NCBI RefSeq assembly: GCF_000281715.2
Contig: NZ_CP124576.1
Span: 4,442,189-4,506,188, forward strand
Length of the DNA: 64,000 bases
Origin: Sphingobium sp. AP49
GTDB lineage: Bacteria > Pseudomonadota > Alphaproteobacteria > Sphingomonadales > Sphingomonadaceae
Direction: 5' to 3'
The notes below the pieces were generated by a model. The model ran no database searches and was not told the DNA's origin. It worked only from the letters and a program-made list of their open reading frames with translations. Position 1 is the first letter of the stretch; each line of letters begins with the position of its first letter. The translations under genes and the position numbers were made by a program. Of this stretch, positions 1 to 64,000 are shown piece by piece.

Positions 1-105
1 GCGCTCGAACAATTGCTCGCCCGCAGCGGCGGCACCAACCTGTCCGAAACCATGTGGCTGAAGGCGGAAATCGCCGATGCCGACAAGCGGCTCCCGGCCG
101 CCTGA
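1..105 (+). CDS. C-terminal end of an unidentified protein
   Basis: An open frame enters from the left edge and ends at TGA, leaving 34 visible residues (ending DKRLPAA). The stop lies 22 nt before the cysD start on the same strand, so it may belong to the same transcript. Too little is visible to name a family, and no motif is recognised. Confidence 0.5.
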
Positions 106-127
106 CCCCATTTCAGGAAGCAAGATC

Positions 128-1033
128 ATGGCACGCAGTCTTACGCATTTGGAGCGCCTTGAGGCGGAGAGCATACATATATTGCGGGAGGTAGTGTCGG
201 AGGCGGAGCGGCCCGTGATGCTGTACTCGGTGGGCAAAGACAGCGCGGTGATGCTGCATCTGGCCAAGAAGGCCTTCTATCCCTCGCCGCCGCCCTTCCC
301 GCTGCTCCATGTCGATACCACCTGGAAGTTCCGGGCCATGTACGACCTGCGCGACAAGGCCGCGCGCGACGCCGGCATGGAACTGCTGGTCCATCATAAT
401 CCCGAGGCCCAGGCGCGCGGCATCAACCCGTTCGACCATGGCGCGCTCCACACCGACATGTGGAAGACCGAAGGGCTGAAGCAGGCGCTCGACAAGTTCG
501 GCTTCGACGCGGCATTCGGCGGCGCGCGCCGCGACGAGGAGAAGAGTAGAGCCAAGGAGCGCATCTTCTCCTTCCGCACCGCGTCGCACGGCTGGGATCC
601 CAAGAACCAGCGCCCGGAACTGTGGAACCTCTACAACGCCCGCAAGGCCAAGGGCGAGAGCATCCGCGTCTTCCCGATCAGCAACTGGACCGAGCTCGAC
701 ATCTGGCAATATATCCAGCTTGAGGGCATCGAGATCGTACCGCTCTATTTCGCCGCCCCCCGCCCCACCGTCGAGCGCGACGGCATGCTGCTGATGGTCG
801 ATGATGACCGCTTCCCACTCGCGCCCGGCGAAGTGCCGGTCGAACGCTCGATCCGCTTCCGGACGCTCGGCTGCTATCCGCTGACCGGCGCGGTCGAGAG
901 CGAGGCCTCGACCCTGTCGGAGGTGATCCAGGAGATGCTGCTCACCACCACATCCGAGCGCCAGGGCCGCGCCATCGACAAGGATGCCGGCGGCGCCGGC
1001 ATGGAGAAGAAGAAGCAGGAGGGGTATTTTTGA
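128..1033 (+). CDS. cysD: Sulfate adenylyltransferase subunit 2 (CysD)
   Basis: Small catalytic subunit of ATP sulfurylase, which makes adenosine 5'-phosphosulfate (APS) from sulfate and ATP with the GTPase CysN; cytoplasmic. The 301-residue protein has the PP-loop SVGKDS at residues 34-39 and runs the full family length to a C-terminal [14 protein letters not shown] tail. The frame stays open upstream to an ATG at 77, but the ATG at 128 follows an AGGAAG ribosome site and gives the normal CysD N-terminus ([16 protein letters not shown]). It is followed by a hairpin-rich gap and then cysNC. The same gene pair is called nodP/nodQ in rhizobia, where it feeds sulfation. Confidence 0.95.
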
Positions 1034-1040
1034 CGCGCCA

Positions 1041-1145
1041 CGGAATGCGTAGCGTTCCGAAGCGTCAACCCCGGCGAAGGCCGGGGCCTCAGGCCTCCGG
1101 GCTGCCCCTCACCAAGATCAACGAGATCCCAGCCTTCGCTGGGAT
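1041..1145. repeat. Three consecutive palindromes in the cysD-cysNC gap (REP-like)
   Basis: Three hairpins sit in the 127-nt gap: an imperfect one at 1041-1059 (CGGAA...TTCCG); a perfect one at 1069-1086 (CCCCGGC, loop GAAG, GCCGGGG); and a perfect one at 1126-1145 (ATCCCAGC, loop CTTC, GCTGGGAT). The last two have mirror-image loops (GAAG and CTTC), as in a pair of dispersed repetitive palindromes facing each other. None has a T-tract, so a strong terminator is unlikely; they may protect mRNA or only attenuate transcription between the two genes. Confidence 0.7.
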
Positions 1146-1160
1146 GACGGGACAAAGCCA

Positions 1161-3080
1161 ATGACCGACACGCTCGCCGACCCGATCTACCAGACCGATG
1201 CCCTCATCGCGCAGGACATCGACGCCTATCTCGACGTCCATCAGCACAAGACCATGCTGCGCTTCATCACCTGCGGCAGCGTCGATGACGGCAAGTCCAC
1301 CCTGATCGGGCGGCTGCTCTATGATTCGAAGATGATCTTCGAGGATCAGCTCGAAGCGCTGCAGGCCGACAGCAAGCGCGTCGGCACGCAAGGGGGCGAG
1401 ATCGACTTCGCCCTGCTGGTCGATGGCCTCGCCGCCGAGCGCGAACAGGGCATCACCATCGACGTCGCCTATCGCTTCTTCGCCACCGAGAAGCGCAAGT
1501 TCATCGTCGCCGATACGCCGGGCCATGAACAATATACCCGCAACATGGTCACCGGCGCGTCCACCGCCGACCTGGCCGTCATCCTGATCGACGCGCGCAA
1601 GGGCATCCTCACCCAGACGCGGCGCCACTCCTACCTCGCCCATCTGATCGGCATCCGCAACATCGTGCTCGCCGTCAACAAGATGGACCTGGTCGGCTAT
1701 GACCAGGCCGTGTTCGACGGCATCGTCAAGGATTATGCCGAGTTCGCGCAGAGCATCGGCATCAGCGCCTTCACGCCCATCCCCATCTCCGGCTTCAAGG
1801 GCGACAATATCACCGCCCATTCGGAGAATACGCCCTGGTACAAGGGGCCGACCCTGATGGCCCATCTCGAAAGCGTCGAGGTCGATGCCACCACCGCGGC
1901 CGCCAAGCCCTTCCGCATGCCGGTCCAGTGGGTCAATCGCCCGAACCTCGACTTTCGCGGCTTTGCCGGCCTGATCGCCAGCGGATCGGTCAAGCCGGGC
2001 GACGCCGTGCGCGTCCTGCCCTCGGGCAAGACATCGACGATCAGTCGCATCGTCACGCTCGACGGTGACCTGGACGAGGCGATCGCCGGCCAGTCGGTGA
2101 CCTTGTGCTTTGCCGACGAGATCGACTGTTCGCGCGGCGACGTCATCGCCGTGGCCGACAATCCGCCGGAGGTCTCCAGCCAGTTCGAGGCGACCATCGT
2201 GTGGATGGATGACGAGGCGATGCTGCCGGGTCGGCCCTATTGGCTCAAGATCGGTACCCAGAGCGTCTCGGCCACCGTCCAGGCGCCCAAATATGTCGTC
2301 AACGTCAACACCATGGAGCATCTGGCCGCCAAGACGCTGGACTTGAATGCCATTGGCGTGGCTGAACTGGCGACCGACAAGGCCATCACGTTCGAGCCCT
2401 ATGCCGATAATCGCACGCTCGGCGGCTTCATCCTCATCGACAAGATCAGTAACCGCACCGTCGCGGCAGGCATGCTCCACTTCGCGCTGCGCCGCGCCCA
2501 GAATGTCCATTGGCAGGCGACCGACATCGGCCGCGACGCCCATGCGAGCCTCAAGAACCAGACCCCGCGCGTGCTGTGGTTCACCGGCCTGTCCGGCTCG
2601 GGCAAGTCGACCATCGCCAATGAGGTGGAAAAGCGGCTCGCCCTCATGAACCGCCACACCTTCCTGCTCGACGGCGACAATATCCGCCATGGCCTCAACA
2701 AGGATCTGGGCTTTACCGATGCCGACCGGGTGGAGAATATCCGCCGCGTCGGCGAGGTCGCCAAGCTGATGACCGATGCGGGCCTCATCGTTCTCACCGC
2801 CTTCATCTCCCCCTTCCGCGCCGAGCGCGAGATGGTGCGCCAGATGCTCCCCGAGGGCGAGTTCATCGAGATCTTCGTCGATACCCCGCTGGAGGTGGCC
2901 GAGGCGCGCGACGTCAAGGGTCTCTACAAGAAGGCCCGCTCGGGCAGCCTCAAGAACTTCACCGGCATCGACAGTCCCTATGAGGCGCCCACCGCTCCGG
3001 AAATCCGGGTCAACACCGTCGAGATGACCCCGGAAGAGGCCGCCGAGCATATCATCCGCAAGATCATGCCGCTCAAATGA
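1161..3080 (+). CDS. cysNC: Bifunctional sulfate adenylyltransferase subunit 1 / APS kinase (CysNC)
   Basis: A 639-residue fusion. The N-terminal part is the GTPase subunit of ATP sulfurylase (Walker [10 protein letters not shown] near residue 39, [11 protein letters not shown] switch region, NKMD), followed by EF-Tu-like beta-barrel domains. The C-terminal part from about residue 470 is APS kinase, with P-loop GLSGSGKST near 475-483 and the [10 protein letters not shown] motif. Together with CysD it turns sulfate into APS and then PAPS. Such fusions are common in alphaproteobacteria (NodQ type). The final codons overlap the cysQ start as ATGA, suggesting translational coupling. The opposite strand is open almost throughout, but this frame has the family motifs. 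Confidence 0.95.
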
Positions 3081-3838
3081 GCAACGTCATGACAGACGCG
3101 GACCTCGCCGCCCATCTCGCCGAGACCGCCGGCCGCCTGCTGCTGGAGGTCCGCGCCTCGGGCCTGTTCAGCGCCAAGGCGCTCGGCAAGGCCGGCGACC
3201 AGACCGCCAACCAGTTCCTGGTCCATGCCCTCCAGGAACAGCGGCCCGACGACGGCCTCCTCTCCGAGGAGATGGCCTGTGACGGCGCGCGGCTCCAGCA
3301 TAGTCGGGTGTGGATCGTCGATCCGGTCGACGGCACCCGCGAATATGGCGAGGCGCGCGCCGACTGGGCCGTCCATGTCGGCCTCGCCATCGACGGCGTC
3401 GCCACCATCGGCGCGGTCGCGCTACCCGGCCATGAGGACGGCATCGTCCTGCGCACCGACCAGCCGCGCATCGTGCCGCCCGCGCCCCAGAAACTCCGCA
3501 TGGTCGTGTCCCGCACCCGCCCCGCACCCCAGGCGGTCGCGGTCGCAGAGGCGCTGGGCGCCGAACTGGTCCCCATGGGATCGGCCGGCGCCAAGGCCAT
3601 GGCCGTGATCCTGGGCCAGGCCGACATCTATCTCCATGCCGGCGGCCAATATGAATGGGACAGCTGCGCCCCCGCCGCCGTCGCACTCGCCCACGGCCTC
3701 CACGCCTCCCGCATCGACGGATCACCGCTCACATACAACCAGCAAGACACATACATGCCTGACCTCCTCATCTGTCGCCAAGAACATGCCGACATCGTGC
3801 TGGAGGCCTTGGCCGAGATCGCGGCGCAGGCCGCCTGA
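3077..3838 (+). CDS. cysQ: 3'(2'),5'-bisphosphate nucleotidase (CysQ)
   Basis: A 253-residue enzyme of the inositol monophosphatase fold that hydrolyses PAP (3'-phosphoadenosine 5'-phosphate), the by-product of PAPS-dependent sulfotransfer, to AMP; cytoplasmic. Metal-binding motifs are visible: LLSEE near residue 58, DPVDGTREY near 86-94, and WDSCAPAA in the C-terminal lobe. The start ATG overlaps the cysNC stop by 4 nt, and the sulfotransferase gene follows 21 nt downstream. The placement fits removal of inhibitory PAP made by that neighbour. Confidence 0.9.
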
Positions 3839-3859
3839 AAAACAGAAGGGAAGAGGATC

Positions 3860-5023
3860 ATGACCACCGACACCATCGGCCTCGACGCCGACGCCCTGGT
3901 CGCCGCCGCGCGCGAACAGACCGGCCTCACCGACCTGGGCGACGACGCCATCCTCGAAGGTCTGGACGTGCTGGTCGACGCGATCAACCGCGAGGCCAAC
4001 CTCACCGAGGCGGCGCAGGGCCGCTGGGCACAGCAGCTGACCGCGACGCTCGCCAACCGCTTGCAGGTCGAGGACTGGCTCGCCCGCCATCCCGACCTGC
4101 TCGACGCCCCGATCGAGAAACCGATGTTCGTCTTCGGCCTGCCGCGCACCGGCACGACCCTGACGATCAACCTCTTGAACGCCGATCCCGCTCGCCGATC
4201 CTTCCTGCGCTGGGAGGCGTTCAATTCGGCGCCACCCGCTGCGGCCGGCACGCTCAGCAGCGACCCGCGCTATGTCGCGGAACAGGCGCGGCTCGACATG
4301 TCGCTCAAATATGCGCCGCATATCTCGGCGATCCATCATGAGGATGCCGACAGCCCGACCGAGTGCCAGTTCGCGATGGCGCCGTCCTTCTGCGCCCAAT
4401 ATTATGACTCGGTGCTGCATGTGCCGAGCTACCAGAAATGGCTGTTCGCCACGAGCTACCTGCCCGCCTTCCGCTATCACAAGCGGCTGCTGCAATTGCT
4501 GCAGGCGGAAAATGGTGGCCGCTGGACGCTGAAAAATCCCTGGCACCCGCTGTTCCTGGAAGACCTCACCACCGTCTATCCCGACGCCCAGCTGGTCATG
4601 ACCCATCGCGATCCGGCCGATGTCGTCGGCTCGGCCTGCAGCCTCGTCTATCAGGTGCGCAAGATGTTCAGCGCCGATGTCGACCCGGTCGAGGTCGGCC
4701 GCTCGCAGCTGCGCACCTTCGACCTGATGATCGAAAGGATGATCGCCTATCGCGACAAGCATGGCCAGGATGCGATCCACGACATCCAGTATGACGACCA
4801 GCTGCGCGACCCGATCGGCGAGATGCGCAAACTCTATGCTCGCTTCGACGAGCCGTTCACGGCAGAAGCGGAGGCCGGGATGAGCGCGATGCTGGCCGCC
4901 AATCCGCAGGGCAAGCATGGCAAGCACAGCTATGACCTGGCCGATTATGGCCTGGATCGCGCGCAGATCCACGCCCATTTCAAGGACTATACCGACCGCT
5001 TCTCGATCCCGACCAAGGCCTGA
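3860..5023 (+). CDS. PAPS-dependent sulfotransferase family protein
   Basis: A 387-residue cytoplasmic protein with the 5'-phosphosulfate-binding motif GLPRTGTT at residues 93-100 and a 3'-phosphate-binding-like region around HRDPADVVGS (about residue 250), as in the bacterial Sulfotransfer_3 type. It should move sulfate from PAPS to a hydroxyl or amine of an unknown acceptor. AGGGAAGAGG precedes the ATG. It is the last step of a cysD-cysNC-cysQ-sulfotransferase order, matching the logic of nodPQ-linked sulfotransferases. The acceptor could be lipid, polysaccharide or small molecule; the sequence does not say. Confidence 0.85.
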   Translation: MTTDTIGLDADALVAAAREQTGLTDLGDDAILEGLDVLVDAINREANLTEAAQGRWAQQLTATLANRLQVEDWLARHPDLLDAPIEKPMFVFGLPRTGTTLTINLLNADPARRSFLRWEAFNSAPPAAAGTLSSDPRYVAEQARLDMSLKYAPHISAIHHEDADSPTECQFAMAPSFCAQYYDSVLHVPSYQKWLFATSYLPAFRYHKRLLQLLQAENGGRWTLKNPWHPLFLEDLTTVYPDAQLVMTHRDPADVVGSACSLVYQVRKMFSADVDPVEVGRSQLRTFDLMIERMIAYRDKHGQDAIHDIQYDDQLRDPIGEMRKLYARFDEPFTAEAEAGMSAMLAANPQGKHGKHSYDLADYGLDRAQIHAHFKDYTDRFSIPTKA

Positions 5024-5027
5024 TCCC

Positions 5028-5435
5028 ATGACGCAGGCGCATCACGACCTCGCCCGCCGCTTCTTCGCCGCCCTGTCGGCGGCGGCACTGCCGGACGAAT
5101 TGCTGACCGACGACATGACCGCCTGGACGACGACGTCGGGCGTCGATGCGCCCGCCGCCGCCTATCAGCGCGGCGTGGCGATGCTGGGGTCGCTGTTCCA
5201 GGGCGGGCTGACCTTCACCGTCGATTCGCTGACGGCGCAAGAGGATCGGGTCGCGGCCGAGGTGCGGTCGGCAGGCACGCTGGTGAATGGCGAGCCCTTC
5301 GCCAATCGCTATATCTTCCTGCTGCGCATCCGCGACGGCCGGATCGCGTCGGTCGCCGAGCATTTCAACCCGGCGCCGGTGGAAGCCCAGATCAAGCCGC
5401 TGATCCAGGCGATGATGGCGGCCAAGCCGGGCTGA
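5028..5435 (+). CDS. SnoaL-like / NTF2-fold small protein
   Basis: A 135-residue protein with the alpha+beta-cone pattern: N-terminal helices (AHHDLARRFFAALS), a central strand block, and the C-terminal LRIRDGRIASVAEHFNP stretch typical of SnoaL-like polyketide-cyclase or ketosteroid-isomerase relatives. The start is 4 nt after the sulfotransferase stop, so the two are probably co-translated. The family contains isomerases, dehydratases and non-catalytic binding proteins, so the reaction is open. It may act on the compound that the sulfotransferase modifies. Confidence 0.7.
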   Translation: MTQAHHDLARRFFAALSAAALPDELLTDDMTAWTTTSGVDAPAAAYQRGVAMLGSLFQGGLTFTVDSLTAQEDRVAAEVRSAGTLVNGEPFANRYIFLLRIRDGRIASVAEHFNPAPVEAQIKPLIQAMMAAKPG

Positions 5436-5439
5436 GCGA

Positions 5440-6357
5440 TCAGCCCTGTTTCGCGCCCTGGCTGGCCATCGCGAAACTGTAACGCAGATGGTCGAGATGG
5501 CCGGTCGGCACCGGCGGGAAGAGCAACGCGTCCTGCGGGTCGCGTATTCCCTCCAGCCGATCGGCAATCTGTTCGATCGTCCAGTCGGGCTGGAACACGC
5601 CGACCGTTTCCATCGTGTAGGCGCGCGCGACACGCCCGGCCATGGCGATCAGCATCTCGCCACTGACCGCGCAATCCTGATGCGCCAGATAGCCCACGAC
5701 CGGCGCGACCAGTTCCGGGTCCATCGGCGGATAGGCGCTGGTGTCGAGCCCTTCGGCCATGCGGGTGACGGCGCCGGGCAGGATGATGTTGCTCTTCACG
5801 CCATGGGCCGCCCCCTCGATCGCGGCGACGTTGGACAGGCCGATCATCCCCGCCTTGGCGACGCTGTAATTGACCACGCCGGCATTGCCATAAAGCCCGT
5901 TGATCGATCCGGTGAGGACGATGCGGCCATAGTTCGCCGCGCACATATGCGGGAAAGCGGCGCGCACGACATGGAAGGCACCGCGCAGATGAACGTCGAG
6001 CACCGTCTCGAAATCGGCATAGCTGAGCTCCGCCAGCCCGCCGCGTCGGACGATGCCGGCATTGTGGATAAGGATGTCGATGCCGCCGAAATGGTCGCGG
6101 GCGAGGTCGATCATCGCCTGCCCGCCCTGTGGCGTGGCGACGCTGTCGGTCGAGGCGATCGCCTGGCCGCCGGCAGCGCGGATTTCGTCCACCACCGATT
6201 GGGCCGGACCGGCATCGGTGCCCTCGCCCTGCATGCTGACGCCCGGATCATTGACCACCACTTTCGCGCCGCGCGCCGCCAGCAGCAGCGCATAGGCCCG
6301 CCCGAGGCCACGCCCGGCGCCGGTGATCAGGGCGACGCGGTCGTCAAATCGCAGCAT
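5440..6357 (-). CDS. MFE-2-like short-chain dehydrogenase, probable (3R)-hydroxyacyl-CoA dehydrogenase
   Basis: A 305-residue SDR with NAD-binding GAGRGLG at residues 13-19, HNAG at 98-101, and catalytic Ser151, Tyr164, Lys168 (YSVAK). Stretches such as GRAYALLLAARGAKVVVNDPG-type dinucleotide fold, VHLRGAFHV and YGRIVLTGS resemble the dehydrogenase domain of peroxisomal multifunctional enzyme 2 (HSD17B4), which oxidises (3R)-hydroxyacyl-CoA. Downstream of the CoA ligase, MaoC hydratase and CoA-transferase genes it would complete an R-specific beta-oxidation step. A close paralogue lies at 57526-58434. The substrate is inferred from family and context only. Confidence 0.8.
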   Translation of the reverse strand: MLRFDDRVALITGAGRGLGRAYALLLAARGAKVVVNDPGVSMQGEGTDAGPAQSVVDEIRAAGGQAIASTDSVATPQGGQAMIDLARDHFGGIDILIHNAGIVRRGGLAELSYADFETVLDVHLRGAFHVVRAAFPHMCAANYGRIVLTGSINGLYGNAGVVNYSVAKAGMIGLSNVAAIEGAAHGVKSNIILPGAVTRMAEGLDTSAYPPMDPELVAPVVGYLAHQDCAVSGEMLIAMAGRVARAYTMETVGVFQPDWTIEQIADRLEGIRDPQDALLFPPVPTGHLDHLRYSFAMASQGAKQG

Positions 6358-6440
6358 GATAGTCTCTCTCCCGGATGATGATTGGCGGGGAGCTTAGCGG
6401 CGGCGGTGCCGTCGCCCCAAGCGTGCCGCCAAATGATCGC

Positions 6441-7655
6441 TCAGGCGACGATCCCGGCATCGCGCAACCGGGCGATGGTCGCGGCGTCCATCCCCAGCAA
6501 CTCCGCCAGCACCATATCGCTATGCTCGCCCAGCACCGGCGGCGCGCTCGGCACCGGCTGCTCGGCGCCGGGAAAGCGGAAGGGCCGGTTGACGATCGGG
6601 ATCACGCCCAGGGTCTTATGCTCGGTCTCGACCACCATGTTACGGACCAGCGTCTGCGGCTGGGCCAGCGCCTCGCTGATGGTCAGGATCGGCGCATGGG
6701 GCACCTGATGCGCGGCGAACAGGTCGGCGAGGTCGGCCACGGTGCGGGTTTGCGTCACCGCCGACAGCAGCCCATTCACCTCGGCCCGCCGTTCGCGCCT
6801 CTTGTCGAGCATGTCGTATCGCGGATCGTCGGCCAGCCCGTCGAGGCCCAGCGCCGCGCAAATCTTGCCCCAGAAATGATTGGTGAGGCAGGCGATGACG
6901 ATCGACCCGTCGCTCGCCGGAAAAACGCCATAGGGGACCAGATTGGGATGCTGCGATCCCTGAGGCACCGGATCCTGCCCGGTGAAGAAGCTCAATTGTG
7001 CCAGATAGCCGAGCAGGCCGATCATCCCGTCCATCAGGCTGATATCGATCAGCCGGCCGCGCCCGGTGGCATGGCGCTCATGCAGGGCGGCGAGGATCGC
7101 GATCGGCCCGTTGATGCCGCCGACCAGATCGCCGAGCGGAATGCCGAGCTTGGTCGGCAACCCGCCCGGCTCGCCATTGACGCTGAGCGCGCCGGACATG
7201 GCCTGTAGCACGATGTCGAAGGAGGGCCGGTCCTTGAGCGGCCCGGTCATGCCGAAACCGGAAATAGCGCAATAGATAAGGCCCGGGTTGATCGCGGACA
7301 ACGCCTCATAGCCAAGGCCCAGCCGGTCCATGACGCCGGGCCGGTAATTTTCGATGACGATGTCGGATTTCACCGCCAGGTCGCGCGCGATCGCCAGCCC
7401 TTCGGGGGCCTTGAGGTCGAGCACGATGCTCTTCTTGCCGCGATTGACGCTGAGGAAATAATGGCTCTCGCCCGCGCGCAGCGGCGGAAAGCTGCGGGTA
7501 TCGTCGCCGCTACCGGGTGGCTCCACCTTGATGACTTCCGCGCCCAGATCCGCGAGCGCCAGTGCAGCCGAAGGGCCAGCCAGCACACGGGTGAAATCCA
7601 GCACCCGCACCCCGGCCAGCGGCCCCGCCCACTCACTCTTGTCGTGGCTGTCCAT
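6441..7655 (-). CDS. Family III CoA-transferase (CaiB/BaiF type)
   Basis: A 404-residue protein with the family III pattern: N-terminal GVRVLDFTRVLAGP, ADLGAEVIKVEPP, ENYRPGVMDRLG and GYEALSAINPGLIY. Asp176 in PLGDLVGG is the likely catalytic residue, by analogy with formyl-CoA transferase. It should transfer CoA between an acyl-CoA and a free acid. Two ATGs are adjacent (7658 and 7655); the second is better spaced from GAAAGA. The open frame continues far upstream without family similarity. It lies between the MaoC and MFE-2-like SDR genes, so it may activate or recycle an acid of that pathway. Confidence 0.85.
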   Translation of the reverse strand: MDSHDKSEWAGPLAGVRVLDFTRVLAGPSAALALADLGAEVIKVEPPGSGDDTRSFPPLRAGESHYFLSVNRGKKSIVLDLKAPEGLAIARDLAVKSDIVIENYRPGVMDRLGLGYEALSAINPGLIYCAISGFGMTGPLKDRPSFDIVLQAMSGALSVNGEPGGLPTKLGIPLGDLVGGINGPIAILAALHERHATGRGRLIDISLMDGMIGLLGYLAQLSFFTGQDPVPQGSQHPNLVPYGVFPASDGSIVIACLTNHFWGKICAALGLDGLADDPRYDMLDKRRERRAEVNGLLSAVTQTRTVADLADLFAAHQVPHAPILTISEALAQPQTLVRNMVVETEHKTLGVIPIVNRPFRFPGAEQPVPSAPPVLGEHSDMVLAELLGMDAATIARLRDAGIVA

Positions 7656-7726
7656 CATGCATCTTTCGGTGGGCCGTCCCATCCCAAATCCTCCCCAGGG
7701 GGAAGGAACGGCCCGTCGCGCCCGGA

Positions 7727-8875
7727 TCAGGCCGGGCGGCTGGGCAGTTCGGCGATCGAGGTGCCAAAGGCCGAGATTTCGCCGCGATGGGTTTCCGCAC
7801 GCTGCTGGATCTCGACATATTTCTTGCCGTTCTCCTCGAACTTGCGGATCACGCTGCCGTCGATGAAGATCACGTCGCCATCGGGATTGTGGCGGCGGAT
7901 CTGGCACTTGCTCTTGTGCAGGAAGCCATCGTCGCCGATCCAGTTGGTGACCTGATGGGTCAGCCAGCTGCAGCGTTCCGGACCATAGTCATAGGCACCC
8001 GGCGCGCCGACTTCGAGCGCGAACGCCTCATCCCAATGGACGCGTTCCGGGCAGTCCGGCACGTTGAAGCGGTTCTTGATGCCGGTGCCGGGGTGCTTCT
8101 GCTGCATCTTCCAGGCGAGCTTGTTGGCGCGGATATAGAGGCCGCCCCAGCCCTGCGCGTAGCAGATGAAGCCGGTGACCGTCATCGGCCCCTTCATCAT
8201 GCGCGGCAGTTCGTCGCCGACCTGCACATCTTCCCAGTAACGGGGCGTGGCGCCGCGAATCTCTTCCTTCTCGTACAGCTTGTACATCTCGGCCAGCTGT
8301 TCGTCGGTGAAGGGCTCCACGCGGCCACGGGCTTCGGTGTACTTGGTGCCACGCTCGCGCGCTTCGTCGCGATCGGTGCGGAATACCCAGCTGTCGCCTT
8401 CGGCCACCTTGTCGCCCGACTGGTTGAAGAAATCGACATGGTAGATCTGCTGGAAGCTGCGGCCGGCAAACTTGGTCTGATGCTCGATCAGATCCTTCAA
8501 ATAGGCCTCGGTGCGGATCGTGTCGTTGCGCAGCACCGGCTTGTGCCAGGTCCAGTCGGCGCCGGCCCACATCGCATGGACGCCCGACAGGCCACCGCAA
8601 TAGCCCGAGATGATGCGGCTGGTGGTGAACAGGAAGCTGGGCAGCGCAACCAGCGAACCATGCTTGGTCTTCTCGGCATAGGCCGGGTCGCACCACAGCG
8701 GATTATCGTCGCCGATGCCGTGCGCATAATGGCGGATCGCGTCACGGGTGGCTTCGTAATTCCACGGTTCGACGGTATTCTCGATCTTGACGCCGATGCG
8801 CTTGCGCAGGTCGTCCAGCCCCTCCTCGGTGATCTTGGGGAATTTGTTCACGGGCGCGTCGGCCAATGTTGCCAT
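7727..8875 (-). CDS. MaoC-family (double hot-dog) acyl-CoA dehydratase/hydratase
   Basis: A 382-residue protein with two hot-dog-like halves. The N-terminal half (about 15-190) resembles the FAS1-type dehydratase domain seen in MaoC-like enzymes, with HYAHGIGDDNPLW, the typical hydratase-2-like D/H segment. The C-terminal half (about 210-370) contains the second fold (WEDVQVGDELPRMMKGPMT). The family reversibly hydrates 2-enoyl-CoA to (3R)-hydroxyacyl-CoA. A strong GGAGAAGAG ribosome site precedes the ATG. It is 17 nt downstream of the CoA ligase and in the same run as an MFE-2-like dehydrogenase, which would use an R-hydroxyacyl-CoA product. Confidence 0.85.
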   Translation of the reverse strand: MATLADAPVNKFPKITEEGLDDLRKRIGVKIENTVEPWNYEATRDAIRHYAHGIGDDNPLWCDPAYAEKTKHGSLVALPSFLFTTSRIISGYCGGLSGVHAMWAGADWTWHKPVLRNDTIRTEAYLKDLIEHQTKFAGRSFQQIYHVDFFNQSGDKVAEGDSWVFRTDRDEARERGTKYTEARGRVEPFTDEQLAEMYKLYEKEEIRGATPRYWEDVQVGDELPRMMKGPMTVTGFICYAQGWGGLYIRANKLAWKMQQKHPGTGIKNRFNVPDCPERVHWDEAFALEVGAPGAYDYGPERCSWLTHQVTNWIGDDGFLHKSKCQIRRHNPDGDVIFIDGSVIRKFEENGKKYVEIQQRAETHRGEISAFGTSIAELPSRPA

Positions 8876-8892
8876 CTCTCTTCTCCTGATAT

Positions 8893-10458
8893 TCAGTTGG
8901 CGAGTTCGACCGCCTTGGCGGCCTCACGGTCTCTCAGAATCTTGCGGTGAACCTTGCCGGCCGGCGTCTTGGGCAGGTCGGTCACGAATTCGACGATGCG
9001 CGGGAACTCATGCTGGGCCAGCTTCTCGCGGGTGAAGTCCTGCAATTCGCGGACCAGCGCATCGCTGCCGTCCCGATTGATGATAATGAAGGCCTTCACC
9101 ACCTGGCCGCGCTTGTCGTCGGGCACGCCGATCACCGCGCATTCCAGCACCGCCGCATGCTTGAGCAGCGTATTCTCGATCTCGACCGCGCTCATCGTCC
9201 AGCCTGCCGAGATGATGACGTCGTCGGCGCGGCCGCAATGGTAGAAATAGCCGTCGGCGTCGATCTTCGCCCGGTCCTTGGTCGTTTCCCACCGGTCGCG
9301 GCGCCACAGCATCAGTTCGCCAATCTCGCCGGGATCGCAGGCGCTGCCGTCGGGGCGCTGCACTTCCAGTCTCTGGCCCGGCACCGCCTTGCCCAGCGAA
9401 CCCGGCTTCACCATGAAATCCTGCGCGCCGGGATAGTTGACCAGCACCACGCCGATCTCGGTCGTGCCGTACATGGAACAGGCCGGCACCTTGAAATGGG
9501 CGTCGATGAAGTCCAGCGTCGCCGGGTCGATCGGCTCGCCGGTGTAGCTGAGCTTATCAAAATGGAAGGCGAAGTCGGCGGCCTGGCCGCTATTCTTCAT
9601 CATCCGATAATGGGTCGCGGCGGCCGACATGTTGGTGATGCCGTATGCGTCCAGCGCCTGCATCAGCCGTACAGGATCGAACCGGCCGGCAAAGGTGCCC
9701 GTCGTCACGCCCAGCCCCAGCGGCGCCAGCGTGCCATGCCACAAGCCATGGCCCCAGGCCGGCGAGGAGGGGCAGAAAAACTCGTCGCCCGGCCGGATGC
9801 CGGTGCCGTAGAGGGCGGCGAACATCAAGGTCACCAGCGCGCGATGGCTGTGCTTCACCGCCTCGGGCAGTTCGCGCGTCGTGCCCGACGTATATTGGAA
9901 GACGGCCAGGTCATTGGCCTTGGTCTTCGGGCTGTAGGTCGCCGGGAAACGGGCTAGGTCGGCCAGCAGCGCATCGTCGGCGACGATCACGCGCGGCCCA
10001 TCCATGCTGCGCGCCAGCTCCGCCTTTTCCGCATTGGTGATCAGGATGATCGGCTTGCAGTCGTCGACCCGCAACCGCAGCGCGTCCGGGCCGAACAGGG
10101 TGAAAAGCGGCACCGAGATCGCGCCGGTCTGCATCGCCCCGAACAGGCAGACATAGAAGGGCAGCGAAGGCTCCAGCATGAAGGCGATGCGTTCGCCCGG
10201 CTGAATGCCCTCGGCGTCGAGCCAATGGGCGAAGCGCGCAGCCCCCGCCGCGATCGCATCGAAGCTGAGGATCTCGTCCCGGCCATCGGCATGGGCGATG
10301 CGCACGGCGGCGCGGCCCGATCCGTCGGCATGACGGGTGACGCATTCATGGGCGATGTTCAGTTCGTCGCGATCACCGTCGAACAAATCCCACAGCGCCG
10401 CTGAGGTCGCATGTGCCTGTGCATCGGCATAGCTGCGATAGTCGGTTAGCTTCGCCAT
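8893..10458 (-). CDS. AMP-forming acyl-CoA synthetase
   Basis: A 521-residue ANL-superfamily ligase that activates a carboxylic acid to its CoA thioester via an acyl-AMP. The P-loop reads YTSGTTRELPEAVKHSH, a variant in which the usual Gly-Leu/Arg-Pro-Lys-Gly is replaced by RELPEAVK. MYGTTEIG (A5-like), the hinge YFYHCGRADD and the C-terminal PKTPAGKVHRK lysine motif are all present. Two tandem ATGs (10461, 10458) follow a GGGATGGG stretch. First gene of the minus-strand run with MaoC, CoA-transferase and SDR, and divergent from an IclR regulator. Confidence 0.88.
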   Translation of the reverse strand: MAKLTDYRSYADAQAHATSAALWDLFDGDRDELNIAHECVTRHADGSGRAAVRIAHADGRDEILSFDAIAAGAARFAHWLDAEGIQPGERIAFMLEPSLPFYVCLFGAMQTGAISVPLFTLFGPDALRLRVDDCKPIILITNAEKAELARSMDGPRVIVADDALLADLARFPATYSPKTKANDLAVFQYTSGTTRELPEAVKHSHRALVTLMFAALYGTGIRPGDEFFCPSSPAWGHGLWHGTLAPLGLGVTTGTFAGRFDPVRLMQALDAYGITNMSAAATHYRMMKNSGQAADFAFHFDKLSYTGEPIDPATLDFIDAHFKVPACSMYGTTEIGVVLVNYPGAQDFMVKPGSLGKAVPGQRLEVQRPDGSACDPGEIGELMLWRRDRWETTKDRAKIDADGYFYHCGRADDVIISAGWTMSAVEIENTLLKHAAVLECAVIGVPDDKRGQVVKAFIIINRDGSDALVRELQDFTREKLAQHEFPRIVEFVTDLPKTPAGKVHRKILRDREAAKAVELAN

Positions 10459-10515
10459 CATCCCATCCCATCGGTCCGGCATTCAACCGGGCGAACGGGT
10501 CGAAACCCCGTCGCT

Positions 10516-10585
10516 GCTTGCAACAAGCGATGTCACAGCGACTCATTTGTTGTAAATAGTGAATGATGTTCTATATTTTGAATGA
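10516..10585. promoter_or_regulatory. Candidate operator region between CoA ligase and IclR gene
   Basis: The divergent gap holds an AT-rich island unlike the GC-rich surroundings. It contains an inverted repeat GCTTG-CAA-CAAGC at 10516-10528 and a direct repeat TGAATGA at 10560-10566 and 10579-10585, with starts 19 bp apart. IclR regulators usually bind palindromes between themselves and the genes they control, so this is the natural place for the site. Which element is bound cannot be decided from sequence. Confidence 0.4.
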
Positions 10586-10616
10586 CAGACTATCGGCGTC
10601 GCGATAGGATGACGCC

Positions 10617-11450
10617 ATGACCGACAGCCGCACCACGCCCCGCCCGCCCTCCACCGTCCGCAAGGTCGCCAAGGCCGTGCAGGAGAGCAAGGCGCCCGCC
10701 ATCGCCCGCGCCGCCGCGATCCTGCGCCTGCTGGGCAAGAGCGACCGGCCGCTGGGCGTACAGGCGATCGCCAAGGAATTGGGGCTGGTGCCCAGCACCT
10801 GCCTCTATGTGCTGCGCGCGCTGGTGGAGGAGGAACTGGTCGCCTTCGACCCCGACACCAAACGCTATGCGCTGCAGGCCGGCGTGCTGACGCTGGCGCG
10901 CAACTGGCTGCGCCGCGACGCCTTCAACGACCTCGCCCAGCCGGTGCTCGACCGGTTGGCGCATCGCTTCGGCCTCACCATGCTGGGGGTGCAGGCGGTC
11001 GGCCTCGACCATATGATCGTCGTCGCCATGGCGCAGTCGGGCAGCGGCTTTCAGCTGAGCGCCCAGGTCGGCAGCCGCTTTCCCGCCCTGATCAGTGCCA
11101 CGGGCCGCTGCATCGCCGCCTTTGGCGATTATGGCGAGAAGGAACTGAAGGCGCGGTTCGACACGTTGCGCTGGGACGATCCGCCGCCCTTCGCCGACTG
11201 GATGGAGCAATTGCGCCAGACGCGCGCGCAGGGCTTCGCGGTGGACGAGGGCCAATATATTGCCGGCGTCACCGTCGTCTCCGCGCCGGTGTGGAAGGGC
11301 GCGGGCCGCCCGGTCCATGCGCTGGTCGCGATCGGCATCGGCGCCGCTCTGCAACGCGAGGGGCTGGGCGCATTGCAGCTGGCGCTGGTCGAGGCAGCGG
11401 GTGCACTCAGCCACCAGCTGAGCGGCGACCGCCCCTTACCGGCGGCGTAG
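10617..11450 (+). CDS. IclR-family transcriptional regulator
   Basis: A 277-residue regulator with an N-terminal winged helix-turn-helix (about 30-85: ILRLLGKSDRPLGVQAIAKELGLVPSTC-type pattern, written here in part) and a C-terminal effector-binding domain (about 105-265) containing the usual SATGRCIAAF and IAGVTVVSAPV-like segments. AGGATGA lies just before the ATG. It is divergent from the CoA-ligase operon and convergent with the propeller gene, overlapping that gene's 3' end by 15 nt. Members often sense aromatic or aliphatic acids and control adjacent catabolic operons. Confidence 0.88.
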   Translation: MTDSRTTPRPPSTVRKVAKAVQESKAPAIARAAAILRLLGKSDRPLGVQAIAKELGLVPSTCLYVLRALVEEELVAFDPDTKRYALQAGVLTLARNWLRRDAFNDLAQPVLDRLAHRFGLTMLGVQAVGLDHMIVVAMAQSGSGFQLSAQVGSRFPALISATGRCIAAFGDYGEKELKARFDTLRWDDPPPFADWMEQLRQTRAQGFAVDEGQYIAGVTVVSAPVWKGAGRPVHALVAIGIGAALQREGLGALQLALVEAAGALSHQLSGDRPLPAA

Positions 11451-13034
11451 CGCCAGCACGCTCCCTTCGGCGTCGCCCGACACATAGAGCGTGCCGTCCG
11501 GCCCCGCAGTCACATCGGCGAAATTGATCATCGGCCCGGCCATGTCGCCGATCGGCCCCAAAAACTTGGGCGTCACGCCGGCGGGCGCGCCGACCGGCAA
11601 AGCGCTGGCAATCGTCTCGCGCGCGCCGCCCGACAGGTCGGTGGCGACCAGTGCCTTGGCCTGCGTATCGACAACGAACAATTGCCCGCCGGTAATCGCC
11701 AGCCCTTCCGGCCGACCGAGACCGTCGATGATCGTCTCGCTGCGGCCGCTAGCGACCCGTATCACGCGCCCCGCCCCGGCCTCGGCGACATAGGCTGTTC
11801 CGTCCGGCGCCAGCGCCACGCCAATCGGCTTGTCGAGGCCGGTGGCCAGTTCGCTGACCGCGCCATTCTCGATCGAGAGCAGCCGGCCGGTGCCATATTC
11901 AGCGACGACCACCGCGCCGCCCGACGCGACCGCCACGCCCATCAACTGGTCGAGGCCGGTGGCGAGGAAATCGCTTTCCCCCTGCCCCGGCCGATAGCGC
12001 GCCACCGCGCCGAGGCCGGTGCTGATGATCCACTCCCCCGCCTGCGCCCCGGCGGCGACACCGCGCATATAACCGGGACAGCCGGGATAGAAGATCATGC
12101 CGGCCAGGGTCAGCCCCTCACCGGGCCGCAGCGTATAGCCAAAGGCGCCGTCGGCAACGAACATCGCGCCATCCGCGCCCATGGCCAGGCCCAGCGGCCA
12201 TTGCAACGCGCGCGGCACGACAGATCGCACCTTGCCATCGCCCAGCAATTCGGTGATTTCGCCGGGGATGCTCGACACGAAGATGCGGTCGCCGATGAAG
12301 CTCAGATTGTCGAGGCCAGGGCCAAGATCGGCCAGCACCTCGCGCGTGCCGCTCACCAAGTCGAGCCGCAGCACCTGCCCGCTCGCGACCTGGGTGGTGA
12401 CGATCCGCCCCTTGCTGTCAAACTTCACCGCATCGGGCACGCCCAGATCGCCGGCCACCACTTCGGGCGCGCCGCCATCCAGGTCGACCCGCCAAATCTC
12501 GTTGGCGCCCATCACCGGGAAATAGAGCTTGCCGTCCGGCCCGACCTGAAAGGCATTAGCCATCGGGACATTGTCGAGGATGACGCGGGGCGCGCCGCCA
12601 TCCAGATCCAGTTCCATGATCCGCGCGCCGATGCGGCATTCGCCCGCGATCAGCCGGCCCTGATGCCAGGTGATCGGGTTGGCGACCGGAATGTCGCCGC
12701 GCACCACCCGCACATCGCCCGATGGCGTGCGCATCGCGACACGCCCCTCGGTAATCTCGGTCAGATAGAGGTTGCCGGCATCGTCGAACACCAGATCGTC
12801 GGGCGCGACGATGGCGCCGCCCATCGCGCTGATCGTCTCGATCGCGCCGCTGTCGACATCGATCGCGCTGACCTGGCTGCCGCCGACCTGCGCCACATAG
12901 AGGCGCCCGTCCGGCCCGGTGGCCAGGCCATTGGCGCCGTGCAGGCGGCTGGGCGGGGTCAGCCGCGCGAGGGACCAGCCCTCGGCAGCGATAGCAGCAC
13001 TGGCGGCGCCATAGCGCCCGGACTGGACCGCCAT
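11436..13034 (-). CDS. NHL/SMP-30-like beta-propeller protein, possible lactonase
   Basis: A 532-residue protein built from at least ten repeats of the form P-x-G-hh-x-PDG-x-LYVA (for example GLATGPDGRLYVAQ, GVALAPDGTAYVAEA), typical of NHL, Vgb and SMP-30/gluconolactonase propellers; the number suggests two propellers. There is no clear signal peptide. The start is 1 nt after the ALDH stop, so it is the last gene of the BVMO-Rieske-ThDP-ALDH set. Since a BVMO makes esters or lactones, a lactonase role is plausible but not shown: ligand-binding or lyase roles occur in the same fold. Confidence 0.65.
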   Translation of the reverse strand: MAVQSGRYGAASAAIAAEGWSLARLTPPSRLHGANGLATGPDGRLYVAQVGGSQVSAIDVDSGAIETISAMGGAIVAPDDLVFDDAGNLYLTEITEGRVAMRTPSGDVRVVRGDIPVANPITWHQGRLIAGECRIGARIMELDLDGGAPRVILDNVPMANAFQVGPDGKLYFPVMGANEIWRVDLDGGAPEVVAGDLGVPDAVKFDSKGRIVTTQVASGQVLRLDLVSGTREVLADLGPGLDNLSFIGDRIFVSSIPGEITELLGDGKVRSVVPRALQWPLGLAMGADGAMFVADGAFGYTLRPGEGLTLAGMIFYPGCPGYMRGVAAGAQAGEWIISTGLGAVARYRPGQGESDFLATGLDQLMGVAVASGGAVVVAEYGTGRLLSIENGAVSELATGLDKPIGVALAPDGTAYVAEAGAGRVIRVASGRSETIIDGLGRPEGLAITGGQLFVVDTQAKALVATDLSGGARETIASALPVGAPAGVTPKFLGPIGDMAGPMINFADVTAGPDGTLYVSGDAEGSVLALRRR

Positions 13035-13035
13035 C

Positions 13036-14451
13036 TCAGGCGTAGCCCAGCAGCGACTTCACTTCGAGATATTCGAGGAAGCCATGCTCGCCCCATTCGC
13101 GGCCATTGCCGCTGCGCTTGTAACCGCCGAAGGGCGCATGGAAATCGAAGCCGCCATTGATGCTGATCCAACCGGTCCGCATCCGCCGGGCGACGGCACG
13201 GCATTGCTCGACATCGGTGCCGCTGACATAGCCGGCGAGGCCGAAATTGCTGGCATTGGCGATGTCGACCGCGTGGTCGATATCGTCATAGCCGATGATC
13301 ACCAGCACCGGGCCGAATATCTCCTCGCGCGCGATCACCATGTCGTTGGTGCCGACGAACACCGTCGGCTTGACGAACCAGCCCTTATCGATCCCGTCCG
13401 GGCGACCGGCGCCGCCGGCGATCAGGGTCGCGCCTTCGTCCAGGCCTTTTTGAATATAGTCCTGAATGATGTTGTACTGGCTCTTCGACACGACCGGACC
13501 CATGGCGACATTGCCGGTCGGATCGCCGACCGTCACCGCGTCCGCTGCGCCCTTGGCCGCCGCAATCACCTCGTCCATGCGCGATGCCGGCACCAGCAGG
13601 CGCGATCCCGCGCTGCAGGTCTGGCCCGAATTGCCCATCATGCCGCCGGTCGCGCCCGCGACATTGGCGGCCAGCGCATCATCGTCCAACACGATGAAGG
13701 CGCTCTTGCCGCCCAGTTCCAGCCCGACCCGCTTGATCGTCGTCGCTGCATCCTTCTGAATCTGGACGCCGACCGGCTCGGAGCCGGTGAAGGACACCAT
13801 GTCGACATCCTCATGGGTGGACAGCGCCGTGCCGATCACGCTGCCGCTGCCCTGGACCATGTTGAACACGCCGGCCGGCACGCCCGCCGTATCCAGAATC
13901 TCGGCCAGGATCTGGGCCGAGAAGGGCGCGAGTTGTGGCGGCTTCAGGATCATGGTGCAGCCGGTCGCCAGCGCCGGGAAAATCTTGACGCAGGTCTGGT
14001 TCATCGGCCAGTTCCACGGCGTGATGAGCGCGCAGACGCCGATCGGCTCGCGCGCGATCATCGTCGCGCCATGCAGCTCATCGAACTTGAAGTCGCGCAG
14101 CACCTCGATCGCGGTCTGCAGATGCCCCGCGCCCAGCCCGACATGGAAACCATGAGCGAGCGAGGATGGCGCCCCCATCTCCTCGATGATCGCGTCGCCC
14201 AGTTCGGTCTGGCGTCGCGCATATTCCGCCTGGATGGCGAGCAGCAGGTCGAGCCGCTGTTCGCGCGTGGTCTGCGACCAGCCGGCAAAGGCCTTGCGCG
14301 CGGCGGCGACCGCCTTGTTCACATCGGCGACACCGCCGAGCGAAATGGTGCCGGCCACCGCCTCGGTCGCCGGGTTGATGACATCCGCGGTCTTCGGTTC
14401 GACCGGGGCGACCCACTGGCCGTCGATATAGAAGTTCCGATAGTCGCGCAT
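13036..14451 (-). CDS. NAD(P)-dependent aldehyde dehydrogenase
   Basis: A 471-residue ALDH with TPWNWPMNQ, general base Glu245 in LELGGKS and nucleophile Cys279 in NSGQTCS. It oxidises an aldehyde to the acid. An upstream in-frame ATG (14463) is possible, but the ATG at 14451 follows GGTGAGG and gives the common N-terminus (FYIDGQWVAP). It is 74 nt downstream of the ThDP enzyme, whose product would be an aldehyde if it acts as decarboxylase or acyloin/2-hydroxyacyl-CoA lyase, and 1 nt upstream of the propeller gene. Confidence 0.88.
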   Translation of the reverse strand: MRDYRNFYIDGQWVAPVEPKTADVINPATEAVAGTISLGGVADVNKAVAAARKAFAGWSQTTREQRLDLLLAIQAEYARRQTELGDAIIEEMGAPSSLAHGFHVGLGAGHLQTAIEVLRDFKFDELHGATMIAREPIGVCALITPWNWPMNQTCVKIFPALATGCTMILKPPQLAPFSAQILAEILDTAGVPAGVFNMVQGSGSVIGTALSTHEDVDMVSFTGSEPVGVQIQKDAATTIKRVGLELGGKSAFIVLDDDALAANVAGATGGMMGNSGQTCSAGSRLLVPASRMDEVIAAAKGAADAVTVGDPTGNVAMGPVVSKSQYNIIQDYIQKGLDEGATLIAGGAGRPDGIDKGWFVKPTVFVGTNDMVIAREEIFGPVLVIIGYDDIDHAVDIANASNFGLAGYVSGTDVEQCRAVARRMRTGWISINGGFDFHAPFGGYKRSGNGREWGEHGFLEYLEVKSLLGYA

Positions 14452-14525
14452 ATCCTCACCCATGCAAAAGAGGGATTATCTTATAAAGGACCGGGCCGGC
14501 ATGATGCCGGCCCGGAGATCATTCC

Positions 14526-16310
14526 TTACTGGGTGCCTTCGGCGTACCAGGTGCGGAATTCGGCATATTTGGGCATTTCTTCCGAATTGGCCTTGGGGTC
14601 GATCACGACATGGACGACGCCCGGCTTGCCGCTGGCATAGGCACGCGCGATCGCCGGCTTGATGTCTTCCGCGCGGGTCACATATTCGCCGTGGCAGCCA
14701 AAGCCCTCGCCGATCTTGTCGAAGCGGACTTCCTTGCTCCAATGGGTGCCGGTCTCTTCCGTGCCCTGACCGAAGGTGCGCTTGTAGACGCCCACTTCCA
14801 GGCCCCACTGATTATCCACGCCGACGACGCAGACCAGAGGCAGCTTGGTGCGGACTGCCACTTCCAGTTCGGCGATATGGAACATGAAGCTGCTGTCCGA
14901 CGTCAGCAACAGGCCCGGACGGCTGACGCCCGTTGCAGCCCGATCCGCCAGCATCGCGCCGGTGGCATAGGGAATGCCGGTGCCGATATGACCGAAATTC
15001 TGGTTCCAGATGACGTCGTTCGGCTTGCACTGCGAATAGGTCCACTGGAAGATCACGCCCGCGCCGCCGTCGCGGATCAGGATGCCATCCTTGGGGAAGG
15101 CCTCGGTCGCTTCCACCGCCAGACGGGCCGGATGGATCGGCAGGTCGCCGGTGCCATCGCTCTTGGTGCGCGATTCCGCCGCCAGTTCGTCCAGTTCGGC
15201 CTGGCCGTCGCGCATGAAGGCTTCCAGACCGGGCGCGGGTGCGCGCGGCGTGTCCTTCAGCGCCTCGACCAACTGCGGCACGACGCCGCGCAGATCGCCG
15301 ACCAGCGGCACGTCGATCGGGCGGTTGACGCCGATCGCGGCGGGATCCTGCTCGACATAGATCCACTTGCGGATCGCTTCATTCTTCATCCAGTAGCGCC
15401 ACTTGCCGAAATGGACCGGCTCGCCCAATTCGGTACCCAGCGCCAGCACCAGGTCGGACTCGGTGACCGCCTCGATCGATGCCTTGGAGAAGACATATTG
15501 GAAGGTGCGGTCTTCCAGCCCCTTGATATAGCTGGTGCCGCCCGAGGTCTGGATCACCGGGCAGTTCATCAGGTCCGCCAGTTCCTTGACCGCCGCGCCC
15601 GAGCGCGAGGTGTGAACGGCATGGCCGACCAGCAGGATCGGGTTCTTGGCGGCGCGGATCAGGTCCGCCGCTTCCTTGACCCGGTCGATGTCCGCGCCCT
15701 GATTGACCAGGCGATAACGGTCCGGCGCCAGCGGCGCGGGCAGGTCCAGCTCTTCCAGAATGATGTGGCTGGGATATTCGATATAGACCGGGCCGGGGGT
15801 GCCGCCCATCGCCTTGCGAATGCCCTCGCGCACCACTTCGTCGGTCTGGTCGGCATATTCGATCGAGGCGGCATATTTGACGCTATTCTCGAACAAGGGC
15901 ATCTGCTTGACGAACTGGATGCGGCCGCGACGGACGCGCTGTTCGGTCACGCGGGCGCGCTGGCCCGACAGGAAGATGACCGGCGAATTTTCGACCAGCG
16001 CGCACTGGATGGCGGGCGCCATATTGGCGATGCCCGGCCCCAGCGTGCCGATCGCAACGGCGGGCTTGCCGGTGATGCGCGAGGCGGCCTCGGCCATGAA
16101 GCCGGCTGCGGCTTCGTGATGCGGCGCAACCACGGTCCAGCCGCGACGCTCGGCCTCCAGGAACATATGGACGAAATTGGGGTCGGGAATGCCGAACAGC
16201 GTGTTGATGCCTTCGGCCTCGAACAGGTCCAGCATCCGCTTGTAGACCGGCGTGCCCTTCTTGTCGGTGGCGTTCACATTCACGGCGGGCTTGGGATCGT
16301 CATAGCTCAT
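14526..16310 (-). CDS. Thiamine-diphosphate-dependent enzyme (decarboxylase/lyase of the acetolactate synthase superfamily)
   Basis: A 594-residue ThDP enzyme with the three usual domains. The cofactor-activating Glu is Glu66 in APHHEAAAGF. The central domain covers about 200-340. The C-terminal ThDP-binding domain has FGHIGTGIPYATG and, at about residue 470, TSDSSFMF...VDNQWG, where most relatives have GDGSF...NN. The start is ATG 16310, with GAGG 8 nt upstream, overlapping the Rieske stop as ATGA. Possible roles are 2-keto acid decarboxylase or 2-hydroxyacyl-CoA lyase; acetolactate synthase is unlikely, as no small subunit or branched-chain gene is near. Confidence 0.75.
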   Translation of the reverse strand: MSYDDPKPAVNVNATDKKGTPVYKRMLDLFEAEGINTLFGIPDPNFVHMFLEAERRGWTVVAPHHEAAAGFMAEAASRITGKPAVAIGTLGPGIANMAPAIQCALVENSPVIFLSGQRARVTEQRVRRGRIQFVKQMPLFENSVKYAASIEYADQTDEVVREGIRKAMGGTPGPVYIEYPSHIILEELDLPAPLAPDRYRLVNQGADIDRVKEAADLIRAAKNPILLVGHAVHTSRSGAAVKELADLMNCPVIQTSGGTSYIKGLEDRTFQYVFSKASIEAVTESDLVLALGTELGEPVHFGKWRYWMKNEAIRKWIYVEQDPAAIGVNRPIDVPLVGDLRGVVPQLVEALKDTPRAPAPGLEAFMRDGQAELDELAAESRTKSDGTGDLPIHPARLAVEATEAFPKDGILIRDGGAGVIFQWTYSQCKPNDVIWNQNFGHIGTGIPYATGAMLADRAATGVSRPGLLLTSDSSFMFHIAELEVAVRTKLPLVCVVGVDNQWGLEVGVYKRTFGQGTEETGTHWSKEVRFDKIGEGFGCHGEYVTRAEDIKPAIARAYASGKPGVVHVVIDPKANSEEMPKYAEFRTWYAEGTQ

Positions 16311-17683
16311 TTGAGTAACCTCGGTGCGCCCGTACCCATGTACGTGGCTAGGTTGCGGTGGAAATTGGTGATCTTGCGTTCCTGATGGGGGTTGGGCAGC
16401 GGCCCGCGGAACCCGCGCGACTTCATGCCCTTCTGCACCCATTCCATGTTGGAAAAGTCCTGGGCGAGGACAGAGCCCCAGCCCTCGGCGGTCGCCTCGG
16501 TTTCTTCCCACTCGGTGACCGGCGCCTGCCCTTCGGGAAAACGCTCGATCGCGTAGGATTCAAAGATGCACATGTCGGGATCGTCGCCATAGGGACGGGT
16601 GCGGTAGCAAAGGGCGAAGGTGATCCCCTGCAGCACCGACATGTTGGGAAAGACATGCCAGGCCAGACCCGCCTCGGCCATCACCTCGGGCGGGATTTCC
16701 GGCCAGATGACGCCCCGCGCGGCGTCGTCCGCCTTGGCGGATTTGAGCCAATGGGCGATGACGTCGCCAGCCGCCGTGCCTTCGGGCAGTTCGTCGACCA
16801 GCCGGCTGGCCGCATTGACCAAAGTCTCGGTCGAGGCCGCATAGTTCAATGTCTCGAAATTTTCGCGGATCAGCTCATAGGTGGAGCGGCGCGGATCATC
16901 GCCCTTGCCGGCCCGCGTCACGCTGCTGCTCTGGCTCATCTGGAAAGCCGGGTCGCGCTGGTCGAAGCCACTGACGCCATGCAGGCCATAGGCCGCGCTA
17001 TAGGCATAATAATCGCCATAATCGAGCAGCTGGGTATGGGTGCCCGCGACATGGTAAGGCTCCATGAACGCTTCCAGCGCGGTCTTCCAATTGGCGGGAT
17101 AAACCACCCATTTGCGCCATTTATAGCGCATCTTGTCCATCTCGAAGTGGGACAGGATACGCCCGGCATCGCCCAGGAAATCGGCCAGGGGCTCCGCATC
17201 GGGATCCATGTTGATCCAGATCCAGCCGCCCCATATGTCGATCTTGACGTCCGACAGGCGGGTGCATTCGGGCGTCAGCGCGCCCTGCCAGTCCTGCGGG
17301 TCGAGAATATATGTGTTGTTGCCCTCGGTATCGAAGGTCCAGCCATGGAAGCCGCAGACGAAGCTGCGCCGGTTCTTGCCGCGCACCGAATGGACACCCT
17401 TGGGCACATCGATCAGTTGGCGGCCCCGGTGCGGGCAGACATTGTAGAAGGCGCGCAGCGCATCGGGCGCGGTCCGCACGATGATGAAGGACTCATCGCA
17501 AATGTCATAGGTCATCCAGTCGCCGACATCGGGCAGGTCTTCGACCCGCTCGACCATCTGCCAGACATGCGGCCACAGCTTCTCCTTCTCGGCCAGGGCG
17601 TAGTCCTTCGACAGGAACGCCTCGGTCGGATAGGTCAGCGGCTTGGCCAGCGCCTCGACGTCGATGTTGCTCAATTTGCTCAT
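16307..17683 (-). CDS. Rieske non-heme iron oxygenase, large (alpha) subunit
   Basis: A 458-residue ring-hydroxylating-type oxygenase. The Rieske cluster ligands are Cys83-x-His85 and Cys110-x2-His113 (CPHRG, CGFHGW). The catalytic iron site has His211 and His216 in EPYHVAGTH, with a C-terminal Asp expected. GGAGG stands 6 nt before the chosen ATG. There is no small subunit, ferredoxin or reductase beside it, so it probably is an alpha-only (alpha3) oxygenase using electron carriers from elsewhere. It is translationally coupled to the ThDP enzyme by a 4-nt overlap, implying consecutive steps. Confidence 0.9.
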   Translation of the reverse strand: MSKLSNIDVEALAKPLTYPTEAFLSKDYALAEKEKLWPHVWQMVERVEDLPDVGDWMTYDICDESFIIVRTAPDALRAFYNVCPHRGRQLIDVPKGVHSVRGKNRRSFVCGFHGWTFDTEGNNTYILDPQDWQGALTPECTRLSDVKIDIWGGWIWINMDPDAEPLADFLGDAGRILSHFEMDKMRYKWRKWVVYPANWKTALEAFMEPYHVAGTHTQLLDYGDYYAYSAAYGLHGVSGFDQRDPAFQMSQSSSVTRAGKGDDPRRSTYELIRENFETLNYAASTETLVNAASRLVDELPEGTAAGDVIAHWLKSAKADDAARGVIWPEIPPEVMAEAGLAWHVFPNMSVLQGITFALCYRTRPYGDDPDMCIFESYAIERFPEGQAPVTEWEETEATAEGWGSVLAQDFSNMEWVQKGMKSRGFRGPLPNPHQERKITNFHRNLATYMGTGAPRLLK

Positions 17684-17850
17684 GGCATCCTCCTGCAACG
17701 CCCCCGTTGCCCGACGGGTACGGCCCGCGAGTCCACTCGCCAGGTCCGCAAGGACAATATTTTCAATCTGACTATCGCAACTGGCGGGAGCGCCCCAAGG
17801 GAAGAGCGGCCCCCACCGCGAACCATCCCCGGGGCGATCCGGCCCATGGC

Positions 17851-19680
17851 TCAGGACCGCAATTCCATGCCGTCCAGATCGCCCTTGGCACGCCAGTCCT
17901 GGACCAGTTTCTGGAACGCGCCCCAGCCCGGACCATAGCCGCGGAACAGCGCCCAGGGCGCCTTCACCTGGCCTTCATTGGTGAAGTAGCTGGGGGTGCA
18001 TTCCTGCTGGAAGGCGGTCATGTCGATCTCCATTTCCTCGAAATGGCGGACATAATCCTCCTGCCCCTGCAAGGTGGTCTCGACCACCTTGGCACCCTTA
18101 TCCATCACCGCATGAATGATATGGGCGATATGCTCCGCCTGGCGGCCGAACTGTTCGGTCACGCTGGCGTTGAGGCCACCCTGGATATAGCCGATGAAGA
18201 ACTGGTTGGGGAAACCATGGGTCATCGTGCCGTGCAGGGTGCGCGGCCCATTGGCCCAATGGTCATAGATGGATTGGCCATCGCGGCCCTCGACCGCATC
18301 GATGCCCCAGCGCCGCTTCAACTCGCTCGTCACCTCGAAGCCGCTGGCGAAAATGATGCAGTCGACCTCATATTCGACGCCGCCCGACACGAAGCCCTTC
18401 TCCGTGATCTTCTCCAGCCCCTTGCTGTCGGCAACGTCGATCAGCGTGACATTGGGCCGGTTGAAGGTCGGGTAGAACTCATTGCTCGACAGCGGGCGCT
18501 TGCAGAGGAAGCGGTACCAGGGCTTCAACGCCTCGGCCGTTGCCTTGTCCGTGACCATTTCATCGACACGGGCGCGCAGTCGCTCCATCACGCGATAATC
18601 GACCACCTCGCGCTTCGCCATGAACTGCTCGATCGACATCTCCGGCCAGCCCTCGGCTTCCAGCTCCGCCGACAGGTTGCGGGCGATCTCGGTCCAGATG
18701 TCGCAGATCAGGTCCGGTTCGCCCGGCGCGAAGGCTTCCATCGCGGCGCGGTGGAAATTGGCCTGGCGATCGGCCTGCCAGCCGGGCTGCAGCGACGCTG
18801 CCCAATCGGCATCGGTCGCCGGATTGGGGCGCTCGTCCACGGTCGATGGCGTGCGCTGGATGACATAGAGCTGCTTGGCGTAGCGGCCGAGATAGGGCAC
18901 CGCCTGGATCGCGGTCGCGCCGGTGCCGATGATCGCGACGCGCTTGTCGGCCAGCCTGTCGAGCACCGGATTGTCGTAGCTGCCGCCGCTATAGTCATAG
19001 TCCCAGCGGGCGGTGTGGAAAATCTTGCCCTTGAAGCTGTTGATGCCGGCAATGCCGGGCAGCTTGGGCATGTTGAGCACGCCGCAGCCCATCACCACGA
19101 AACGCGCCAGCAATTCGTCGCCCCGGCTGGTGCCGACGCGCCAGCGCTGGATCGCCTCGTCCCATTTCAAGGATGTGATGAGGGTATGGAACAGCGCCTT
19201 GTCGGCAAAGTTGAACTTTTCCGCGATCTGGCGGCAATAGGCCTGGATTTCCGCGCCGTCGGCGAACTTCTTCGACGGCATGAAGCCGGTCTCTTCCAGC
19301 AGCGGCAGATAGCAATAGGCGTCATTGTCGCACTGGATGCCGGGATAGCGATTCCAGTACCAGACGCCGCCAAAATCGCCGCCATGGTCGATATTGCGGA
19401 AATTGGTGACGCCCTGCTTGGTCAGATGATAGCCGGCGAGCAGGCCGGCAAAGCCCGCGCCCAGCACCACAACGTCCAGTTCCTCGACGATCGGGTCGCG
19501 CGCGACGACCGGCATGTGCGGGTCGACGTCATAGCTGTGCGTCGTATCGTCGGTCGTGGGCTGATATTGCCCTTCCCGGTCGGCGCGCATCCGCTTGTCG
19601 CGCTCGGCGCGATATTTCTCGCGCAGGGTCGGGATATCGAATGTGTCAGCCGCAGGCGTCTGCGTCGGCTTGCAGGTCAT
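17851..19680 (-). CDS. Baeyer-Villiger-type flavin monooxygenase
   Basis: A 609-residue FAD/NADPH monooxygenase that would insert oxygen next to a ketone to give an ester or lactone. FAD-binding GAGFAGL is at 74-80, the BVMO fingerprint FKGKIFHTARWDYD at 216-229 (F-x-G-x3-H-x3-W with D in place of P), and NADPH-binding GTGATA at 252-257. RYPG at 112-115 and TMTHGFPNQF near the C-terminus fit type I BVMOs such as PAMO and CHMO-like enzymes, and the roughly 60-residue N-terminal extension fits the longer subgroup. It is 167 nt upstream of the Rieske gene; the gap could hold a second promoter. Confidence 0.9.
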   Translation of the reverse strand: MTCKPTQTPAADTFDIPTLREKYRAERDKRMRADREGQYQPTTDDTTHSYDVDPHMPVVARDPIVEELDVVVLGAGFAGLLAGYHLTKQGVTNFRNIDHGGDFGGVWYWNRYPGIQCDNDAYCYLPLLEETGFMPSKKFADGAEIQAYCRQIAEKFNFADKALFHTLITSLKWDEAIQRWRVGTSRGDELLARFVVMGCGVLNMPKLPGIAGINSFKGKIFHTARWDYDYSGGSYDNPVLDRLADKRVAIIGTGATAIQAVPYLGRYAKQLYVIQRTPSTVDERPNPATDADWAASLQPGWQADRQANFHRAAMEAFAPGEPDLICDIWTEIARNLSAELEAEGWPEMSIEQFMAKREVVDYRVMERLRARVDEMVTDKATAEALKPWYRFLCKRPLSSNEFYPTFNRPNVTLIDVADSKGLEKITEKGFVSGGVEYEVDCIIFASGFEVTSELKRRWGIDAVEGRDGQSIYDHWANGPRTLHGTMTHGFPNQFFIGYIQGGLNASVTEQFGRQAEHIAHIIHAVMDKGAKVVETTLQGQEDYVRHFEEMEIDMTAFQQECTPSYFTNEGQVKAPWALFRGYGPGWGAFQKLVQDWRAKGDLDGMELRS

Positions 19681-19719
19681 GACCTCTCCTAGGGATCGCT
19701 GTTCTCGCCATTTTGTTAA

Positions 19720-19735
19720 TCAACAGACCTGTTGA
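19720..19735. promoter_or_regulatory. Perfect palindrome upstream of the BVMO gene (candidate TetR operator)
   Basis: TCAACAG-AC-CTGTTGA is a perfect inverted repeat with 7-nt arms, 40 nt upstream of the BVMO start in an AT-richer stretch. The same half-site, TCAACAGG, occurs twice around the start of the TetR gene at 25206. It is a good operator candidate for that regulator; binding is inference. Confidence 0.5.
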
Positions 19736-19843
19736 CTTGCAATGGCGGAGCGACGGCCCGGCGCTGTTAGCGCCGTGGCGATCCCTTGGCGGCGTCTGCG
19801 GCCGCGACGAGAGAGGTAGATCAGTCGGTAAGCAGCGCGCCGA

Positions 19844-19999
19844 TCAGGCGGCGCGGGCCAGCTTCTGTTCCTGGGCAACCGGGAAGGTCACGACATCGGC
19901 CGATGCAGGGGCGGCGGCGGGCGTCAGGCCGGCGATGTAGCGCTCGGCGGTGACGACATCCCGGCGATAGGAAAAATAGAGCGCGATAAGCGAGAACAT
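19844..19999 (-). CDS. Short unidentified ORF, 51 codons
   Basis: ATG at 19999 with AGAGG 6 nt upstream opens a 51-residue frame ending in TGA. The product begins MFSLIALYFSYRRDVVTAER, has a short hydrophobic N-terminus and an Ala/Pro-rich middle, and ends QEQKLARAA. No family is recognised. It is the best explanation of the otherwise empty 470-nt gap between the BVMO and the SDR gene: it has a clean ribosome site and plausible codon use. It could be a small membrane-associated protein or a leader peptide. Confidence 0.5.
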   Translation of the reverse strand: MFSLIALYFSYRRDVVTAERYIAGLTPAAAPASADVVTFPVAQEQKLARAA

Positions 20000-20111
20000 G
20001 ATGAACCTCTGAGAAAGCTATTTGCTGCGTCGCAGCATCGAGCTTCATCTGGTCTTCCCCGGCTTTTTTCGCAAATGCAAAGGCGCCAAGGCCAGTTGCA
20101 CGAAACGACAT

Positions 20112-20146
20112 GGACCGGTTGCGCACGTTGCAAACGCAACCGGTCC
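20112..20146 (-). terminator. Strong hairpin after the SDR gene
   Basis: GGACCGGTTGCG and CGCAACCGGTCC form a perfect 12-bp stem with an 11-nt loop, just past the stop of the SDR at 20154 (minus strand). The following bases on the minus strand are ATGTCGTTTCG, so the T-run is weak. It probably ends the gabD-SDR transcript and separates it from the short ORF. Confidence 0.6.
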
Positions 20147-20153
20147 TAGAATG

Positions 20154-20825
20154 TCAGACCCGGCCGGTGACCGGGATCAGCGCGCCGGTGATCGGCGCGG
20201 CGGCGGGCGACAGCAGGAAGGCGATCACCCCGCCCAGCGCCTCGGGCGAGACCCAGCGGCTGGAATCTGCGTCGGGCATGTCGGCGCGATTGGCCGGCGT
20301 GTCGATGATGCTGGGCAGCACCGCATTCACGCGCACGCCTTCATCCTTCAGTTCCTCGGCCAGCGCCTCGGTCAGGCGCGCGACGCCCGCCTTCGACGCC
20401 GCATAGGCGCCCATGCCGGCGGCCGCCTTCACCGATGCGGCTGCACCGATATTGACGATCGCGCCGCCGCCATCGCGCAGCAGTGGCAGCAAGGCGCGAG
20501 TCGCGATCAGCGCGGTGCGGACATTCATGCCATAGAGCCGGTCCCAGGTGGCGACCGACCCGTCGCTCACCGTTTCCCAGCTGAAGCCGCCGGCGATGTT
20601 GACCAGTGCGTCCAGTCCACCCAGCGCCTCGCCGATCTTGTCCGCCGCGCCGGCCACCGCCTGTTCGTCGGACAGATCGACTCCGCCCAGCGCCAGGTCG
20701 ACGCTGCCGGCCGGCACATCACCCAGGTCGATGCCCGCCACCGTCCAACCGGCCGCACGCAGCACCTGCACCGCCGCCCGGCCCAGCGCACCGGCCGCAC
20801 CGGTTACCGCCACCACTCCCGCCAT
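20154..20825 (-). CDS. Short-chain dehydrogenase/reductase
   Basis: A 223-residue SDR with GAAGALG cofactor motif near the N-terminus (residues 9-15), a NIAG-like motif, and YAASK as Tyr-x3-Lys. It is shorter than the usual 250 residues but has a complete-looking C-terminus (PITGALIPVTGRV). Three tandem ATGs occur; the one at 20825 is 6 nt from AAGGGG and is preferred. It lies 26 nt after the succinate-semialdehyde dehydrogenase gene in the same transcript. It should reduce or oxidise an alcohol/ketone of unknown identity. Confidence 0.8.
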   Translation of the reverse strand: MAGVVAVTGAAGALGRAAVQVLRAAGWTVAGIDLGDVPAGSVDLALGGVDLSDEQAVAGAADKIGEALGGLDALVNIAGGFSWETVSDGSVATWDRLYGMNVRTALIATRALLPLLRDGGGAIVNIGAAASVKAAAGMGAYAASKAGVARLTEALAEELKDEGVRVNAVLPSIIDTPANRADMPDADSSRWVSPEALGGVIAFLLSPAAAPITGALIPVTGRV

Positions 20826-20851
20826 CATCATCCCCTTTCGATATCCTTGCG

Positions 20852-22300
20852 TCAGATCCCGGACATGCAGAGATATTTGATCTCGACATAGTCCTCGATG
20901 CCATGGCGCGATCCTTCGCGGCCCATGCCCGATTCCTTGATACCGCCAAACGGCGCGACCTCGGTCGAAATGAGGCCGGTGTTGATGCCCACCATGCCGA
21001 CCTCCAGCGCCTCGCCCACGCGCCAGGCGCGCGCCAGGTCCCGGGTGTAGAAATAGCCCGCGAGGCCCACCTCGGTTGCATTGGCGAGCGCCACCGCCTC
21101 CTCTTCCGAGTCGAACAGGAAGATCGAAGCCAGCGGCCCGAACGTTTCCTCGTCGGCCAGCTTCATGTCCGGCGTGCAGCCACTGATGATGGTCGGCTCG
21201 AAGAAGCTGTGGCCCAGTGCATGGCGATGCCCGCCGCTCACCAGCGTGCCGCCCTTGGCCAGCGCATCGGCGACATGCTCCTCGACCTTCTCGACCGCCT
21301 TCTCGTCGATCAGCGGCCCCTGGGTCACGCCCGCCTCCGTGCCCGGCCCGACCTTCAGCTTGGCGACGGCGGCCTTCAGCTTTTCGGCAAAGGCCGGCGC
21401 AACATCGCGCTGCACCAGGATGCGGTTGACGCAGACGCAGGTCTGGCCGCTGTTGCGATATTTGGACGCGATCGCGCCTTCGACCGCCGCATCCAGATCG
21501 GCATCGGCAAAGACGATGAAGGGGGCATTGCCGCCCAGCTCCATCGACAATTTTTTCATCGTCGGCGCGCATTGCGCCATCAGCGTCTTGCCGACCTCGG
21601 TCGATCCGGTGAAGCTCAATTTGCGCACCAGCGGGTTGCCGGTCAGTTCCGCGCCGATCACCCGCGACGATCCGGTGACGACGTTGAACACGCCCTTGGG
21701 CACGCCCGCCCGTTCGGCCAGCACGGCGAGCGCCAGCGCGGTCAGCGGCGTCTGGGTCGCGGGCTTCAGCACCATGGTGCAGCCCGCCGCCAGCGCCGGC
21801 GCCGCCTTGCGCGTGATCATCGCTGCCGGAAAATTCCACGGCGTGATCGCCGCGACCACGCCGACCGGCTGCTTGATGACGACGATGCGGCTGTCGGCGC
21901 GATGGCTGGGAATGATCTCGCCATAGATGCGCTTGGCCTCTTCCCCGAACCATTCGATGAAGCTCGCCGCATAGGCGATCTCGCCCTTGGCCTCGGTCAG
22001 CGCCTTGCCCTGCTCACGAGTCAGGATCATGGCCAGATCGTCCTGATGCTCGATCAGCAGCTCGAACCAGCGGCGCAGGATGCGCGATCGCTCGCCCGCG
22101 GTCTTCGCCTTCCAGGCCGGCAGCGCCGCCTCGGCTGCCTCGATCGCCGCGCGCGTGCCCGCCTCGTCGATCGCGGGAATGCCGGCCAGCCGCTCGTCCG
22201 TCGCCGGGTCGGTCACGTCGATGCTGGCGGTGCCGATCCACTGGCCGTCGACATAGCATTGTTCGCGCAGCAGGCTGGGGTCGGCAAGGGCTATGGTCAT
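20852..22300 (-). CDS. gabD: NAD(P)-dependent succinate-semialdehyde dehydrogenase family protein
   Basis: A 482-residue aldehyde dehydrogenase of typical GabD length. It has TPWNFPAAMITRK, SFTGSTEVGK, general base Glu254 in MELGGNAPF, and nucleophile Cys288 in NSGQTCVC, a Cys-x-Cys arrangement common in GabD. It would oxidise succinate semialdehyde, or glutarate semialdehyde or a related C4-C5 semialdehyde, to the diacid. AAGGTGA precedes the ATG. Followed by an SDR gene 26 nt later. In a catabolic region it may handle a C4 ring fragment rather than GABA. Confidence 0.8.
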   Translation of the reverse strand: MTIALADPSLLREQCYVDGQWIGTASIDVTDPATDERLAGIPAIDEAGTRAAIEAAEAALPAWKAKTAGERSRILRRWFELLIEHQDDLAMILTREQGKALTEAKGEIAYAASFIEWFGEEAKRIYGEIIPSHRADSRIVVIKQPVGVVAAITPWNFPAAMITRKAAPALAAGCTMVLKPATQTPLTALALAVLAERAGVPKGVFNVVTGSSRVIGAELTGNPLVRKLSFTGSTEVGKTLMAQCAPTMKKLSMELGGNAPFIVFADADLDAAVEGAIASKYRNSGQTCVCVNRILVQRDVAPAFAEKLKAAVAKLKVGPGTEAGVTQGPLIDEKAVEKVEEHVADALAKGGTLVSGGHRHALGHSFFEPTIISGCTPDMKLADEETFGPLASIFLFDSEEEAVALANATEVGLAGYFYTRDLARAWRVGEALEVGMVGINTGLISTEVAPFGGIKESGMGREGSRHGIEDYVEIKYLCMSGI

Positions 22301-22353
22301 CGGATCACCTTCTTCGGCAGGATGCGGGGCTACAGGCGCAGGGCGCGCCCGCC

Positions 22354-22370
22354 GCTGCGTCCAACGCAGC
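22354..22370. promoter_or_regulatory. Perfect inverted repeat upstream of gabD
   Basis: GCTGCGT-CCA-ACGCAGC has perfect 7-nt arms and a 3-nt centre, 54-70 nt upstream of the gabD start within a 163-nt gap. The place suits an operator, although a weak terminator of the upstream SnoaL gene cannot be excluded. No cognate regulator can be named. Confidence 0.4.
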
Positions 22371-22463
22371 ATGGCCCCATTTCGATGCGAAGGTGGGATG
22401 CGGGGCAGGCGGCGTCAACGTGGACGAAATGTCCCCGACCAAGGATCGACCCCGCGATGCGCC

Positions 22464-23012
22464 CTAATCCGGGATGCGCGGTTCCCGGCGGTTGACCAAT
22501 GGCCTCAGATAGGAGGGATCGCTGGCGTCCCGCGCGGGGGCGCCATTGGCATTCAGGTCCGGCACATCGCCAAAGGGCAAGGGCAGGGTCGGCACCAGCC
22601 CGGACCATTCGATCATGTTGGTGCGCAGCGCGATCTTCCACTGCCCGCCCCGCCGTTCCAGCCGGTCGATATAGCGGCCACCGGCGATCCAGTTGCTCTC
22701 GTCCCGGTTGCGGCCGACGAACAGATAATAGGTTTCGGCATGGGCGCTGTCGCCGTCGATATCGATCGTCATGTTGAGCAGATTATGATGCGTCGCCACC
22801 TGTCCGCCTTCATGCAGGGCAGAGGCCCACGCATAGAGCGCATCGGGCGCGCCGACGAAGCTGCCCGCCGCGACGGTGGCATCGTCATGAAAGGCGGACA
22901 GGAACAGGGCGCGGTCGAACCGGTCCATGCCCCGGCTGAACCGGGTCAGGCAGTCGACAATGTCCTGCCGGTCGAGCAGCGCATCCATCCGCGCCTGGCG
23001 ATCCGCGTCCAT
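22464..23012 (-). CDS. SnoaL-like protein, possible dehydratase/isomerase (1)
   Basis: A 182-residue NTF2-fold protein. An acidic residue in the first helix region (RFDRALF, Asp33) and a THH pair (His75-His76) sit where LinA and scytalone-dehydratase relatives carry the catalytic Asp-His dyad, and GGRYIDRLERRGGQWKIALR is a characteristic C-terminal strand pair. Bile-acid 7-dehydratases also belong to this fold. GGAGG lies 6 nt before the ATG, which is only 1 nt beyond the upstream SDR stop, so the two are translated together. Confidence 0.75.
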   Translation of the reverse strand: MDADRQARMDALLDRQDIVDCLTRFSRGMDRFDRALFLSAFHDDATVAAGSFVGAPDALYAWASALHEGGQVATHHNLLNMTIDIDGDSAHAETYYLFVGRNRDESNWIAGGRYIDRLERRGGQWKIALRTNMIEWSGLVPTLPLPFGDVPDLNANGAPARDASDPSYLRPLVNRREPRIPD

Positions 23013-23013
23013 C

Positions 23014-23892
23014 CTATGCCTCCGTCCGCGGGGCGATCGGCTGCCAGATCGGCGCGCCACGCTCGGCCCGCAGCGACGGGATGGTCTTCCCGTCGACATC
23101 GGTGATGCCATAATCCTGCGCCAGCTCCGCCGTGATGAAGGTGCCGCCCGATCGCGCCATGATCGCCGGATCGGCCAGCAGCGCGGCGATCACCCGGCCG
23201 GGAAATTCGGGCGAGCAGCCGACCAGCGGATTGGTCACGGTCAGCGCCTTCATCGCCGGATTGGCGGCGATGTTGCGCTGTGCCCGCTCGGTCATGGTCA
23301 GCCCCTGCCACAGCGAGAGCGAGGCGACGCCATGGGGCTGCAATTCGATCGCCATGTCCCGCGCCATCCGGTCGACCGCCGACTTGCACGTGCCGAACAC
23401 CACGCCATAGGTATAGGTGACCCCGACATAGCCCGATATCGCGACGATCAGGCCCGATCCCTGCGGCACCATCATCTGGGCGGCATGGCGCGCAGCGACG
23501 AAGTTGGATCGCACGCCGACATCGACCATGTCCCAGTTGGACAGCGGCTTTTCCCAGAAGCTGCCCGGCACGGTCAGATCCTCGGGGATGGCAAAGGCGT
23601 TGTTGACCAGCAGGTCGAGCCGCCCCTGTTCGCGCTGCACCTGGTCGAACAAAGCGGCGACCTGCGCATCGTCGCCATGATCGACCTGCACGGCAATGCC
23701 CCGGCCGCCGCGCGCATCGCATTGCGCCGCCGTCTCGCCGACCGTGCCGGGCAATTCATGATCGCCCGCATTGACCGTGCGCCCGGTGACATAGACGGTC
23801 GCGCCCTGCTCGGCGAGCGCCAGCGCCATCCCCTTGCCGATCCCCCGGCTTGCGCCGGTCACGATCGCGACCTTGCCGTCCAGCGGTTTCAT
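23014..23892 (-). CDS. SDR-family protein with Phe at the catalytic Tyr position
   Basis: A 292-residue SDR resembling the DHRS1 group: cofactor motif GASRGIG at 13-19, NNAF at 97-100, Ser153, and Lys170. The residue four before the Lys is Phe166 (FGTCK), where SDRs have Tyr; Tyr160 and Tyr162 are near. Either a neighbouring Tyr substitutes or the protein is not a normal dehydrogenase. It lies between two SnoaL-fold genes, 11 nt after one stop and 1 nt before the next start, so the three form one unit. Confidence 0.8.
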   Translation of the reverse strand: MKPLDGKVAIVTGASRGIGKGMALALAEQGATVYVTGRTVNAGDHELPGTVGETAAQCDARGGRGIAVQVDHGDDAQVAALFDQVQREQGRLDLLVNNAFAIPEDLTVPGSFWEKPLSNWDMVDVGVRSNFVAARHAAQMMVPQGSGLIVAISGYVGVTYTYGVVFGTCKSAVDRMARDMAIELQPHGVASLSLWQGLTMTERAQRNIAANPAMKALTVTNPLVGCSPEFPGRVIAALLADPAIMARSGGTFITAELAQDYGITDVDGKTIPSLRAERGAPIWQPIAPRTEA

Positions 23893-23903
23893 GATCCTCT
23901 CCC

Positions 23904-24443
23904 TCAGTCGGTTTCGCGCGCGAAGAAGCGCACGCTATGATCGCCGTTCGCGCGACCGGTGAAATGCGGGGCGCTGAACGCCATGCCCATCACCCCCTGG
24001 CTCCAGTCGGCCGACAGGCCGATATCCTGCACCCAGTCATAGAGCATGGTGCGCCGCGCGATCCGCCACTGGCCCTCGCGCCGTTCGAAAATGTCGAGAT
24101 AGCGGCCGCCGATCATGACGTCGCGTTGCGCGTCGCCCATGTCGATACGATGATAGGATTGGACCTGCGTCTCGACCCGCGCCGCGTCGCCCTCCAGGTC
24201 GATGAAGCTCTGCCCCAGCAGATGCTGGGTGCACAGGATCGCGTCGGCGCCGGGCACCACCCAGGCGAGATAGGCATCGAAATCGCCGGCGAACACGCCA
24301 TAGTCGGTGCTGCCGTCAGGCCAGCAGCTTGCCCGGATCAGGTCGGCGTCGCGTCGGTCCTCACCACGCGCCAGCCGGGCGAGACAATCGCGGATCGCCT
24401 CCCGGTCCAGAATCGCCTGCAATGGCGTGGTGGCATTCTCCAT
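23904..24443 (-). CDS. SnoaL-like protein, possible dehydratase/isomerase (2)
   Basis: A 179-residue NTF2-fold protein with the same plan as the gene at 22464: helical start (ILDREAIRDCLARLARGEDRR-type, shown in part), Asp32, His74 in TQHLLG, and GGRYLDIFERREGQWRIARR before a C-terminal extension. The Asp/His pair suggests catalysis, perhaps water elimination or double-bond migration. It is first in a three-gene unit with an SDR and the second SnoaL protein. A perfect 12-bp palindrome GCGCCATGGCGC lies upstream at 24505-24516. Substrate unknown. Confidence 0.75.
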   Translation of the reverse strand: MENATTPLQAILDREAIRDCLARLARGEDRRDADLIRASCWPDGSTDYGVFAGDFDAYLAWVVPGADAILCTQHLLGQSFIDLEGDAARVETQVQSYHRIDMGDAQRDVMIGGRYLDIFERREGQWRIARRTMLYDWVQDIGLSADWSQGVMGMAFSAPHFTGRANGDHSVRFFARETD

Positions 24444-24555
24444 CCGGCCCTCTCCTTCCCGCCCGTCGCTGCGGGTCGTGTGTCCATGGCCCGGTCATAG
24501 GCGCGCGCCATGGCGCACCGCTTGACCAATTCGGACAGGAGAAAGCCGGGCAGCC

Positions 24556-25206
24556 TCAGCCGCGCGGAGCGAGGCCGGCGATTAGCAGGTCGACCTGTGC
24601 CGCTGCTATCGCCTCCGCGCTCATCGCCCCTTGCGGATCGCGCCAGCGCGCCGCCCAGTTGAGCGCGCCAGCCAGGGTGAAGCCGGCCAGCTTGACGTCA
24701 ACCGGGGCGATCGATCCGTCCGCCACGGCGTCGGCGATCAGCCCGCGCATGGCAAGGTCGATGTCGCGTTTGCGCGATCGGAACAGGATAGCCCCCTCTG
24801 CCGACAGGCATTCGTCACCCGTCCGCACCACGCAGGCGCCGAAATCATCCATGATCACCGCGCCATAGCGTCGCAGAAAATAGGCAAGCCGCGCCCGGCC
24901 ATCGCCGCTGCCCGCCCGCGCCTCGGCGGCCGCCGCACTCAGCATCTCCAGGCCACGGGTGACGCATTCGATCAGCACCTGCTCCTTATTGCCCAGATAA
25001 TGATAGATGGTCGGCTTGCTGACCCCAAGGCTGGCGGCAACATCGTCCAGCGACGTCGCGTGGAAGCCGCGCGCATTGAACATGCGCACCGCTGCAAGCA
25101 GCACCGCTTCCCGTTTTTCCGCCCGCTCCCGCACCTTTTCCTCCGCCGTGCGGAAGGGGGACGGGATCGCCGCTGCGCTTTTTACCGACACCTGTTGATC
25201 CTTCAT
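24556..25206 (-). CDS. TetR-family transcriptional regulator
   Basis: A 216-residue repressor-type protein with the N-terminal helix-turn-helix at about 51-78 (TSLDDVAASLGVSKPTIYHY) and a helical ligand domain; TetR_C-like features include GACVVRTGDECLS. The frame could also start at TTG 25221, but the ATG at 25206 is preferred. It is divergent from the acyl-CoA dehydrogenase operon. Copies of TCAACAGG lie on both sides of its start, and the full palindrome lies in front of the BVMO gene, suggesting autoregulation and control of both operons. Fatty-acid-responsive TetR proteins often sense acyl-CoA. Confidence 0.85.
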   Translation of the reverse strand: MKDQQVSVKSAAAIPSPFRTAEEKVRERAEKREAVLLAAVRMFNARGFHATSLDDVAASLGVSKPTIYHYLGNKEQVLIECVTRGLEMLSAAAAEARAGSGDGRARLAYFLRRYGAVIMDDFGACVVRTGDECLSAEGAILFRSRKRDIDLAMRGLIADAVADGSIAPVDVKLAGFTLAGALNWAARWRDPQGAMSAEAIAAAQVDLLIAGLAPRG

Positions 25207-25218
25207 GGCGCCTGTTGA
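25191..25218. promoter_or_regulatory. Two direct TCAACAGG motifs at the TetR start
   Basis: On the minus strand TCAACAGG occurs at 25218-25211 and again at 25198-25191, 20 bp apart (about two helical turns), flanking the TetR ATG. On the plus strand the first copy reads CCTGTTGACA and would overlap a TTGACA-like -35 box for the acyl-CoA dehydrogenase operon. Same half-site as the palindrome at 19720-19735. Confidence 0.45.
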
Positions 25219-25274
25219 CAAGAAATCCGAACAGGCGCAACCTACTCATGAGTATAGGAGAGACGCAAGCGTTT

Positions 25275-26399
25275 ATGCTGACCGAAATCCAGAGCGCCAT
25301 TCGCGATACCGTAAGGGATTTCGCGCAAGCCACGATCCGCCCGCATTCGGCCCGGTTCGAGGCGGAAGGCGGCTATCCCCGCACGCTGTTCGAGGAGATG
25401 GCCGGCCTTGGCCTGTGGGGCATGACCGCGCCCGAAGTCTTTGGCGGGGCGGAGGCCGACTCGGTCTCCTACGCCCTCGCTCTGATGGAACTGGCCGCCG
25501 CCGACGGCGCGCTCTCCACCATCGTCTCGATCCAGAATTCGATCCTCGTCTCGGGCCTGCTCAAGGATGGCAGCGAGGCACAGAAGGCCCGCTTCCTGCC
25601 GGACCTGATCGGCGGCCGCACGATCGGCGCCTTTGCGCTCACGGAAAGCGACGCCGGCTCCGACGCTTCGGCCGTGCGCACCCGCGCTATCAAGGTCGAC
25701 GGCGGCTGGCGCATAACCGGCGCCAAGCAGTTCATCACCTCGGGCAAGATTGGCGGGGTGGTGATGATCGTCGCCGTGACCGATCCCGACGCGGGCAAGA
25801 AGGGCCTGTCGGTCTTCCTCGTGCCCACCGACCGTCCCGGCTATTTCGTCGACAAGGTCGAGCACAAGATGGGCCAGGGCGCGTCGGACACCTGCGCGCT
25901 GCGGTTCGAGGATATGTTTGTCGAGGATGATCTGCTGATCGGCCAGCCAGGCCAGGGCTATCGCATCGCGCTCGCCAATCTGGAGACCGGCCGCATCGGT
26001 ATCGCCGCCCAGTGCGTCGGCATGGCGCAGGCCGCGCTGGAGATCGCCGTCGCCTATGCCAAAGACCGCAAGAGCTTCGGCAAGCCGATCATCGATCATC
26101 AGGCGGTCGGCTTCCGCCTCGCCGACCTCGCCACCCGACTGGAGGCCGCGCGCCAGCTCGTCCTGTCCGCCGCCGCGATGAAGGATGCCGGCCAGCCCGC
26201 CTTGACCCAGGCGTCGATGGCCAAGCTGTTCGCCTCCGAAACCGCCGAAGCGGTGGTGTCGGGCGCGATGCAGACTCTGGGTGGCTATGGCTATCTTGAA
26301 GAATTCGGAATTGCGAAAATCTATCGCGATGTCCGGGTGTGCCAGATTTACGAGGGCACGTCGGACATCCAGCGCATGGTCATTGCGCGCAGCCTTTAA
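25275..26399 (+). CDS. Acyl-CoA dehydrogenase
   Basis: A 374-residue FAD enzyme making a 2-enoyl-CoA from an acyl-CoA. It has FALTESDAGSDASA (FAD/substrate region), WRITGAKQFITSG, RKSFGKPIIDHQAV, MQTLGGYGYLEE, and the catalytic base Glu360 in IYEGTSDIQR near the C-terminus, as in short- and branched-chain enzymes. Starts at 25248 and 25275 are possible; AGGAGAG lies 12 nt before the latter, which gives the usual N-terminus. First gene of a six-gene plus-strand operon, divergent from TetR. Electrons would go to ETF, not seen here. Confidence 0.9.
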   Translation: MLTEIQSAIRDTVRDFAQATIRPHSARFEAEGGYPRTLFEEMAGLGLWGMTAPEVFGGAEADSVSYALALMELAAADGALSTIVSIQNSILVSGLLKDGSEAQKARFLPDLIGGRTIGAFALTESDAGSDASAVRTRAIKVDGGWRITGAKQFITSGKIGGVVMIVAVTDPDAGKKGLSVFLVPTDRPGYFVDKVEHKMGQGASDTCALRFEDMFVEDDLLIGQPGQGYRIALANLETGRIGIAAQCVGMAQAALEIAVAYAKDRKSFGKPIIDHQAVGFRLADLATRLEAARQLVLSAAAMKDAGQPALTQASMAKLFASETAEAVVSGAMQTLGGYGYLEEFGIAKIYRDVRVCQIYEGTSDIQRMVIARSL

Positions 26400-26412
26400 A
26401 AGGAGAATTTGG

Positions 26413-27597
26413 ATGCAGGATGATCCGGTAGTCATTGCGAGCTATGCCCGCACCCCGATGGGCGGTTTTCAGGGCGCGCTGTCGGCACTGAAATCGACTG
26501 ACCTTGGCGCCACCGCCGTCAAGGCCGCGGTCGAGCGGGCCGGCGTCGCCACCGACGCCATCGATCGCATCTATATGGGCTGCGTGCTGCCTGCCGGCCT
26601 CGGCCAGGCGCCCGCGCGCCAGGCGGCGCTCGGCGCGGGCCTTGGCCTCAATACCGAGGCAACGACCGTCAACAAGATGTGCGGTTCGGGCATGCAGGCG
26701 GCGATCATGGCGCATGAGGCGCTGGCATCGGGCGCGGCCGACATCGTCATCGCCGGCGGCATGGAGAGCATGACCAACGCGCCCTATGCCCTGCCCAAGC
26801 ATCGCAGCGGCGCCCGCATCGGCCATGACCGCATCATCGACACGATGATGATGGATGGCCTGGAGGACGCATACGAACCCGGCAAGGCGATGGGTGTGTT
26901 CGCCGAAGAGGCGGTGCGCGACTATCAGTTCACCCGCCAGGACCAGGACGATTATGCCATCCGCTCGCTCGACCGTGCCAATGCGGCGATCGGCAGCGGC
27001 GCCTTCGTCCGCGAAATCACCCCGGTCATCGTTTCGGGCCGGGGCGGCGACACAATCATCGACACCGACGAACAGCCCGGCAAGGCCCGGCCGGAAAAGA
27101 TCCCCGGCCTCAAGCCCGCCTTCGTCAAGGATGGCACCATCACCGCCGCCAATGCCTCGTCCATTTCGGATGGCGCCGCCGCGCTGGTGATGACCCGCCA
27201 GAGCGTCGCGGAAAAGCAGGGCCTGAAGATCGTGGCCAAGGTCGTCGCCACCGCCGGCCATGCGCATGAGCCCGCCAAGTTCACCACCGCGCCGGTGCCC
27301 GCCATGCGCAAGCTGCTGGAAAAGGCCGGCTGGTCGGTAGAGGATGTCGACTTGTTCGAGGTCAACGAAGCCTTTGCCGTGGTCGCGATGATCGCCGCCA
27401 AGGAACTGGGCATCCCGGCCGACAAGCTCAACGTCAATGGCGGTGCCACCGCGCTCGGCCATCCGATCGGCGCATCGGGCGCGCGCATCGTCGCCACCCT
27501 GCTCGGCGCGCTGGAAACGCGCGGCCTCAAGCGCGGCGTCGCCAGCCTCTGCATCGGCGGCGGCGAAGCGACCGCCATGGCCGTCGAACTCGTATAA
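26413..27597 (+). CDS. Acetyl-CoA acetyltransferase / thiolase (1)
   Basis: A 394-residue thiolase with acyl-accepting Cys90 (NKMCGSG), NEAFAVVA, His350 (GHPIGASG) and Cys380 (CIGGGEA). It performs thiolytic cleavage of 3-ketoacyl-CoA, or the reverse condensation. AGGAGA lies 7 nt before the ATG, 13 nt after the acyl-CoA dehydrogenase stop. A second thiolase lies in the same operon at 29176 and differs in sequence, so the two may use chains of different length or branching. Confidence 0.92.
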   Translation: MQDDPVVIASYARTPMGGFQGALSALKSTDLGATAVKAAVERAGVATDAIDRIYMGCVLPAGLGQAPARQAALGAGLGLNTEATTVNKMCGSGMQAAIMAHEALASGAADIVIAGGMESMTNAPYALPKHRSGARIGHDRIIDTMMMDGLEDAYEPGKAMGVFAEEAVRDYQFTRQDQDDYAIRSLDRANAAIGSGAFVREITPVIVSGRGGDTIIDTDEQPGKARPEKIPGLKPAFVKDGTITAANASSISDGAAALVMTRQSVAEKQGLKIVAKVVATAGHAHEPAKFTTAPVPAMRKLLEKAGWSVEDVDLFEVNEAFAVVAMIAAKELGIPADKLNVNGGATALGHPIGASGARIVATLLGALETRGLKRGVASLCIGGGEATAMAVELV

Positions 27598-27619
27598 TTC
27601 TGCCGGGAGAGGACAGATA

Positions 27620-28381
27620 ATGGATATCAAGGGACTGGCCGCCATCGTCACCGGTGGCGCCTCCGGCCTGGGCCGTGCCACCGCGACCATGCTCGCCGCG
27701 CAGGGCGCCAAGGTCGCGATCTTCGATCTCAATGAAGACGCCGGCAAGGCGGTCGCCGCCGAGATTGGCGGGCTTTATGTCGGCGTCAATGTTGCCGACG
27801 ATGCCAGCGTCACCGCCGGGCTCGACACGGCGGAAGCCGCCCATGGCACTGCCCGCATCCTCGTCAACTGTGCCGGCATCGCTCCGGCCGTGAAGACGGT
27901 GGGCAAGGAAAATGTGCCCCACCCGCTCGACAGCTTCGCCAAGACGGTGACCGTCAACCTGATCGGCACCTTCAACATGATCTCCAAATTCGCCGCCCGC
28001 GCGGCAGCGGCCGAGGAGATTGACGGTGAGCGCGGCGTCATCGTCAACACCGCCTCGGTCGCGGCCTATGACGGCCAGATCGGCCAGGCGGCCTATTCCG
28101 CGTCGAAGGGCGGCGTGGTCGGCATGACCCTGCCAATCGCCCGTGATCTGGCCCAGCACAAGATTCGCGTCATGACGATCGCGCCGGGCATCTTCCTGAC
28201 GCCGATGCTGGAGGCCTTCCCCCAGCATGTGCAGGATGCGCTGGGCGCGCAGGTGCCCCACCCCAGCCGCCTCGGCAAGCCGGCCGAATATGCCCAGTTG
28301 GTCGAATCGATCGTCCGCAACCCGATGCTGAACGGCGAGGTGATCCGCCTCGACGGCGCCATCCGCATGGCGCCACGCTGA
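27620..28381 (+). CDS. HSD10-like 3-hydroxyacyl-CoA dehydrogenase (SDR)
   Basis: A 253-residue SDR closely resembling the 17-beta-HSD type 10 (HADH2) group: ITGGASGLG-type cofactor loop (here VTGGASGLG), NCAGIA, VNTASVAAYDGQIGQAAYSASKGG with catalytic Ser, Tyr and Lys (shown by name, about residues 145-167), RVMTIAPGIFLTPML, and the diagnostic C-terminus LNGEVIRLDGAIRM. It would oxidise (3S)-hydroxyacyl-CoA, including 2-methyl-3-hydroxybutyryl-CoA-like or steroid substrates, with NAD+. GGGAGAGG precedes the start, and its TGA overlaps the next ATG. Confidence 0.88.
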   Translation: MDIKGLAAIVTGGASGLGRATATMLAAQGAKVAIFDLNEDAGKAVAAEIGGLYVGVNVADDASVTAGLDTAEAAHGTARILVNCAGIAPAVKTVGKENVPHPLDSFAKTVTVNLIGTFNMISKFAARAAAAEEIDGERGVIVNTASVAAYDGQIGQAAYSASKGGVVGMTLPIARDLAQHKIRVMTIAPGIFLTPMLEAFPQHVQDALGAQVPHPSRLGKPAEYAQLVESIVRNPMLNGEVIRLDGAIRMAPR

Positions 28382-29172
28382 TGAGCGGGTCGGGCAGCGG
28401 CGTGACTTTGGCGATCGCCGACGGCATCGCCCGGATCACGCTGGATCGTCCGGCGGTCGGCAATGCAATCGACCTGCCGCTCGCCCGCGCGCTGCTCGAC
28501 GCCGCCATCCGCTGCGAGGGCGATACGGCGGTCCGCTGCGTCGTCCTCACCGGCAATGGCAAGCTGTTCTGCGCCGGCGGCGATGTCGGCCTGATGGGCG
28601 GCGCGGGGGCACAACTCCCCACCGTCCTCACCGAACTCATCGCCACCTTCCACGCCGCCGTCACCCGTCTCGCCCGCATGGCCAAGCCGCTGGTGACTTT
28701 GGTCAACGGTCCGGCGGCGGGCGCAGGCTTCAGCCTGGCCATCCTCGGCGATGTCGTGCTGTCGGCCCGCTCCGCCCATTATACCGCCGCTTACGGCGCG
28801 ATCGGCCTCACCGCCGATGGCGGGCTCAGCTGGCTGCTGCCGCGCCTCGTCGGCCTGCGCCGCGCGCAGGAAATCATCCTCACCAACCGCCGCATCAAGG
28901 GCGAAGAAGCCGAAGCGATCGGCCTTGTCACCCGGCTGGTCGATGACGATGCGCTGAAGGCCGAAGGGCTGGTGCTCGCCGCCCGCCTCGCCGACGCCCC
29001 GACCGCCGCCTATGGCGCCGCCCGCACCCTGCTGCACGACAGTTTCGACACCGGTTTCGAGACCCAACTCGACCGCGAACTCCGATCGATGGCGGTCGCC
29101 GGCGCCGGCGAGGCACAGGAAGGGCTCGCCGCCCTGCTCGCCAAGCGCACCCCGAATTTCAGAGGAGCCTGA
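28381..29172 (+). CDS. Enoyl-CoA hydratase/isomerase family protein, PaaG-like
   Basis: A 263-residue crotonase-fold protein. The oxyanion-hole segment FCAGGDVG is at 63-70 and GPAAGAGFSLA at 110-120. The active-site loop reads IGLTADGGLSWLLPRLVG with Asp146, the pattern of PaaG-type enoyl-CoA isomerases, and I do not see the Glu-Glu pair of classic hydratases. It may therefore move a double bond rather than add water. Its start overlaps the dehydrogenase stop by 1 nt and its stop is 3 nt before the second thiolase. Confidence 0.85.
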   Translation: MSGSGSGVTLAIADGIARITLDRPAVGNAIDLPLARALLDAAIRCEGDTAVRCVVLTGNGKLFCAGGDVGLMGGAGAQLPTVLTELIATFHAAVTRLARMAKPLVTLVNGPAAGAGFSLAILGDVVLSARSAHYTAAYGAIGLTADGGLSWLLPRLVGLRRAQEIILTNRRIKGEEAEAIGLVTRLVDDDALKAEGLVLAARLADAPTAAYGAARTLLHDSFDTGFETQLDRELRSMAVAGAGEAQEGLAALLAKRTPNFRGA

Positions 29173-29175
29173 CCC

Positions 29176-31334
<2,159 letters not shown>

Positions 31335-31337
<3 letters not shown>

Positions 31338-31381
31338 GACACCCATCTCTGTCTCACGTCATGCCGGGCTTGACCCGGCAT
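31335..31381 (+). terminator. Hairpins ending the beta-oxidation operon; REP-like palindrome
   Basis: TGAGAC/GTCTCA (31335-31340 and 31351-31356, 10-nt loop) starts at the operon's stop codon. It is followed by ATGCCGGG-CTTGA-CCCGGCAT (31361-31381), a perfect 8-bp hairpin of the kind dispersed in alphaproteobacterial genomes. No T-tract is present. The gap is convergent, between this operon and the GH13 gene. Confidence 0.5.
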
Positions 31382-31438
31382 CCCGCTTCCTTCCGCTAGC
31401 AAGGCCGGTATGACGAGGGAGACTTCGCCGCGCCAGCC

Positions 31439-33055
31439 CTAATCCTGTGCCAGCAGCAGCGCCGCATAAGGTGGCAAGTCCATCCCCGGCGTGGCATCGC
31501 CGATCGCCGCAATGATCTCGCCGCGCCCTTCCACTTCCTCTGGCCAGGGCGCGGGCGTCGGCGACAGGTTGAAGATGCAGGTCAGCGCCTGATCCTCTGC
31601 CACCCGGCGGAAGGCCAGGCACTGGTCATCCGCGCGCATGATGTCGAGCCGCCCATGGCGCAACGCCGGATTCGCCTTGCGCAGCGCGATCATCGCGCGG
31701 GTGAAGTGGAGCAGCGAGGCGGGGTCCCCCTCCTGCGCCGCCACCGCCCGCGCCACATTCTCCGCGCCCAGCGGCAACCAGGGCTCGCCATCGGTGAAGC
31801 CCGCCTCCGCCGCATCGACCGACCAGGGCAGCGGCGTGCGCGCACCGTCGCGCGACAGGGTCAGCGGCCAGTTGGCGATCGCCTCGGGGTCTTGCAGCTT
31901 CTCGAACGGGATATCGACCTGGGTGATGCCCAGTTCCTCGCCCTGATAGAGGATGACATTGCCGCGCAGCGCCATCAGCAGCAGCATCTTCACCCGCGCG
32001 AAGGCCGCCTGATCCTGCGGCGCACACCAGCGCGACAAGGCGCGCGGCGCATCATGATTCTCGAACGCCCAGCTCGGCCAGCCCATGCCCGGTTCGTCCG
32101 GCCAGCGCGCCAGCGTGTCGGCGATCAGGCCGGGGGTCAGCGCCGGGGCATAGAGAAAGTTGAAGCCATAGGCGCTGTTGAGATGATCCTCCCCAGCCGT
32201 ATAAGCCTTCATCTCCTGCTCGGCGAGGTCGCCGCCCACCTCCGCCACGGTGAAGATCGCGCCATAGCGGTCGGTGAGGTCGCGTATGCGCGCGACGAAA
32301 TCGACCACGCCGGGATGCGACTGGCTGTAACGGCGAATCTGATAGTCGAACGGCCGGGTGCGCGGCCCTTCCCCCTCGGGCGCGGGTGGATTGTCGCGCA
32401 ATTCCGGGTCGTGCATCGCATGGTTGAGCGCATCGAGGCGAAAGCCGTCGACGCCCCGGTCCAGCCAGAATTGCATCGCCGCCAGCAGCGCATCCTGCAC
32501 CGCGCCATTATGGACGTTGAGCTGCGGCTGGCTGGTCAGGAACTGGTGCATATAATATTGCCGCCGCCGCGCGTCCCAGGTCCAGGCCGGGCCGCCGAAC
32601 ACCGATTGCCAGTTGTTGGGCGGGGTGCCGTCGGCCCTGGGATCGGCCCAGACGAACCAGTCCGCCTTGGCATTGCCCCGGTCCTGCCGGCTTTCCGTAA
32701 ACCAGGGATGCAGGTCGGAACTATGGGCATAGACCTGGTCGATCGTCACCTTGAGCCCTAGTGCATGCGCGCGCGCCACCAGCGCGTCGAAATCGGCAAG
32801 CGTGCCGAAGATCGGGTCCACCCCGCAATAATCGGCAATATCATAGCCGAAGTCGCGCATCGGCGAGGGGAAGAAGGGCGAAATCCAGATTGCGTCCACG
32901 CCCAGCCGGGCGACATGCTCCAGCCGTGCGGTGATGCCCGGCAGGTCGCCGATGCCATCGCCGTTCGAATCCTGAAAGCTGCGCGGATAGATTTGATAGA
33001 GGACCGCGCCCTTCCACCAGGGCCGATCGCCTGCATTACGACCGTCGGGAGCCAT
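31439..33055 (-). CDS. GH13 alpha-glucosidase / oligo-1,6-glucosidase-type enzyme
   Basis: A 538-residue (beta/alpha)8 glycoside hydrolase releasing glucose from alpha-glucosides; no signal peptide, so cytoplasmic. Conserved regions: DQVYAHSSD (106-114), GFRLDALNH with nucleophile Asp208, acid/base Glu272 in TVAEVGG, and FENHD with Asp335. Region V is QPQLN at 176-180, a signature of GH13_23 alpha-glucosidases. The start at 33055 gives MAPDGRN before the common WWKGAVLYQIYPRSF; weaker GTG and TTG starts lie upstream. It stands alone, unrelated to the catabolic genes around it. Confidence 0.9.
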   Translation of the reverse strand: MAPDGRNAGDRPWWKGAVLYQIYPRSFQDSNGDGIGDLPGITARLEHVARLGVDAIWISPFFPSPMRDFGYDIADYCGVDPIFGTLADFDALVARAHALGLKVTIDQVYAHSSDLHPWFTESRQDRGNAKADWFVWADPRADGTPPNNWQSVFGGPAWTWDARRRQYYMHQFLTSQPQLNVHNGAVQDALLAAMQFWLDRGVDGFRLDALNHAMHDPELRDNPPAPEGEGPRTRPFDYQIRRYSQSHPGVVDFVARIRDLTDRYGAIFTVAEVGGDLAEQEMKAYTAGEDHLNSAYGFNFLYAPALTPGLIADTLARWPDEPGMGWPSWAFENHDAPRALSRWCAPQDQAAFARVKMLLLMALRGNVILYQGEELGITQVDIPFEKLQDPEAIANWPLTLSRDGARTPLPWSVDAAEAGFTDGEPWLPLGAENVARAVAAQEGDPASLLHFTRAMIALRKANPALRHGRLDIMRADDQCLAFRRVAEDQALTCIFNLSPTPAPWPEEVEGRGEIIAAIGDATPGMDLPPYAALLLAQD

Positions 33056-33156
33056 CTGCGCCACCCCATGTCCCAAGCCTGCGGCGCATCATGCCGCAAC
33101 GCCAGTCTACACGGCAGACCCCGCAGGTGAAGAACTATGTTGCAGATGCGAAGAAA

Positions 33157-33276
33157 TTAGGGCGTATGCCGGGATCGCGCCACGCTGGAGATCAGCTGGT
33201 TGATGACACACTCGTCCTGCGCGGCGGATGCACAAATGCCGCACAGCCAGTCCAGACACCGAGCCAGAAATGCCAT
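33157..33276 (-). CDS. Short Cys-rich ORF, 39 codons
   Basis: ATG at 33276, preceded by AAGGAGAGGG, opens a 39-residue frame ending in TAA. The product begins MAFLARCLDWLCGIC and has four Cys (7, 12, 15, 23), with the hydrophobic/Cys-rich part first and a basic tail (SVARSRHTP). No family is recognised. It occupies most of the 300-nt gap between the GH13 gene and the efflux operon, 80 nt after the outer-membrane factor stop; a TATTCT -10-like sequence lies upstream. Could be a small membrane protein, a metal-binding peptide or chance. Confidence 0.45.
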   Translation of the reverse strand: MAFLARCLDWLCGICASAAQDECVINQLISSVARSRHTP

Positions 33277-33356
33277 GGCCCTCTCCTTCTTCTTTATGCG
33301 CGCAGAATAGCAGGATTCGCGGGCCTAGAAAAGCGGGAGAAGAGGGGGATCAGCGC

Positions 33357-34723
33357 CTATTGGTCGGCGCCGATCACCCGGTAGAGCAGGATGCGATTCT
33401 GCACCGCCGCCAGCTCAGTCGCGATCGCCGACTGCTGCGCGCTGTAGAGCGAGCGCTGGCTGGTCAGCGAATTGAGGAAGGTGTCGATGCCAGCCCGATA
33501 ACGCTGGTCGGCCAGCGCATAATAACGTTGGTTCGCCGTCACCAGCGCCTGCTGCGCCGTCTGTTGCCGGTCGATCGTGCCGGCCCGCGCCAGCCCGTCC
33601 GACACTTCCTGGAAGGCGGTCTGGATCGCCTTTTCATATTGCGCGACATAGAGGTCGCGCTGCGCCTTGCTGTAATCCAGATTGCCGCGCGCCGCGCCGC
33701 CGAAGATCGGCATGCTGGCGGACGGTGCCCCCGACCAGGCAAAACCACCATCGCTGAATAGCGAAGACAGGGCAGAGCTGGCCACGCCGATCGCCGTGGT
33801 CAGGCTGATCTTGGGGAACATCGCCGCTCGCGCCGCGCCGATATCGGCATTGGCAGCCTTCAACTGATGCTCCGCCTGCAACACATCGGGCCGCTGCAAC
33901 AGCACGTCGGAGGAGAGGCCGGCGGGCACCTTCGCGGTCGATTGCAACAGGCTGTCGAGCGATTGCGGCAACAGCGCCTCCTCGACCGGCGCACCGACCA
34001 GCAGTTCCAGCGCGTTGCGGTCCTGCGCCACCTGGGTGACATTCGCCTCTATGTCCGAGCGCGCCTGCTCGACCGTCGTCTCGGCCTGATGCACGTCCAG
34101 CTTGCCGGCGAGGCCCGATGAATTGAGCATCTGCGTCAGTTTCAGGCTGCGCTCGGCGCTCGCCAGCGTCTGGCGCGATAGGGTCAGCAATTCCTGGTCC
34201 GCCGCCATCGTCGCATAGGCGTTCGCCGTCTCGGCGATCAGGGTGATGCGGGTCGACCGCATCCCTTCCTGCGTCGCCAGATAGGATTCGAGCGCCGATC
34301 GGGTCAGATTCTTGACCCGGCCGAACAGATCGATCTCGAACGCGCTGAAGCCGATATCGGCGCTATAATTATTCTGCCGATTGTCATTCTGGCGACTGAA
34401 GCTCGCCGCCGCATCGCCGGTGATCGTCGGCAACTGCGCTGCCCGCTCGACCTTATATTGCGCCCGTGCCGACTGGACATTGGCCAGCGCCACGCGCAGG
34501 TCGCGATTATTGGCCAGCGCCCGCTCGATCACGGTCTTGAGCCGGGTATCGCCGATCAACGCGGTCCAGGGCAGGCCCGCAGGCTCGGCACTGGCCGCGG
34601 CATAGGCCTCACCCGTGGGGAAGGCCGGCGCCACCGGCGTTTGCGGCCGGACATATTTGGGCGCCATGTCGCACCCGGCCAGCACCAGCGTCGACAGCGG
34701 CATCATCATCCATGCAGCGCGGG

Positions 34724-34727
<4 letters not shown>
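33357..34727 (-). CDS. Outer-membrane efflux lipoprotein (OprM/NodT type)
   Basis: A 456-residue outer-membrane factor of an RND pump. Signal sequence with lipobox LAGC (Cys19) and PKYVRPQTPVAPAFP, the usual start of NodT/OprM proteins. Two repeated helical halves follow, with VQSARAQYKVERAAQLPT and LNYSKAQRDLYVAQYEKAIQ-type segments (the second read as NLDYSKAQRDLYVAQYEKAI). It forms the trimeric channel through the outer membrane. Its start overlaps the stop of the pump gene by 4 nt (ATGA). Last gene of the MFP-pump-channel operon. Confidence 0.93.
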
Positions 34728-37885
<3,158 letters not shown>

Positions 37886-37894
37886 GCGGCGCTC

Positions 37895-39031
37895 CTACTT
37901 CGCGGCCTGGGTGGCGGGCACCGGCTTGACCTTGTCGTCGGGCTGCACCTTGTCGGTACCCTCGACGATCAGGCGGTCGCCCGCCTTCAGCCCCGACGTA
38001 ATCAGCCATTTGTCGCCGATCGCCTGCGCCGCGACGACCGACCGGCGCTCGACCTTGTTGTCCTTCGTCACCACCAGCGCGGTGGCATCGCCCTTGGCAT
38101 CACGGCTGATGCCCTGCTGCGGCGCCAGAATGGCATTGGGCACCACCGACTGGGGCGCGACCACGCGCACGAACATGCCGGGCAGCAGCAGACCGTCGGG
38201 ATTGGGGAAGCGGGCGCGCAGGGTGATGGTGCCGCTGTCGGGATCGACGATCGGCTCGGCAAATTCGATCCGCCCCGCCTGGGGATAGGTGGAGCCATCG
38301 TCCAGCTTCAACCGAACGGTAGCACTGGCCGGCAGCGTCTGGCCCGACGCCAGCGACCGGCGCAGCGCGAGCAACTGCGCGCTCGACTGGGTGATATCGA
38401 CGAAAATCGGGTCAAGCTGCTGGATCGTCGCCAGCGGATCGGTTTGACTCGCGGTGATGAGCGCGCCCGGAGTAAAGGCCGACCGGCCGATCCGGCCGCT
38501 GATCGGCGCACGGACCTGGGTGAAGGTCAGATTGACATTGGCGGTGTCGAGCGAGGCACGGGCCTGGCCGACGGCCGCCGCCGCCTGACGCGAGGTCGCG
38601 ATCACATCATCGCGATCCTGCGCGCTCACCGCTTCGGTATCACCCAGCCCGCGATAGCGCTGCGCCTTGGCCTGTGCCGCCACAGCCGTCGCCTGCGCGC
38701 TCACCAGTGCCGCCTGGGCCTCGTCGCGCGATGCACGATAGAGACGCTCGTCAATCTGGTAGAGCGGCTGGCCCGCCGTGACCATCGACCCTTCGGTGAA
38801 CAGCCGCTTCTGGATCACGCCAGTGATCTGCGGCCGGACCTCGGACTGCATCGTCGACACGGTACGCGCCGGCAATTCCGAAGACACCGTCACATTCTGG
38901 GCCGTCAATGTCACCACGCCCACTTCCGCAGGCCCCTTTTTGGGTGCCTTTTCCTGTCCGCAAGCGGTGATCAGGATGCATAATGCAATCGGTGCGACCC
39001 GGAGGCTCCGGCGCTCTGCGAAAATGGGCAT
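37895..39031 (-). CDS. RND efflux periplasmic adaptor (membrane fusion protein, AcrA-like)
   Basis: A 378-residue lipoprotein adaptor: signal peptide with lipobox ITAC (Cys24), then beta-barrel, lipoyl half-motifs (RPQITGVIQKRLFTEGSMVTAGQ, in part, and VRAPISGRIGRS), a coiled-coil hairpin at about 95-165, and a C-terminal membrane-proximal domain. It links the inner-membrane pump with the outer-membrane channel. First gene of the efflux operon, divergent from the response regulator, with a 197-nt shared promoter region that contains spaced GTATC repeats. Confidence 0.93.
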   Translation of the reverse strand: MPIFAERRSLRVAPIALCILITACGQEKAPKKGPAEVGVVTLTAQNVTVSSELPARTVSTMQSEVRPQITGVIQKRLFTEGSMVTAGQPLYQIDERLYRASRDEAQAALVSAQATAVAAQAKAQRYRGLGDTEAVSAQDRDDVIATSRQAAAAVGQARASLDTANVNLTFTQVRAPISGRIGRSAFTPGALITASQTDPLATIQQLDPIFVDITQSSAQLLALRRSLASGQTLPASATVRLKLDDGSTYPQAGRIEFAEPIVDPDSGTITLRARFPNPDGLLLPGMFVRVVAPQSVVPNAILAPQQGISRDAKGDATALVVTKDNKVERRSVVAAQAIGDKWLITSGLKAGDRLIVEGTDKVQPDDKVKPVPATQAAK

Positions 39032-39152
39032 GGCTTCACATCGTTACCGCCGGCAGGCAGCGCCGACGATCGCCTGATCGCGATTTGCGCGACAGCGTGC
39101 TAGACCAAGTTGATATCCTGACGCATCAACATGTCGCGCGATATCCGGTCGC

Positions 39153-39177
39153 GTATCGCTTTGTATCGCCCTGTATC
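39153..39177. promoter_or_regulatory. Three GTATC direct repeats at 10-bp spacing (candidate OmpR-type response-regulator site)
   Basis: GTATC begins at 39153, 39163 and 39173, exactly one helical turn apart, in the gap between the efflux operon and the response regulator gene. OmpR/PhoB-family regulators bind head-to-tail repeats with 10-11-bp periodicity. A separate inverted repeat GTTGAT/ATCAAC lies at 39109-39130, nearer the efflux start. The regulator made next door is the obvious candidate to bind here. Confidence 0.55.
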
Positions 39178-39228
39178 AGCCCCAGGAGAGGCACAGACTT
39201 TTGCAATATTCGCCGCTAGAAGCGCAGC

Positions 39229-39957
39229 ATGGCTGACCTATCCGATCCCCGCCGCAACACCGTCGTCGTCGTCGATGACGATGCGGACATTCGCGGCCTG
39301 ATCGTCGACCAGTTGCGCCAGGAAAATTACGACCTGTTTTCTGCCTCTAACCTCGCTGAACTGCGCCAGACCCTGCACGACCAAACGGTCGACCTGATCG
39401 TCCTCGACCTCAATCTGCCCGACGGCGATGGCCTGTCGCTGTGCCGCGAGCTGCGCGCCGAGGGGTCGGGTATCCAAATCATCATGGTCACCGCGCGCGG
39501 CAGCGCGATCGACCGGGTACTCGGCCTGGAACTGGGTGCCGACGACTATCTGACCAAGCCATTCGAGCCACGCGAACTGCTGGTACGCATCCGCAATTTG
39601 CTGCGCCGTCCGCGCATGGAAGCGCCGCCACCGGCGGCCCAGTCGCGCTACGCTGTTTTCGGCCCCTGGCGGCTCGATCTGCTGCAACGTCGGCTGATCG
39701 CCCCGGACGACCGGCTTGTCATGCTCTCCTCCGCCGAATTCCGCCTGCTCTCCCATTTCATCGAAGAGCCCAATGTCGTCCTGGCCCGCGAAGCATTGCT
39801 GCCTGAACGGCGTGCCACCGCAGCCTTCGACCGCACCATCGACCTGCAGGTCAGCCGCCTGCGTCAGAAATTGGCCGGTGTCGCCGGCGGCGGCGAGCTG
39901 ATCCTGACCGTCCGTGGCGAAGGCTATGTCCTTGCCAGCCCGGTGCGCTACGAATGA
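39229..39957 (+). CDS. OmpR-family response regulator
   Basis: A 242-residue regulator. The receiver domain has the acidic cluster DDDAD (16-20), phospho-acceptor Asp60 in LIVLDLNLPDGDG and Lys in LTKPFEP; the C-terminal winged helix (about 145-240) shows LSSAEFRLLSHF, FDRTIDLQVSRLRQKL and TVRGEGYVL. Its stop overlaps the sensor kinase start as ATGA. Divergent from the RND operon, so probably its activator or repressor, and perhaps autoregulated via the GTATC repeats upstream. Confidence 0.92.
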   Translation: MADLSDPRRNTVVVVDDDADIRGLIVDQLRQENYDLFSASNLAELRQTLHDQTVDLIVLDLNLPDGDGLSLCRELRAEGSGIQIIMVTARGSAIDRVLGLELGADDYLTKPFEPRELLVRIRNLLRRPRMEAPPPAAQSRYAVFGPWRLDLLQRRLIAPDDRLVMLSSAEFRLLSHFIEEPNVVLAREALLPERRATAAFDRTIDLQVSRLRQKLAGVAGGGELILTVRGEGYVLASPVRYE

Positions 39958-41324
39958 TCGGCCAACCGGTGCAGCGGGTGCGCAATTTCTTCCGCTCGAT
40001 GGCGGGCCATATCTTCGTGCTGCTGACCGTCGGCATCTCGCTTTCGGCCCTGCTTGCACTGGCCGTTTCGGAACAGGGCCGCCGCCATGATTTCGAGCGC
40101 GTCCGCCGCCAGCGCGTGCTGGCCAGCGCCTTCGACGTCGCCGACCGCCTGCGTCGCGATCCGGTCCGTGTCCAGAAGATGCTGGAGGACCGCGGCATCG
40201 TGGGCGCCTATATCGTGCCCGATGGCATTGCGATCAACGAACCGGATGCCGACCTGCAGGCCGCGCTGATCCAGCGTTTCGGCCCGCATTCGCAGCCGGA
40301 GGCCGGCCAGGTGCCCTTCGGCCTGTGCTTTCCCGACAAGGATGCCGGGCGCAGTCGGGCCGCCGGTCTGATCGACGCACCGCGCCCTGATTGCTGGATC
40401 GTCCGCCTGACCGATGCCGCCGGCCAGCGCCGGGCCATGGCGCTCACCTTCCCGCGCCTGGCCCGACCGCCCAGTTCGCTGTTCAGCCCGGATTATCTGG
40501 TCGTCATCCTGTTGTCCGCCGCCGGCCTCTCCATCCTGATCGGCCGGATCGCCGCCAAGCCGCTGCGTCGGCTGTCCCAGGCAGCCGAGGCCTTTTCCGT
40601 GTCGCGCGACCCGGAGGAGATTCCCGAACGCGGGCCAGAAGAGGTGCGCGCCGCCCTTTCCACCTTCAACCTGATGCAGCGTCGGGTGCGCGCCGGTTTC
40701 ACCGAGCGGACGCAGTTGCTGGCCGCGATCAGCCATGATCTCCAGACCCCGCTCACCCGGTTGCGGCTGCGGCTGGAACTGGTCGAGAATGAGGAATTAC
40801 GCGCCCGCCTGCTACAGGATCATGAGGCGATGCAGCGACTGGTGCGCGAAGGGCTGGACCTTGCCGCCAGTACCGAGACGCACGAGGAATGGTCGGTGAT
40901 CGACCTCGATTCCCTGCTCGCCAGCATGGCCGAGGATGCCCAGGAACTGGACGCCCCGGTCCAGTTCGCCGCCGGCTGCGGCGCGTCCGTCCGCGCCAAG
41001 CCCAATGCGCTGACCCGCTGCATGAGCAATCTGGTCGACAATGCCGTCAAATATGGCGGTTGCGCGGAAATCAGCTGCATCCGCACGCCCGGCCATGTGA
41101 CGATCGAGATTCGCGACCATGGCCCCGGCATCCCGCCGCAGGATCTCGACCAGATGTTCGAGCCCTTCACCCGCGGCGCCAGCAGCCAGCCGGGCGGCCG
41201 GCACGGCACCGGCATCGGCCTCACCATCGCCCGCTCGTTGGGCCTCAGCTTCGGTGCGATCGTCGCGCTGCGCAATGCGCCCGATGGCGGGCTGATCGCC
41301 AGTATCGAGATGAAGTCTGCCTAA
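39954..41324 (+). CDS. Sensor histidine kinase
   Basis: A 456-residue membrane kinase. Transmembrane helix 1 is at about 19-38 and helix 2 at about 180-200, enclosing a periplasmic domain of about 140 residues. A HAMP linker follows (AKPLRRLSQAAEAF), then HisKA with phospho-His at about 261 in ISHDLQTPLTRLR, and HATPase motifs NLVDNAVKYG, DHGPGIP and GTGIGLTIAR. It is co-translated with the response regulator. Its 3' end overlaps the convergent DUF3325 gene by 4 nt. The signal sensed is unknown; position suggests a compound exported by the neighbouring pump. Confidence 0.92.
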   Translation: MIGQPVQRVRNFFRSMAGHIFVLLTVGISLSALLALAVSEQGRRHDFERVRRQRVLASAFDVADRLRRDPVRVQKMLEDRGIVGAYIVPDGIAINEPDADLQAALIQRFGPHSQPEAGQVPFGLCFPDKDAGRSRAAGLIDAPRPDCWIVRLTDAAGQRRAMALTFPRLARPPSSLFSPDYLVVILLSAAGLSILIGRIAAKPLRRLSQAAEAFSVSRDPEEIPERGPEEVRAALSTFNLMQRRVRAGFTERTQLLAAISHDLQTPLTRLRLRLELVENEELRARLLQDHEAMQRLVREGLDLAASTETHEEWSVIDLDSLLASMAEDAQELDAPVQFAAGCGASVRAKPNALTRCMSNLVDNAVKYGGCAEISCIRTPGHVTIEIRDHGPGIPPQDLDQMFEPFTRGASSQPGGRHGTGIGLTIARSLGLSFGAIVALRNAPDGGLIASIEMKSA

Positions 41325-41635
41325 ACGGCGCCAACGACCATCAGCGCCAATGCCACCAGCAACCCACCCCGCGCCAGCCGGGGGCCATAGGTCAGCGCCA
41401 GCAGCACGGCACCCGCCAGCAGCGGCAGCAGGCCGCACCAGGTGACGATGCCGATCCCGTCTGCGTCGGCCAGAATCGCGCAGAACAACGACAGGCCGAT
41501 GGCGCTCCAGCCAATCAGTGGCAGATGCCGGGCCAGCCCATGGCGCTGCCAGGGGCCGAGCAATACCGGTCCATGCCGCGTCATCGCTGCCGCCAGCGCG
41601 AAGAAGCCGATATAGAGCAGGCCCGCGACGATCAT
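41321..41635 (-). CDS. DUF3325-type small membrane protein
   Basis: A 104-residue protein with three to four hydrophobic segments (start MIVAGLLYIGFFALAAAM; end LALMVVGAV). It is the last gene of the siderophore receptor operon, as DUF3325 proteins commonly are, and its start overlaps the PepSY gene stop by 4 nt. Function unknown; likely an inner-membrane accessory of TonB-dependent iron uptake or siderophore reduction. The family call rests on size, membrane pattern and gene order. Confidence 0.65.
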   Translation of the reverse strand: MIVAGLLYIGFFALAAAMTRHGPVLLGPWQRHGLARHLPLIGWSAIGLSLFCAILADADGIGIVTWCGLLPLLAGAVLLALTYGPRLARGGLLVALALMVVGAV

Positions 41636-43146
41636 GCCGGCTGTTCCCGTATCCGCCGTCGCGCCGGCTTCGGCGCATGCCGCCGTCGCATCTGCTGCCG
41701 GACGACCAGCGCCAGCGCGCCGGCCATCACCAGGAACAGAAGATTGCCGGTCAGCAGAACCGGTTCGATCGACCAGATCGGGCCTAGCACCGCCGCCAAA
41801 ACACAGGCAAAGGCGAATAATCCCATCATCAGTGGCCAGCCGATGGCCGGTCGCAGCGCCAACCCGGCCATCACGGCCGCCGCTGCCGTCCACAACGCCA
41901 CCGACACCTCGGCCTCGGGCCGCCCCGCCATGCCGATCGGCAACAGGCGATTGGCGATGAAATAGGCGACCGCGCCCAGCGGCACCCCGGTGATCACGCC
42001 GACATTCAGCCGTTCGAGGATGCGATTGCCGATCGACAGCGGCGCCCGCTCGCGCCGCTTGGCGATCCACAACACCATGCCGGTGGAGATCGCCAGCGTC
42101 AGCATCGCCCCACCCAGGACATAGAGCCAGCGCGTCGCCATCGGTGCGAAGCGGGCCATGTGCAGGCCATAGGCGACCTGATAGATACGCATCGCCGGAC
42201 GCCGCTCTACCCAGCTCTTGAGCGGCTTGCCCGTGGTCCCGTCGAAACTTGCCTGGCCCCGCATATAACCGATCGTGTCGGCATCCGACTGGTAGATGGT
42301 GACGACCGATGCCGCGTCGCCCGGATTGAACACATAGACCCGGCCGATATGGCCGCCGCCAAATGCGCGCTCGGCCGCTGTCATCATCGGTGCGATCGGC
42401 GCCAGCGTCCCAGGCTTGCCGACCGCCGGGCGAGTCACCGCGCCGGGTGCCAGCGCCTCGTACATCTCCATCACGTTCGCGCCATAGCCTGCGCTGATCG
42501 GCCAGGGCATGTTGAGCGATGCCAGGGTCAGCAGGCCGGTGAAGGTGATCATCAGATGGAAGGGCATGGCCAGCACGCCGGTCGCATTATGCCCGTCGAG
42601 CCAGGATCGCTGGCCCTTGGCCGGGCGGAAGGTGAAGAAGTCCTTGAAGATGCGCTTGTGCGCGATGATGCCGGTGACCAATGCGACCAGCATGACCATC
42701 GCCGCCAGCGAGGCGAGCAGCCGGCCCCAGGGATAGGGAATTTCCAGCTCGAAATGGAGGCGGTAGAAAAACTCCCCGCCCAGTGTCTCGCGCGCGACTG
42801 GCGCGCCGGTCACCGGATCGAGCGCGCGATAGAGATAGTCCGTGCCCTGATCGTAGGACGCCTCGACCGTATTGGCCCGGCCATCGGGCGCGGTCAGATA
42901 CCAGCCGGTGGAACCGGACGCATTTTTCGACAGCCAGCCGGTCGCCGCGACAATGGCGCTCTTGCTGTCCGCCTGCACCGTGACCTCGGGCCGCATCCAC
43001 CGGCCGATCTCCGGCTTGAAGACGCTGAGCGTTCCGGCCAGGCACATGACGAACAGCACATAGCCTAGCAGCAGCCCGGTCCAGCCATGTAGCCAGGCCA
43101 TGGCCTGCCGGGCGCCATCCCGGACCATCGCCGAAGCCCGGCTCAT
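41632..43146 (-). CDS. PepSY-associated inner-membrane protein (PiuB-like)
   Basis: A 504-residue inner-membrane protein with a first helix after MAWLHGWTGLLLGYVLFVM, a large periplasmic PepSY-like region, then more helices (YRLHFELEIPYPWGRLLASL, WLDGHNATGVLAMPFHLMI, both including conserved His). Such proteins accompany TonB-dependent siderophore receptors and are proposed to reduce ferric siderophores. It overlaps both neighbours by 4 nt (DUF3649 upstream, DUF3325 downstream). Confidence 0.85.
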   Translation of the reverse strand: MSRASAMVRDGARQAMAWLHGWTGLLLGYVLFVMCLAGTLSVFKPEIGRWMRPEVTVQADSKSAIVAATGWLSKNASGSTGWYLTAPDGRANTVEASYDQGTDYLYRALDPVTGAPVARETLGGEFFYRLHFELEIPYPWGRLLASLAAMVMLVALVTGIIAHKRIFKDFFTFRPAKGQRSWLDGHNATGVLAMPFHLMITFTGLLTLASLNMPWPISAGYGANVMEMYEALAPGAVTRPAVGKPGTLAPIAPMMTAAERAFGGGHIGRVYVFNPGDAASVVTIYQSDADTIGYMRGQASFDGTTGKPLKSWVERRPAMRIYQVAYGLHMARFAPMATRWLYVLGGAMLTLAISTGMVLWIAKRRERAPLSIGNRILERLNVGVITGVPLGAVAYFIANRLLPIGMAGRPEAEVSVALWTAAAAVMAGLALRPAIGWPLMMGLFAFACVLAAVLGPIWSIEPVLLTGNLLFLVMAGALALVVRQQMRRRHAPKPARRRIREQPA

Positions 43147-43451
43147 GCAAAGCCCCCGTTGGTCCAGACCAGCCCGGCCAGTGCGGCAGACAGCAGCACA
43201 ACGCCGCCCAGCGCGAGAAAAGGCCCGCGCGCCAGAAAGGCCCAGACACTGACCGCTGGTGCGAACAGATAGGAGAACATGGTCGCCACCGTCACCGCTT
43301 CCAGCCGGCCCATCGGCAGGGTACGGGCCAGCAGCATCGCCGCCAGCGCCGCAACCGCATAGGCGCCGACCGTGCCCGCCAGGGTGCGCAGCGCGACATT
43401 GCCGCGATAGCGCCAGCCGCTACGGGCGCGCAGAGCCGCCGCTTTCGTCAA
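43143..43451 (-). CDS. DUF3649-type small membrane protein (TTG start)
   Basis: A 102-residue protein with three hydrophobic segments (AGTVGAYAVAALAAMLLA, a middle one with VTVATMFSYLFAPAVSVWAF, and ALGGVVLLSAALAGLVW). The best start is a TTG that overlaps the receptor TGA as TTGA, just as the other genes of this operon overlap by ATGA; no ATG occurs at a suitable place. DUF3649 proteins are regular partners of siderophore receptors and PepSY proteins. Function unknown. Confidence 0.65.
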   Translation of the reverse strand: MTKAAALRARSGWRYRGNVALRTLAGTVGAYAVAALAAMLLARTLPMGRLEAVTVATMFSYLFAPAVSVWAFLARGPFLALGGVVLLSAALAGLVWTNGGFA

Positions 43452-45574
43452 TAATCGACGCTCAGCGTGAACACCGCCGTGCGCGGCGCGGCGTAGAAGG
43501 CCTGGCCCCACATCAGGCTGCCCAGATACTTCTTGTCGGTGACATTCTTCACGTTCACGCTCGCCCGCAGATGATCGACCAGCCGGATGCCCGCCATCAG
43601 GTCGAGCACGGCATAGCTCTTCTGCTTAACGACCACATCGCCTGTGTAAACTTCGCCGTCATAAACGTCGGTCAACGTCGTGTTGATCGCATTCTGCCAG
43701 CGCATCTGTGCGCCCAGCTTCAGGTCGTTGAGCTGTGGCACCTGATAGGTGGTGGCCAGTTTCAATGACTTGGTCGGCAGCCAGGTGCGGGTGTCGTTGC
43801 CCTCGTCATCCTCGATATCATATTGGGTATAGCCGCCGCTCAGCGTCCACTGGTCGGTGATCTTGCCCGCCACTTCCAGCTCGAAACCGGTCGAGGTGGT
43901 GTCGACGCCGGCATAATAGCTACCGCCGGCCTTGCCCGGTCCATCCTCGCCAAAGGTACCGGCATAGTCGGCCAGCCCCTTCTGCTTGGCGCGGAACACG
44001 GTGGCCGTGGCATAGAGGCGATCGCCGAACCAGCTGCTCTTGATGCCGCCCTCGATGCTGGTGCCCTTGGCCGGGTCCAGCTTGCGATTGGTCGCGTCGA
44101 CCTCCGCCTGCGGATTATAGATGTCGGTATAGCTGGCATAGAGGGTGACATTGGGCGTCACGTCATAGAGCAGGCCGAGATAGGGGCTGATCTTGTGGTC
44201 GTCGCGCGCCTGGTCGGTGCCATAGGAAGTGCCGGACGACTTGATCCACATCGCGCTGGCGCCAACCACACCCTTCAGCTGGTCGGTGAAGTTGAGATGC
44301 GCTGCGCCATAGAGGCGGGTCAGTTCGTCGCTATATTTGGCGGCCAGATACTCGCCCGGATAGTCCGGCTCGGTCACCTGCGCGCTGCCCCAGTCATAGA
44401 CAGACGGATAGACCAGTGCCGTGTCCTCGGCGAAATTCTCCCATTCCTTGGCATTGGACTTGGCGTAGGACAGGCCCAGGACCAGCTTGTGCTCGCGGCC
44501 CAGCAGGCTGAACGGTCCAGACGCGCTAAAATCGCCCAGATATTGCTTATAGTCGGACGGGTAGATCCCCGCCATGCCATAGACGCCCTCGCCGGTCTCC
44601 TTGTCGGGATAGCCATAGGCATAGAGCAGCTTCGCATTCTCCTGGAAGCGCTTGTAGGTGAACATGCCGCTCAGCGTCCATTGGCCCATCGTATAGACCA
44701 GTTCGCCAAAGCTGTTCTGGTCCTTGGTGTTCCAATAGGTCCAGTCGGCCGAGGTCGTCGCCGAGCGCGGATAGTCGATCCGGGTGCCGTCGGTGAAGAC
44801 CAGCGGCATCGCCCCCCACAGCACGCCGTCGGCGTCATTTTCCTGGCGGGTATAACCGACCGTCGCCTTGAGATCGGGCGTCACCTGCCAGGCGATGATC
44901 GCGCCATAAACATCCCGATTGATATGGTTATAGTCCAGATGGGTGTCGCGATCCTCATGCGCATAGATGAAGCGCGCCGACACCGTATCGGTCACCGGTA
45001 CATTGACGTCGCCTTCGACCCGCCACAGGTCGCGCGATCCGAGCTGGGCCGTACCCTTGGCCTGGAAGGTGTCGAGCGGCCGCTTGCGGACATAGTTGAT
45101 CGTCGCCGATGGGTTGCCGATGCCGGTCATGATCGCATTGGCGCCACGCACCGCCTCGACATTCTCGAACAGCGCGGTGTCGAGATCGCCGAACTGGATG
45201 CCCCAGGCCAGCGGCAGGCCGACGCCATCGACCTGGAAATTGGACACATCGAAACCGCGCGAGTTGAAATAGGTGCGGTCCGTCTCGACGCGCTCGACAT
45301 TGATGCCGATCGTCTGGTCGAGCAGGTCGTTGACGTTGGTGATCGCGAAATCCTCGATCCGCTCGCGATTGATGATCGTCACCGACTGCGGCGTCTCGCG
45401 CACCGACAGCGACAGCGCGGTCGCGGAACTGGACGGCTGGTTGGCGGCGGTCACGACGATGCGCGATGCCTCGTCCGCCGCCGTGTCGGCCTCGGCTGCC
45501 TGGGCCGTGGCACAAGGCAAAGCGACAAGGGCCATGCTGCTGCCGAGCAGGACGTGGCGGAAGGACAGGCGCAT
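43448..45574 (-). CDS. TonB-dependent siderophore receptor
   Basis: A 708-residue outer-membrane receptor: signal peptide ending at AQA (about 27), a plug domain with ETPQSVTIINRERI, DRTYFNSRGFDVSNFQVDG and GANAIMTGIGNPSATINYVRKRP, then a 22-strand barrel with a C-terminal aromatic (LSVDY). The plug motifs match the FhuE/FpvA/FoxA type that takes up ferric hydroxamate or mixed siderophores. First gene of a four-gene operon with DUF3649, PepSY and DUF3325 proteins, with a Fur-like box about 50 nt upstream of the start. Confidence 0.92.
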   Translation of the reverse strand: MRLSFRHVLLGSSMALVALPCATAQAAEADTAADEASRIVVTAANQPSSSATALSLSVRETPQSVTIINRERIEDFAITNVNDLLDQTIGINVERVETDRTYFNSRGFDVSNFQVDGVGLPLAWGIQFGDLDTALFENVEAVRGANAIMTGIGNPSATINYVRKRPLDTFQAKGTAQLGSRDLWRVEGDVNVPVTDTVSARFIYAHEDRDTHLDYNHINRDVYGAIIAWQVTPDLKATVGYTRQENDADGVLWGAMPLVFTDGTRIDYPRSATTSADWTYWNTKDQNSFGELVYTMGQWTLSGMFTYKRFQENAKLLYAYGYPDKETGEGVYGMAGIYPSDYKQYLGDFSASGPFSLLGREHKLVLGLSYAKSNAKEWENFAEDTALVYPSVYDWGSAQVTEPDYPGEYLAAKYSDELTRLYGAAHLNFTDQLKGVVGASAMWIKSSGTSYGTDQARDDHKISPYLGLLYDVTPNVTLYASYTDIYNPQAEVDATNRKLDPAKGTSIEGGIKSSWFGDRLYATATVFRAKQKGLADYAGTFGEDGPGKAGGSYYAGVDTTSTGFELEVAGKITDQWTLSGGYTQYDIEDDEGNDTRTWLPTKSLKLATTYQVPQLNDLKLGAQMRWQNAINTTLTDVYDGEVYTGDVVVKQKSYAVLDLMAGIRLVDHLRASVNVKNVTDKKYLGSLMWGQAFYAAPRTAVFTLSVDY

Positions 45575-45624
45575 TTCATTTCCCCAAATTCGTCTCTATC
45601 AGCGCGGCCGGTAGGCATCTCCAG

Positions 45625-45643
45625 AATGCGAGTCAATCGCATT
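45625..45643. promoter_or_regulatory. Fur-like iron box upstream of the siderophore receptor
   Basis: AATGCGA-GTCAA-TCGCATT is a perfect 7-nt-arm inverted repeat of 19 bp. It differs at few positions from the classic Fur box form AATGAGAATCATTCTCATT. It lies 51-69 nt before the receptor start, as expected for iron repression, and about 130 nt before the divergent dehydrogenase. Confidence 0.7.
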
Positions 45644-45770
45644 AGCATTGCATCGGCGCTACAATCGCGCAACAAAGATGAAATTTTGTTCATGTCCGGA
45701 ACGAAGCTGGTCGGTTTCTCCTTTGTAAACTGGCACCTGCCCGTGCCTCCTGACCAGGGAGTATCCGACC

Positions 45771-48164
45771 ATGACCAACACACCACCCCGCCGATCGATC
45801 GCCGCCCTGATATTGGGCATCGTCTTCGGCCTCATCGGGCTGGTGCTGACCGGCGGCGGTGCCTGGTTGCTGATCTCGGGCGGCTCGCCTTATTATCTCG
45901 TAACGGGCATCGCCCTCATCGTTTCAGGCGTGCTGCTGGCGCGCGGGCGCAAGGCCGGCGGCTGGCTCTACATTGTCATCTTCGCTGTCACTTTACTCTG
46001 GGCCTATTGGGAAGTGGGCCTCAATCCATGGGCGCTGGTGCCCCGCGTCGTCGCGCCGCTGGTCCTCCTGATCGCGCTGCAACTGGTCTGGCCGACGCTC
46101 GACCGCAGCGCCAGCCGCTGGCGCCGCGCATGGGTCGGTGTGGCTGTCACCTTCGTTGTCGCCATCGGCTTTTTCTGGAGCATCGCTAGCAACTTCATCC
46201 CGCCGGTGATGCTGGGGCTGCCCGACGCCCGCTATGCGATGACCGATCCCTCGATCGACACCACCGGCGCCGACTGGCCGGCCTATGGCGGCACCAACAG
46301 CGCCCGGCGCTATTCGCCGCTCGCCCAGATCACACCGGCCAATGTCGACAATCTCAAGCGCGCCTGGCTGATCCACACCGGAGACCTGCCGGCGTCGGCC
46401 CAGATCCGCAACACCTATGGCGCGGAAAACACCCCGCTCAAGATCGGCGACACCCTCTATGTCTGCACGCCCAAGAACATGGTGATCGCGCTCGATCCCG
46501 CCACCGGCAAGCAGAAATGGCGCTTCGATCCCAAGGTGTCGGACGATGCCATTCCCTATACCGCCGCCTGTCGCGGGGTCAGCTATTATGCCGTGCCCGG
46601 CGCAGCGGCCGACGCGCCCTGCGCCCAGCGCATCATCCTGGGCACGCTCGACGCGCGGATCATGGCGCTTGATGCCCGCACCGGCCAGCAGTGCCGCGAC
46701 TTCGGCAGCAATGGCCAGGTCCGCATCACCGACGGCATGGGCAGCGTCCCTCCGGGCTATGTCTCCATCACCTCGCCGCCGACCATCGTGCGCGGTGTGA
46801 TCGTCACCGGTCATCAGGTGCTGGACGGACAGGATCGTTGGGCGCCGTCCGGCGTGATCCAGGCCTATGACGCCGTGACCGGCAAGATGCGCTGGGCCTG
46901 GGACATGATGCACCCGGAACGCAGCGGTCCGCCGCCCGCCGGCCAAACCTATGCGCGCGGCACGCCGAACATGTGGACGATCGCCTCGGGCGACGAACAG
47001 CTTGGTCTCGTTTATCTGCCGATGGGCAACAGCGCCGCCGATTATTACAGCAGCCTGCGCCGGCCGGAGGAAAATCGCTACGCCACCTCGCTGGTCGCGA
47101 TCGACGTGATGACCGGCAAGCCACGCTGGAATTTCCAGGCGGTGCGCAAGGATGTGTGGGACTATGATTTCGGCGCCCAGGCGACCCTGATCGACTTCCC
47201 CACGGCGCGCGGCCCGGTGCCGGCCATGCTGCTGCCCAGCAAGCAGGGCGACATCTATGTGCTCGACCGCCGCACCGGCCGGCCGCTGACCCCGATCGGC
47301 GATATCAGGGCACCACAGACCGGCGTCGAGCCGCAGCAGCGCGCCGCCACCCAGCGCATCTCGCTCTACCACACACTGCGCAAGCCCGACCTCACCGAAA
47401 AGGATATGTGGGGCATGTCGCCGATCGATCAGATGATCTGCCGCATCCAGTTCCGCCGGGCGAGCTACAAGGGCTTCTTCACCCCGCCCGAGGCCGACAA
47501 GCGCTCGATCGAATATCCCGGTTATAATGGCGGTACCGACTGGGGCGGCATCGCCGTCGATCCGGCGCGCGGGGTGATCGTCGCCAATTATAACGATATG
47601 CCCAACTATGTCCGGCTGGTGCCCCGCAAGGAGGCCAACAAGAAGGGCTGGGCACCGCGCGACCAGGCCCGGGGCGCAATTGGCGGGGCGGAGGGCGCGG
47701 GCGATCCGCAGGCACACACCCCCTATGCGATCGACGTCAATGCCGGCTGGCGCCTGCCCCTCACCGGCCTGCTGTGCAAGCAGCCCCCCTATGGCGGGAT
47801 CCGCGCGATCGACATCGCCACCGGCAAGACGATCTGGGATCGCCCCTTCGGCACCGCGCGGACCAACGGGCCGTTCGGCATCCCCTCCATGCTGCCACTG
47901 ACCATCGGCACGCCCAATAATGGCGGGTCGGTGGTGACGGCGGGCGGACTGATCTTCGTCGCCGCGGCGACCGACAATCTGATCCGCGCGATCGACCTCA
48001 AGACCGGCAAGACGCTGTGGCAGGATGTGCTGCCCGCCGGTGGTCAGGCGACGCCAATGACCTACAGTCAAAATGGCAAGCAATATCTGGTCATCATGGC
48101 CGGCGGCCACCATTTCATGCAGACCCCGGTGGGTGATGAATTGATCGCTTATGCCCTGAACTGA
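45771..48164 (+). CDS. gcd: Membrane-bound PQQ-dependent glucose/quinate dehydrogenase family protein
   Basis: A 797-residue quinoprotein. The first about 140 residues form five membrane helices. The remainder is an eight-bladed propeller in the periplasm, beginning WPAYGGTNSARRYSPL, with LKIGDTLYVCTPKN, YTAACRGVSYY and PGYNGGTDWGGIAVDP. It oxidises glucose or other aldoses (or quinate/shikimate) at the outer face and passes electrons to ubiquinone. No pqq synthesis genes lie in the window. GGGAG precedes the ATG. Exact substrate within the family is open. Confidence 0.9.
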   Translation: MTNTPPRRSIAALILGIVFGLIGLVLTGGGAWLLISGGSPYYLVTGIALIVSGVLLARGRKAGGWLYIVIFAVTLLWAYWEVGLNPWALVPRVVAPLVLLIALQLVWPTLDRSASRWRRAWVGVAVTFVVAIGFFWSIASNFIPPVMLGLPDARYAMTDPSIDTTGADWPAYGGTNSARRYSPLAQITPANVDNLKRAWLIHTGDLPASAQIRNTYGAENTPLKIGDTLYVCTPKNMVIALDPATGKQKWRFDPKVSDDAIPYTAACRGVSYYAVPGAAADAPCAQRIILGTLDARIMALDARTGQQCRDFGSNGQVRITDGMGSVPPGYVSITSPPTIVRGVIVTGHQVLDGQDRWAPSGVIQAYDAVTGKMRWAWDMMHPERSGPPPAGQTYARGTPNMWTIASGDEQLGLVYLPMGNSAADYYSSLRRPEENRYATSLVAIDVMTGKPRWNFQAVRKDVWDYDFGAQATLIDFPTARGPVPAMLLPSKQGDIYVLDRRTGRPLTPIGDIRAPQTGVEPQQRAATQRISLYHTLRKPDLTEKDMWGMSPIDQMICRIQFRRASYKGFFTPPEADKRSIEYPGYNGGTDWGGIAVDPARGVIVANYNDMPNYVRLVPRKEANKKGWAPRDQARGAIGGAEGAGDPQAHTPYAIDVNAGWRLPLTGLLCKQPPYGGIRAIDIATGKTIWDRPFGTARTNGPFGIPSMLPLTIGTPNNGGSVVTAGGLIFVAAATDNLIRAIDLKTGKTLWQDVLPAGGQATPMTYSQNGKQYLVIMAGGHHFMQTPVGDELIAYALN

Positions 48165-48186
48165 CGGGCCTTGCCGCCGCTCCTGC

Positions 48187-49350
48187 CTACAGGGCGAGAG
48201 CGGCGGTCAGCATCAGTGCCTGCGCCTGATCCTCCGGCCGTGCTGCGCCAGAGGCTTCGGTGCGTATCAGCCGGCTGCTCGCCAGCCGGTCGGGATCGGT
48301 CAGGTGCAGGCCGATGCGCATCGGCCGACGCACGGCCAACACATAATCGATCCCGGCCTCCAGCCGCATTCCATCATCTTCCGGCATCAGCGCCGGCGCG
48401 CTGCTCTGCGCCGCCGCGATCCGACAGCGCCATGGTCCCTTCGCCCACATTCCTTCCAGCATCAGTTGCTGTTCCTGCACACGGCCGACCTGATCTTGGC
48501 GCAGCTGGGCCAGATGATAGCGTGCTGACAGGCGCAGCGCCGGTGTCAGTTGATGCTCGGCCCGCATCGCCAGACCCCGTACATGCGCCGACCCGCGATT
48601 GACCGGCAGATAGCCGTTTTCGACAAAGGCCAGCCGATCCTCGACATCGCCGTCAAAGGCATCGACCGCCAGCGTCAGGGCGGGCGCCACCGCCCAGTCG
48701 CCCCCCAGCCGGACACGGCGGTCCCGTTCCGGCCTGAGGTCCGCCTGCAACGACCGGAACCCCTCCCGCGTCAGCCCCAGCGCGCCCGACAGGCCGATCC
48801 CGGCATAGGCCTGGATCGTCTCGCGATAGTCCGCCCGCAGGGTGATGCCCGGCGCGGCGTCATAGGCCAGCCGCCCCGTCGGCAGGAACAGATCGCGGCT
48901 CTTGATCTCGTCACTGCCATAGAGCGCCGTGACATTGGCGCCGCGATTGTTGAGCTTGGCCCCCTGCCAGCCCAGCTCGGCCTGCAAACCGTCCGCCAGC
49001 GGCAAACTGCCATGGGCGTCGACCAGCATCAGACTGCTGCGCGGCTGGGCATCGCCGGACAGGTCGGTGGGCAGGGGCACCGTACCGATCCGACGAGCGG
49101 GCAGCGCCATCATCCGGTTGCGCTTGCGTTGGACGGCGATGCCGATCGCCGCAGGTTCGGCCGGAGAAGGCGCCAGTTCGACCGCATAAATGCGCGCCGA
49201 TTTCGGTGTGCCCCCCACCAGTGCGGGCAGCAGCGAGAAACGCAGCGGCCGCTTCAGCATGAAACTGCCATGGTCGGGAGCGATCGTCTGCGCCGATACC
49301 GGGATGGCAAGTGCTGCCAGCGGCATCAACATCCAGCGGATCAGCGCCAT
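48187..49350 (-). CDS. Outer-membrane beta-barrel protein resembling a plug-less TonB receptor
   Basis: A 387-residue protein with a signal peptide (cleavage after VSA, about 20) and a run of amphipathic strands (ADYRETIQAY, RVRLGGDWAVAPALTLAVDAF, LSARYHLAQLR) like the barrel part of a TonB-dependent receptor, including the GFRSLQADLRPE segment, but with no plug and no TonB box visible. About half normal receptor length. It overlaps the 3' end of the upstream phosphodiesterase gene by 10 nt, so both are expressed together. Could be a specialised porin or remodelled receptor. Confidence 0.65.
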   Translation of the reverse strand: MALIRWMLMPLAALAIPVSAQTIAPDHGSFMLKRPLRFSLLPALVGGTPKSARIYAVELAPSPAEPAAIGIAVQRKRNRMMALPARRIGTVPLPTDLSGDAQPRSSLMLVDAHGSLPLADGLQAELGWQGAKLNNRGANVTALYGSDEIKSRDLFLPTGRLAYDAAPGITLRADYRETIQAYAGIGLSGALGLTREGFRSLQADLRPERDRRVRLGGDWAVAPALTLAVDAFDGDVEDRLAFVENGYLPVNRGSAHVRGLAMRAEHQLTPALRLSARYHLAQLRQDQVGRVQEQQLMLEGMWAKGPWRCRIAAAQSSAPALMPEDDGMRLEAGIDYVLAVRRPMRIGLHLTDPDRLASSRLIRTEASGAARPEDQAQALMLTAALAL

Positions 49351-50432
49351 GACGCCACGGCCTCCCGACTGGCCAATTGGACTTTGTCACCGTCCGGCGC
49401 ATAGGCGATCATGTAACCGAAATGGTCGGACAGCGGCGCGCCCTCCGCCTCCGTGCCGAAGGGCACGGCGGCATGGACGACGGACATCGGCCGACCGCCG
49501 CCGTCGCGGGCAAAGAGCCAGTCCTTGCCGCGCGCGCTCGCCTGTTCCAGATCGGCATGATTGCCGACATCGGTCAGGACGCGATCGGCAAGCGCCCTTC
49601 GCGCACCGCCCAGATGCGCCGCGACAAAACCCATACCCACCCGCGCCCATCGCGCGAAGAAGGCCTGGAAGCGGTTGCTGTCGCCGCCGATATTGAGGTC
49701 GCCGCCCAGGATCATCGGTTGTCCGGCAAGCACATGGGCACGCACGAAATCGGCCAACAACCCGGCCTGTCGATCGAACGCCTGTTGCGACCGGGCGATC
49801 GCCACGCCCGCCGCCTTGCGTGCGTTGAGATGGGTGTTGACGATGCTGACCGGCCGATCGAAGCCGGGCACCGCCAGATGGGCGATCAGCACCCCTTTGT
49901 TCGCCAGGCAATCGAAGCCGGCGCAGGCGAAATCGGGATAGGCCATGCGATCGATGCCAACGATCGGATAGTCGGACAGGATCAAAAGGCCGCTGTTCAA
50001 CTGCTTGGGTGCCGTCTCGCCCCGGTCCCAGCGCGCCGCCTGCAGAAAATTGCGGTCGTCCGTCCTCGCCGCAATCGCCGTGCGCAAGCCGCTGTCCGGC
50101 CCGATCGCCACATGCGCATAGCCGGCACGACGCGCCAGTTGCACGGCCTCCGGCGAAAAAGCCTCCTGCAGCAAAACGATGTGCGGCTGGCGCCCGGCCC
50201 GCCGCAACGCCGCCAGCCGTTCGGCGATGCGGCCCAGCGCCTCGTCCCGGCCAAAGGCGACCGGCCAGGGCAGGCCCATCACATTATAGGTCATCACCGA
50301 CAAGGGCATGTCCGGCTGCGGCGCGGTCACCGCCGGTCCGGCAGCGTCGCTCTGCCGGCTTTCACCCTGCGATCCCGTGGCGGCCAATACCGCCAGGCTC
50401 GCGACCAATATGGCACGCAAAGGCTTCGCCAT
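49341..50432 (-). CDS. Secreted endonuclease/exonuclease/phosphatase-fold phosphodiesterase (sphingomyelinase-like)
   Basis: A 363-residue protein: signal peptide (LVASLAVLAATGSQG), then an EEP domain with TYNVMGLP, metal-binding Glu in LLQEAFSP, VNTHLNA, GGDLNIGGDSNRF and the catalytic SDHFGY near the end. The TYNVxGLP start and GxDLNxxxxS-like loop resemble neutral sphingomyelinases and related phospholipid hydrolases rather than DNases. Located in the periplasm or outside. The downstream barrel gene overlaps by 10 nt. In a lineage that makes sphingolipids, lipid turnover is a natural guess, but not proven. Confidence 0.8.
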   Translation of the reverse strand: MAKPLRAILVASLAVLAATGSQGESRQSDAAGPAVTAPQPDMPLSVMTYNVMGLPWPVAFGRDEALGRIAERLAALRRAGRQPHIVLLQEAFSPEAVQLARRAGYAHVAIGPDSGLRTAIAARTDDRNFLQAARWDRGETAPKQLNSGLLILSDYPIVGIDRMAYPDFACAGFDCLANKGVLIAHLAVPGFDRPVSIVNTHLNARKAAGVAIARSQQAFDRQAGLLADFVRAHVLAGQPMILGGDLNIGGDSNRFQAFFARWARVGMGFVAAHLGGARRALADRVLTDVGNHADLEQASARGKDWLFARDGGGRPMSVVHAAVPFGTEAEGAPLSDHFGYMIAYAPDGDKVQLASREAVASWR

Positions 50433-50631
50433 CCCTCATTCCCCTGCGCCCGTCATAACGAGCGGATGAGTCATGCCGGTGTCGTTCGCGCGGCAGCCGG
50501 GTTAAACTTTGAAGGCGGCAATGGTCATCGGAGCGACGCGGGACTGTCATCTTCGCTGTCGGCTTGCCGCCCACAGGATCCTGCTGATAGGGCGAAGGTC
50601 CACCCGTTCAGACGGTAATGAAGAGGATCCT

Positions 50632-51402
50632 ATGGCCTATTTCCGGCGTGTTGACGCCCGGCACTTCACCCCGACCGAACTGGTCGGCGGCGCCTGGAAC
50701 GTGACGGAACAACATGTTGCCCCTGCGATCGGTCTGCTGGCCCATGCGATCGAGGTGGATGCCAAGGCGCGTCGACCCGATCCACTGCAACTGGGTCGCC
50801 TATCCTATGACATATTGGGCACCATCCCGCTCGACACGGTCGAGATCGACGTCACCGTCATCCGCCCCGGCCGCACCATCGAACTGGTCGAGGCACGGCT
50901 CAGTCACAACGGCCGAACGGCGATCCTGCTGCATGCCTGGCTGGCCCAGGCCTATGATACCAGCGCCATCGCCGGCGGCGGCTTTGCGTCGATTCCCGGC
51001 CCCGAGACCATGGCGCCGTGGAACGGCACCGGCGAATGGCCCGGCGGCTTCATCGCCAGCATCGATGCCCGCCGCCAGCCTGTCGCGCCGGGTCGCGCCA
51101 TTGGCTGGATCCGCACACCCCATGCGTTGATCGAGGATGAAGCGGTATCGTCGCTCGCCCGTGCCATGGGACTGGTCGATACCGCCAATGGTCTCGCGCC
51201 ACTGGTGTCGACCGCCGACGCGGCCTTCCCCAATCTCGATCTTACCGCCCATATCTTCCGTGCGCCGGTCGGCGAATGGCTGGGCTGCGACGTCACCGTC
51301 TCGTTCGGCGCCCACGGCATCGGCCTGACCCACAGCATCCTACATGACCGTGAGGGTGCGATCGGCACTGTCTCGCAATGGCTAACGATCCGCCCGCGCT
51401 GA
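50632..51402 (+). CDS. Acyl-CoA thioesterase family protein (TesB-like double hot-dog)
   Basis: A 256-residue protein with two hot-dog halves: GGAWNVTEQHVAPAIGLLAHAI followed by LSYDILGTIPLDTVEIDVTVIRPGR-type segments (given in part), and a C-terminal half with IGLTHSILHDREGAIGTVSQ. Such proteins hydrolyse acyl-CoA to free acid and CoA. AGAGGATCCT stands before the ATG; the frame extends upstream without similarity. The stop abuts the convergent CoA-transferase stop. A role in releasing CoA from dead-end thioesters is likely. Confidence 0.75.
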   Translation: MAYFRRVDARHFTPTELVGGAWNVTEQHVAPAIGLLAHAIEVDAKARRPDPLQLGRLSYDILGTIPLDTVEIDVTVIRPGRTIELVEARLSHNGRTAILLHAWLAQAYDTSAIAGGGFASIPGPETMAPWNGTGEWPGGFIASIDARRQPVAPGRAIGWIRTPHALIEDEAVSSLARAMGLVDTANGLAPLVSTADAAFPNLDLTAHIFRAPVGEWLGCDVTVSFGAHGIGLTHSILHDREGAIGTVSQWLTIRPR

Positions 51403-52737
51403 TCAGCCGGCAAACAGCCCGGCGTCGAATGCCGCGCGTTCCAGTTGCTCACGGAAATCGGGATGGGCGATGGCGATCAGCGCCCTGGCCCGCTCGCCCA
51501 CCGACTTGCCCTTGAGGTCGGCCAGGCCATATTCGGTGACGATCAGATGCGTGTCCATGCGCGGCGTCGTCACCGGCCCGTCGAGACGCGGGGTGATCCG
51601 GGAAATCGTGCCCTTGGCCGCGGTCGAATGGCAGGCGATGATCGATCGGCCGCCGCGCGAAGCATAGGCGCCGCGCACGAAATCCACCTGTCCGCCTGTG
51701 CCGCTGAACTGCCGCCCGTTGACGAATTCGGAATTGCAGGCGCCGTGGAAGTCGACCTGCAGCGTCGCGTTCACCGAGACCATATTGTCGTTGCGCGCGA
51801 TCAGGAACGGGTTGTTCACATAATCGACCGGATGCGCCTCGACGGCCGGATTGTCGTGCAGAAAGTCGTACAGCGCCTGATCGCCGAGCGCGAACGTGTA
51901 GATCGCCTTGCCGGCATGGATCTGCTTGCGGCTATTGTCGACCACGCCCGACTGCATCAGCCCGGCCAGGCCCGTGGTCATCATCTCGGTATGGATGCCC
52001 AGATGACGATGGCTCGCAAGGCCGGCGCACACTGCCTCTGGCAGCGCACCGATCCCCATCTGCAGGCAGTCGCCATCGCGGATCAGACCGGCGACGGTAG
52101 CACCAATCGCGTCATCGACCGCCGTGCGGGTGATGGCCGGCAGAGTCGGCAGCGCGACATCATGCTCGACCAGCGCGGTCACCGCCGACAGGGGGATCAT
52201 GCAGTCACCCCGTACATAGGGCATATGCGCATTCACCTCCAGGATGATCCGGGTGCCCGGTTTGCGCGCCACCGCCAGCGCATAGTCGACATCGGTTCCC
52301 AGGCTGAAATGGCCGTCCGCATCCATCGGCGCGACCGTCGCGATCAGCGTGTCGACGCCGACATGCTCGACCATGGCGCGCGGCACCTGGCTGAAATGGC
52401 AGGGCAGGAAATCGACCATCGGCAGATGCGCCTCGCCATGCTGGCGATCCAGCGCCCGTTCGACGCCGCTGTGAAACAGGCTCATCGGCGCGATCCGGTC
52501 GCGTAGCGCGAAGTCGAACACACTGGCCCCGGCAATCCCGGTGCAGAGCATATAATAAATGCGCAGGTTGGCGACCGAACCGGACTGGGCGCGTTCGGCC
52601 AGGGCGGTGAGCAGGGCGGGCGGCTGGCCGGTCCCCAACGCCATGCAGATTTTGGCGCCCGACGGGATCAGCGCCGCCGCTTCCTGCGCCGAACGCCGTT
52701 TCTGCCCATATAATGCCTGGTCGCCCTTTGGGGTCAT
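51403..52737 (-). CDS. Acetyl-CoA hydrolase / 4-hydroxybutyrate CoA-transferase family protein
   Basis: A 444-residue family I-type CoA-transferase fold. Visible blocks: AAALIPSGAKICMALGTGQPPAL (in part), the QMGIGALPEAVCAGL loop bearing the likely catalytic Glu, GGQVDFVRGAYASRGG, and VTEYGLADLKGKSVGERARALI, which is typical of the C-terminal lobe. It swaps CoA between acetyl-CoA and short acids such as succinate, propionate or 4-hydroxybutyrate, or hydrolyses it. Monocistronic, convergent with the thioesterase gene. Confidence 0.88.
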   Translation of the reverse strand: MTPKGDQALYGQKRRSAQEAAALIPSGAKICMALGTGQPPALLTALAERAQSGSVANLRIYYMLCTGIAGASVFDFALRDRIAPMSLFHSGVERALDRQHGEAHLPMVDFLPCHFSQVPRAMVEHVGVDTLIATVAPMDADGHFSLGTDVDYALAVARKPGTRIILEVNAHMPYVRGDCMIPLSAVTALVEHDVALPTLPAITRTAVDDAIGATVAGLIRDGDCLQMGIGALPEAVCAGLASHRHLGIHTEMMTTGLAGLMQSGVVDNSRKQIHAGKAIYTFALGDQALYDFLHDNPAVEAHPVDYVNNPFLIARNDNMVSVNATLQVDFHGACNSEFVNGRQFSGTGGQVDFVRGAYASRGGRSIIACHSTAAKGTISRITPRLDGPVTTPRMDTHLIVTEYGLADLKGKSVGERARALIAIAHPDFREQLERAAFDAGLFAG

Positions 52738-52871
52738 GGATCGCCTCTCTCCTGTGGTCGATCCACGCCTTATAGCCCGCCGCCATCGCCGTGCCAGTTT
52801 TTCGCCCGGACGGCACAGGGGCAGGTCCGGTCGCCCGGCCTGCCCCCGTCATCCTCCCCCCGAAGGAAATG

Positions 52872-54371
52872 TCAGCCCATGGTCGGGATGACGAAACTCT
52901 GATCCAGCACCGCGCCGCCGCTCGGCCAACGCTGGGTCACGGTCTTGACCCGCGTGTAGAAGCGCACGCCATCCATGCCATATTGGTTCATGTCGCCAAA
53001 GCCCGAACGCTTCCAGCCGCCGAAGCTGTGATAGCTGACCGGCACCGGGATCGGCACGTTGATGCCGACCATGCCGACCTCAACATTGGCGCAGAAGCGG
53101 CGGGCGAAATCGCCATTGCGGGTAAAGAGCGCGACGCCATTGCCATATTGATGCTTCGTCGGGTAGCTCAGCGCTTCCTCGAAACTTTCGGCGCGAACCA
53201 TCTGCAGGACGGGGCCGAAAATCTCCTCATTATAGCTCTTCATGTCAGGCTTCACATGATCCAGCAGGGTCGGCGCCAGGAAGAAGCCATCCTCATAACC
53301 CTGCAGCGCGAAGCCACGGCCGTCGATCACCAGCTCGGAGCCTTCATCGACCGCCATCTGAATATAATTTTCGATCCGCGCCTTGTGCGCGGCGCTCACC
53401 ACCGGGCCATAATGGGCGTCGGGATCGCTCGGCACGCCGACGCGCAGCCCGGCGATGCCCGCCTCCAGCTTGGCGCGCAGCGCCACCGCCGTCTGCTCAC
53501 CCACCGGCACCACCACTGGCAGCGCCATGCAGCGTTCGCCCGCCGAACCATAGGCCGCGCCCAATATGTCGGCGACCGCCTGGTCCAGATCGGCGTCGGG
53601 CATGACGATGCCGTGATTCTTGGCCCCGCCCATGCACTGCATCCGCTTGCCGTTCGATGCGCCACGGCCATAGACATATTGGGCGATGTCGGAGGAGCCG
53701 ACGAAGCTGACCGCCTTGATCGCGGGATGGTCGAGGATCGCATCCACCACCTGCTTGTCGCCATGCACGACGTTGAGGATACCGGCCGGCAGTCCCGCCT
53801 CCATCGCCAGTTCCGCCAGGCGCACCGGGACCGAGGGATTGCGCTCGCTGGGCTTGAGGATGAAGGCATTGCCGCAGGCGATCGCCGGGGCGAACATCCA
53901 CATCGGGATCATCGCCGGGAAGTTGAACGGCGTAATACCCGCCGCGATGCCGATCGGTTGGCGCAGCGAATAGACGTCGATGCCCGGCCCCGCCCCTTCG
54001 GTATACTCGCCCTTCAGCAGATGCGGGATGCCGCAGGCGAATTCGACCACGTCCAGGCCGCGCTGGATATCGCCCTTGGCATCGGAATGGACCTTGCCAT
54101 GCTCGACCGACAGCAGTTCGGCCAGTTCATTCATATGCTGTTCGATCAGCGCCTTGAGATTGAACATCACGCGGGCGCGGCGCTGCGGGTTCATCGCCGC
54201 CCAGGCGGGTTGGGCGGCCTGGGCATTGGCAACCGCTTCATCCAGCTCGCTCGGTGCTGACAGGCGGACCTGCGCCTGCACCTGGCCGGTGGCGGGATTG
54301 AAGATGTCGCCCAGGCGCGTCGACGCCGATGCGCGATGCTGCCCCCCGATGAAATTGTCGACTATGCGCAT
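52872..54371 (-). CDS. mmsA: Methylmalonate-semialdehyde dehydrogenase (CoA-acylating)
   Basis: A 499-residue ALDH-superfamily enzyme that converts methylmalonate semialdehyde or malonate semialdehyde to propionyl- or acetyl-CoA. Nucleophile Cys lies at about 281 in GSAGERCMA. The usual general-base Glu site is GGAKNHGIV, without Glu, as is characteristic of CoA-dependent MmsA. PFNFPAMIPMWMFAPAI and PVPVSYHSFGGWKRSGFGD are also diagnostic. Starts at ATG 54371. Divergent from the acyl-CoA synthetase. It would finish valine or propanoate-type, and branched-substrate, breakdown. Confidence 0.93.
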   Translation of the reverse strand: MRIVDNFIGGQHRASASTRLGDIFNPATGQVQAQVRLSAPSELDEAVANAQAAQPAWAAMNPQRRARVMFNLKALIEQHMNELAELLSVEHGKVHSDAKGDIQRGLDVVEFACGIPHLLKGEYTEGAGPGIDVYSLRQPIGIAAGITPFNFPAMIPMWMFAPAIACGNAFILKPSERNPSVPVRLAELAMEAGLPAGILNVVHGDKQVVDAILDHPAIKAVSFVGSSDIAQYVYGRGASNGKRMQCMGGAKNHGIVMPDADLDQAVADILGAAYGSAGERCMALPVVVPVGEQTAVALRAKLEAGIAGLRVGVPSDPDAHYGPVVSAAHKARIENYIQMAVDEGSELVIDGRGFALQGYEDGFFLAPTLLDHVKPDMKSYNEEIFGPVLQMVRAESFEEALSYPTKHQYGNGVALFTRNGDFARRFCANVEVGMVGINVPIPVPVSYHSFGGWKRSGFGDMNQYGMDGVRFYTRVKTVTQRWPSGGAVLDQSFVIPTMG

Positions 54372-54525
54372 ACTGCCCTCTCGAAACGGATCGCCCCGGC
54401 CATAAAGGAGGATCGGAAGGGCCGGAACCGGCTGGCCGATTTGATCGCGGGGACGGTGGATCGGCGCTGCGCTTGCCCGGTCGGCGCTTCTTTCGCATGG
54501 CTCATGGATCGACAGCGGAGCGAGC

Positions 54526-56154
54526 ATGGCCGGGACAGGAGCAGGACGGCGGATCACCGCCGCAGGATGGGACATACGCTGGGACGCCGATCAGGCGGCG
54601 CAGGCCTATGCCGATGGCTGGTGGCGATCGGACACCGCTGCCGATGCGCTGGCGAACGCTGCCCGCGACACGCCCGATCGCATCCTGCTGATCGACGGCG
54701 ACCATTGCCTGACCGCCGCCGGCCTGCACGATCAGGCCCAGCGACTGGCGCAGGCCTTGCTGGCGCGCTTTCCGGTCGGCAGTGTCATCTCCTTCATGCT
54801 GCCCAACTGGCAGGAGGCGGCGGTCATCTATATGGGCGCGACCCTGGCCGGCATGGTCGCCAACCCGATCCTGCCGTCGCTGCGCGACCATGACCTGCGT
54901 TTCATCCTGGCGGATGTGGACAGCCGGATGATCTTCGTACCGCAAAGCTTCCGCGGCCATGATTATGGCGCGATGCTGGAACGGGTCGCGGGGGAGATGG
55001 AAAGGCCGCCGGAGATCGTAATCGTTCGGGCGGAAGGCAGCAAAGCTAGTGCATATGACGCGCTGCTGACTTCGGCTCCGACCGGCCGGCCTCTGCCTGT
55101 GCTGGACGCCGACGAGGTGCGGATGGTCATGTATACCAGCGGCACCACCGGCCGGCCCAAGGGGGTGATGCACAGCCATAATTCGATCAATGCGCTGATC
55201 CGCCAGATCGGCCGCCACTGGCTGGTCGCACCGGGCGATCGCTTCCTGGTGCCGTCCCCCATCAGCCATATTGGCGGGTCTATCTACGCATTCGAAACAC
55301 CGCTGCTGCTGGGCGCGACGGCGATCCTGATGGAACAGTGGAACCCGGAGGATGCGGTGCGGATCATGGCCGAGGCCGACTGCACCCATATGGCGGGCGC
55401 CACCCCCTTCCTGCAGCATCTGCTGGCGGCGGCGCGCACGGCGGGCACGCGGCTGCCGGCACTCAAATTGTTCATCTGCGGCGGGGCGTCGGTGCCACCG
55501 GCGCTGATCCGCGAAGCCGCCGCCTATTTCGAGCGCGCCGTGGTCAGCCGCGTCTATGGATCAACCGAATTGCCGGTTACCACGGTGGGCGTGATCGACC
55601 GGGCCGATATCATTCATGCCGCCGAGACCGACGGCCGCCCCGCCATCGCCACCGTCCGCATCGCCGAAGATGGCGAGATCCGCGCGCGCGGGCCACAGAT
55701 GATGGTCGGCTATATCCACAAGGAGGATGAGGCCGCCAGCTTCGACGCGGAGGGCTATTATCGCAGCGGCGACCAGGGCGCCTGGATCGATGGCGACCAT
55801 CTGGTGGTGACCGGCCGGATCAAGGACCTCATCATCCGCAATGGCGAGAATATCGCGCCCAAGGAGATCGAGGATCTGCTGGTCGGCCATGATGCCATTG
55901 CCGAAATCGCGATCGTCGGCATACCCGATCCACGCACCGGCGAGCGGGCCGTGGCGGTGATCGTGCCGCGCTCCGGCGCCAGGCCCGACGTTGCCACGCT
56001 GGCCGACCATCTGGCCGGTCATGGTGTTGCCCGCTTCAAATATCCCGAGGCGGTGGCGCTATGGGATGCGCTGCCCAAGAATGACGCCGGCAAGGTGCTG
56101 AAGCAGCAGATCCGCGCCCGGCTGGTGGCAGAAGCTACGCCGGCGGCGTCGTAG
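54526..56154 (+). CDS. AMP-forming acyl-CoA synthetase (cyclohexanecarboxylate-CoA ligase-like)
   Basis: A 542-residue ANL ligase with the canonical P-loop MYTSGTTGRPKGVMHSH at about 202-218, YGSTELP (A5), YYRSGDQGAW, GRIKDLIIRNGENIAPKEIE and the C-terminal PKNDAGKVLKQ lysine. It activates a carboxylate as acyl-CoA. The N-terminus and ENIAPKEIE region resemble the AliA/cyclohexanecarboxylate and fatty-acid ligase group; the substrate cannot be fixed. GGAG is 6 nt before the ATG. Divergent from mmsA, and followed 38 nt later by a cytochrome c gene. Confidence 0.87.
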   Translation: MAGTGAGRRITAAGWDIRWDADQAAQAYADGWWRSDTAADALANAARDTPDRILLIDGDHCLTAAGLHDQAQRLAQALLARFPVGSVISFMLPNWQEAAVIYMGATLAGMVANPILPSLRDHDLRFILADVDSRMIFVPQSFRGHDYGAMLERVAGEMERPPEIVIVRAEGSKASAYDALLTSAPTGRPLPVLDADEVRMVMYTSGTTGRPKGVMHSHNSINALIRQIGRHWLVAPGDRFLVPSPISHIGGSIYAFETPLLLGATAILMEQWNPEDAVRIMAEADCTHMAGATPFLQHLLAAARTAGTRLPALKLFICGGASVPPALIREAAAYFERAVVSRVYGSTELPVTTVGVIDRADIIHAAETDGRPAIATVRIAEDGEIRARGPQMMVGYIHKEDEAASFDAEGYYRSGDQGAWIDGDHLVVTGRIKDLIIRNGENIAPKEIEDLLVGHDAIAEIAIVGIPDPRTGERAVAVIVPRSGARPDVATLADHLAGHGVARFKYPEAVALWDALPKNDAGKVLKQQIRARLVAEATPAAS

Positions 56155-56192
56155 GACAATTGGTCCGCTGGCCGCACCGGGCGCTATCGGGC

Positions 56193-56642
56193 ATGGCCGC
56201 CGCCATGTTGCGCCAAGCCTCTGCTGTCCTGCTGCTGACCCTCAGCCTGATCGGCTGTGCCGACGATCACCGCGCCGAGCGGCTGAAGGCGGCCGGCCCC
56301 AATCCGACGCTGGAAAAGCTGATGACGGTGGCCGATGCCAAGGCGGGTGCGCGACTGTTCGGTCCCTGTGCCGCCTGTCACACCACCAGTACTGGCGGCC
56401 CTGATACCGGCGGCCCCAATCTGCATGGCATTTACGGCCAACCGATCGGCCAGCACAGCGCCTGCTTCAGCTATACCGCCGCACTCCGCGCCAAGGGCGG
56501 CCATTGGGACGACAAGGCGCTCGACGCCTGGATCGCCAATCCGCAACAGTTTGTGCCTGGCACCAAGATGCAGTTCAGCGGCATCCCCGACCCGCTCGCG
56601 CGCGCCGACCTGATCGCCTATCTGCGCAGCCTGTCGGATTAA
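56193..56642 (+). CDS. Class I c-type cytochrome
   Basis: A 149-residue exported cytochrome: hydrophobic leader with a possible lipobox (LIGC, Cys22), the haem-binding CAACH at 59-63, GGPNLHGIYGQPIGQ, and the axial Met126 in PGTKMQFSGI, the mitochondrial/cytochrome c2 pattern. It carries electrons in the periplasm, probably anchored by lipid. Starts at 56193 or 56205 are both workable; no strong ribosome site is visible. It lies downstream of the acyl-CoA synthetase but has no obvious link to it. Confidence 0.85.
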   Translation: MAAAMLRQASAVLLLTLSLIGCADDHRAERLKAAGPNPTLEKLMTVADAKAGARLFGPCAACHTTSTGGPDTGGPNLHGIYGQPIGQHSACFSYTAALRAKGGHWDDKALDAWIANPQQFVPGTKMQFSGIPDPLARADLIAYLRSLSD

Positions 56643-56709
56643 GCGGGCCAGCCAAGCTACGAATTTTTTGGGGTAGCTGGCGCCCCCGGGGCTTCGTACA
56701 CCTGCCCCC

Positions 56710-57486
56710 ATGAACAGCGGGATGACAGACGGCGTCCAGGCGCTGACCGAGAAGGAAAAGCAGACGCTGCGCCTGATGGTCCGGGGCCATGACGCGAAAT
56801 CGATCGCGCGCAGCCTGGACCTGTCGGTCCATACCATCAACGAACGGCTGCGCGATGCGCGACGCAAGATGGCGGTGTCGAGCAGCCGGGAGGCCGCCCG
56901 CATCCTGATGGAGGTCGAGGGAGAGCCCGACATTTCGTCCCCCGATTTTCTGGGGGACAGAGAAATCGGGGCAGACGCCGTCCCGGCCGAAGCGGATCAG
57001 GTCGGGGCGCCGATCGTCGGCGTGGGGCCGGCCGGTCGCCGGCCCTTGATCCTGTTCGGAGTGTTGCTCATGACGCTTGTCCTTGGCCTGCTGGCGCTGG
57101 CCGCCCTGCCCGATGCCTCCCCCGCCCCGCAATCGCCCCCGGCCGCTGCCCAAGCCCACAATATGGAGGTCGTCGATGCAGCGCGCCAATGGTTGGCACT
57201 GATCGATCAGGACAAATGGGAAGAAAGCTATCGTGGTACCGGCAGCGCCTTCCAGAAGCTCAACACGGTGCAGGTCTGGACCGAGGTTTCGCAAAAGATG
57301 CGGGGCAGGTTCGGCGCGCCCATGTCACGCAGCCTGCTCAGCCAGGAAGAGTTGCCCGCCCCGCCGCATGGCTATGAAGTGGTGAAGTTCCGCGCCAGCT
57401 ACGCCAAGCAGGCCCAAGCAATCGAGACGGTGACGCTGGATCGCGAGGATGGTGCTTGGCGCATCGTCGGGGTGACGATCGAATAG
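56710..57486 (+). CDS. Membrane-anchored LuxR-type HTH protein with DUF4019 domain
   Basis: A 258-residue one-component protein. The N-terminal LuxR/GerE-type helix-turn-helix (about 10-65: LTEKEKQTLRLMVRGHDAKS, IARSLDLSVHTINERLRDAR) is cytoplasmic. An acidic linker is followed by one membrane helix at about 113-133 and a C-terminal DUF4019-like domain (about 150-256) outside the membrane. The ATG at 56710 directly precedes this frame; a second Met is at residue 5. The layout suggests an extracytoplasmic input controlling DNA binding without proteolysis, as in ToxR-like proteins. Targets unknown. Confidence 0.8.
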   Translation: MNSGMTDGVQALTEKEKQTLRLMVRGHDAKSIARSLDLSVHTINERLRDARRKMAVSSSREAARILMEVEGEPDISSPDFLGDREIGADAVPAEADQVGAPIVGVGPAGRRPLILFGVLLMTLVLGLLALAALPDASPAPQSPPAAAQAHNMEVVDAARQWLALIDQDKWEESYRGTGSAFQKLNTVQVWTEVSQKMRGRFGAPMSRSLLSQEELPAPPHGYEVVKFRASYAKQAQAIETVTLDREDGAWRIVGVTIE

Positions 57487-57504
57487 GGATGGTGGCGGGG
57501 CGCA

Positions 57505-57522
57505 CACAGGGCGCGCCCTGTG
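57505..57522. terminator. Bidirectional terminator-like palindrome
   Basis: CACAGGGCG and CGCCCTGTG form a perfect 18-bp palindrome, extended by further CGC pairs outside, between the stops of two convergent genes (57486 and 57526). TTATT follows on the plus strand. It probably ends both transcripts. Confidence 0.6.
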
Positions 57523-57525
57523 CGC

Positions 57526-58434
57526 TTATTCCCCCGCGACCGCGCGGCCGAAGCTGTAGCGGATATGATCGACATGACCCTCCAGCCCGAAGACCAGCGG
57601 ATCCTGACTGTCCATGATTGCGTCGATCCGGGCGCCGATATCCTCCGGCGTCCAGCTGGGCTGATAGACGCCCTTGCTTTCGGCGATGAAGGCGCGGGCG
57701 ACGCGGCCGGCGATCGACACCAGCATCTCGCCGGTGACCGAGCAGCTTTCATGCGCCAGCCAGGCGACGACCGGCGATACCAGTTCCGGCCCCATCGGCG
57801 GATATTGGGTGATGTCGAGCCCTTCGGCCATACGAGTGACGGCGCCAGGCACGATGATGTTGGATTTGACCCCTTCGGCCTCCCCCTCCAGCGCCAGCAC
57901 ATTGTTGAGGCCGATCATGCCCGATTTGGACATGCCATAATTGACGCAATCCCTGTTGCCATACAGGCCGCCGATCGAGCTGGTGAGGACGATGCGGCCA
58001 TAGCGCGCCTTGCACATGTGCGGGAAGGCGGCGCGGGCGACGTGGAAGGCACCGCGCAGATGGACGTCGAGCACGGCGTCGAAATCCTCCTGGCTGAGGT
58101 CCTGCATCGACCCGTAGCGGACATTGCCGGCATTGTGGATCAGCCCGTCGATCCGGCCATAATGGTCGAGCGCCGCCTCTATGATGGCGCGGCCGCCCTC
58201 CGGCGTGGCGACGCTGTCGGTCGAGGCGATCGCGTCGCCGCCCTGCGCCTTGATCGCAGCCACCACTTCGGCCGCCGGGCCGGCATCGATCCCCTCGCCG
58301 CGCACCGCGCTGCCCGGATCATTGACCACGACCCTGGCGCCACGCGCGCCGAGCAGCTCCGCATAGGCGCGGCCAAGCCCCCGCCCGGCACCGGTGATGA
58401 CGATGACGCGATCGTCGTAGCGCAGTTCGGACAT
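57526..58434 (-). CDS. MFE-2-like short-chain dehydrogenase (paralogue of 5440-6357)
   Basis: A 302-residue SDR with GAGRGLG at 15-21, HNAG at 100-103, catalytic Ser153, Tyr166 and Lys170 (YGMSK). It shares long identical stretches with the protein at 5440, including STDSVATP, VHLRGAFHV, RAAFPHMC, PGAVTRMAEGLD and IAGRVARA, so the two arose by duplication. Probable (3R)-hydroxyacyl-CoA dehydrogenase, judged by likeness to HSD17B4. Divergent from another SDR gene, with a 156-nt gap. Confidence 0.8.
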   Translation of the reverse strand: MSELRYDDRVIVITGAGRGLGRAYAELLGARGARVVVNDPGSAVRGEGIDAGPAAEVVAAIKAQGGDAIASTDSVATPEGGRAIIEAALDHYGRIDGLIHNAGNVRYGSMQDLSQEDFDAVLDVHLRGAFHVARAAFPHMCKARYGRIVLTSSIGGLYGNRDCVNYGMSKSGMIGLNNVLALEGEAEGVKSNIIVPGAVTRMAEGLDITQYPPMGPELVSPVVAWLAHESCSVTGEMLVSIAGRVARAFIAESKGVYQPSWTPEDIGARIDAIMDSQDPLVFGLEGHVDHIRYSFGRAVAGE

Positions 58435-58590
58435 GAGCGGGCCTTTCGCTTGATTATGCAGATGATGGCGCAGGGGTGACGCGACGCGCGCGCGGGTTCA
58501 AGCCAAGGCGGTGAGGCATCGCCACGGCGGTTCGCCGATGCCCGGCGAAGCGGATAAGAGCGGGGCAGGACAGGCTAGAGGACAAGACGG

Positions 58591-59367
58591 ATGCAGGTAG
58601 CGATCATCACCGGTGCGGGCAGCGGCATCGGGCTGTGCACGGCGAAGATGCTGCATGACGCCGGCATGGCGATCGTCGGCGTCGGCCGCGATCCGGCTAA
58701 GCTCGCGACGCTGGAGAGCGAAATCGGTGATCCGGCGCGGGTCGCGACCCTGTCGATCGACGTCACCGCTAACGATGCCCCGGCGCGGATCGTGCAGTTG
58801 GCACTCGATCGCTTCGGTCGCATCGACTTCCTGGTCAACAACGCCGGCGCCGGTAGCCCCAAGCCGCTGCACGAAACCGACGACGCGACGCTGGACGGGT
58901 TCCTGGACCTGATGCTGCGCGCGCCCTTCCGCCTTGCGCGCGAGGCGATCGTCCATATGGGCGAGGGCTGTGGCATCGTGAACGTCACCTCTACCTATGC
59001 GGTGATCGGCGGGCGGCGCGGCGGCGCCTATTCGGCGGCCAAGGGCGGCCTGGACGCGCTGACCAAGCATATCGCCTGCGATTACGGCCCGCAGGGCATC
59101 CGGGCCAATTGCGTCGCGCCCGGCGTCACCATGACCGATATGGTGCGCCACCGGTTCGAGGACGAAATGTTCAAGCGGGTGAATGTGGAGACCACCCCCT
59201 TTCCCCGGCTGGGAGAGGTGGAAGATGTGGCCAGCACCATCGCCTTCCTCTGCTCGCCAGGCGCCGCCTTCATCAACGGCCAGACTATCGTGGTGGATGG
59301 CGGCTGGACCTCGACCAAATATCTCTCGCCGCGCGCACTGACGACGAAATGGGTCGAGGCGGAGTAA
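58591..59367 (+). CDS. Short-chain dehydrogenase/reductase
   Basis: A 258-residue classical SDR: ITGAGSGIG at 6-14, NNAGAG, and VTSTYAVIGGRRGGAYSAAK with Ser, Tyr and Lys in catalytic register, then NCVAPGVTMTDM and the C-terminal GQTIVVDGGWTS. It should interconvert an alcohol and a ketone with NAD(P). GAGGACAAG stands before the ATG. It is 37 nt upstream of the GST gene and may be co-transcribed with it. Substrate unknown. Confidence 0.87.
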   Translation: MQVAIITGAGSGIGLCTAKMLHDAGMAIVGVGRDPAKLATLESEIGDPARVATLSIDVTANDAPARIVQLALDRFGRIDFLVNNAGAGSPKPLHETDDATLDGFLDLMLRAPFRLAREAIVHMGEGCGIVNVTSTYAVIGGRRGGAYSAAKGGLDALTKHIACDYGPQGIRANCVAPGVTMTDMVRHRFEDEMFKRVNVETTPFPRLGEVEDVASTIAFLCSPGAAFINGQTIVVDGGWTSTKYLSPRALTTKWVEAE

Positions 59368-59404
59368 GACTACTCTTTGGCTGACCGCTCGGTTAGGGCG
59401 GGGC

Positions 59405-60019
59405 ATGGCCGATAGCCCAATCCTCTATTCCTTTCGCCGCTGCCCCTATGCGATGCGGGCACGGCTGGCGCTGCTGGCGAGTGGGCAGGCGGTCCAGCAT
59501 CGCGAAATCCTGTTACGCGCCAAACCCGCCGCGATGCTGGCAGCCTCCCCCAAGGGCACGGTACCGGTGCTGATCCTGCCCGATGGTCGGGTGATCGACG
59601 AAAGCCTGGAGATCATGCGTTGGGCGCTGGGTCGGCATGATCCCGAAGCCTGGCTGAACGGCGACGATGCGGCACTGATCGCGATCAATGACGGGCCGTT
59701 CAAACGGCATCTGGATCGCTACAAATATACCGAGCGCCATGGCAGCGACCCGATCGCGCATCGGACCGAGGCGGCGGGACTGCTGGATGCGCTGGACGCG
59801 CGGTTGCGGAAACAGGCCCAACTCTGTGGCGCGCGGCGCGGCATGGCCGACATGGCGATCTTTCCCTTCGTGCGGCAATTCGCGGCGGTCGAGCCGGAGT
59901 GGTTTGCCGCGCGACCCTGGGCCGCGTTGCGGAACTGGCTGGCCGGGCATTTGGGGTCCGACCTGTTCGCCCGCGCGATGGTGAGACATCCGTTATGGGT
60001 GGAGACGGAGACCGGCTAG
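59405..60019 (+). CDS. Glutathione S-transferase family protein
   Basis: A 204-residue cytosolic GST with a thioredoxin-like N-terminal domain: Cys13-Pro14-Tyr15-Ala16 (RRCPYAMRARLAL) as active-site motif, PKGTVPVLILPDG with the cis-Pro, and DESLEIMRW for glutathione binding, then an all-helical C-terminal domain. The CPYA motif suggests an omega- or YfcG/Grx2-like, thiol-transfer type rather than a Tyr/Ser type. Overlaps the 3' end of the convergent MarR gene by 4 nt. Confidence 0.85.
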   Translation: MADSPILYSFRRCPYAMRARLALLASGQAVQHREILLRAKPAAMLAASPKGTVPVLILPDGRVIDESLEIMRWALGRHDPEAWLNGDDAALIAINDGPFKRHLDRYKYTERHGSDPIAHRTEAAGLLDALDARLRKQAQLCGARRGMADMAIFPFVRQFAAVEPEWFAARPWAALRNWLAGHLGSDLFARAMVRHPLWVETETG

Positions 60020-60468
60020 GCCGGGCCGCAACAGGCGTCGAGGCAGATCTGGCGCAGCAGGGCGATGACGTCGCCGCATCGTTCGGCGGGGATGGACCGG
60101 CCGATCCGTGCCTCATGTGCATCGAACGCCGCGCAGACCCTGCCGTGCAGCGCCAGGCCCTCTACGGTCAGCGACAACGGGATCGCGCGGCCCTTGCCTG
60201 CCCCCTTCTCCAATATGCCGGACAGCACCAGCTTGTTGATGAGCGGCACCAAATTGGTCGGCTGGGCGCGCAGTGCGCGGGCAATGTCGCTCTGGCTGCA
60301 GCCCGGATTGGCGCCGATCAGCCGCAGCAAAGTCGCCTCGCCCGGATTGAGGCCAAGCGGCGCCAGCGCCTCGCCCAGTGCGCCGGTAACCGCCGCCGCG
60401 GTGCGGCGCAAATGGAAGCCCAGCATCCGGTCGAGCGGGTCGGCAAAGGCGCTGTCGGGATCGATCAT
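60016..60468 (-). CDS. MarR-family transcriptional regulator
   Basis: A 150-residue winged-helix regulator: LNPGEATLLRLIGANPGCSQ, DIARALRAQPTNLVPLINKL (recognition helix region) and a wing around GAGKGRAIPLSLTVEG, with helices at both ends for dimerisation and a Cys-rich end (CLDACCGPA). A GTG lies one codon before the ATG. Divergent from the esterase gene, with a TTATG/CATAA palindrome between them. MarR proteins often respond to phenolic or aromatic acids; the terminal Cys pair might sense oxidants, which is a guess. Confidence 0.87.
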   Translation of the reverse strand: MIDPDSAFADPLDRMLGFHLRRTAAAVTGALGEALAPLGLNPGEATLLRLIGANPGCSQSDIARALRAQPTNLVPLINKLVLSGILEKGAGKGRAIPLSLTVEGLALHGRVCAAFDAHEARIGRSIPAERCGDVIALLRQICLDACCGPA

Positions 60469-60515
60469 CACTGCGCCGGTCTAGCCCTCTTGCCGTGCCG
60501 GCTCAAGTCGATATG

Positions 60516-60528
60516 TTATGCACCATAA
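60516..60528. promoter_or_regulatory. Palindrome in the MarR-esterase gap (candidate MarR operator)
   Basis: TTATG-CAC-CATAA, with AT-rich flanks ATATG and TATA, is a perfect short inverted repeat 26 nt before the esterase start. It overlaps a possible -10 (TATGTT at 60512) with TTGCCG at 60490 as -35. MarR dimers bind such AT-rich palindromes of this size. Confidence 0.45.
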
Positions 60529-60553
60529 TATAAGATGGAGAGGAGCGACAGTC

Positions 60554-61636
60554 ATGACGATACGATTTGCCTTGCCGTTTGTCCTGCTGGCCCTGGCCGG
60601 TACGGCACCGGCCCAGACGCCGCCCAATAGTCCTGCCGCCTCCGGCACGATCGATCCGGATGGCACGGTCAACGTCCCCGCCTTCCGCCTGCCGCCCTCC
60701 ATCTATCTGAGCGAGGCGGCCAAGAAGGCGCTACCGCGCACGCCGACCGATCCGGAAGAACCAATGATGCGCGCAGTCGCCGCCGGGCAGGCCGGCGCGC
60801 TGCGCCAGCGCATGCCGCAACTGGTCGCGCCGCGCATCGATGCGCTGAAAGCGATGTACAAGGTGACGATACGCGACGAGCAGATCGCCGGTATTTCGGC
60901 CGTGCGCGCGACCCCGGCAGCCGGCGTCGCGCCGGGCAACCGCAGGAAGATATTGCTCAACCTGCCGGGCGGCGGCTTCATCATGGGGGTAGCCGGCGGC
61001 ACCGGCATGATGGAATCGATCCCGCTCGCAGGCCTGGCCGGGGTGGATATTATCTCCATCACCTATCGCCAGGCGCCGGAAACCACCTGGCCTGCAGCGA
61101 CCGAGGATGTGACCAAAGTCTATCGCGAACTGCTCAAAGCCTACAAGCCGCAGGATATCGGCATCTTCGGCTGTTCGGCCGGCGGATTGCTGACGGCCGA
61201 GGCGGTCGCCTGGTTCATCCATGAGAAGCTGCCGCTGCCCGGTGCAATCGGCATTTTCTGTGCTTCGGGCGATGCGCGCTGGGGCGGCGACAGCCGCGCT
61301 TTCGGCCGACCTTTTCAGGCACTGCCGCCGCGCGACGATGTTCGCGCCTATTTTCAAGGGGCTGACCTTACCAATCCACTGGTATCCCCGATATTGGCAC
61401 CCGCGATGCTCAAGCTGTTCCCGCCGACGCTGCTGATCACCGGCACCCGAGCCTTCGAGATGAGCGCAGCGGTCAACACCCATCGCGAGCTGGTGAAGGC
61501 CGGGGTCGATGCCGACCTGCATATGTGGGATGGCCTGGGCCATGCCTTTTTCTACGACCCTACCCTACCGGAATCGCGCGAGGCCTTCGACGTCATGACC
61601 GCCTTCTTCCGCGACCGGCTGAAGCTGGCGCGCTAG
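60554..61636 (+). CDS. Secreted HSL-family alpha/beta-hydrolase (esterase)
   Basis: A 360-residue hydrolase with a signal peptide (cleavage after APA, about 20). The oxyanion motif is PGGGF (138-142, His of the usual HGGG replaced), the nucleophile Ser208 in GCSAGG, and His330 in GLGHAFF. At the usual Asp place (TGTR-D) the sequence is TGTRAFEMS, leaving Glu302 as possible acid. Periplasmic; probably an ester or lactone hydrolase. GAGGAGCG precedes the ATG. Controlled by the divergent MarR. Its 3' end overlaps the TetR gene by 4 nt, convergent. Confidence 0.83.
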   Translation: MTIRFALPFVLLALAGTAPAQTPPNSPAASGTIDPDGTVNVPAFRLPPSIYLSEAAKKALPRTPTDPEEPMMRAVAAGQAGALRQRMPQLVAPRIDALKAMYKVTIRDEQIAGISAVRATPAAGVAPGNRRKILLNLPGGGFIMGVAGGTGMMESIPLAGLAGVDIISITYRQAPETTWPAATEDVTKVYRELLKAYKPQDIGIFGCSAGGLLTAEAVAWFIHEKLPLPGAIGIFCASGDARWGGDSRAFGRPFQALPPRDDVRAYFQGADLTNPLVSPILAPAMLKLFPPTLLITGTRAFEMSAAVNTHRELVKAGVDADLHMWDGLGHAFFYDPTLPESREAFDVMTAFFRDRLKLAR

Positions 61637-62298
61637 GCTGCGATCGCCCGTCGGCAAAATTCCCAGATCTCGGCCGCCAGCGCCTCGCGATGCTGGCGGT
61701 CGGGTGTGGCGGCCTCCTCGGCCAGCAACTGGCTGTGCACCGTGGTTGAAACGAGATTATAGACCAGCAGTGCCATCCAGGGGGCCGGCCCCTGCCGCAC
61801 TTGCCCCTGCGCCATGCCTTGCGACAGGATCGTGGCGATCAGGTCGATGAGCGGGCTTACCGCCTTTTGCAGTTCAACCGGGCGCGCTTCGGCCAGGCGC
61901 AGATGCTCGCGGCTGAGCGCGGCGCCCCGGCGCTGGCCCACCTGCCATTCCCCGCCCATCGCCGCCCGGCCGATGACGATGCCCGCCACGATATGATGCA
62001 AACGCGCGAGCGGATCAGGCAGGTCACGCACCTGGTCACCAAACTGCTCGGCCGCGCGGCGCAGCGTATGGGCGAACACCGCCAGGACCAGATCATCCTT
62101 GCCCGCGAATCGATCATAAAGGGCGCGCCGCGCAAGCCCGGTCCGCTGCAACACGGCGCGGATCGTCAGCCCCTCCAGCCCCTCCTCGTCAAGCAAGTCA
62201 TAGGCGGCCGCCACGATCTGCTGGTTGCGATCATCCAGTTCCATGATCGCGTGGTCCGCCTGCGACGCCCGGTACATCCTCGTCGATCCTCTTTGCAT
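61633..62298 (-). CDS. TetR-family transcriptional regulator
   Basis: A 221-residue TetR protein with the helix-turn-helix at about 44-72 (LTIRAVLQRTGLARRALYDR) and a helical ligand domain. The start at 62298 has GGAAAG upstream; the later Met at 62277 is also possible. Divergent from the ferredoxin-P450 genes, with nested palindromes between. It probably represses them and responds to their substrate, which is inference from position. Confidence 0.85.
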   Translation of the reverse strand: MQRGSTRMYRASQADHAIMELDDRNQQIVAAAYDLLDEEGLEGLTIRAVLQRTGLARRALYDRFAGKDDLVLAVFAHTLRRAAEQFGDQVRDLPDPLARLHHIVAGIVIGRAAMGGEWQVGQRRGAALSREHLRLAEARPVELQKAVSPLIDLIATILSQGMAQGQVRQGPAPWMALLVYNLVSTTVHSQLLAEEAATPDRQHREALAAEIWEFCRRAIAA

Positions 62299-62368
62299 TA
62301 ATCGCTTTCCATCTAGCAGGCCGCAGCTATAGTGCCAGCATTGAGAACGCTGTTCTCTTCGCGATTAA
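62298..62368. promoter_or_regulatory. Nested inverted repeats between TetR and ferredoxin genes
   Basis: GAGAAC-GCT-GTTCTC (62343-62357) is a perfect 6-nt-arm palindrome 29 nt upstream of the ferredoxin start. Outside it, TTAATCGC (62298-62305, at the TetR start) and GCGATTAA (62361-62368) form a perfect 8-nt inverted pair. The inner palindrome is the better TetR operator candidate; the outer pair may be a second site serving each promoter. Confidence 0.5.
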
Positions 62369-62385
62369 AATTATGGGAGAGTGAA

Positions 62386-62709
62386 ATGGCGACGGTCCTC
62401 TTTGTCGAGGCCAGCGGCGCGGAACATCGGATCGATGTGCCGACGGGCGAGAATCTGATGCGCGCGGCGCTCAATGAGGGGTTGGATGGCATGGTCGGCG
62501 AATGCGGCGGCGGGCTCGCCTGCGCGACCTGCCATTGCTATGTCGATGACGACTGGGCCGACCGGTTGCCCCCGCCCGCACAGACCGAGCAGGATATGCT
62601 CGAATGCACGGCCAGCGAACGCCGCCCCAGCAGCCGCCTGGGCTGCCAGATCGTCGTTACCGATGCGCTCGACGGGCTGGTCGTTCACCTGCCCACGGCG
62701 CAATATTGA
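62386..62709 (+). CDS. [2Fe-2S] ferredoxin (putidaredoxin/adrenodoxin type)
   Basis: A 107-residue ferredoxin with cluster ligands Cys40, Cys46, Cys49 and Cys87 (C-x5-C-x2-C and LGCQIV), plus the acidic helix TEQDMLECTA that binds reductase and P450 partners. The ATG at 62386 follows GGGAGAG. Eleven nucleotides separate it from the P450 gene, so it is the obvious electron donor. No ferredoxin reductase lies in the window. Confidence 0.92.
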   Translation: MATVLFVEASGAEHRIDVPTGENLMRAALNEGLDGMVGECGGGLACATCHCYVDDDWADRLPPPAQTEQDMLECTASERRPSSRLGCQIVVTDALDGLVVHLPTAQY

Positions 62710-62720
62710 GGATCCGGATC

Positions 62721-63941
62721 ATGGCCACGACCCAAGCATCGTCGATTACGGAAATTCCGGCTCATGTCCCGCCCGAACTGGTGCGCGAGATCGGCCTGAC
62801 CACCGGCCCCGAATTTCTCGCCGCACCCCATGCTTTCATGGCAAAGCTGCACGAGACGCATCCGCCGATCTTCTACAGCGTCAATCCGCTGATTGGGAAC
62901 AGCTGGTGCACGATCAAGCATGAGGATGCCTTTTTCGCGCTACGCCACCCTGAATATTTCACCACCGCCGGAGCCACGCCCTTCCCGCGCGATCCCAATA
63001 ATTATTTCCATTTCATTCCGCTGGAGATCGATCCGCCGCATCATCGCAAATATCGCGCGATCCTCGATTCGACCTTTTCGCCGCAAAGCGTGCTGCGGCT
63101 CGAAGCCTATATGCGCAGCCTCACCAACGACCTTATCGACGGCTTCATTGATGCGGGCGAGGTGGAATTCACCACCGCCTTTGGCCGACCGCTGCCGGTA
63201 TCGATCTTCCTCGACCTGATGGGTTTGCCACAGGAGATGCGGGATACCTTCGTCGGCTGGGCCGTCGACCTGCTCCATTCGCAGGATCGCATGACCGCCG
63301 GCCTGGCCATGCGCGGGATCGAAGCCTATCTGGCGCAGGTGATCGTCGAGAAGACAGCCAAGCCCGATGACGGCGTCATCAGCACGATCATCCAGGCGCG
63401 GCCTGGTGGCGAGCCGCTGACCGAGCGGGAGATTTTTGGCTTTACCTTCTTCCTGTTCATCGCCGGACTCGACACCGTATTCGCGACGCTCAACAATATC
63501 TGGCTGTGGCTGGCGCAAAATCCCGACCGCCGCCGCGAGATCATCGCCCATCCCGAACAGATCAACGCCCAGGTGGAGGAATTGCTGCGAGTTTTCTCCG
63601 TTACCTTCTCTGGCCGGACCCTCACTCAGGATCTCGAGATGCGCGGGGTGCAGATGAAAAAGGGGGACAAGTTCAACAGCATCTTGCCGGCCTGCAATTA
63701 CGACCCGGATGTCTTTCCCGACCCGATGCGGGTCGACTTCAACCGGCCACGTAAGCCCATCCTGGCCTTTGCCGGCGGCGTGCACAGCTGCATCGGTGCG
63801 CATCTGGCGCGGCTGGAGGTGAAGGTTGCATTGCAGGAATGGCTGCATCGCATTCCCGACTTTGCGGTGCCGCCGGATAGCCAGATCAGCTATTGGCCAG
63901 GCGGTGTTGTCGGCCCTAAACTGCTGCCCTTGATTTGGTAG
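62721..63941 (+). CDS. Cytochrome P450 monooxygenase
   Basis: A 406-residue soluble class I P450. The I-helix oxygen motif AGLDT is about residue 250, the ExxR pair is EELLR, and the haem-binding loop FAGGVHSCIG has axial Cys357. Length and the HFIPLEIDPPHHRKYR substrate-region style fit bacterial CYP101-like clans that hydroxylate terpenoids or fatty acids. It depends on the ferredoxin just upstream and a reductase from elsewhere. Last complete gene of the window. Substrate unknown; the BVMO and esterase nearby suggest a cyclic alkane or terpenoid. Confidence 0.92.
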   Translation: MATTQASSITEIPAHVPPELVREIGLTTGPEFLAAPHAFMAKLHETHPPIFYSVNPLIGNSWCTIKHEDAFFALRHPEYFTTAGATPFPRDPNNYFHFIPLEIDPPHHRKYRAILDSTFSPQSVLRLEAYMRSLTNDLIDGFIDAGEVEFTTAFGRPLPVSIFLDLMGLPQEMRDTFVGWAVDLLHSQDRMTAGLAMRGIEAYLAQVIVEKTAKPDDGVISTIIQARPGGEPLTEREIFGFTFFLFIAGLDTVFATLNNIWLWLAQNPDRRREIIAHPEQINAQVEELLRVFSVTFSGRTLTQDLEMRGVQMKKGDKFNSILPACNYDPDVFPDPMRVDFNRPRKPILAFAGGVHSCIGAHLARLEVKVALQEWLHRIPDFAVPPDSQISYWPGGVVGPKLLPLIW

Positions 63942-63951
63942 AGTGCAGGCA

Positions 63952-63995
63952 CAAAAAAAGCCCGGCTGAACGCCGGGCGGTGATTTTTGGTGTTG
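63952..63995 (+). terminator. Rho-independent terminator after the P450 gene
   Basis: GCCCGGC-TGAAC-GCCGGGC (63960-63978) is a perfect 7-bp GC-rich hairpin with seven As before it (AAAAAAA from 63953) and a TTTTT run after it (63984-63988), so it could work in both directions. Confidence 0.75.
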
Positions 63996-64000
63996 GTTGC

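Follow-up and report, generated by a model that had tools for sequence, protein, structure and literature searches.

The window analysed here, a stretch of 64,000 nucleotides from Sphingobium sp. AP49, carries five minus-strand open reading frames, all matched to protein families in a Pfam search of the window frames, and a hairpin between two of them:

17851..19680, minus strand: type I Baeyer–Villiger monooxygenase (BVMO; Pfam FMO-like, E 5e-9)
16307..17683, minus strand: Rieske non-heme iron oxygenase alpha subunit (Pfam Rieske and Ring_hydroxyl_A, in a longer frame)
14526..16310, minus strand: ThDP-dependent enzyme, proposed C–C lyase (three TPP-enzyme Pfam domains)
14491..14515, minus strand: ThDP–ALDH hairpin with an 11-pair stem, possible terminator or processing site
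13036..14463, minus strand: aldehyde dehydrogenase (ALDH) superfamily (Pfam Aldedh, E 3.7e-147)
11436..13034, minus strand: large beta-propeller, SMP-30/Vgb/ScyE-like (Pfam Vgb_lyase, NHL, SGL)

These are the genes, in the same order, that the original prediction had described as a five-gene operon. The two tight junctions on which it drew are both present in the sequence: the ThDP start overlaps the Rieske stop in an ATGA at 16307–16310, and the ALDH and propeller genes are 1 nt apart. The genes are linked as proposed, but a single operon is not proven: a 167-nt gap separates the BVMO and Rieske genes, and the hairpin lies between the ThDP and ALDH genes. The hairpin, with 10 G–C pairs among its 11 and followed by TCCTTTATAA (14515–14491), could be a terminator; it is statistically weak because six terminator-like sites were found in the region where 5.5 were expected by shuffling. 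Comparison by eye revealed different inverted repeats at the ThDP–ALDH junction of related loci.

The fingerprint of type I Baeyer–Villiger enzymes is FxGxxxHxxx(W/F), and the BVMO carries it as FKGKIFHTARW at residue 216, with the G, H and W in all 65 family members counted and the F in 49. Its best PDB match was 5mq6 (387 bits), which we take to be PockeMO, followed by phenylacetone monooxygenase (257–260 bits), and its best NCBIfam match was the neopentalenolactone D synthase PtlE. The fingerprint is common to PockeMO, PtlE and the module enzyme, whereas the latter scores 629 bits where PtlE needs 1100, and its context is catabolic, not biosynthetic. In the Rieske oxygenase, the CxH/CxxH ligands and the two iron histidines are present (C83, H85, C110, H113, H211 and H216, invariant in 19 sequences), and E204, E208, H211 and H216 occur in 51 of 51 members; no sequence was dropped from the counts of 65 BVMO and 51 Rieske family members, while a length filter removed 10 of 51 from another Rieske alignment set. 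A bridging Asp beside the iron His is usual, although not universal, in Rieske ring-hydroxylating oxygenases. Here the usual Asp is absent and the position is Glu208 in all 51, a bridging Glu being reportedly known from CntA. Carnitine and glycine-betaine monooxygenases (CntA, GbcA) gave the best Rieske matches, but carnitine monooxygenase, the top PDB hit at 96 bits, aligns over residues 17–221 only, the GbcA score is 96 bits against a cut-off of 670, and the Rieske gene of the module adjoins a BVMO gene.

The Aldedh domain of the ALDH scored 491 bits (Pfam cut-off 23), and no NCBIfam cut-off was reached among the matches listed (25 of 42 models). An internal ATG at 14451, behind GTGAGG, is likely to be its true start. 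The propeller matched the SMP-30/gluconolactonase domain SGL (52.1 bits, Pfam cut-off 26.3) and exceeded the NCBIfam ScyD/ScyE cut-off (117.2 against 80). Its predicted model has a pLDDT of 92.8, and N35, D79, D80, N119, N160, D201, D242 and N243 are invariant in 18 aligned sequences (a length filter dropped 3 of 43 from the alignment set). It is a plausible candidate for a lactone-opening enzyme.

The ThDP enzyme is harder to place. The original prediction took it for a lyase, and counted inactivity as a lyase or identity as an acetolactate synthase (ALS) as evidence against itself. The best ALS score was 245.7 against a cut-off of 509, with none over cut-off among the matches listed (25 of 50 models), and the key catalytic residues are kept: E66, T89, Q132 and E505 are invariant in 80 of 80 aligned sequences (1 of 81 having been dropped before counting). 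The 2-hydroxyacyl-CoA lyase (HACL) model gave 168.6 bits against 600, and two oxalyl-CoA decarboxylase (OXC) models gave 172.2 against 739.4 and 197.2 against 557. No NCBIfam cut-off at all was reached among the matches listed. Glu505 (WGLE) aligns with the catalytic Glu493 of AcHACL (WNIE), whereas His44 of AcHACL aligns, by eye, with Asn45, so that the active-site residues are only partly common to both. Among PDB relatives, ALS, OXC, HACL and benzaldehyde lyase (BAL) rank above cyclohexane-1,2-dione hydrolase (122.9 bits); the predicted structure is of moderate reliability (pLDDT 74), and its fold ranking is a tie. By sequence comparison, the enzyme appears to fit none of the known groups tested, and its clade is unassigned. 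The E1/E2 genes of P. sprentiae score pyruvate-dehydrogenase-like (E1 beta over the NF006667 cut-off) and are not a proven acyloin complex.

A catabolic block extends on both sides of the five genes, at 5440–11450 and at 20154–24443, where a SnoaL-like protein is also encoded:

5440..6357, minus strand: short-chain dehydrogenase family protein (SDR), closely related to one in the actinobacterial module (Pfam)
6441..7622, minus strand: CoA-transferase family III (Pfam CoA_transf_3, in a longer frame)
7727..8875, minus strand: MaoC/FAS1_DH-type hydratase (Pfam)
8893..10482, minus strand: acyl-CoA ligase (Pfam AMP-binding)
10617..11450, plus strand: IclR-family regulator, divergent (Pfam)
20154..20834, minus strand: SDR, FabG-like, start assumed (Pfam adh_short, residues 380–558 of the frame 20154–21953)
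20852..22372, minus strand: second ALDH, succinate-semialdehyde-dehydrogenase-like (NCBIfam TIGR01780, 719 over a cut-off of 646)
23014..23892, minus strand: SDR of the wider cluster (Pfam)

The best NCBIfam score of the CoA-transferase was 322 bits against a cut-off of 750, its matches to formyl- and oxalate-CoA-transferase models all being below cut-off. No Rieske reductase was seen among the window proteins scanned, those of the first 31.4 kb.

Neighbours were counted around the ThDP gene, which also served to find the loci; the best 80 of 249 were used, and many of these come from bins (MAGs) with possible contamination. As 21 of these loci do not reach 21 kb in length, the counts are lower bounds: the BVMO was present in at least 64, the Rieske oxygenase in 62, the ALDH in 64, the propeller in 43 and the SDR of 5440..6357 in 51, including 35 of the 36 actinobacterial loci. 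Relatives of the other flanking genes were fewer in these best 80 loci (acyl-CoA ligase 18, hydratase 17, IclR regulator 17 with none of the 36 actinobacterial, 23014..23892 SDR 10). Carriers among the best 80 extend from Proteobacteria to Actinobacteria, with sphingomonads at one end and mycobacteria and Nocardia at the other, and both chromosomal and plasmid-borne copies occur. In S. scionense DSM 19371 (locus L020), the layout matches that of the window and the ThDP enzymes are 99% identical. Because the set recurs in such distant genomes, its grouping is beyond chance: the five genes form a genuine module, probably dispersed by horizontal transfer. The ThDP, Rieske and BVMO genes also co-occur in the same 11 of 61 relatives' genomes and the same 3 of 147 Sphingomonadales genomes (own genome included in both). 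The thresholds for the same gene were chosen by us, that for the Rieske gene (1e-170) after a paralogue at 2e-156 was met in this genome; 1e-120 returned the same 3 of 147.

Two pairs are especially tight in the best 80 loci, BVMO–Rieske (62 of 62 loci with the Rieske gene) and ThDP–ALDH (of 64 loci with the ALDH, 63 have it as the next gene after ThDP), and they are kept in differing order across phyla. The original prediction had asked for the Rieske–ThDP pair elsewhere, and the pair is indeed conserved in other genomes, so the possibility that it occurs nowhere else falls away. Linkage and co-occurrence make it very likely that the genes encode steps of one pathway, as had been proposed. 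No actinobacterial locus has the Rieske gene immediately before the ThDP gene, an arrangement that occurs in only 25 of 62 loci overall, and the closest pairs are the two above; a direct handover of the Rieske product to the ThDP enzyme is thus something we infer. Three of 59 full-flank loci among the best 80 (L030, L036 and L037) have the ThDP gene without BVMO, Rieske, ALDH or propeller alongside, and around a 58% ThDP paralogue in this genome no other module gene was found in the surrounding 44 kb. In genome G181, the BVMO lies with the propeller and SDR, and a 69–71% Rieske gene is on another contig, so that, beyond the 80 loci, the BVMO and Rieske genes are not always neighbours.

Taken together, these data suggest, with a probability of about 40%, a catabolic module for the oxidation of a bulky cyclic ketone, probably an isoprenoid or steroid-like one, and the cutting of its carbon skeleton. 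The gene families, the conserved active-site residues, the linkage and co-occurrence in genomes and the loss of the CoA-binding arginines are read from sequence; the substrate class, step order, acyloin chemistry and lactonase role are what we infer. The SDRs would form the ketone, oxygen insertion by the BVMO would yield an ester or a lactone, which the propeller may open, and the Rieske oxygenase would add a hydroxyl next to a carbonyl. The ThDP enzyme, with Glu505 in place of the acid/base Glu493 of AcHACL, would then cleave the carbonyl–carbinol C–C bond of the alpha-hydroxy ketone by a retro-acyloin reaction, as benzaldehyde lyase does, without a CoA handle. The ALDH would oxidise the resulting aldehyde, and the acyl-CoA ligase or CoA-transferase, acyl-CoA dehydrogenases and the MaoC hydratase would pass the acid into beta-oxidation. 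A bolder and rather doubtful proposal is that the enzyme represents a new ThDP lyase family, coupled to the BVMO–Rieske pair, for oxygen-assisted, CoA-independent cleavage of polycyclic isoprenoid ketone skeletons, a third route beside 9,10-seco cleavage and beta-oxidation in soil and water bacteria. The acyloin reading, if true, would extend the C–C cleavage chemistry of bacteria that degrade bulky cyclic natural products and offer a lyase/carboligase scaffold independent of CoA, in a module that is widespread and yet has a ThDP enzyme below every curated cut-off among the matches listed.

Other roles for the ThDP enzyme have to be weighed. It is unlikely, in our view, to be a 2-oxo acid decarboxylase, in which case the oxidative enzymes would yield a 2-oxo acid, its cleavage CO2 and an aldehyde, and the ALDH an acid one carbon shorter. 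The ThDP–ALDH adjacency fits such aldehyde removal, and Glu505 presumably also matches the catalytic Glu of the pyruvate decarboxylase type, E473, so that this residue alone cannot exclude a 2-oxo acid substrate. However, enzymes of that type carry an HH motif and no HH pair occurs in ThDP residues 118–140, no NCBIfam cut-off was reached among the matches listed (25 of 50), and a Rieske oxygenase alone would give no 2-oxo acid, an extra dehydrogenase step being needed. Distinctly unlikely is a hydrolase of ring 1,2-diones, by which a vicinal dione made by the Rieske oxygenase and an SDR would be opened to an oxo acid for the ALDH to turn into a diacid; SDR and ALDH genes are at hand and the PDB relatives include cyclohexane-1,2-dione hydrolase, although it ranks below the other four groups.

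The original prediction's CoA version, alpha-oxidation by a 2-hydroxyacyl-CoA lyase releasing formyl-CoA, is disfavoured, and we regard it as the least probable of these explanations. OXC and HACL are among the best PDB relatives, the Glu505–Glu493 match agrees with it and a ligase and CoA-transferase lie nearby, but both CoA-binding arginines (R260 and R400 of ApbHACL/S) are missing from all 80 aligned members, which, mapped by eye, have S/A/T278 and W423 instead. Furthermore, the ADP Arg positions are Glu at 294 in 80 of 80 and at 171 Thr in 75, Arg in 4 and Lys in 1, the HACL cut-off was not reached, and few of the best 80 loci have the ligase. It is also improbable, only slightly less so, that the genes serve different substrates and merely share a ride on mobile catabolic segments. 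The existence of copies on plasmids of Sphingobium (2), Mycobacterium and Rhodococcus points that way, as do ThDP identities to the window of 87% in Gammaproteobacteria-labelled bins and 78% in Novosphingobium piscinae; nevertheless, co-occurrence persists when the genes lie 1.5 Mb apart (genome G153) or on different contigs (G181), and the pairs are retained through changes of order across phyla. Retro-acyloin cleavage is our preferred reading.

Benzaldehyde lyase is an acyloin lyase with a non-CoA hydroxyketone substrate. The ThDP model is predicted to have the same fold (2ag1, 3iae and 8y8m lead the structural list, within the tie) at 20–23% identity in structural alignments, and we know of no comparable module around benzaldehyde lyase. 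Titles and abstract openings in a literature search revealed no published description of the five-gene set and no substrate assigned to the cluster. Sphingomonad bile-salt degradation (Chol11) shares with our system the sphingomonad host, Rieske enzymes and probably bulky cyclic substrates, while 'Baeyer' and 'thiamine' have no occurrence in the available text of the Chol11 papers (PMC8399759, PMC12175502), and one locus from a bin labelled Chol11 (L042) has flanks without the BVMO and Rieske genes. The actinobacterial 2-hydroxyacyl-CoA lyase cluster lyase-hcl-mpdBC of Actinomycetospora chiangmaiensis, as described in the available parts of PMC7176365 and PMC8760513, has in common with the module a ThDP lyase with the catalytic Glu, an ALDH and acid activation; the module differs in its missing CoA arginines and HACL score and in the addition of a BVMO, a Rieske oxygenase and a propeller.

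The original prediction had placed five genes, for a BVMO, a Rieske alpha subunit, a ThDP enzyme, an aldehyde dehydrogenase (ALDH) and a beta-propeller, at 11436-19680 of the window, a 64-kb stretch at the end of a genome that consists of one 4.5-Mb contig. Family searches together with reading of the DNA confirmed all five there on the minus strand, and the searches revealed that the block is a piece of a longer catabolic region:

20154-24443, upstream of the block, SnoaL-like protein, SDRs (short-chain-dehydrogenase-type genes) and a succinate-semialdehyde-dehydrogenase-like ALDH
17851-19680, minus strand, BVMO (family search)
16307-17683, minus strand, Rieske alpha (family search)
14526-16310, minus strand, ThDP enzyme (family search)
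13036-14463, minus strand, ALDH (family search)
11436-13034, minus strand, propeller (family search)
5440-11450, behind the propeller, IclR regulator (divergent), acyl-CoA ligase, MaoC-type hydratase, CoA-transferase III and SDR

Another relative of the module SDR (5440-6357) is located at 57526-58434. On the plus strand, a beta-oxidation-like cluster adjoining a TetR gene (25215-31337) comprises an acyl-CoA dehydrogenase (ACAD), two thiolases, an SDR, an enoyl-CoA hydratase and a nitronate-monooxygenase/FabK-like protein.

The ATGA overlap of the Rieske and ThDP genes and the 1-nt gap between the ALDH and propeller genes were both exact in the DNA, and this spacing suggests that Rieske-ThDP and ALDH-propeller each form a tight unit. 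The BVMO/Rieske gap is 167 nt, and the ThDP/ALDH interval holds a G+C-rich 11-pair hairpin with a T-containing tail (14491-14515). Terminator-like sites in the region showed no excess over shuffled sequences (6 versus 5.5), and different inverted repeats were seen by eye at the ThDP/ALDH position in related sphingomonad loci. The five genes may be transcribed as a single unit.

A search of genome contigs for relatives of the ThDP protein yielded 249. The 80 best were retrieved together with flanks of at most 10 kb to the left and right, and a neighbouring gene was called present at 45% identity over 40% of its length. Among these best 80 of 249 loci, BVMO was present in 64, Rieske in 62, ALDH in 64, SDR in 51 and the propeller in 43. 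BVMO and Rieske occurred together in 53 of the 59 full-flank loci, while three of the 59 (L030, L036 and L037) had none of BVMO, Rieske, ALDH and propeller. In the actinobacterial full-flank loci, BVMO, Rieske, ALDH and SDR were each found in 35/35 and the propeller in 19/35; gene order there differs, some loci having a CoA-transferase and acyl-CoA dehydrogenases in between. Within the same best 80, BVMO and Rieske were same-strand neighbours in all 62 Rieske-holding loci, ThDP was followed directly by ALDH in 63/64, and Rieske directly preceded ThDP (≤400 nt) in 25/62. All 16 loci with abutting Rieske and ThDP matches (0-3 nt) have ATGA at the ThDP start, and the two matches have a common coordinate, as an ATGA-type overlap would give, in 11/11 gene-holding same-genus genomes. 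The BVMO-Rieske and ThDP-ALDH doublets hardly vary, which suggests that one half of the module oxygenates and the other cleaves. A ThDP paralogue (L002, G000:C1:1821139-1822848; 58%) has no other module gene in the 44 kb around it, and a paralogous sphingomonad cluster (L109, 7978-15196) contains three Rieske genes, a TauD-type dioxygenase and a BVMO, with Rieske beside BVMO here too.

These genes might merely hitch-hike together, or they might serve one pathway. At cut-offs of E 0 (ThDP), 1e-180 (BVMO) and 1e-170 (Rieske), all three were found in the same 11 of 61 relatives (own genome counted); two more had a ThDP match of just 39-40% and neither BVMO nor Rieske at these cut-offs. The three genes likewise occurred in the same 3 of 147 Sphingomonadales genomes, one being the window's own, and in the other two the module parts lie apart. 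In one (G153), a BVMO-Rieske pair sits amid unrelated genes, secD and accC among them, and a ThDP-ALDH-IclR-ligase-MaoC-CoA-transferase-SDR cluster, in which the propeller is also present, lies 1.5 Mb away. In the other (G181), an exception to BVMO/Rieske adjacency, BVMO is alongside the propeller and SDR, and the best Rieske and ThDP matches are on two other contigs. Because the genes co-occur unlinked, these few genomes argue for one pathway rather than hitch-hiking.

The original prediction took the closely spaced genes as likely consecutive steps and offered, as one reading, the removal of one carbon, the ThDP enzyme yielding an aldehyde plus CO2 or formyl-CoA. Of the 50 NCBIfam models that matched this enzyme, the 25 listed all stayed below their cut-offs, the best among them being acetolactate synthase (ALS; 245.7, cut-off 509). 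Its PDB relatives, at similar distance, are ALS, oxalyl-CoA decarboxylase, 2-hydroxyacyl-CoA lyase (HACL), BbmA and benzaldehyde lyase; benzaldehyde lyases were the top structural match of the AlphaFold model (pLDDT 74.0), but within a tie. Published work on HACL identifies its residues for catalysis and the arginines that bind CoA and ADP (PMC8760513, PMC11271303). In HMMER alignments, the CoA-arginine columns hold Ser/Ala/Thr278 and Trp423 in the ThDP family, and the ADP-arginine columns hold Thr171 in 75/80 (Arg in 4, Lys in 1) and Glu294 in 80/80. Glu66, Thr89, Gln132 and Glu505 are each conserved in 80/80. Glu505, within WGLE, aligned with WNIE of AcHACL, whose Glu was pinned by the wild-type and E493Q rows; ALS alignments gave the same column. 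The active sites are not identical, as AcHACL His44 corresponds to Asn45. With Glu505 kept and the CoA arginines replaced, the family thus retains the acid/base Glu for cleavage beside a carbinol without the known CoA grip. Overall, the original prediction is borne out in part: the genes are likely to encode a single linked oxidative pathway in which the ThDP enzyme cleaves a C-C bond, while the formyl-CoA variant is disfavoured.

The most economical chemistry would be hydroxylation next to a carbonyl by the Rieske-type enzyme, retro-acyloin cleavage by the ThDP enzyme and oxidation of the aldehyde by ALDH; BVMO, possibly with the propeller, would open another bond in the same skeleton. The BVMO carries the type I fingerprint, and its nearest structure is 5mq6 (PockeMO), followed by phenylacetone monooxygenase; its match to the pentalenolactone enzyme PtlE fell below the PtlE cut-off. 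The bridging Glu208 of Rieske is invariant (51/51), and no beta subunit or reductase was found among the window proteins scanned. The propeller model is of high confidence (pLDDT 92.8), with the invariant Asn/Asp residues mostly in the first half and designed and NHL propellers as best structural neighbours. Judging by the type of BVMO and by paired ACAD frames in four mycobacterial loci, the substrate is probably bulky and cyclic. In Paraburkholderia sprentiae (L108, 11947-18159), a distant Rieske relative (43-44%) adjoins a ketosteroid-delta-1-dehydrogenase (924 bits, cut-off 789) and a different kind of ThDP system; this E1/lipoyl/E2 set gives pyruvate-dehydrogenase-like scores and has its lipoyl domain as a small gene of its own. 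The neighbourhood is a single independent example. Among the titles and opening lines of abstracts listed in searches of open-access literature, none describes the gene set.

The ThDP protein is 99% identical to that of Sphingobium scionense (L020), which puts the window within Sphingobium or close to it. Identity to the window is 87% for ThDP in bins labelled Haliea, Halioglobus and Gammaproteobacteria and 78% in Novosphingobium piscinae (L049), and for Rieske 69-71% versus 66%; the excess is not common to all genes, because BVMO gave 59-63% versus 63%. Plasmid copies of the module occur in two Sphingobium, Mycobacterium branderi and Rhodococcus. The bin identities, subject to bin contamination, and the plasmid copies fit horizontal spread of the module. 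In the Sphingobium RAC03 plasmid copy (L105), the ALDH match is split in two (21935-23380) and the ALDH and propeller genes are not listed, reflecting either a pseudogene or just an incomplete gene table. Sulfate-activation genes in the window (77-5023; PAPS reductase, GTPase-APS kinase fusion and inositol-phosphatase-like) lead into a plus-strand sulfotransferase gene, relatives of which (a family of 8; annotated in L105) lie close to the module in other loci.
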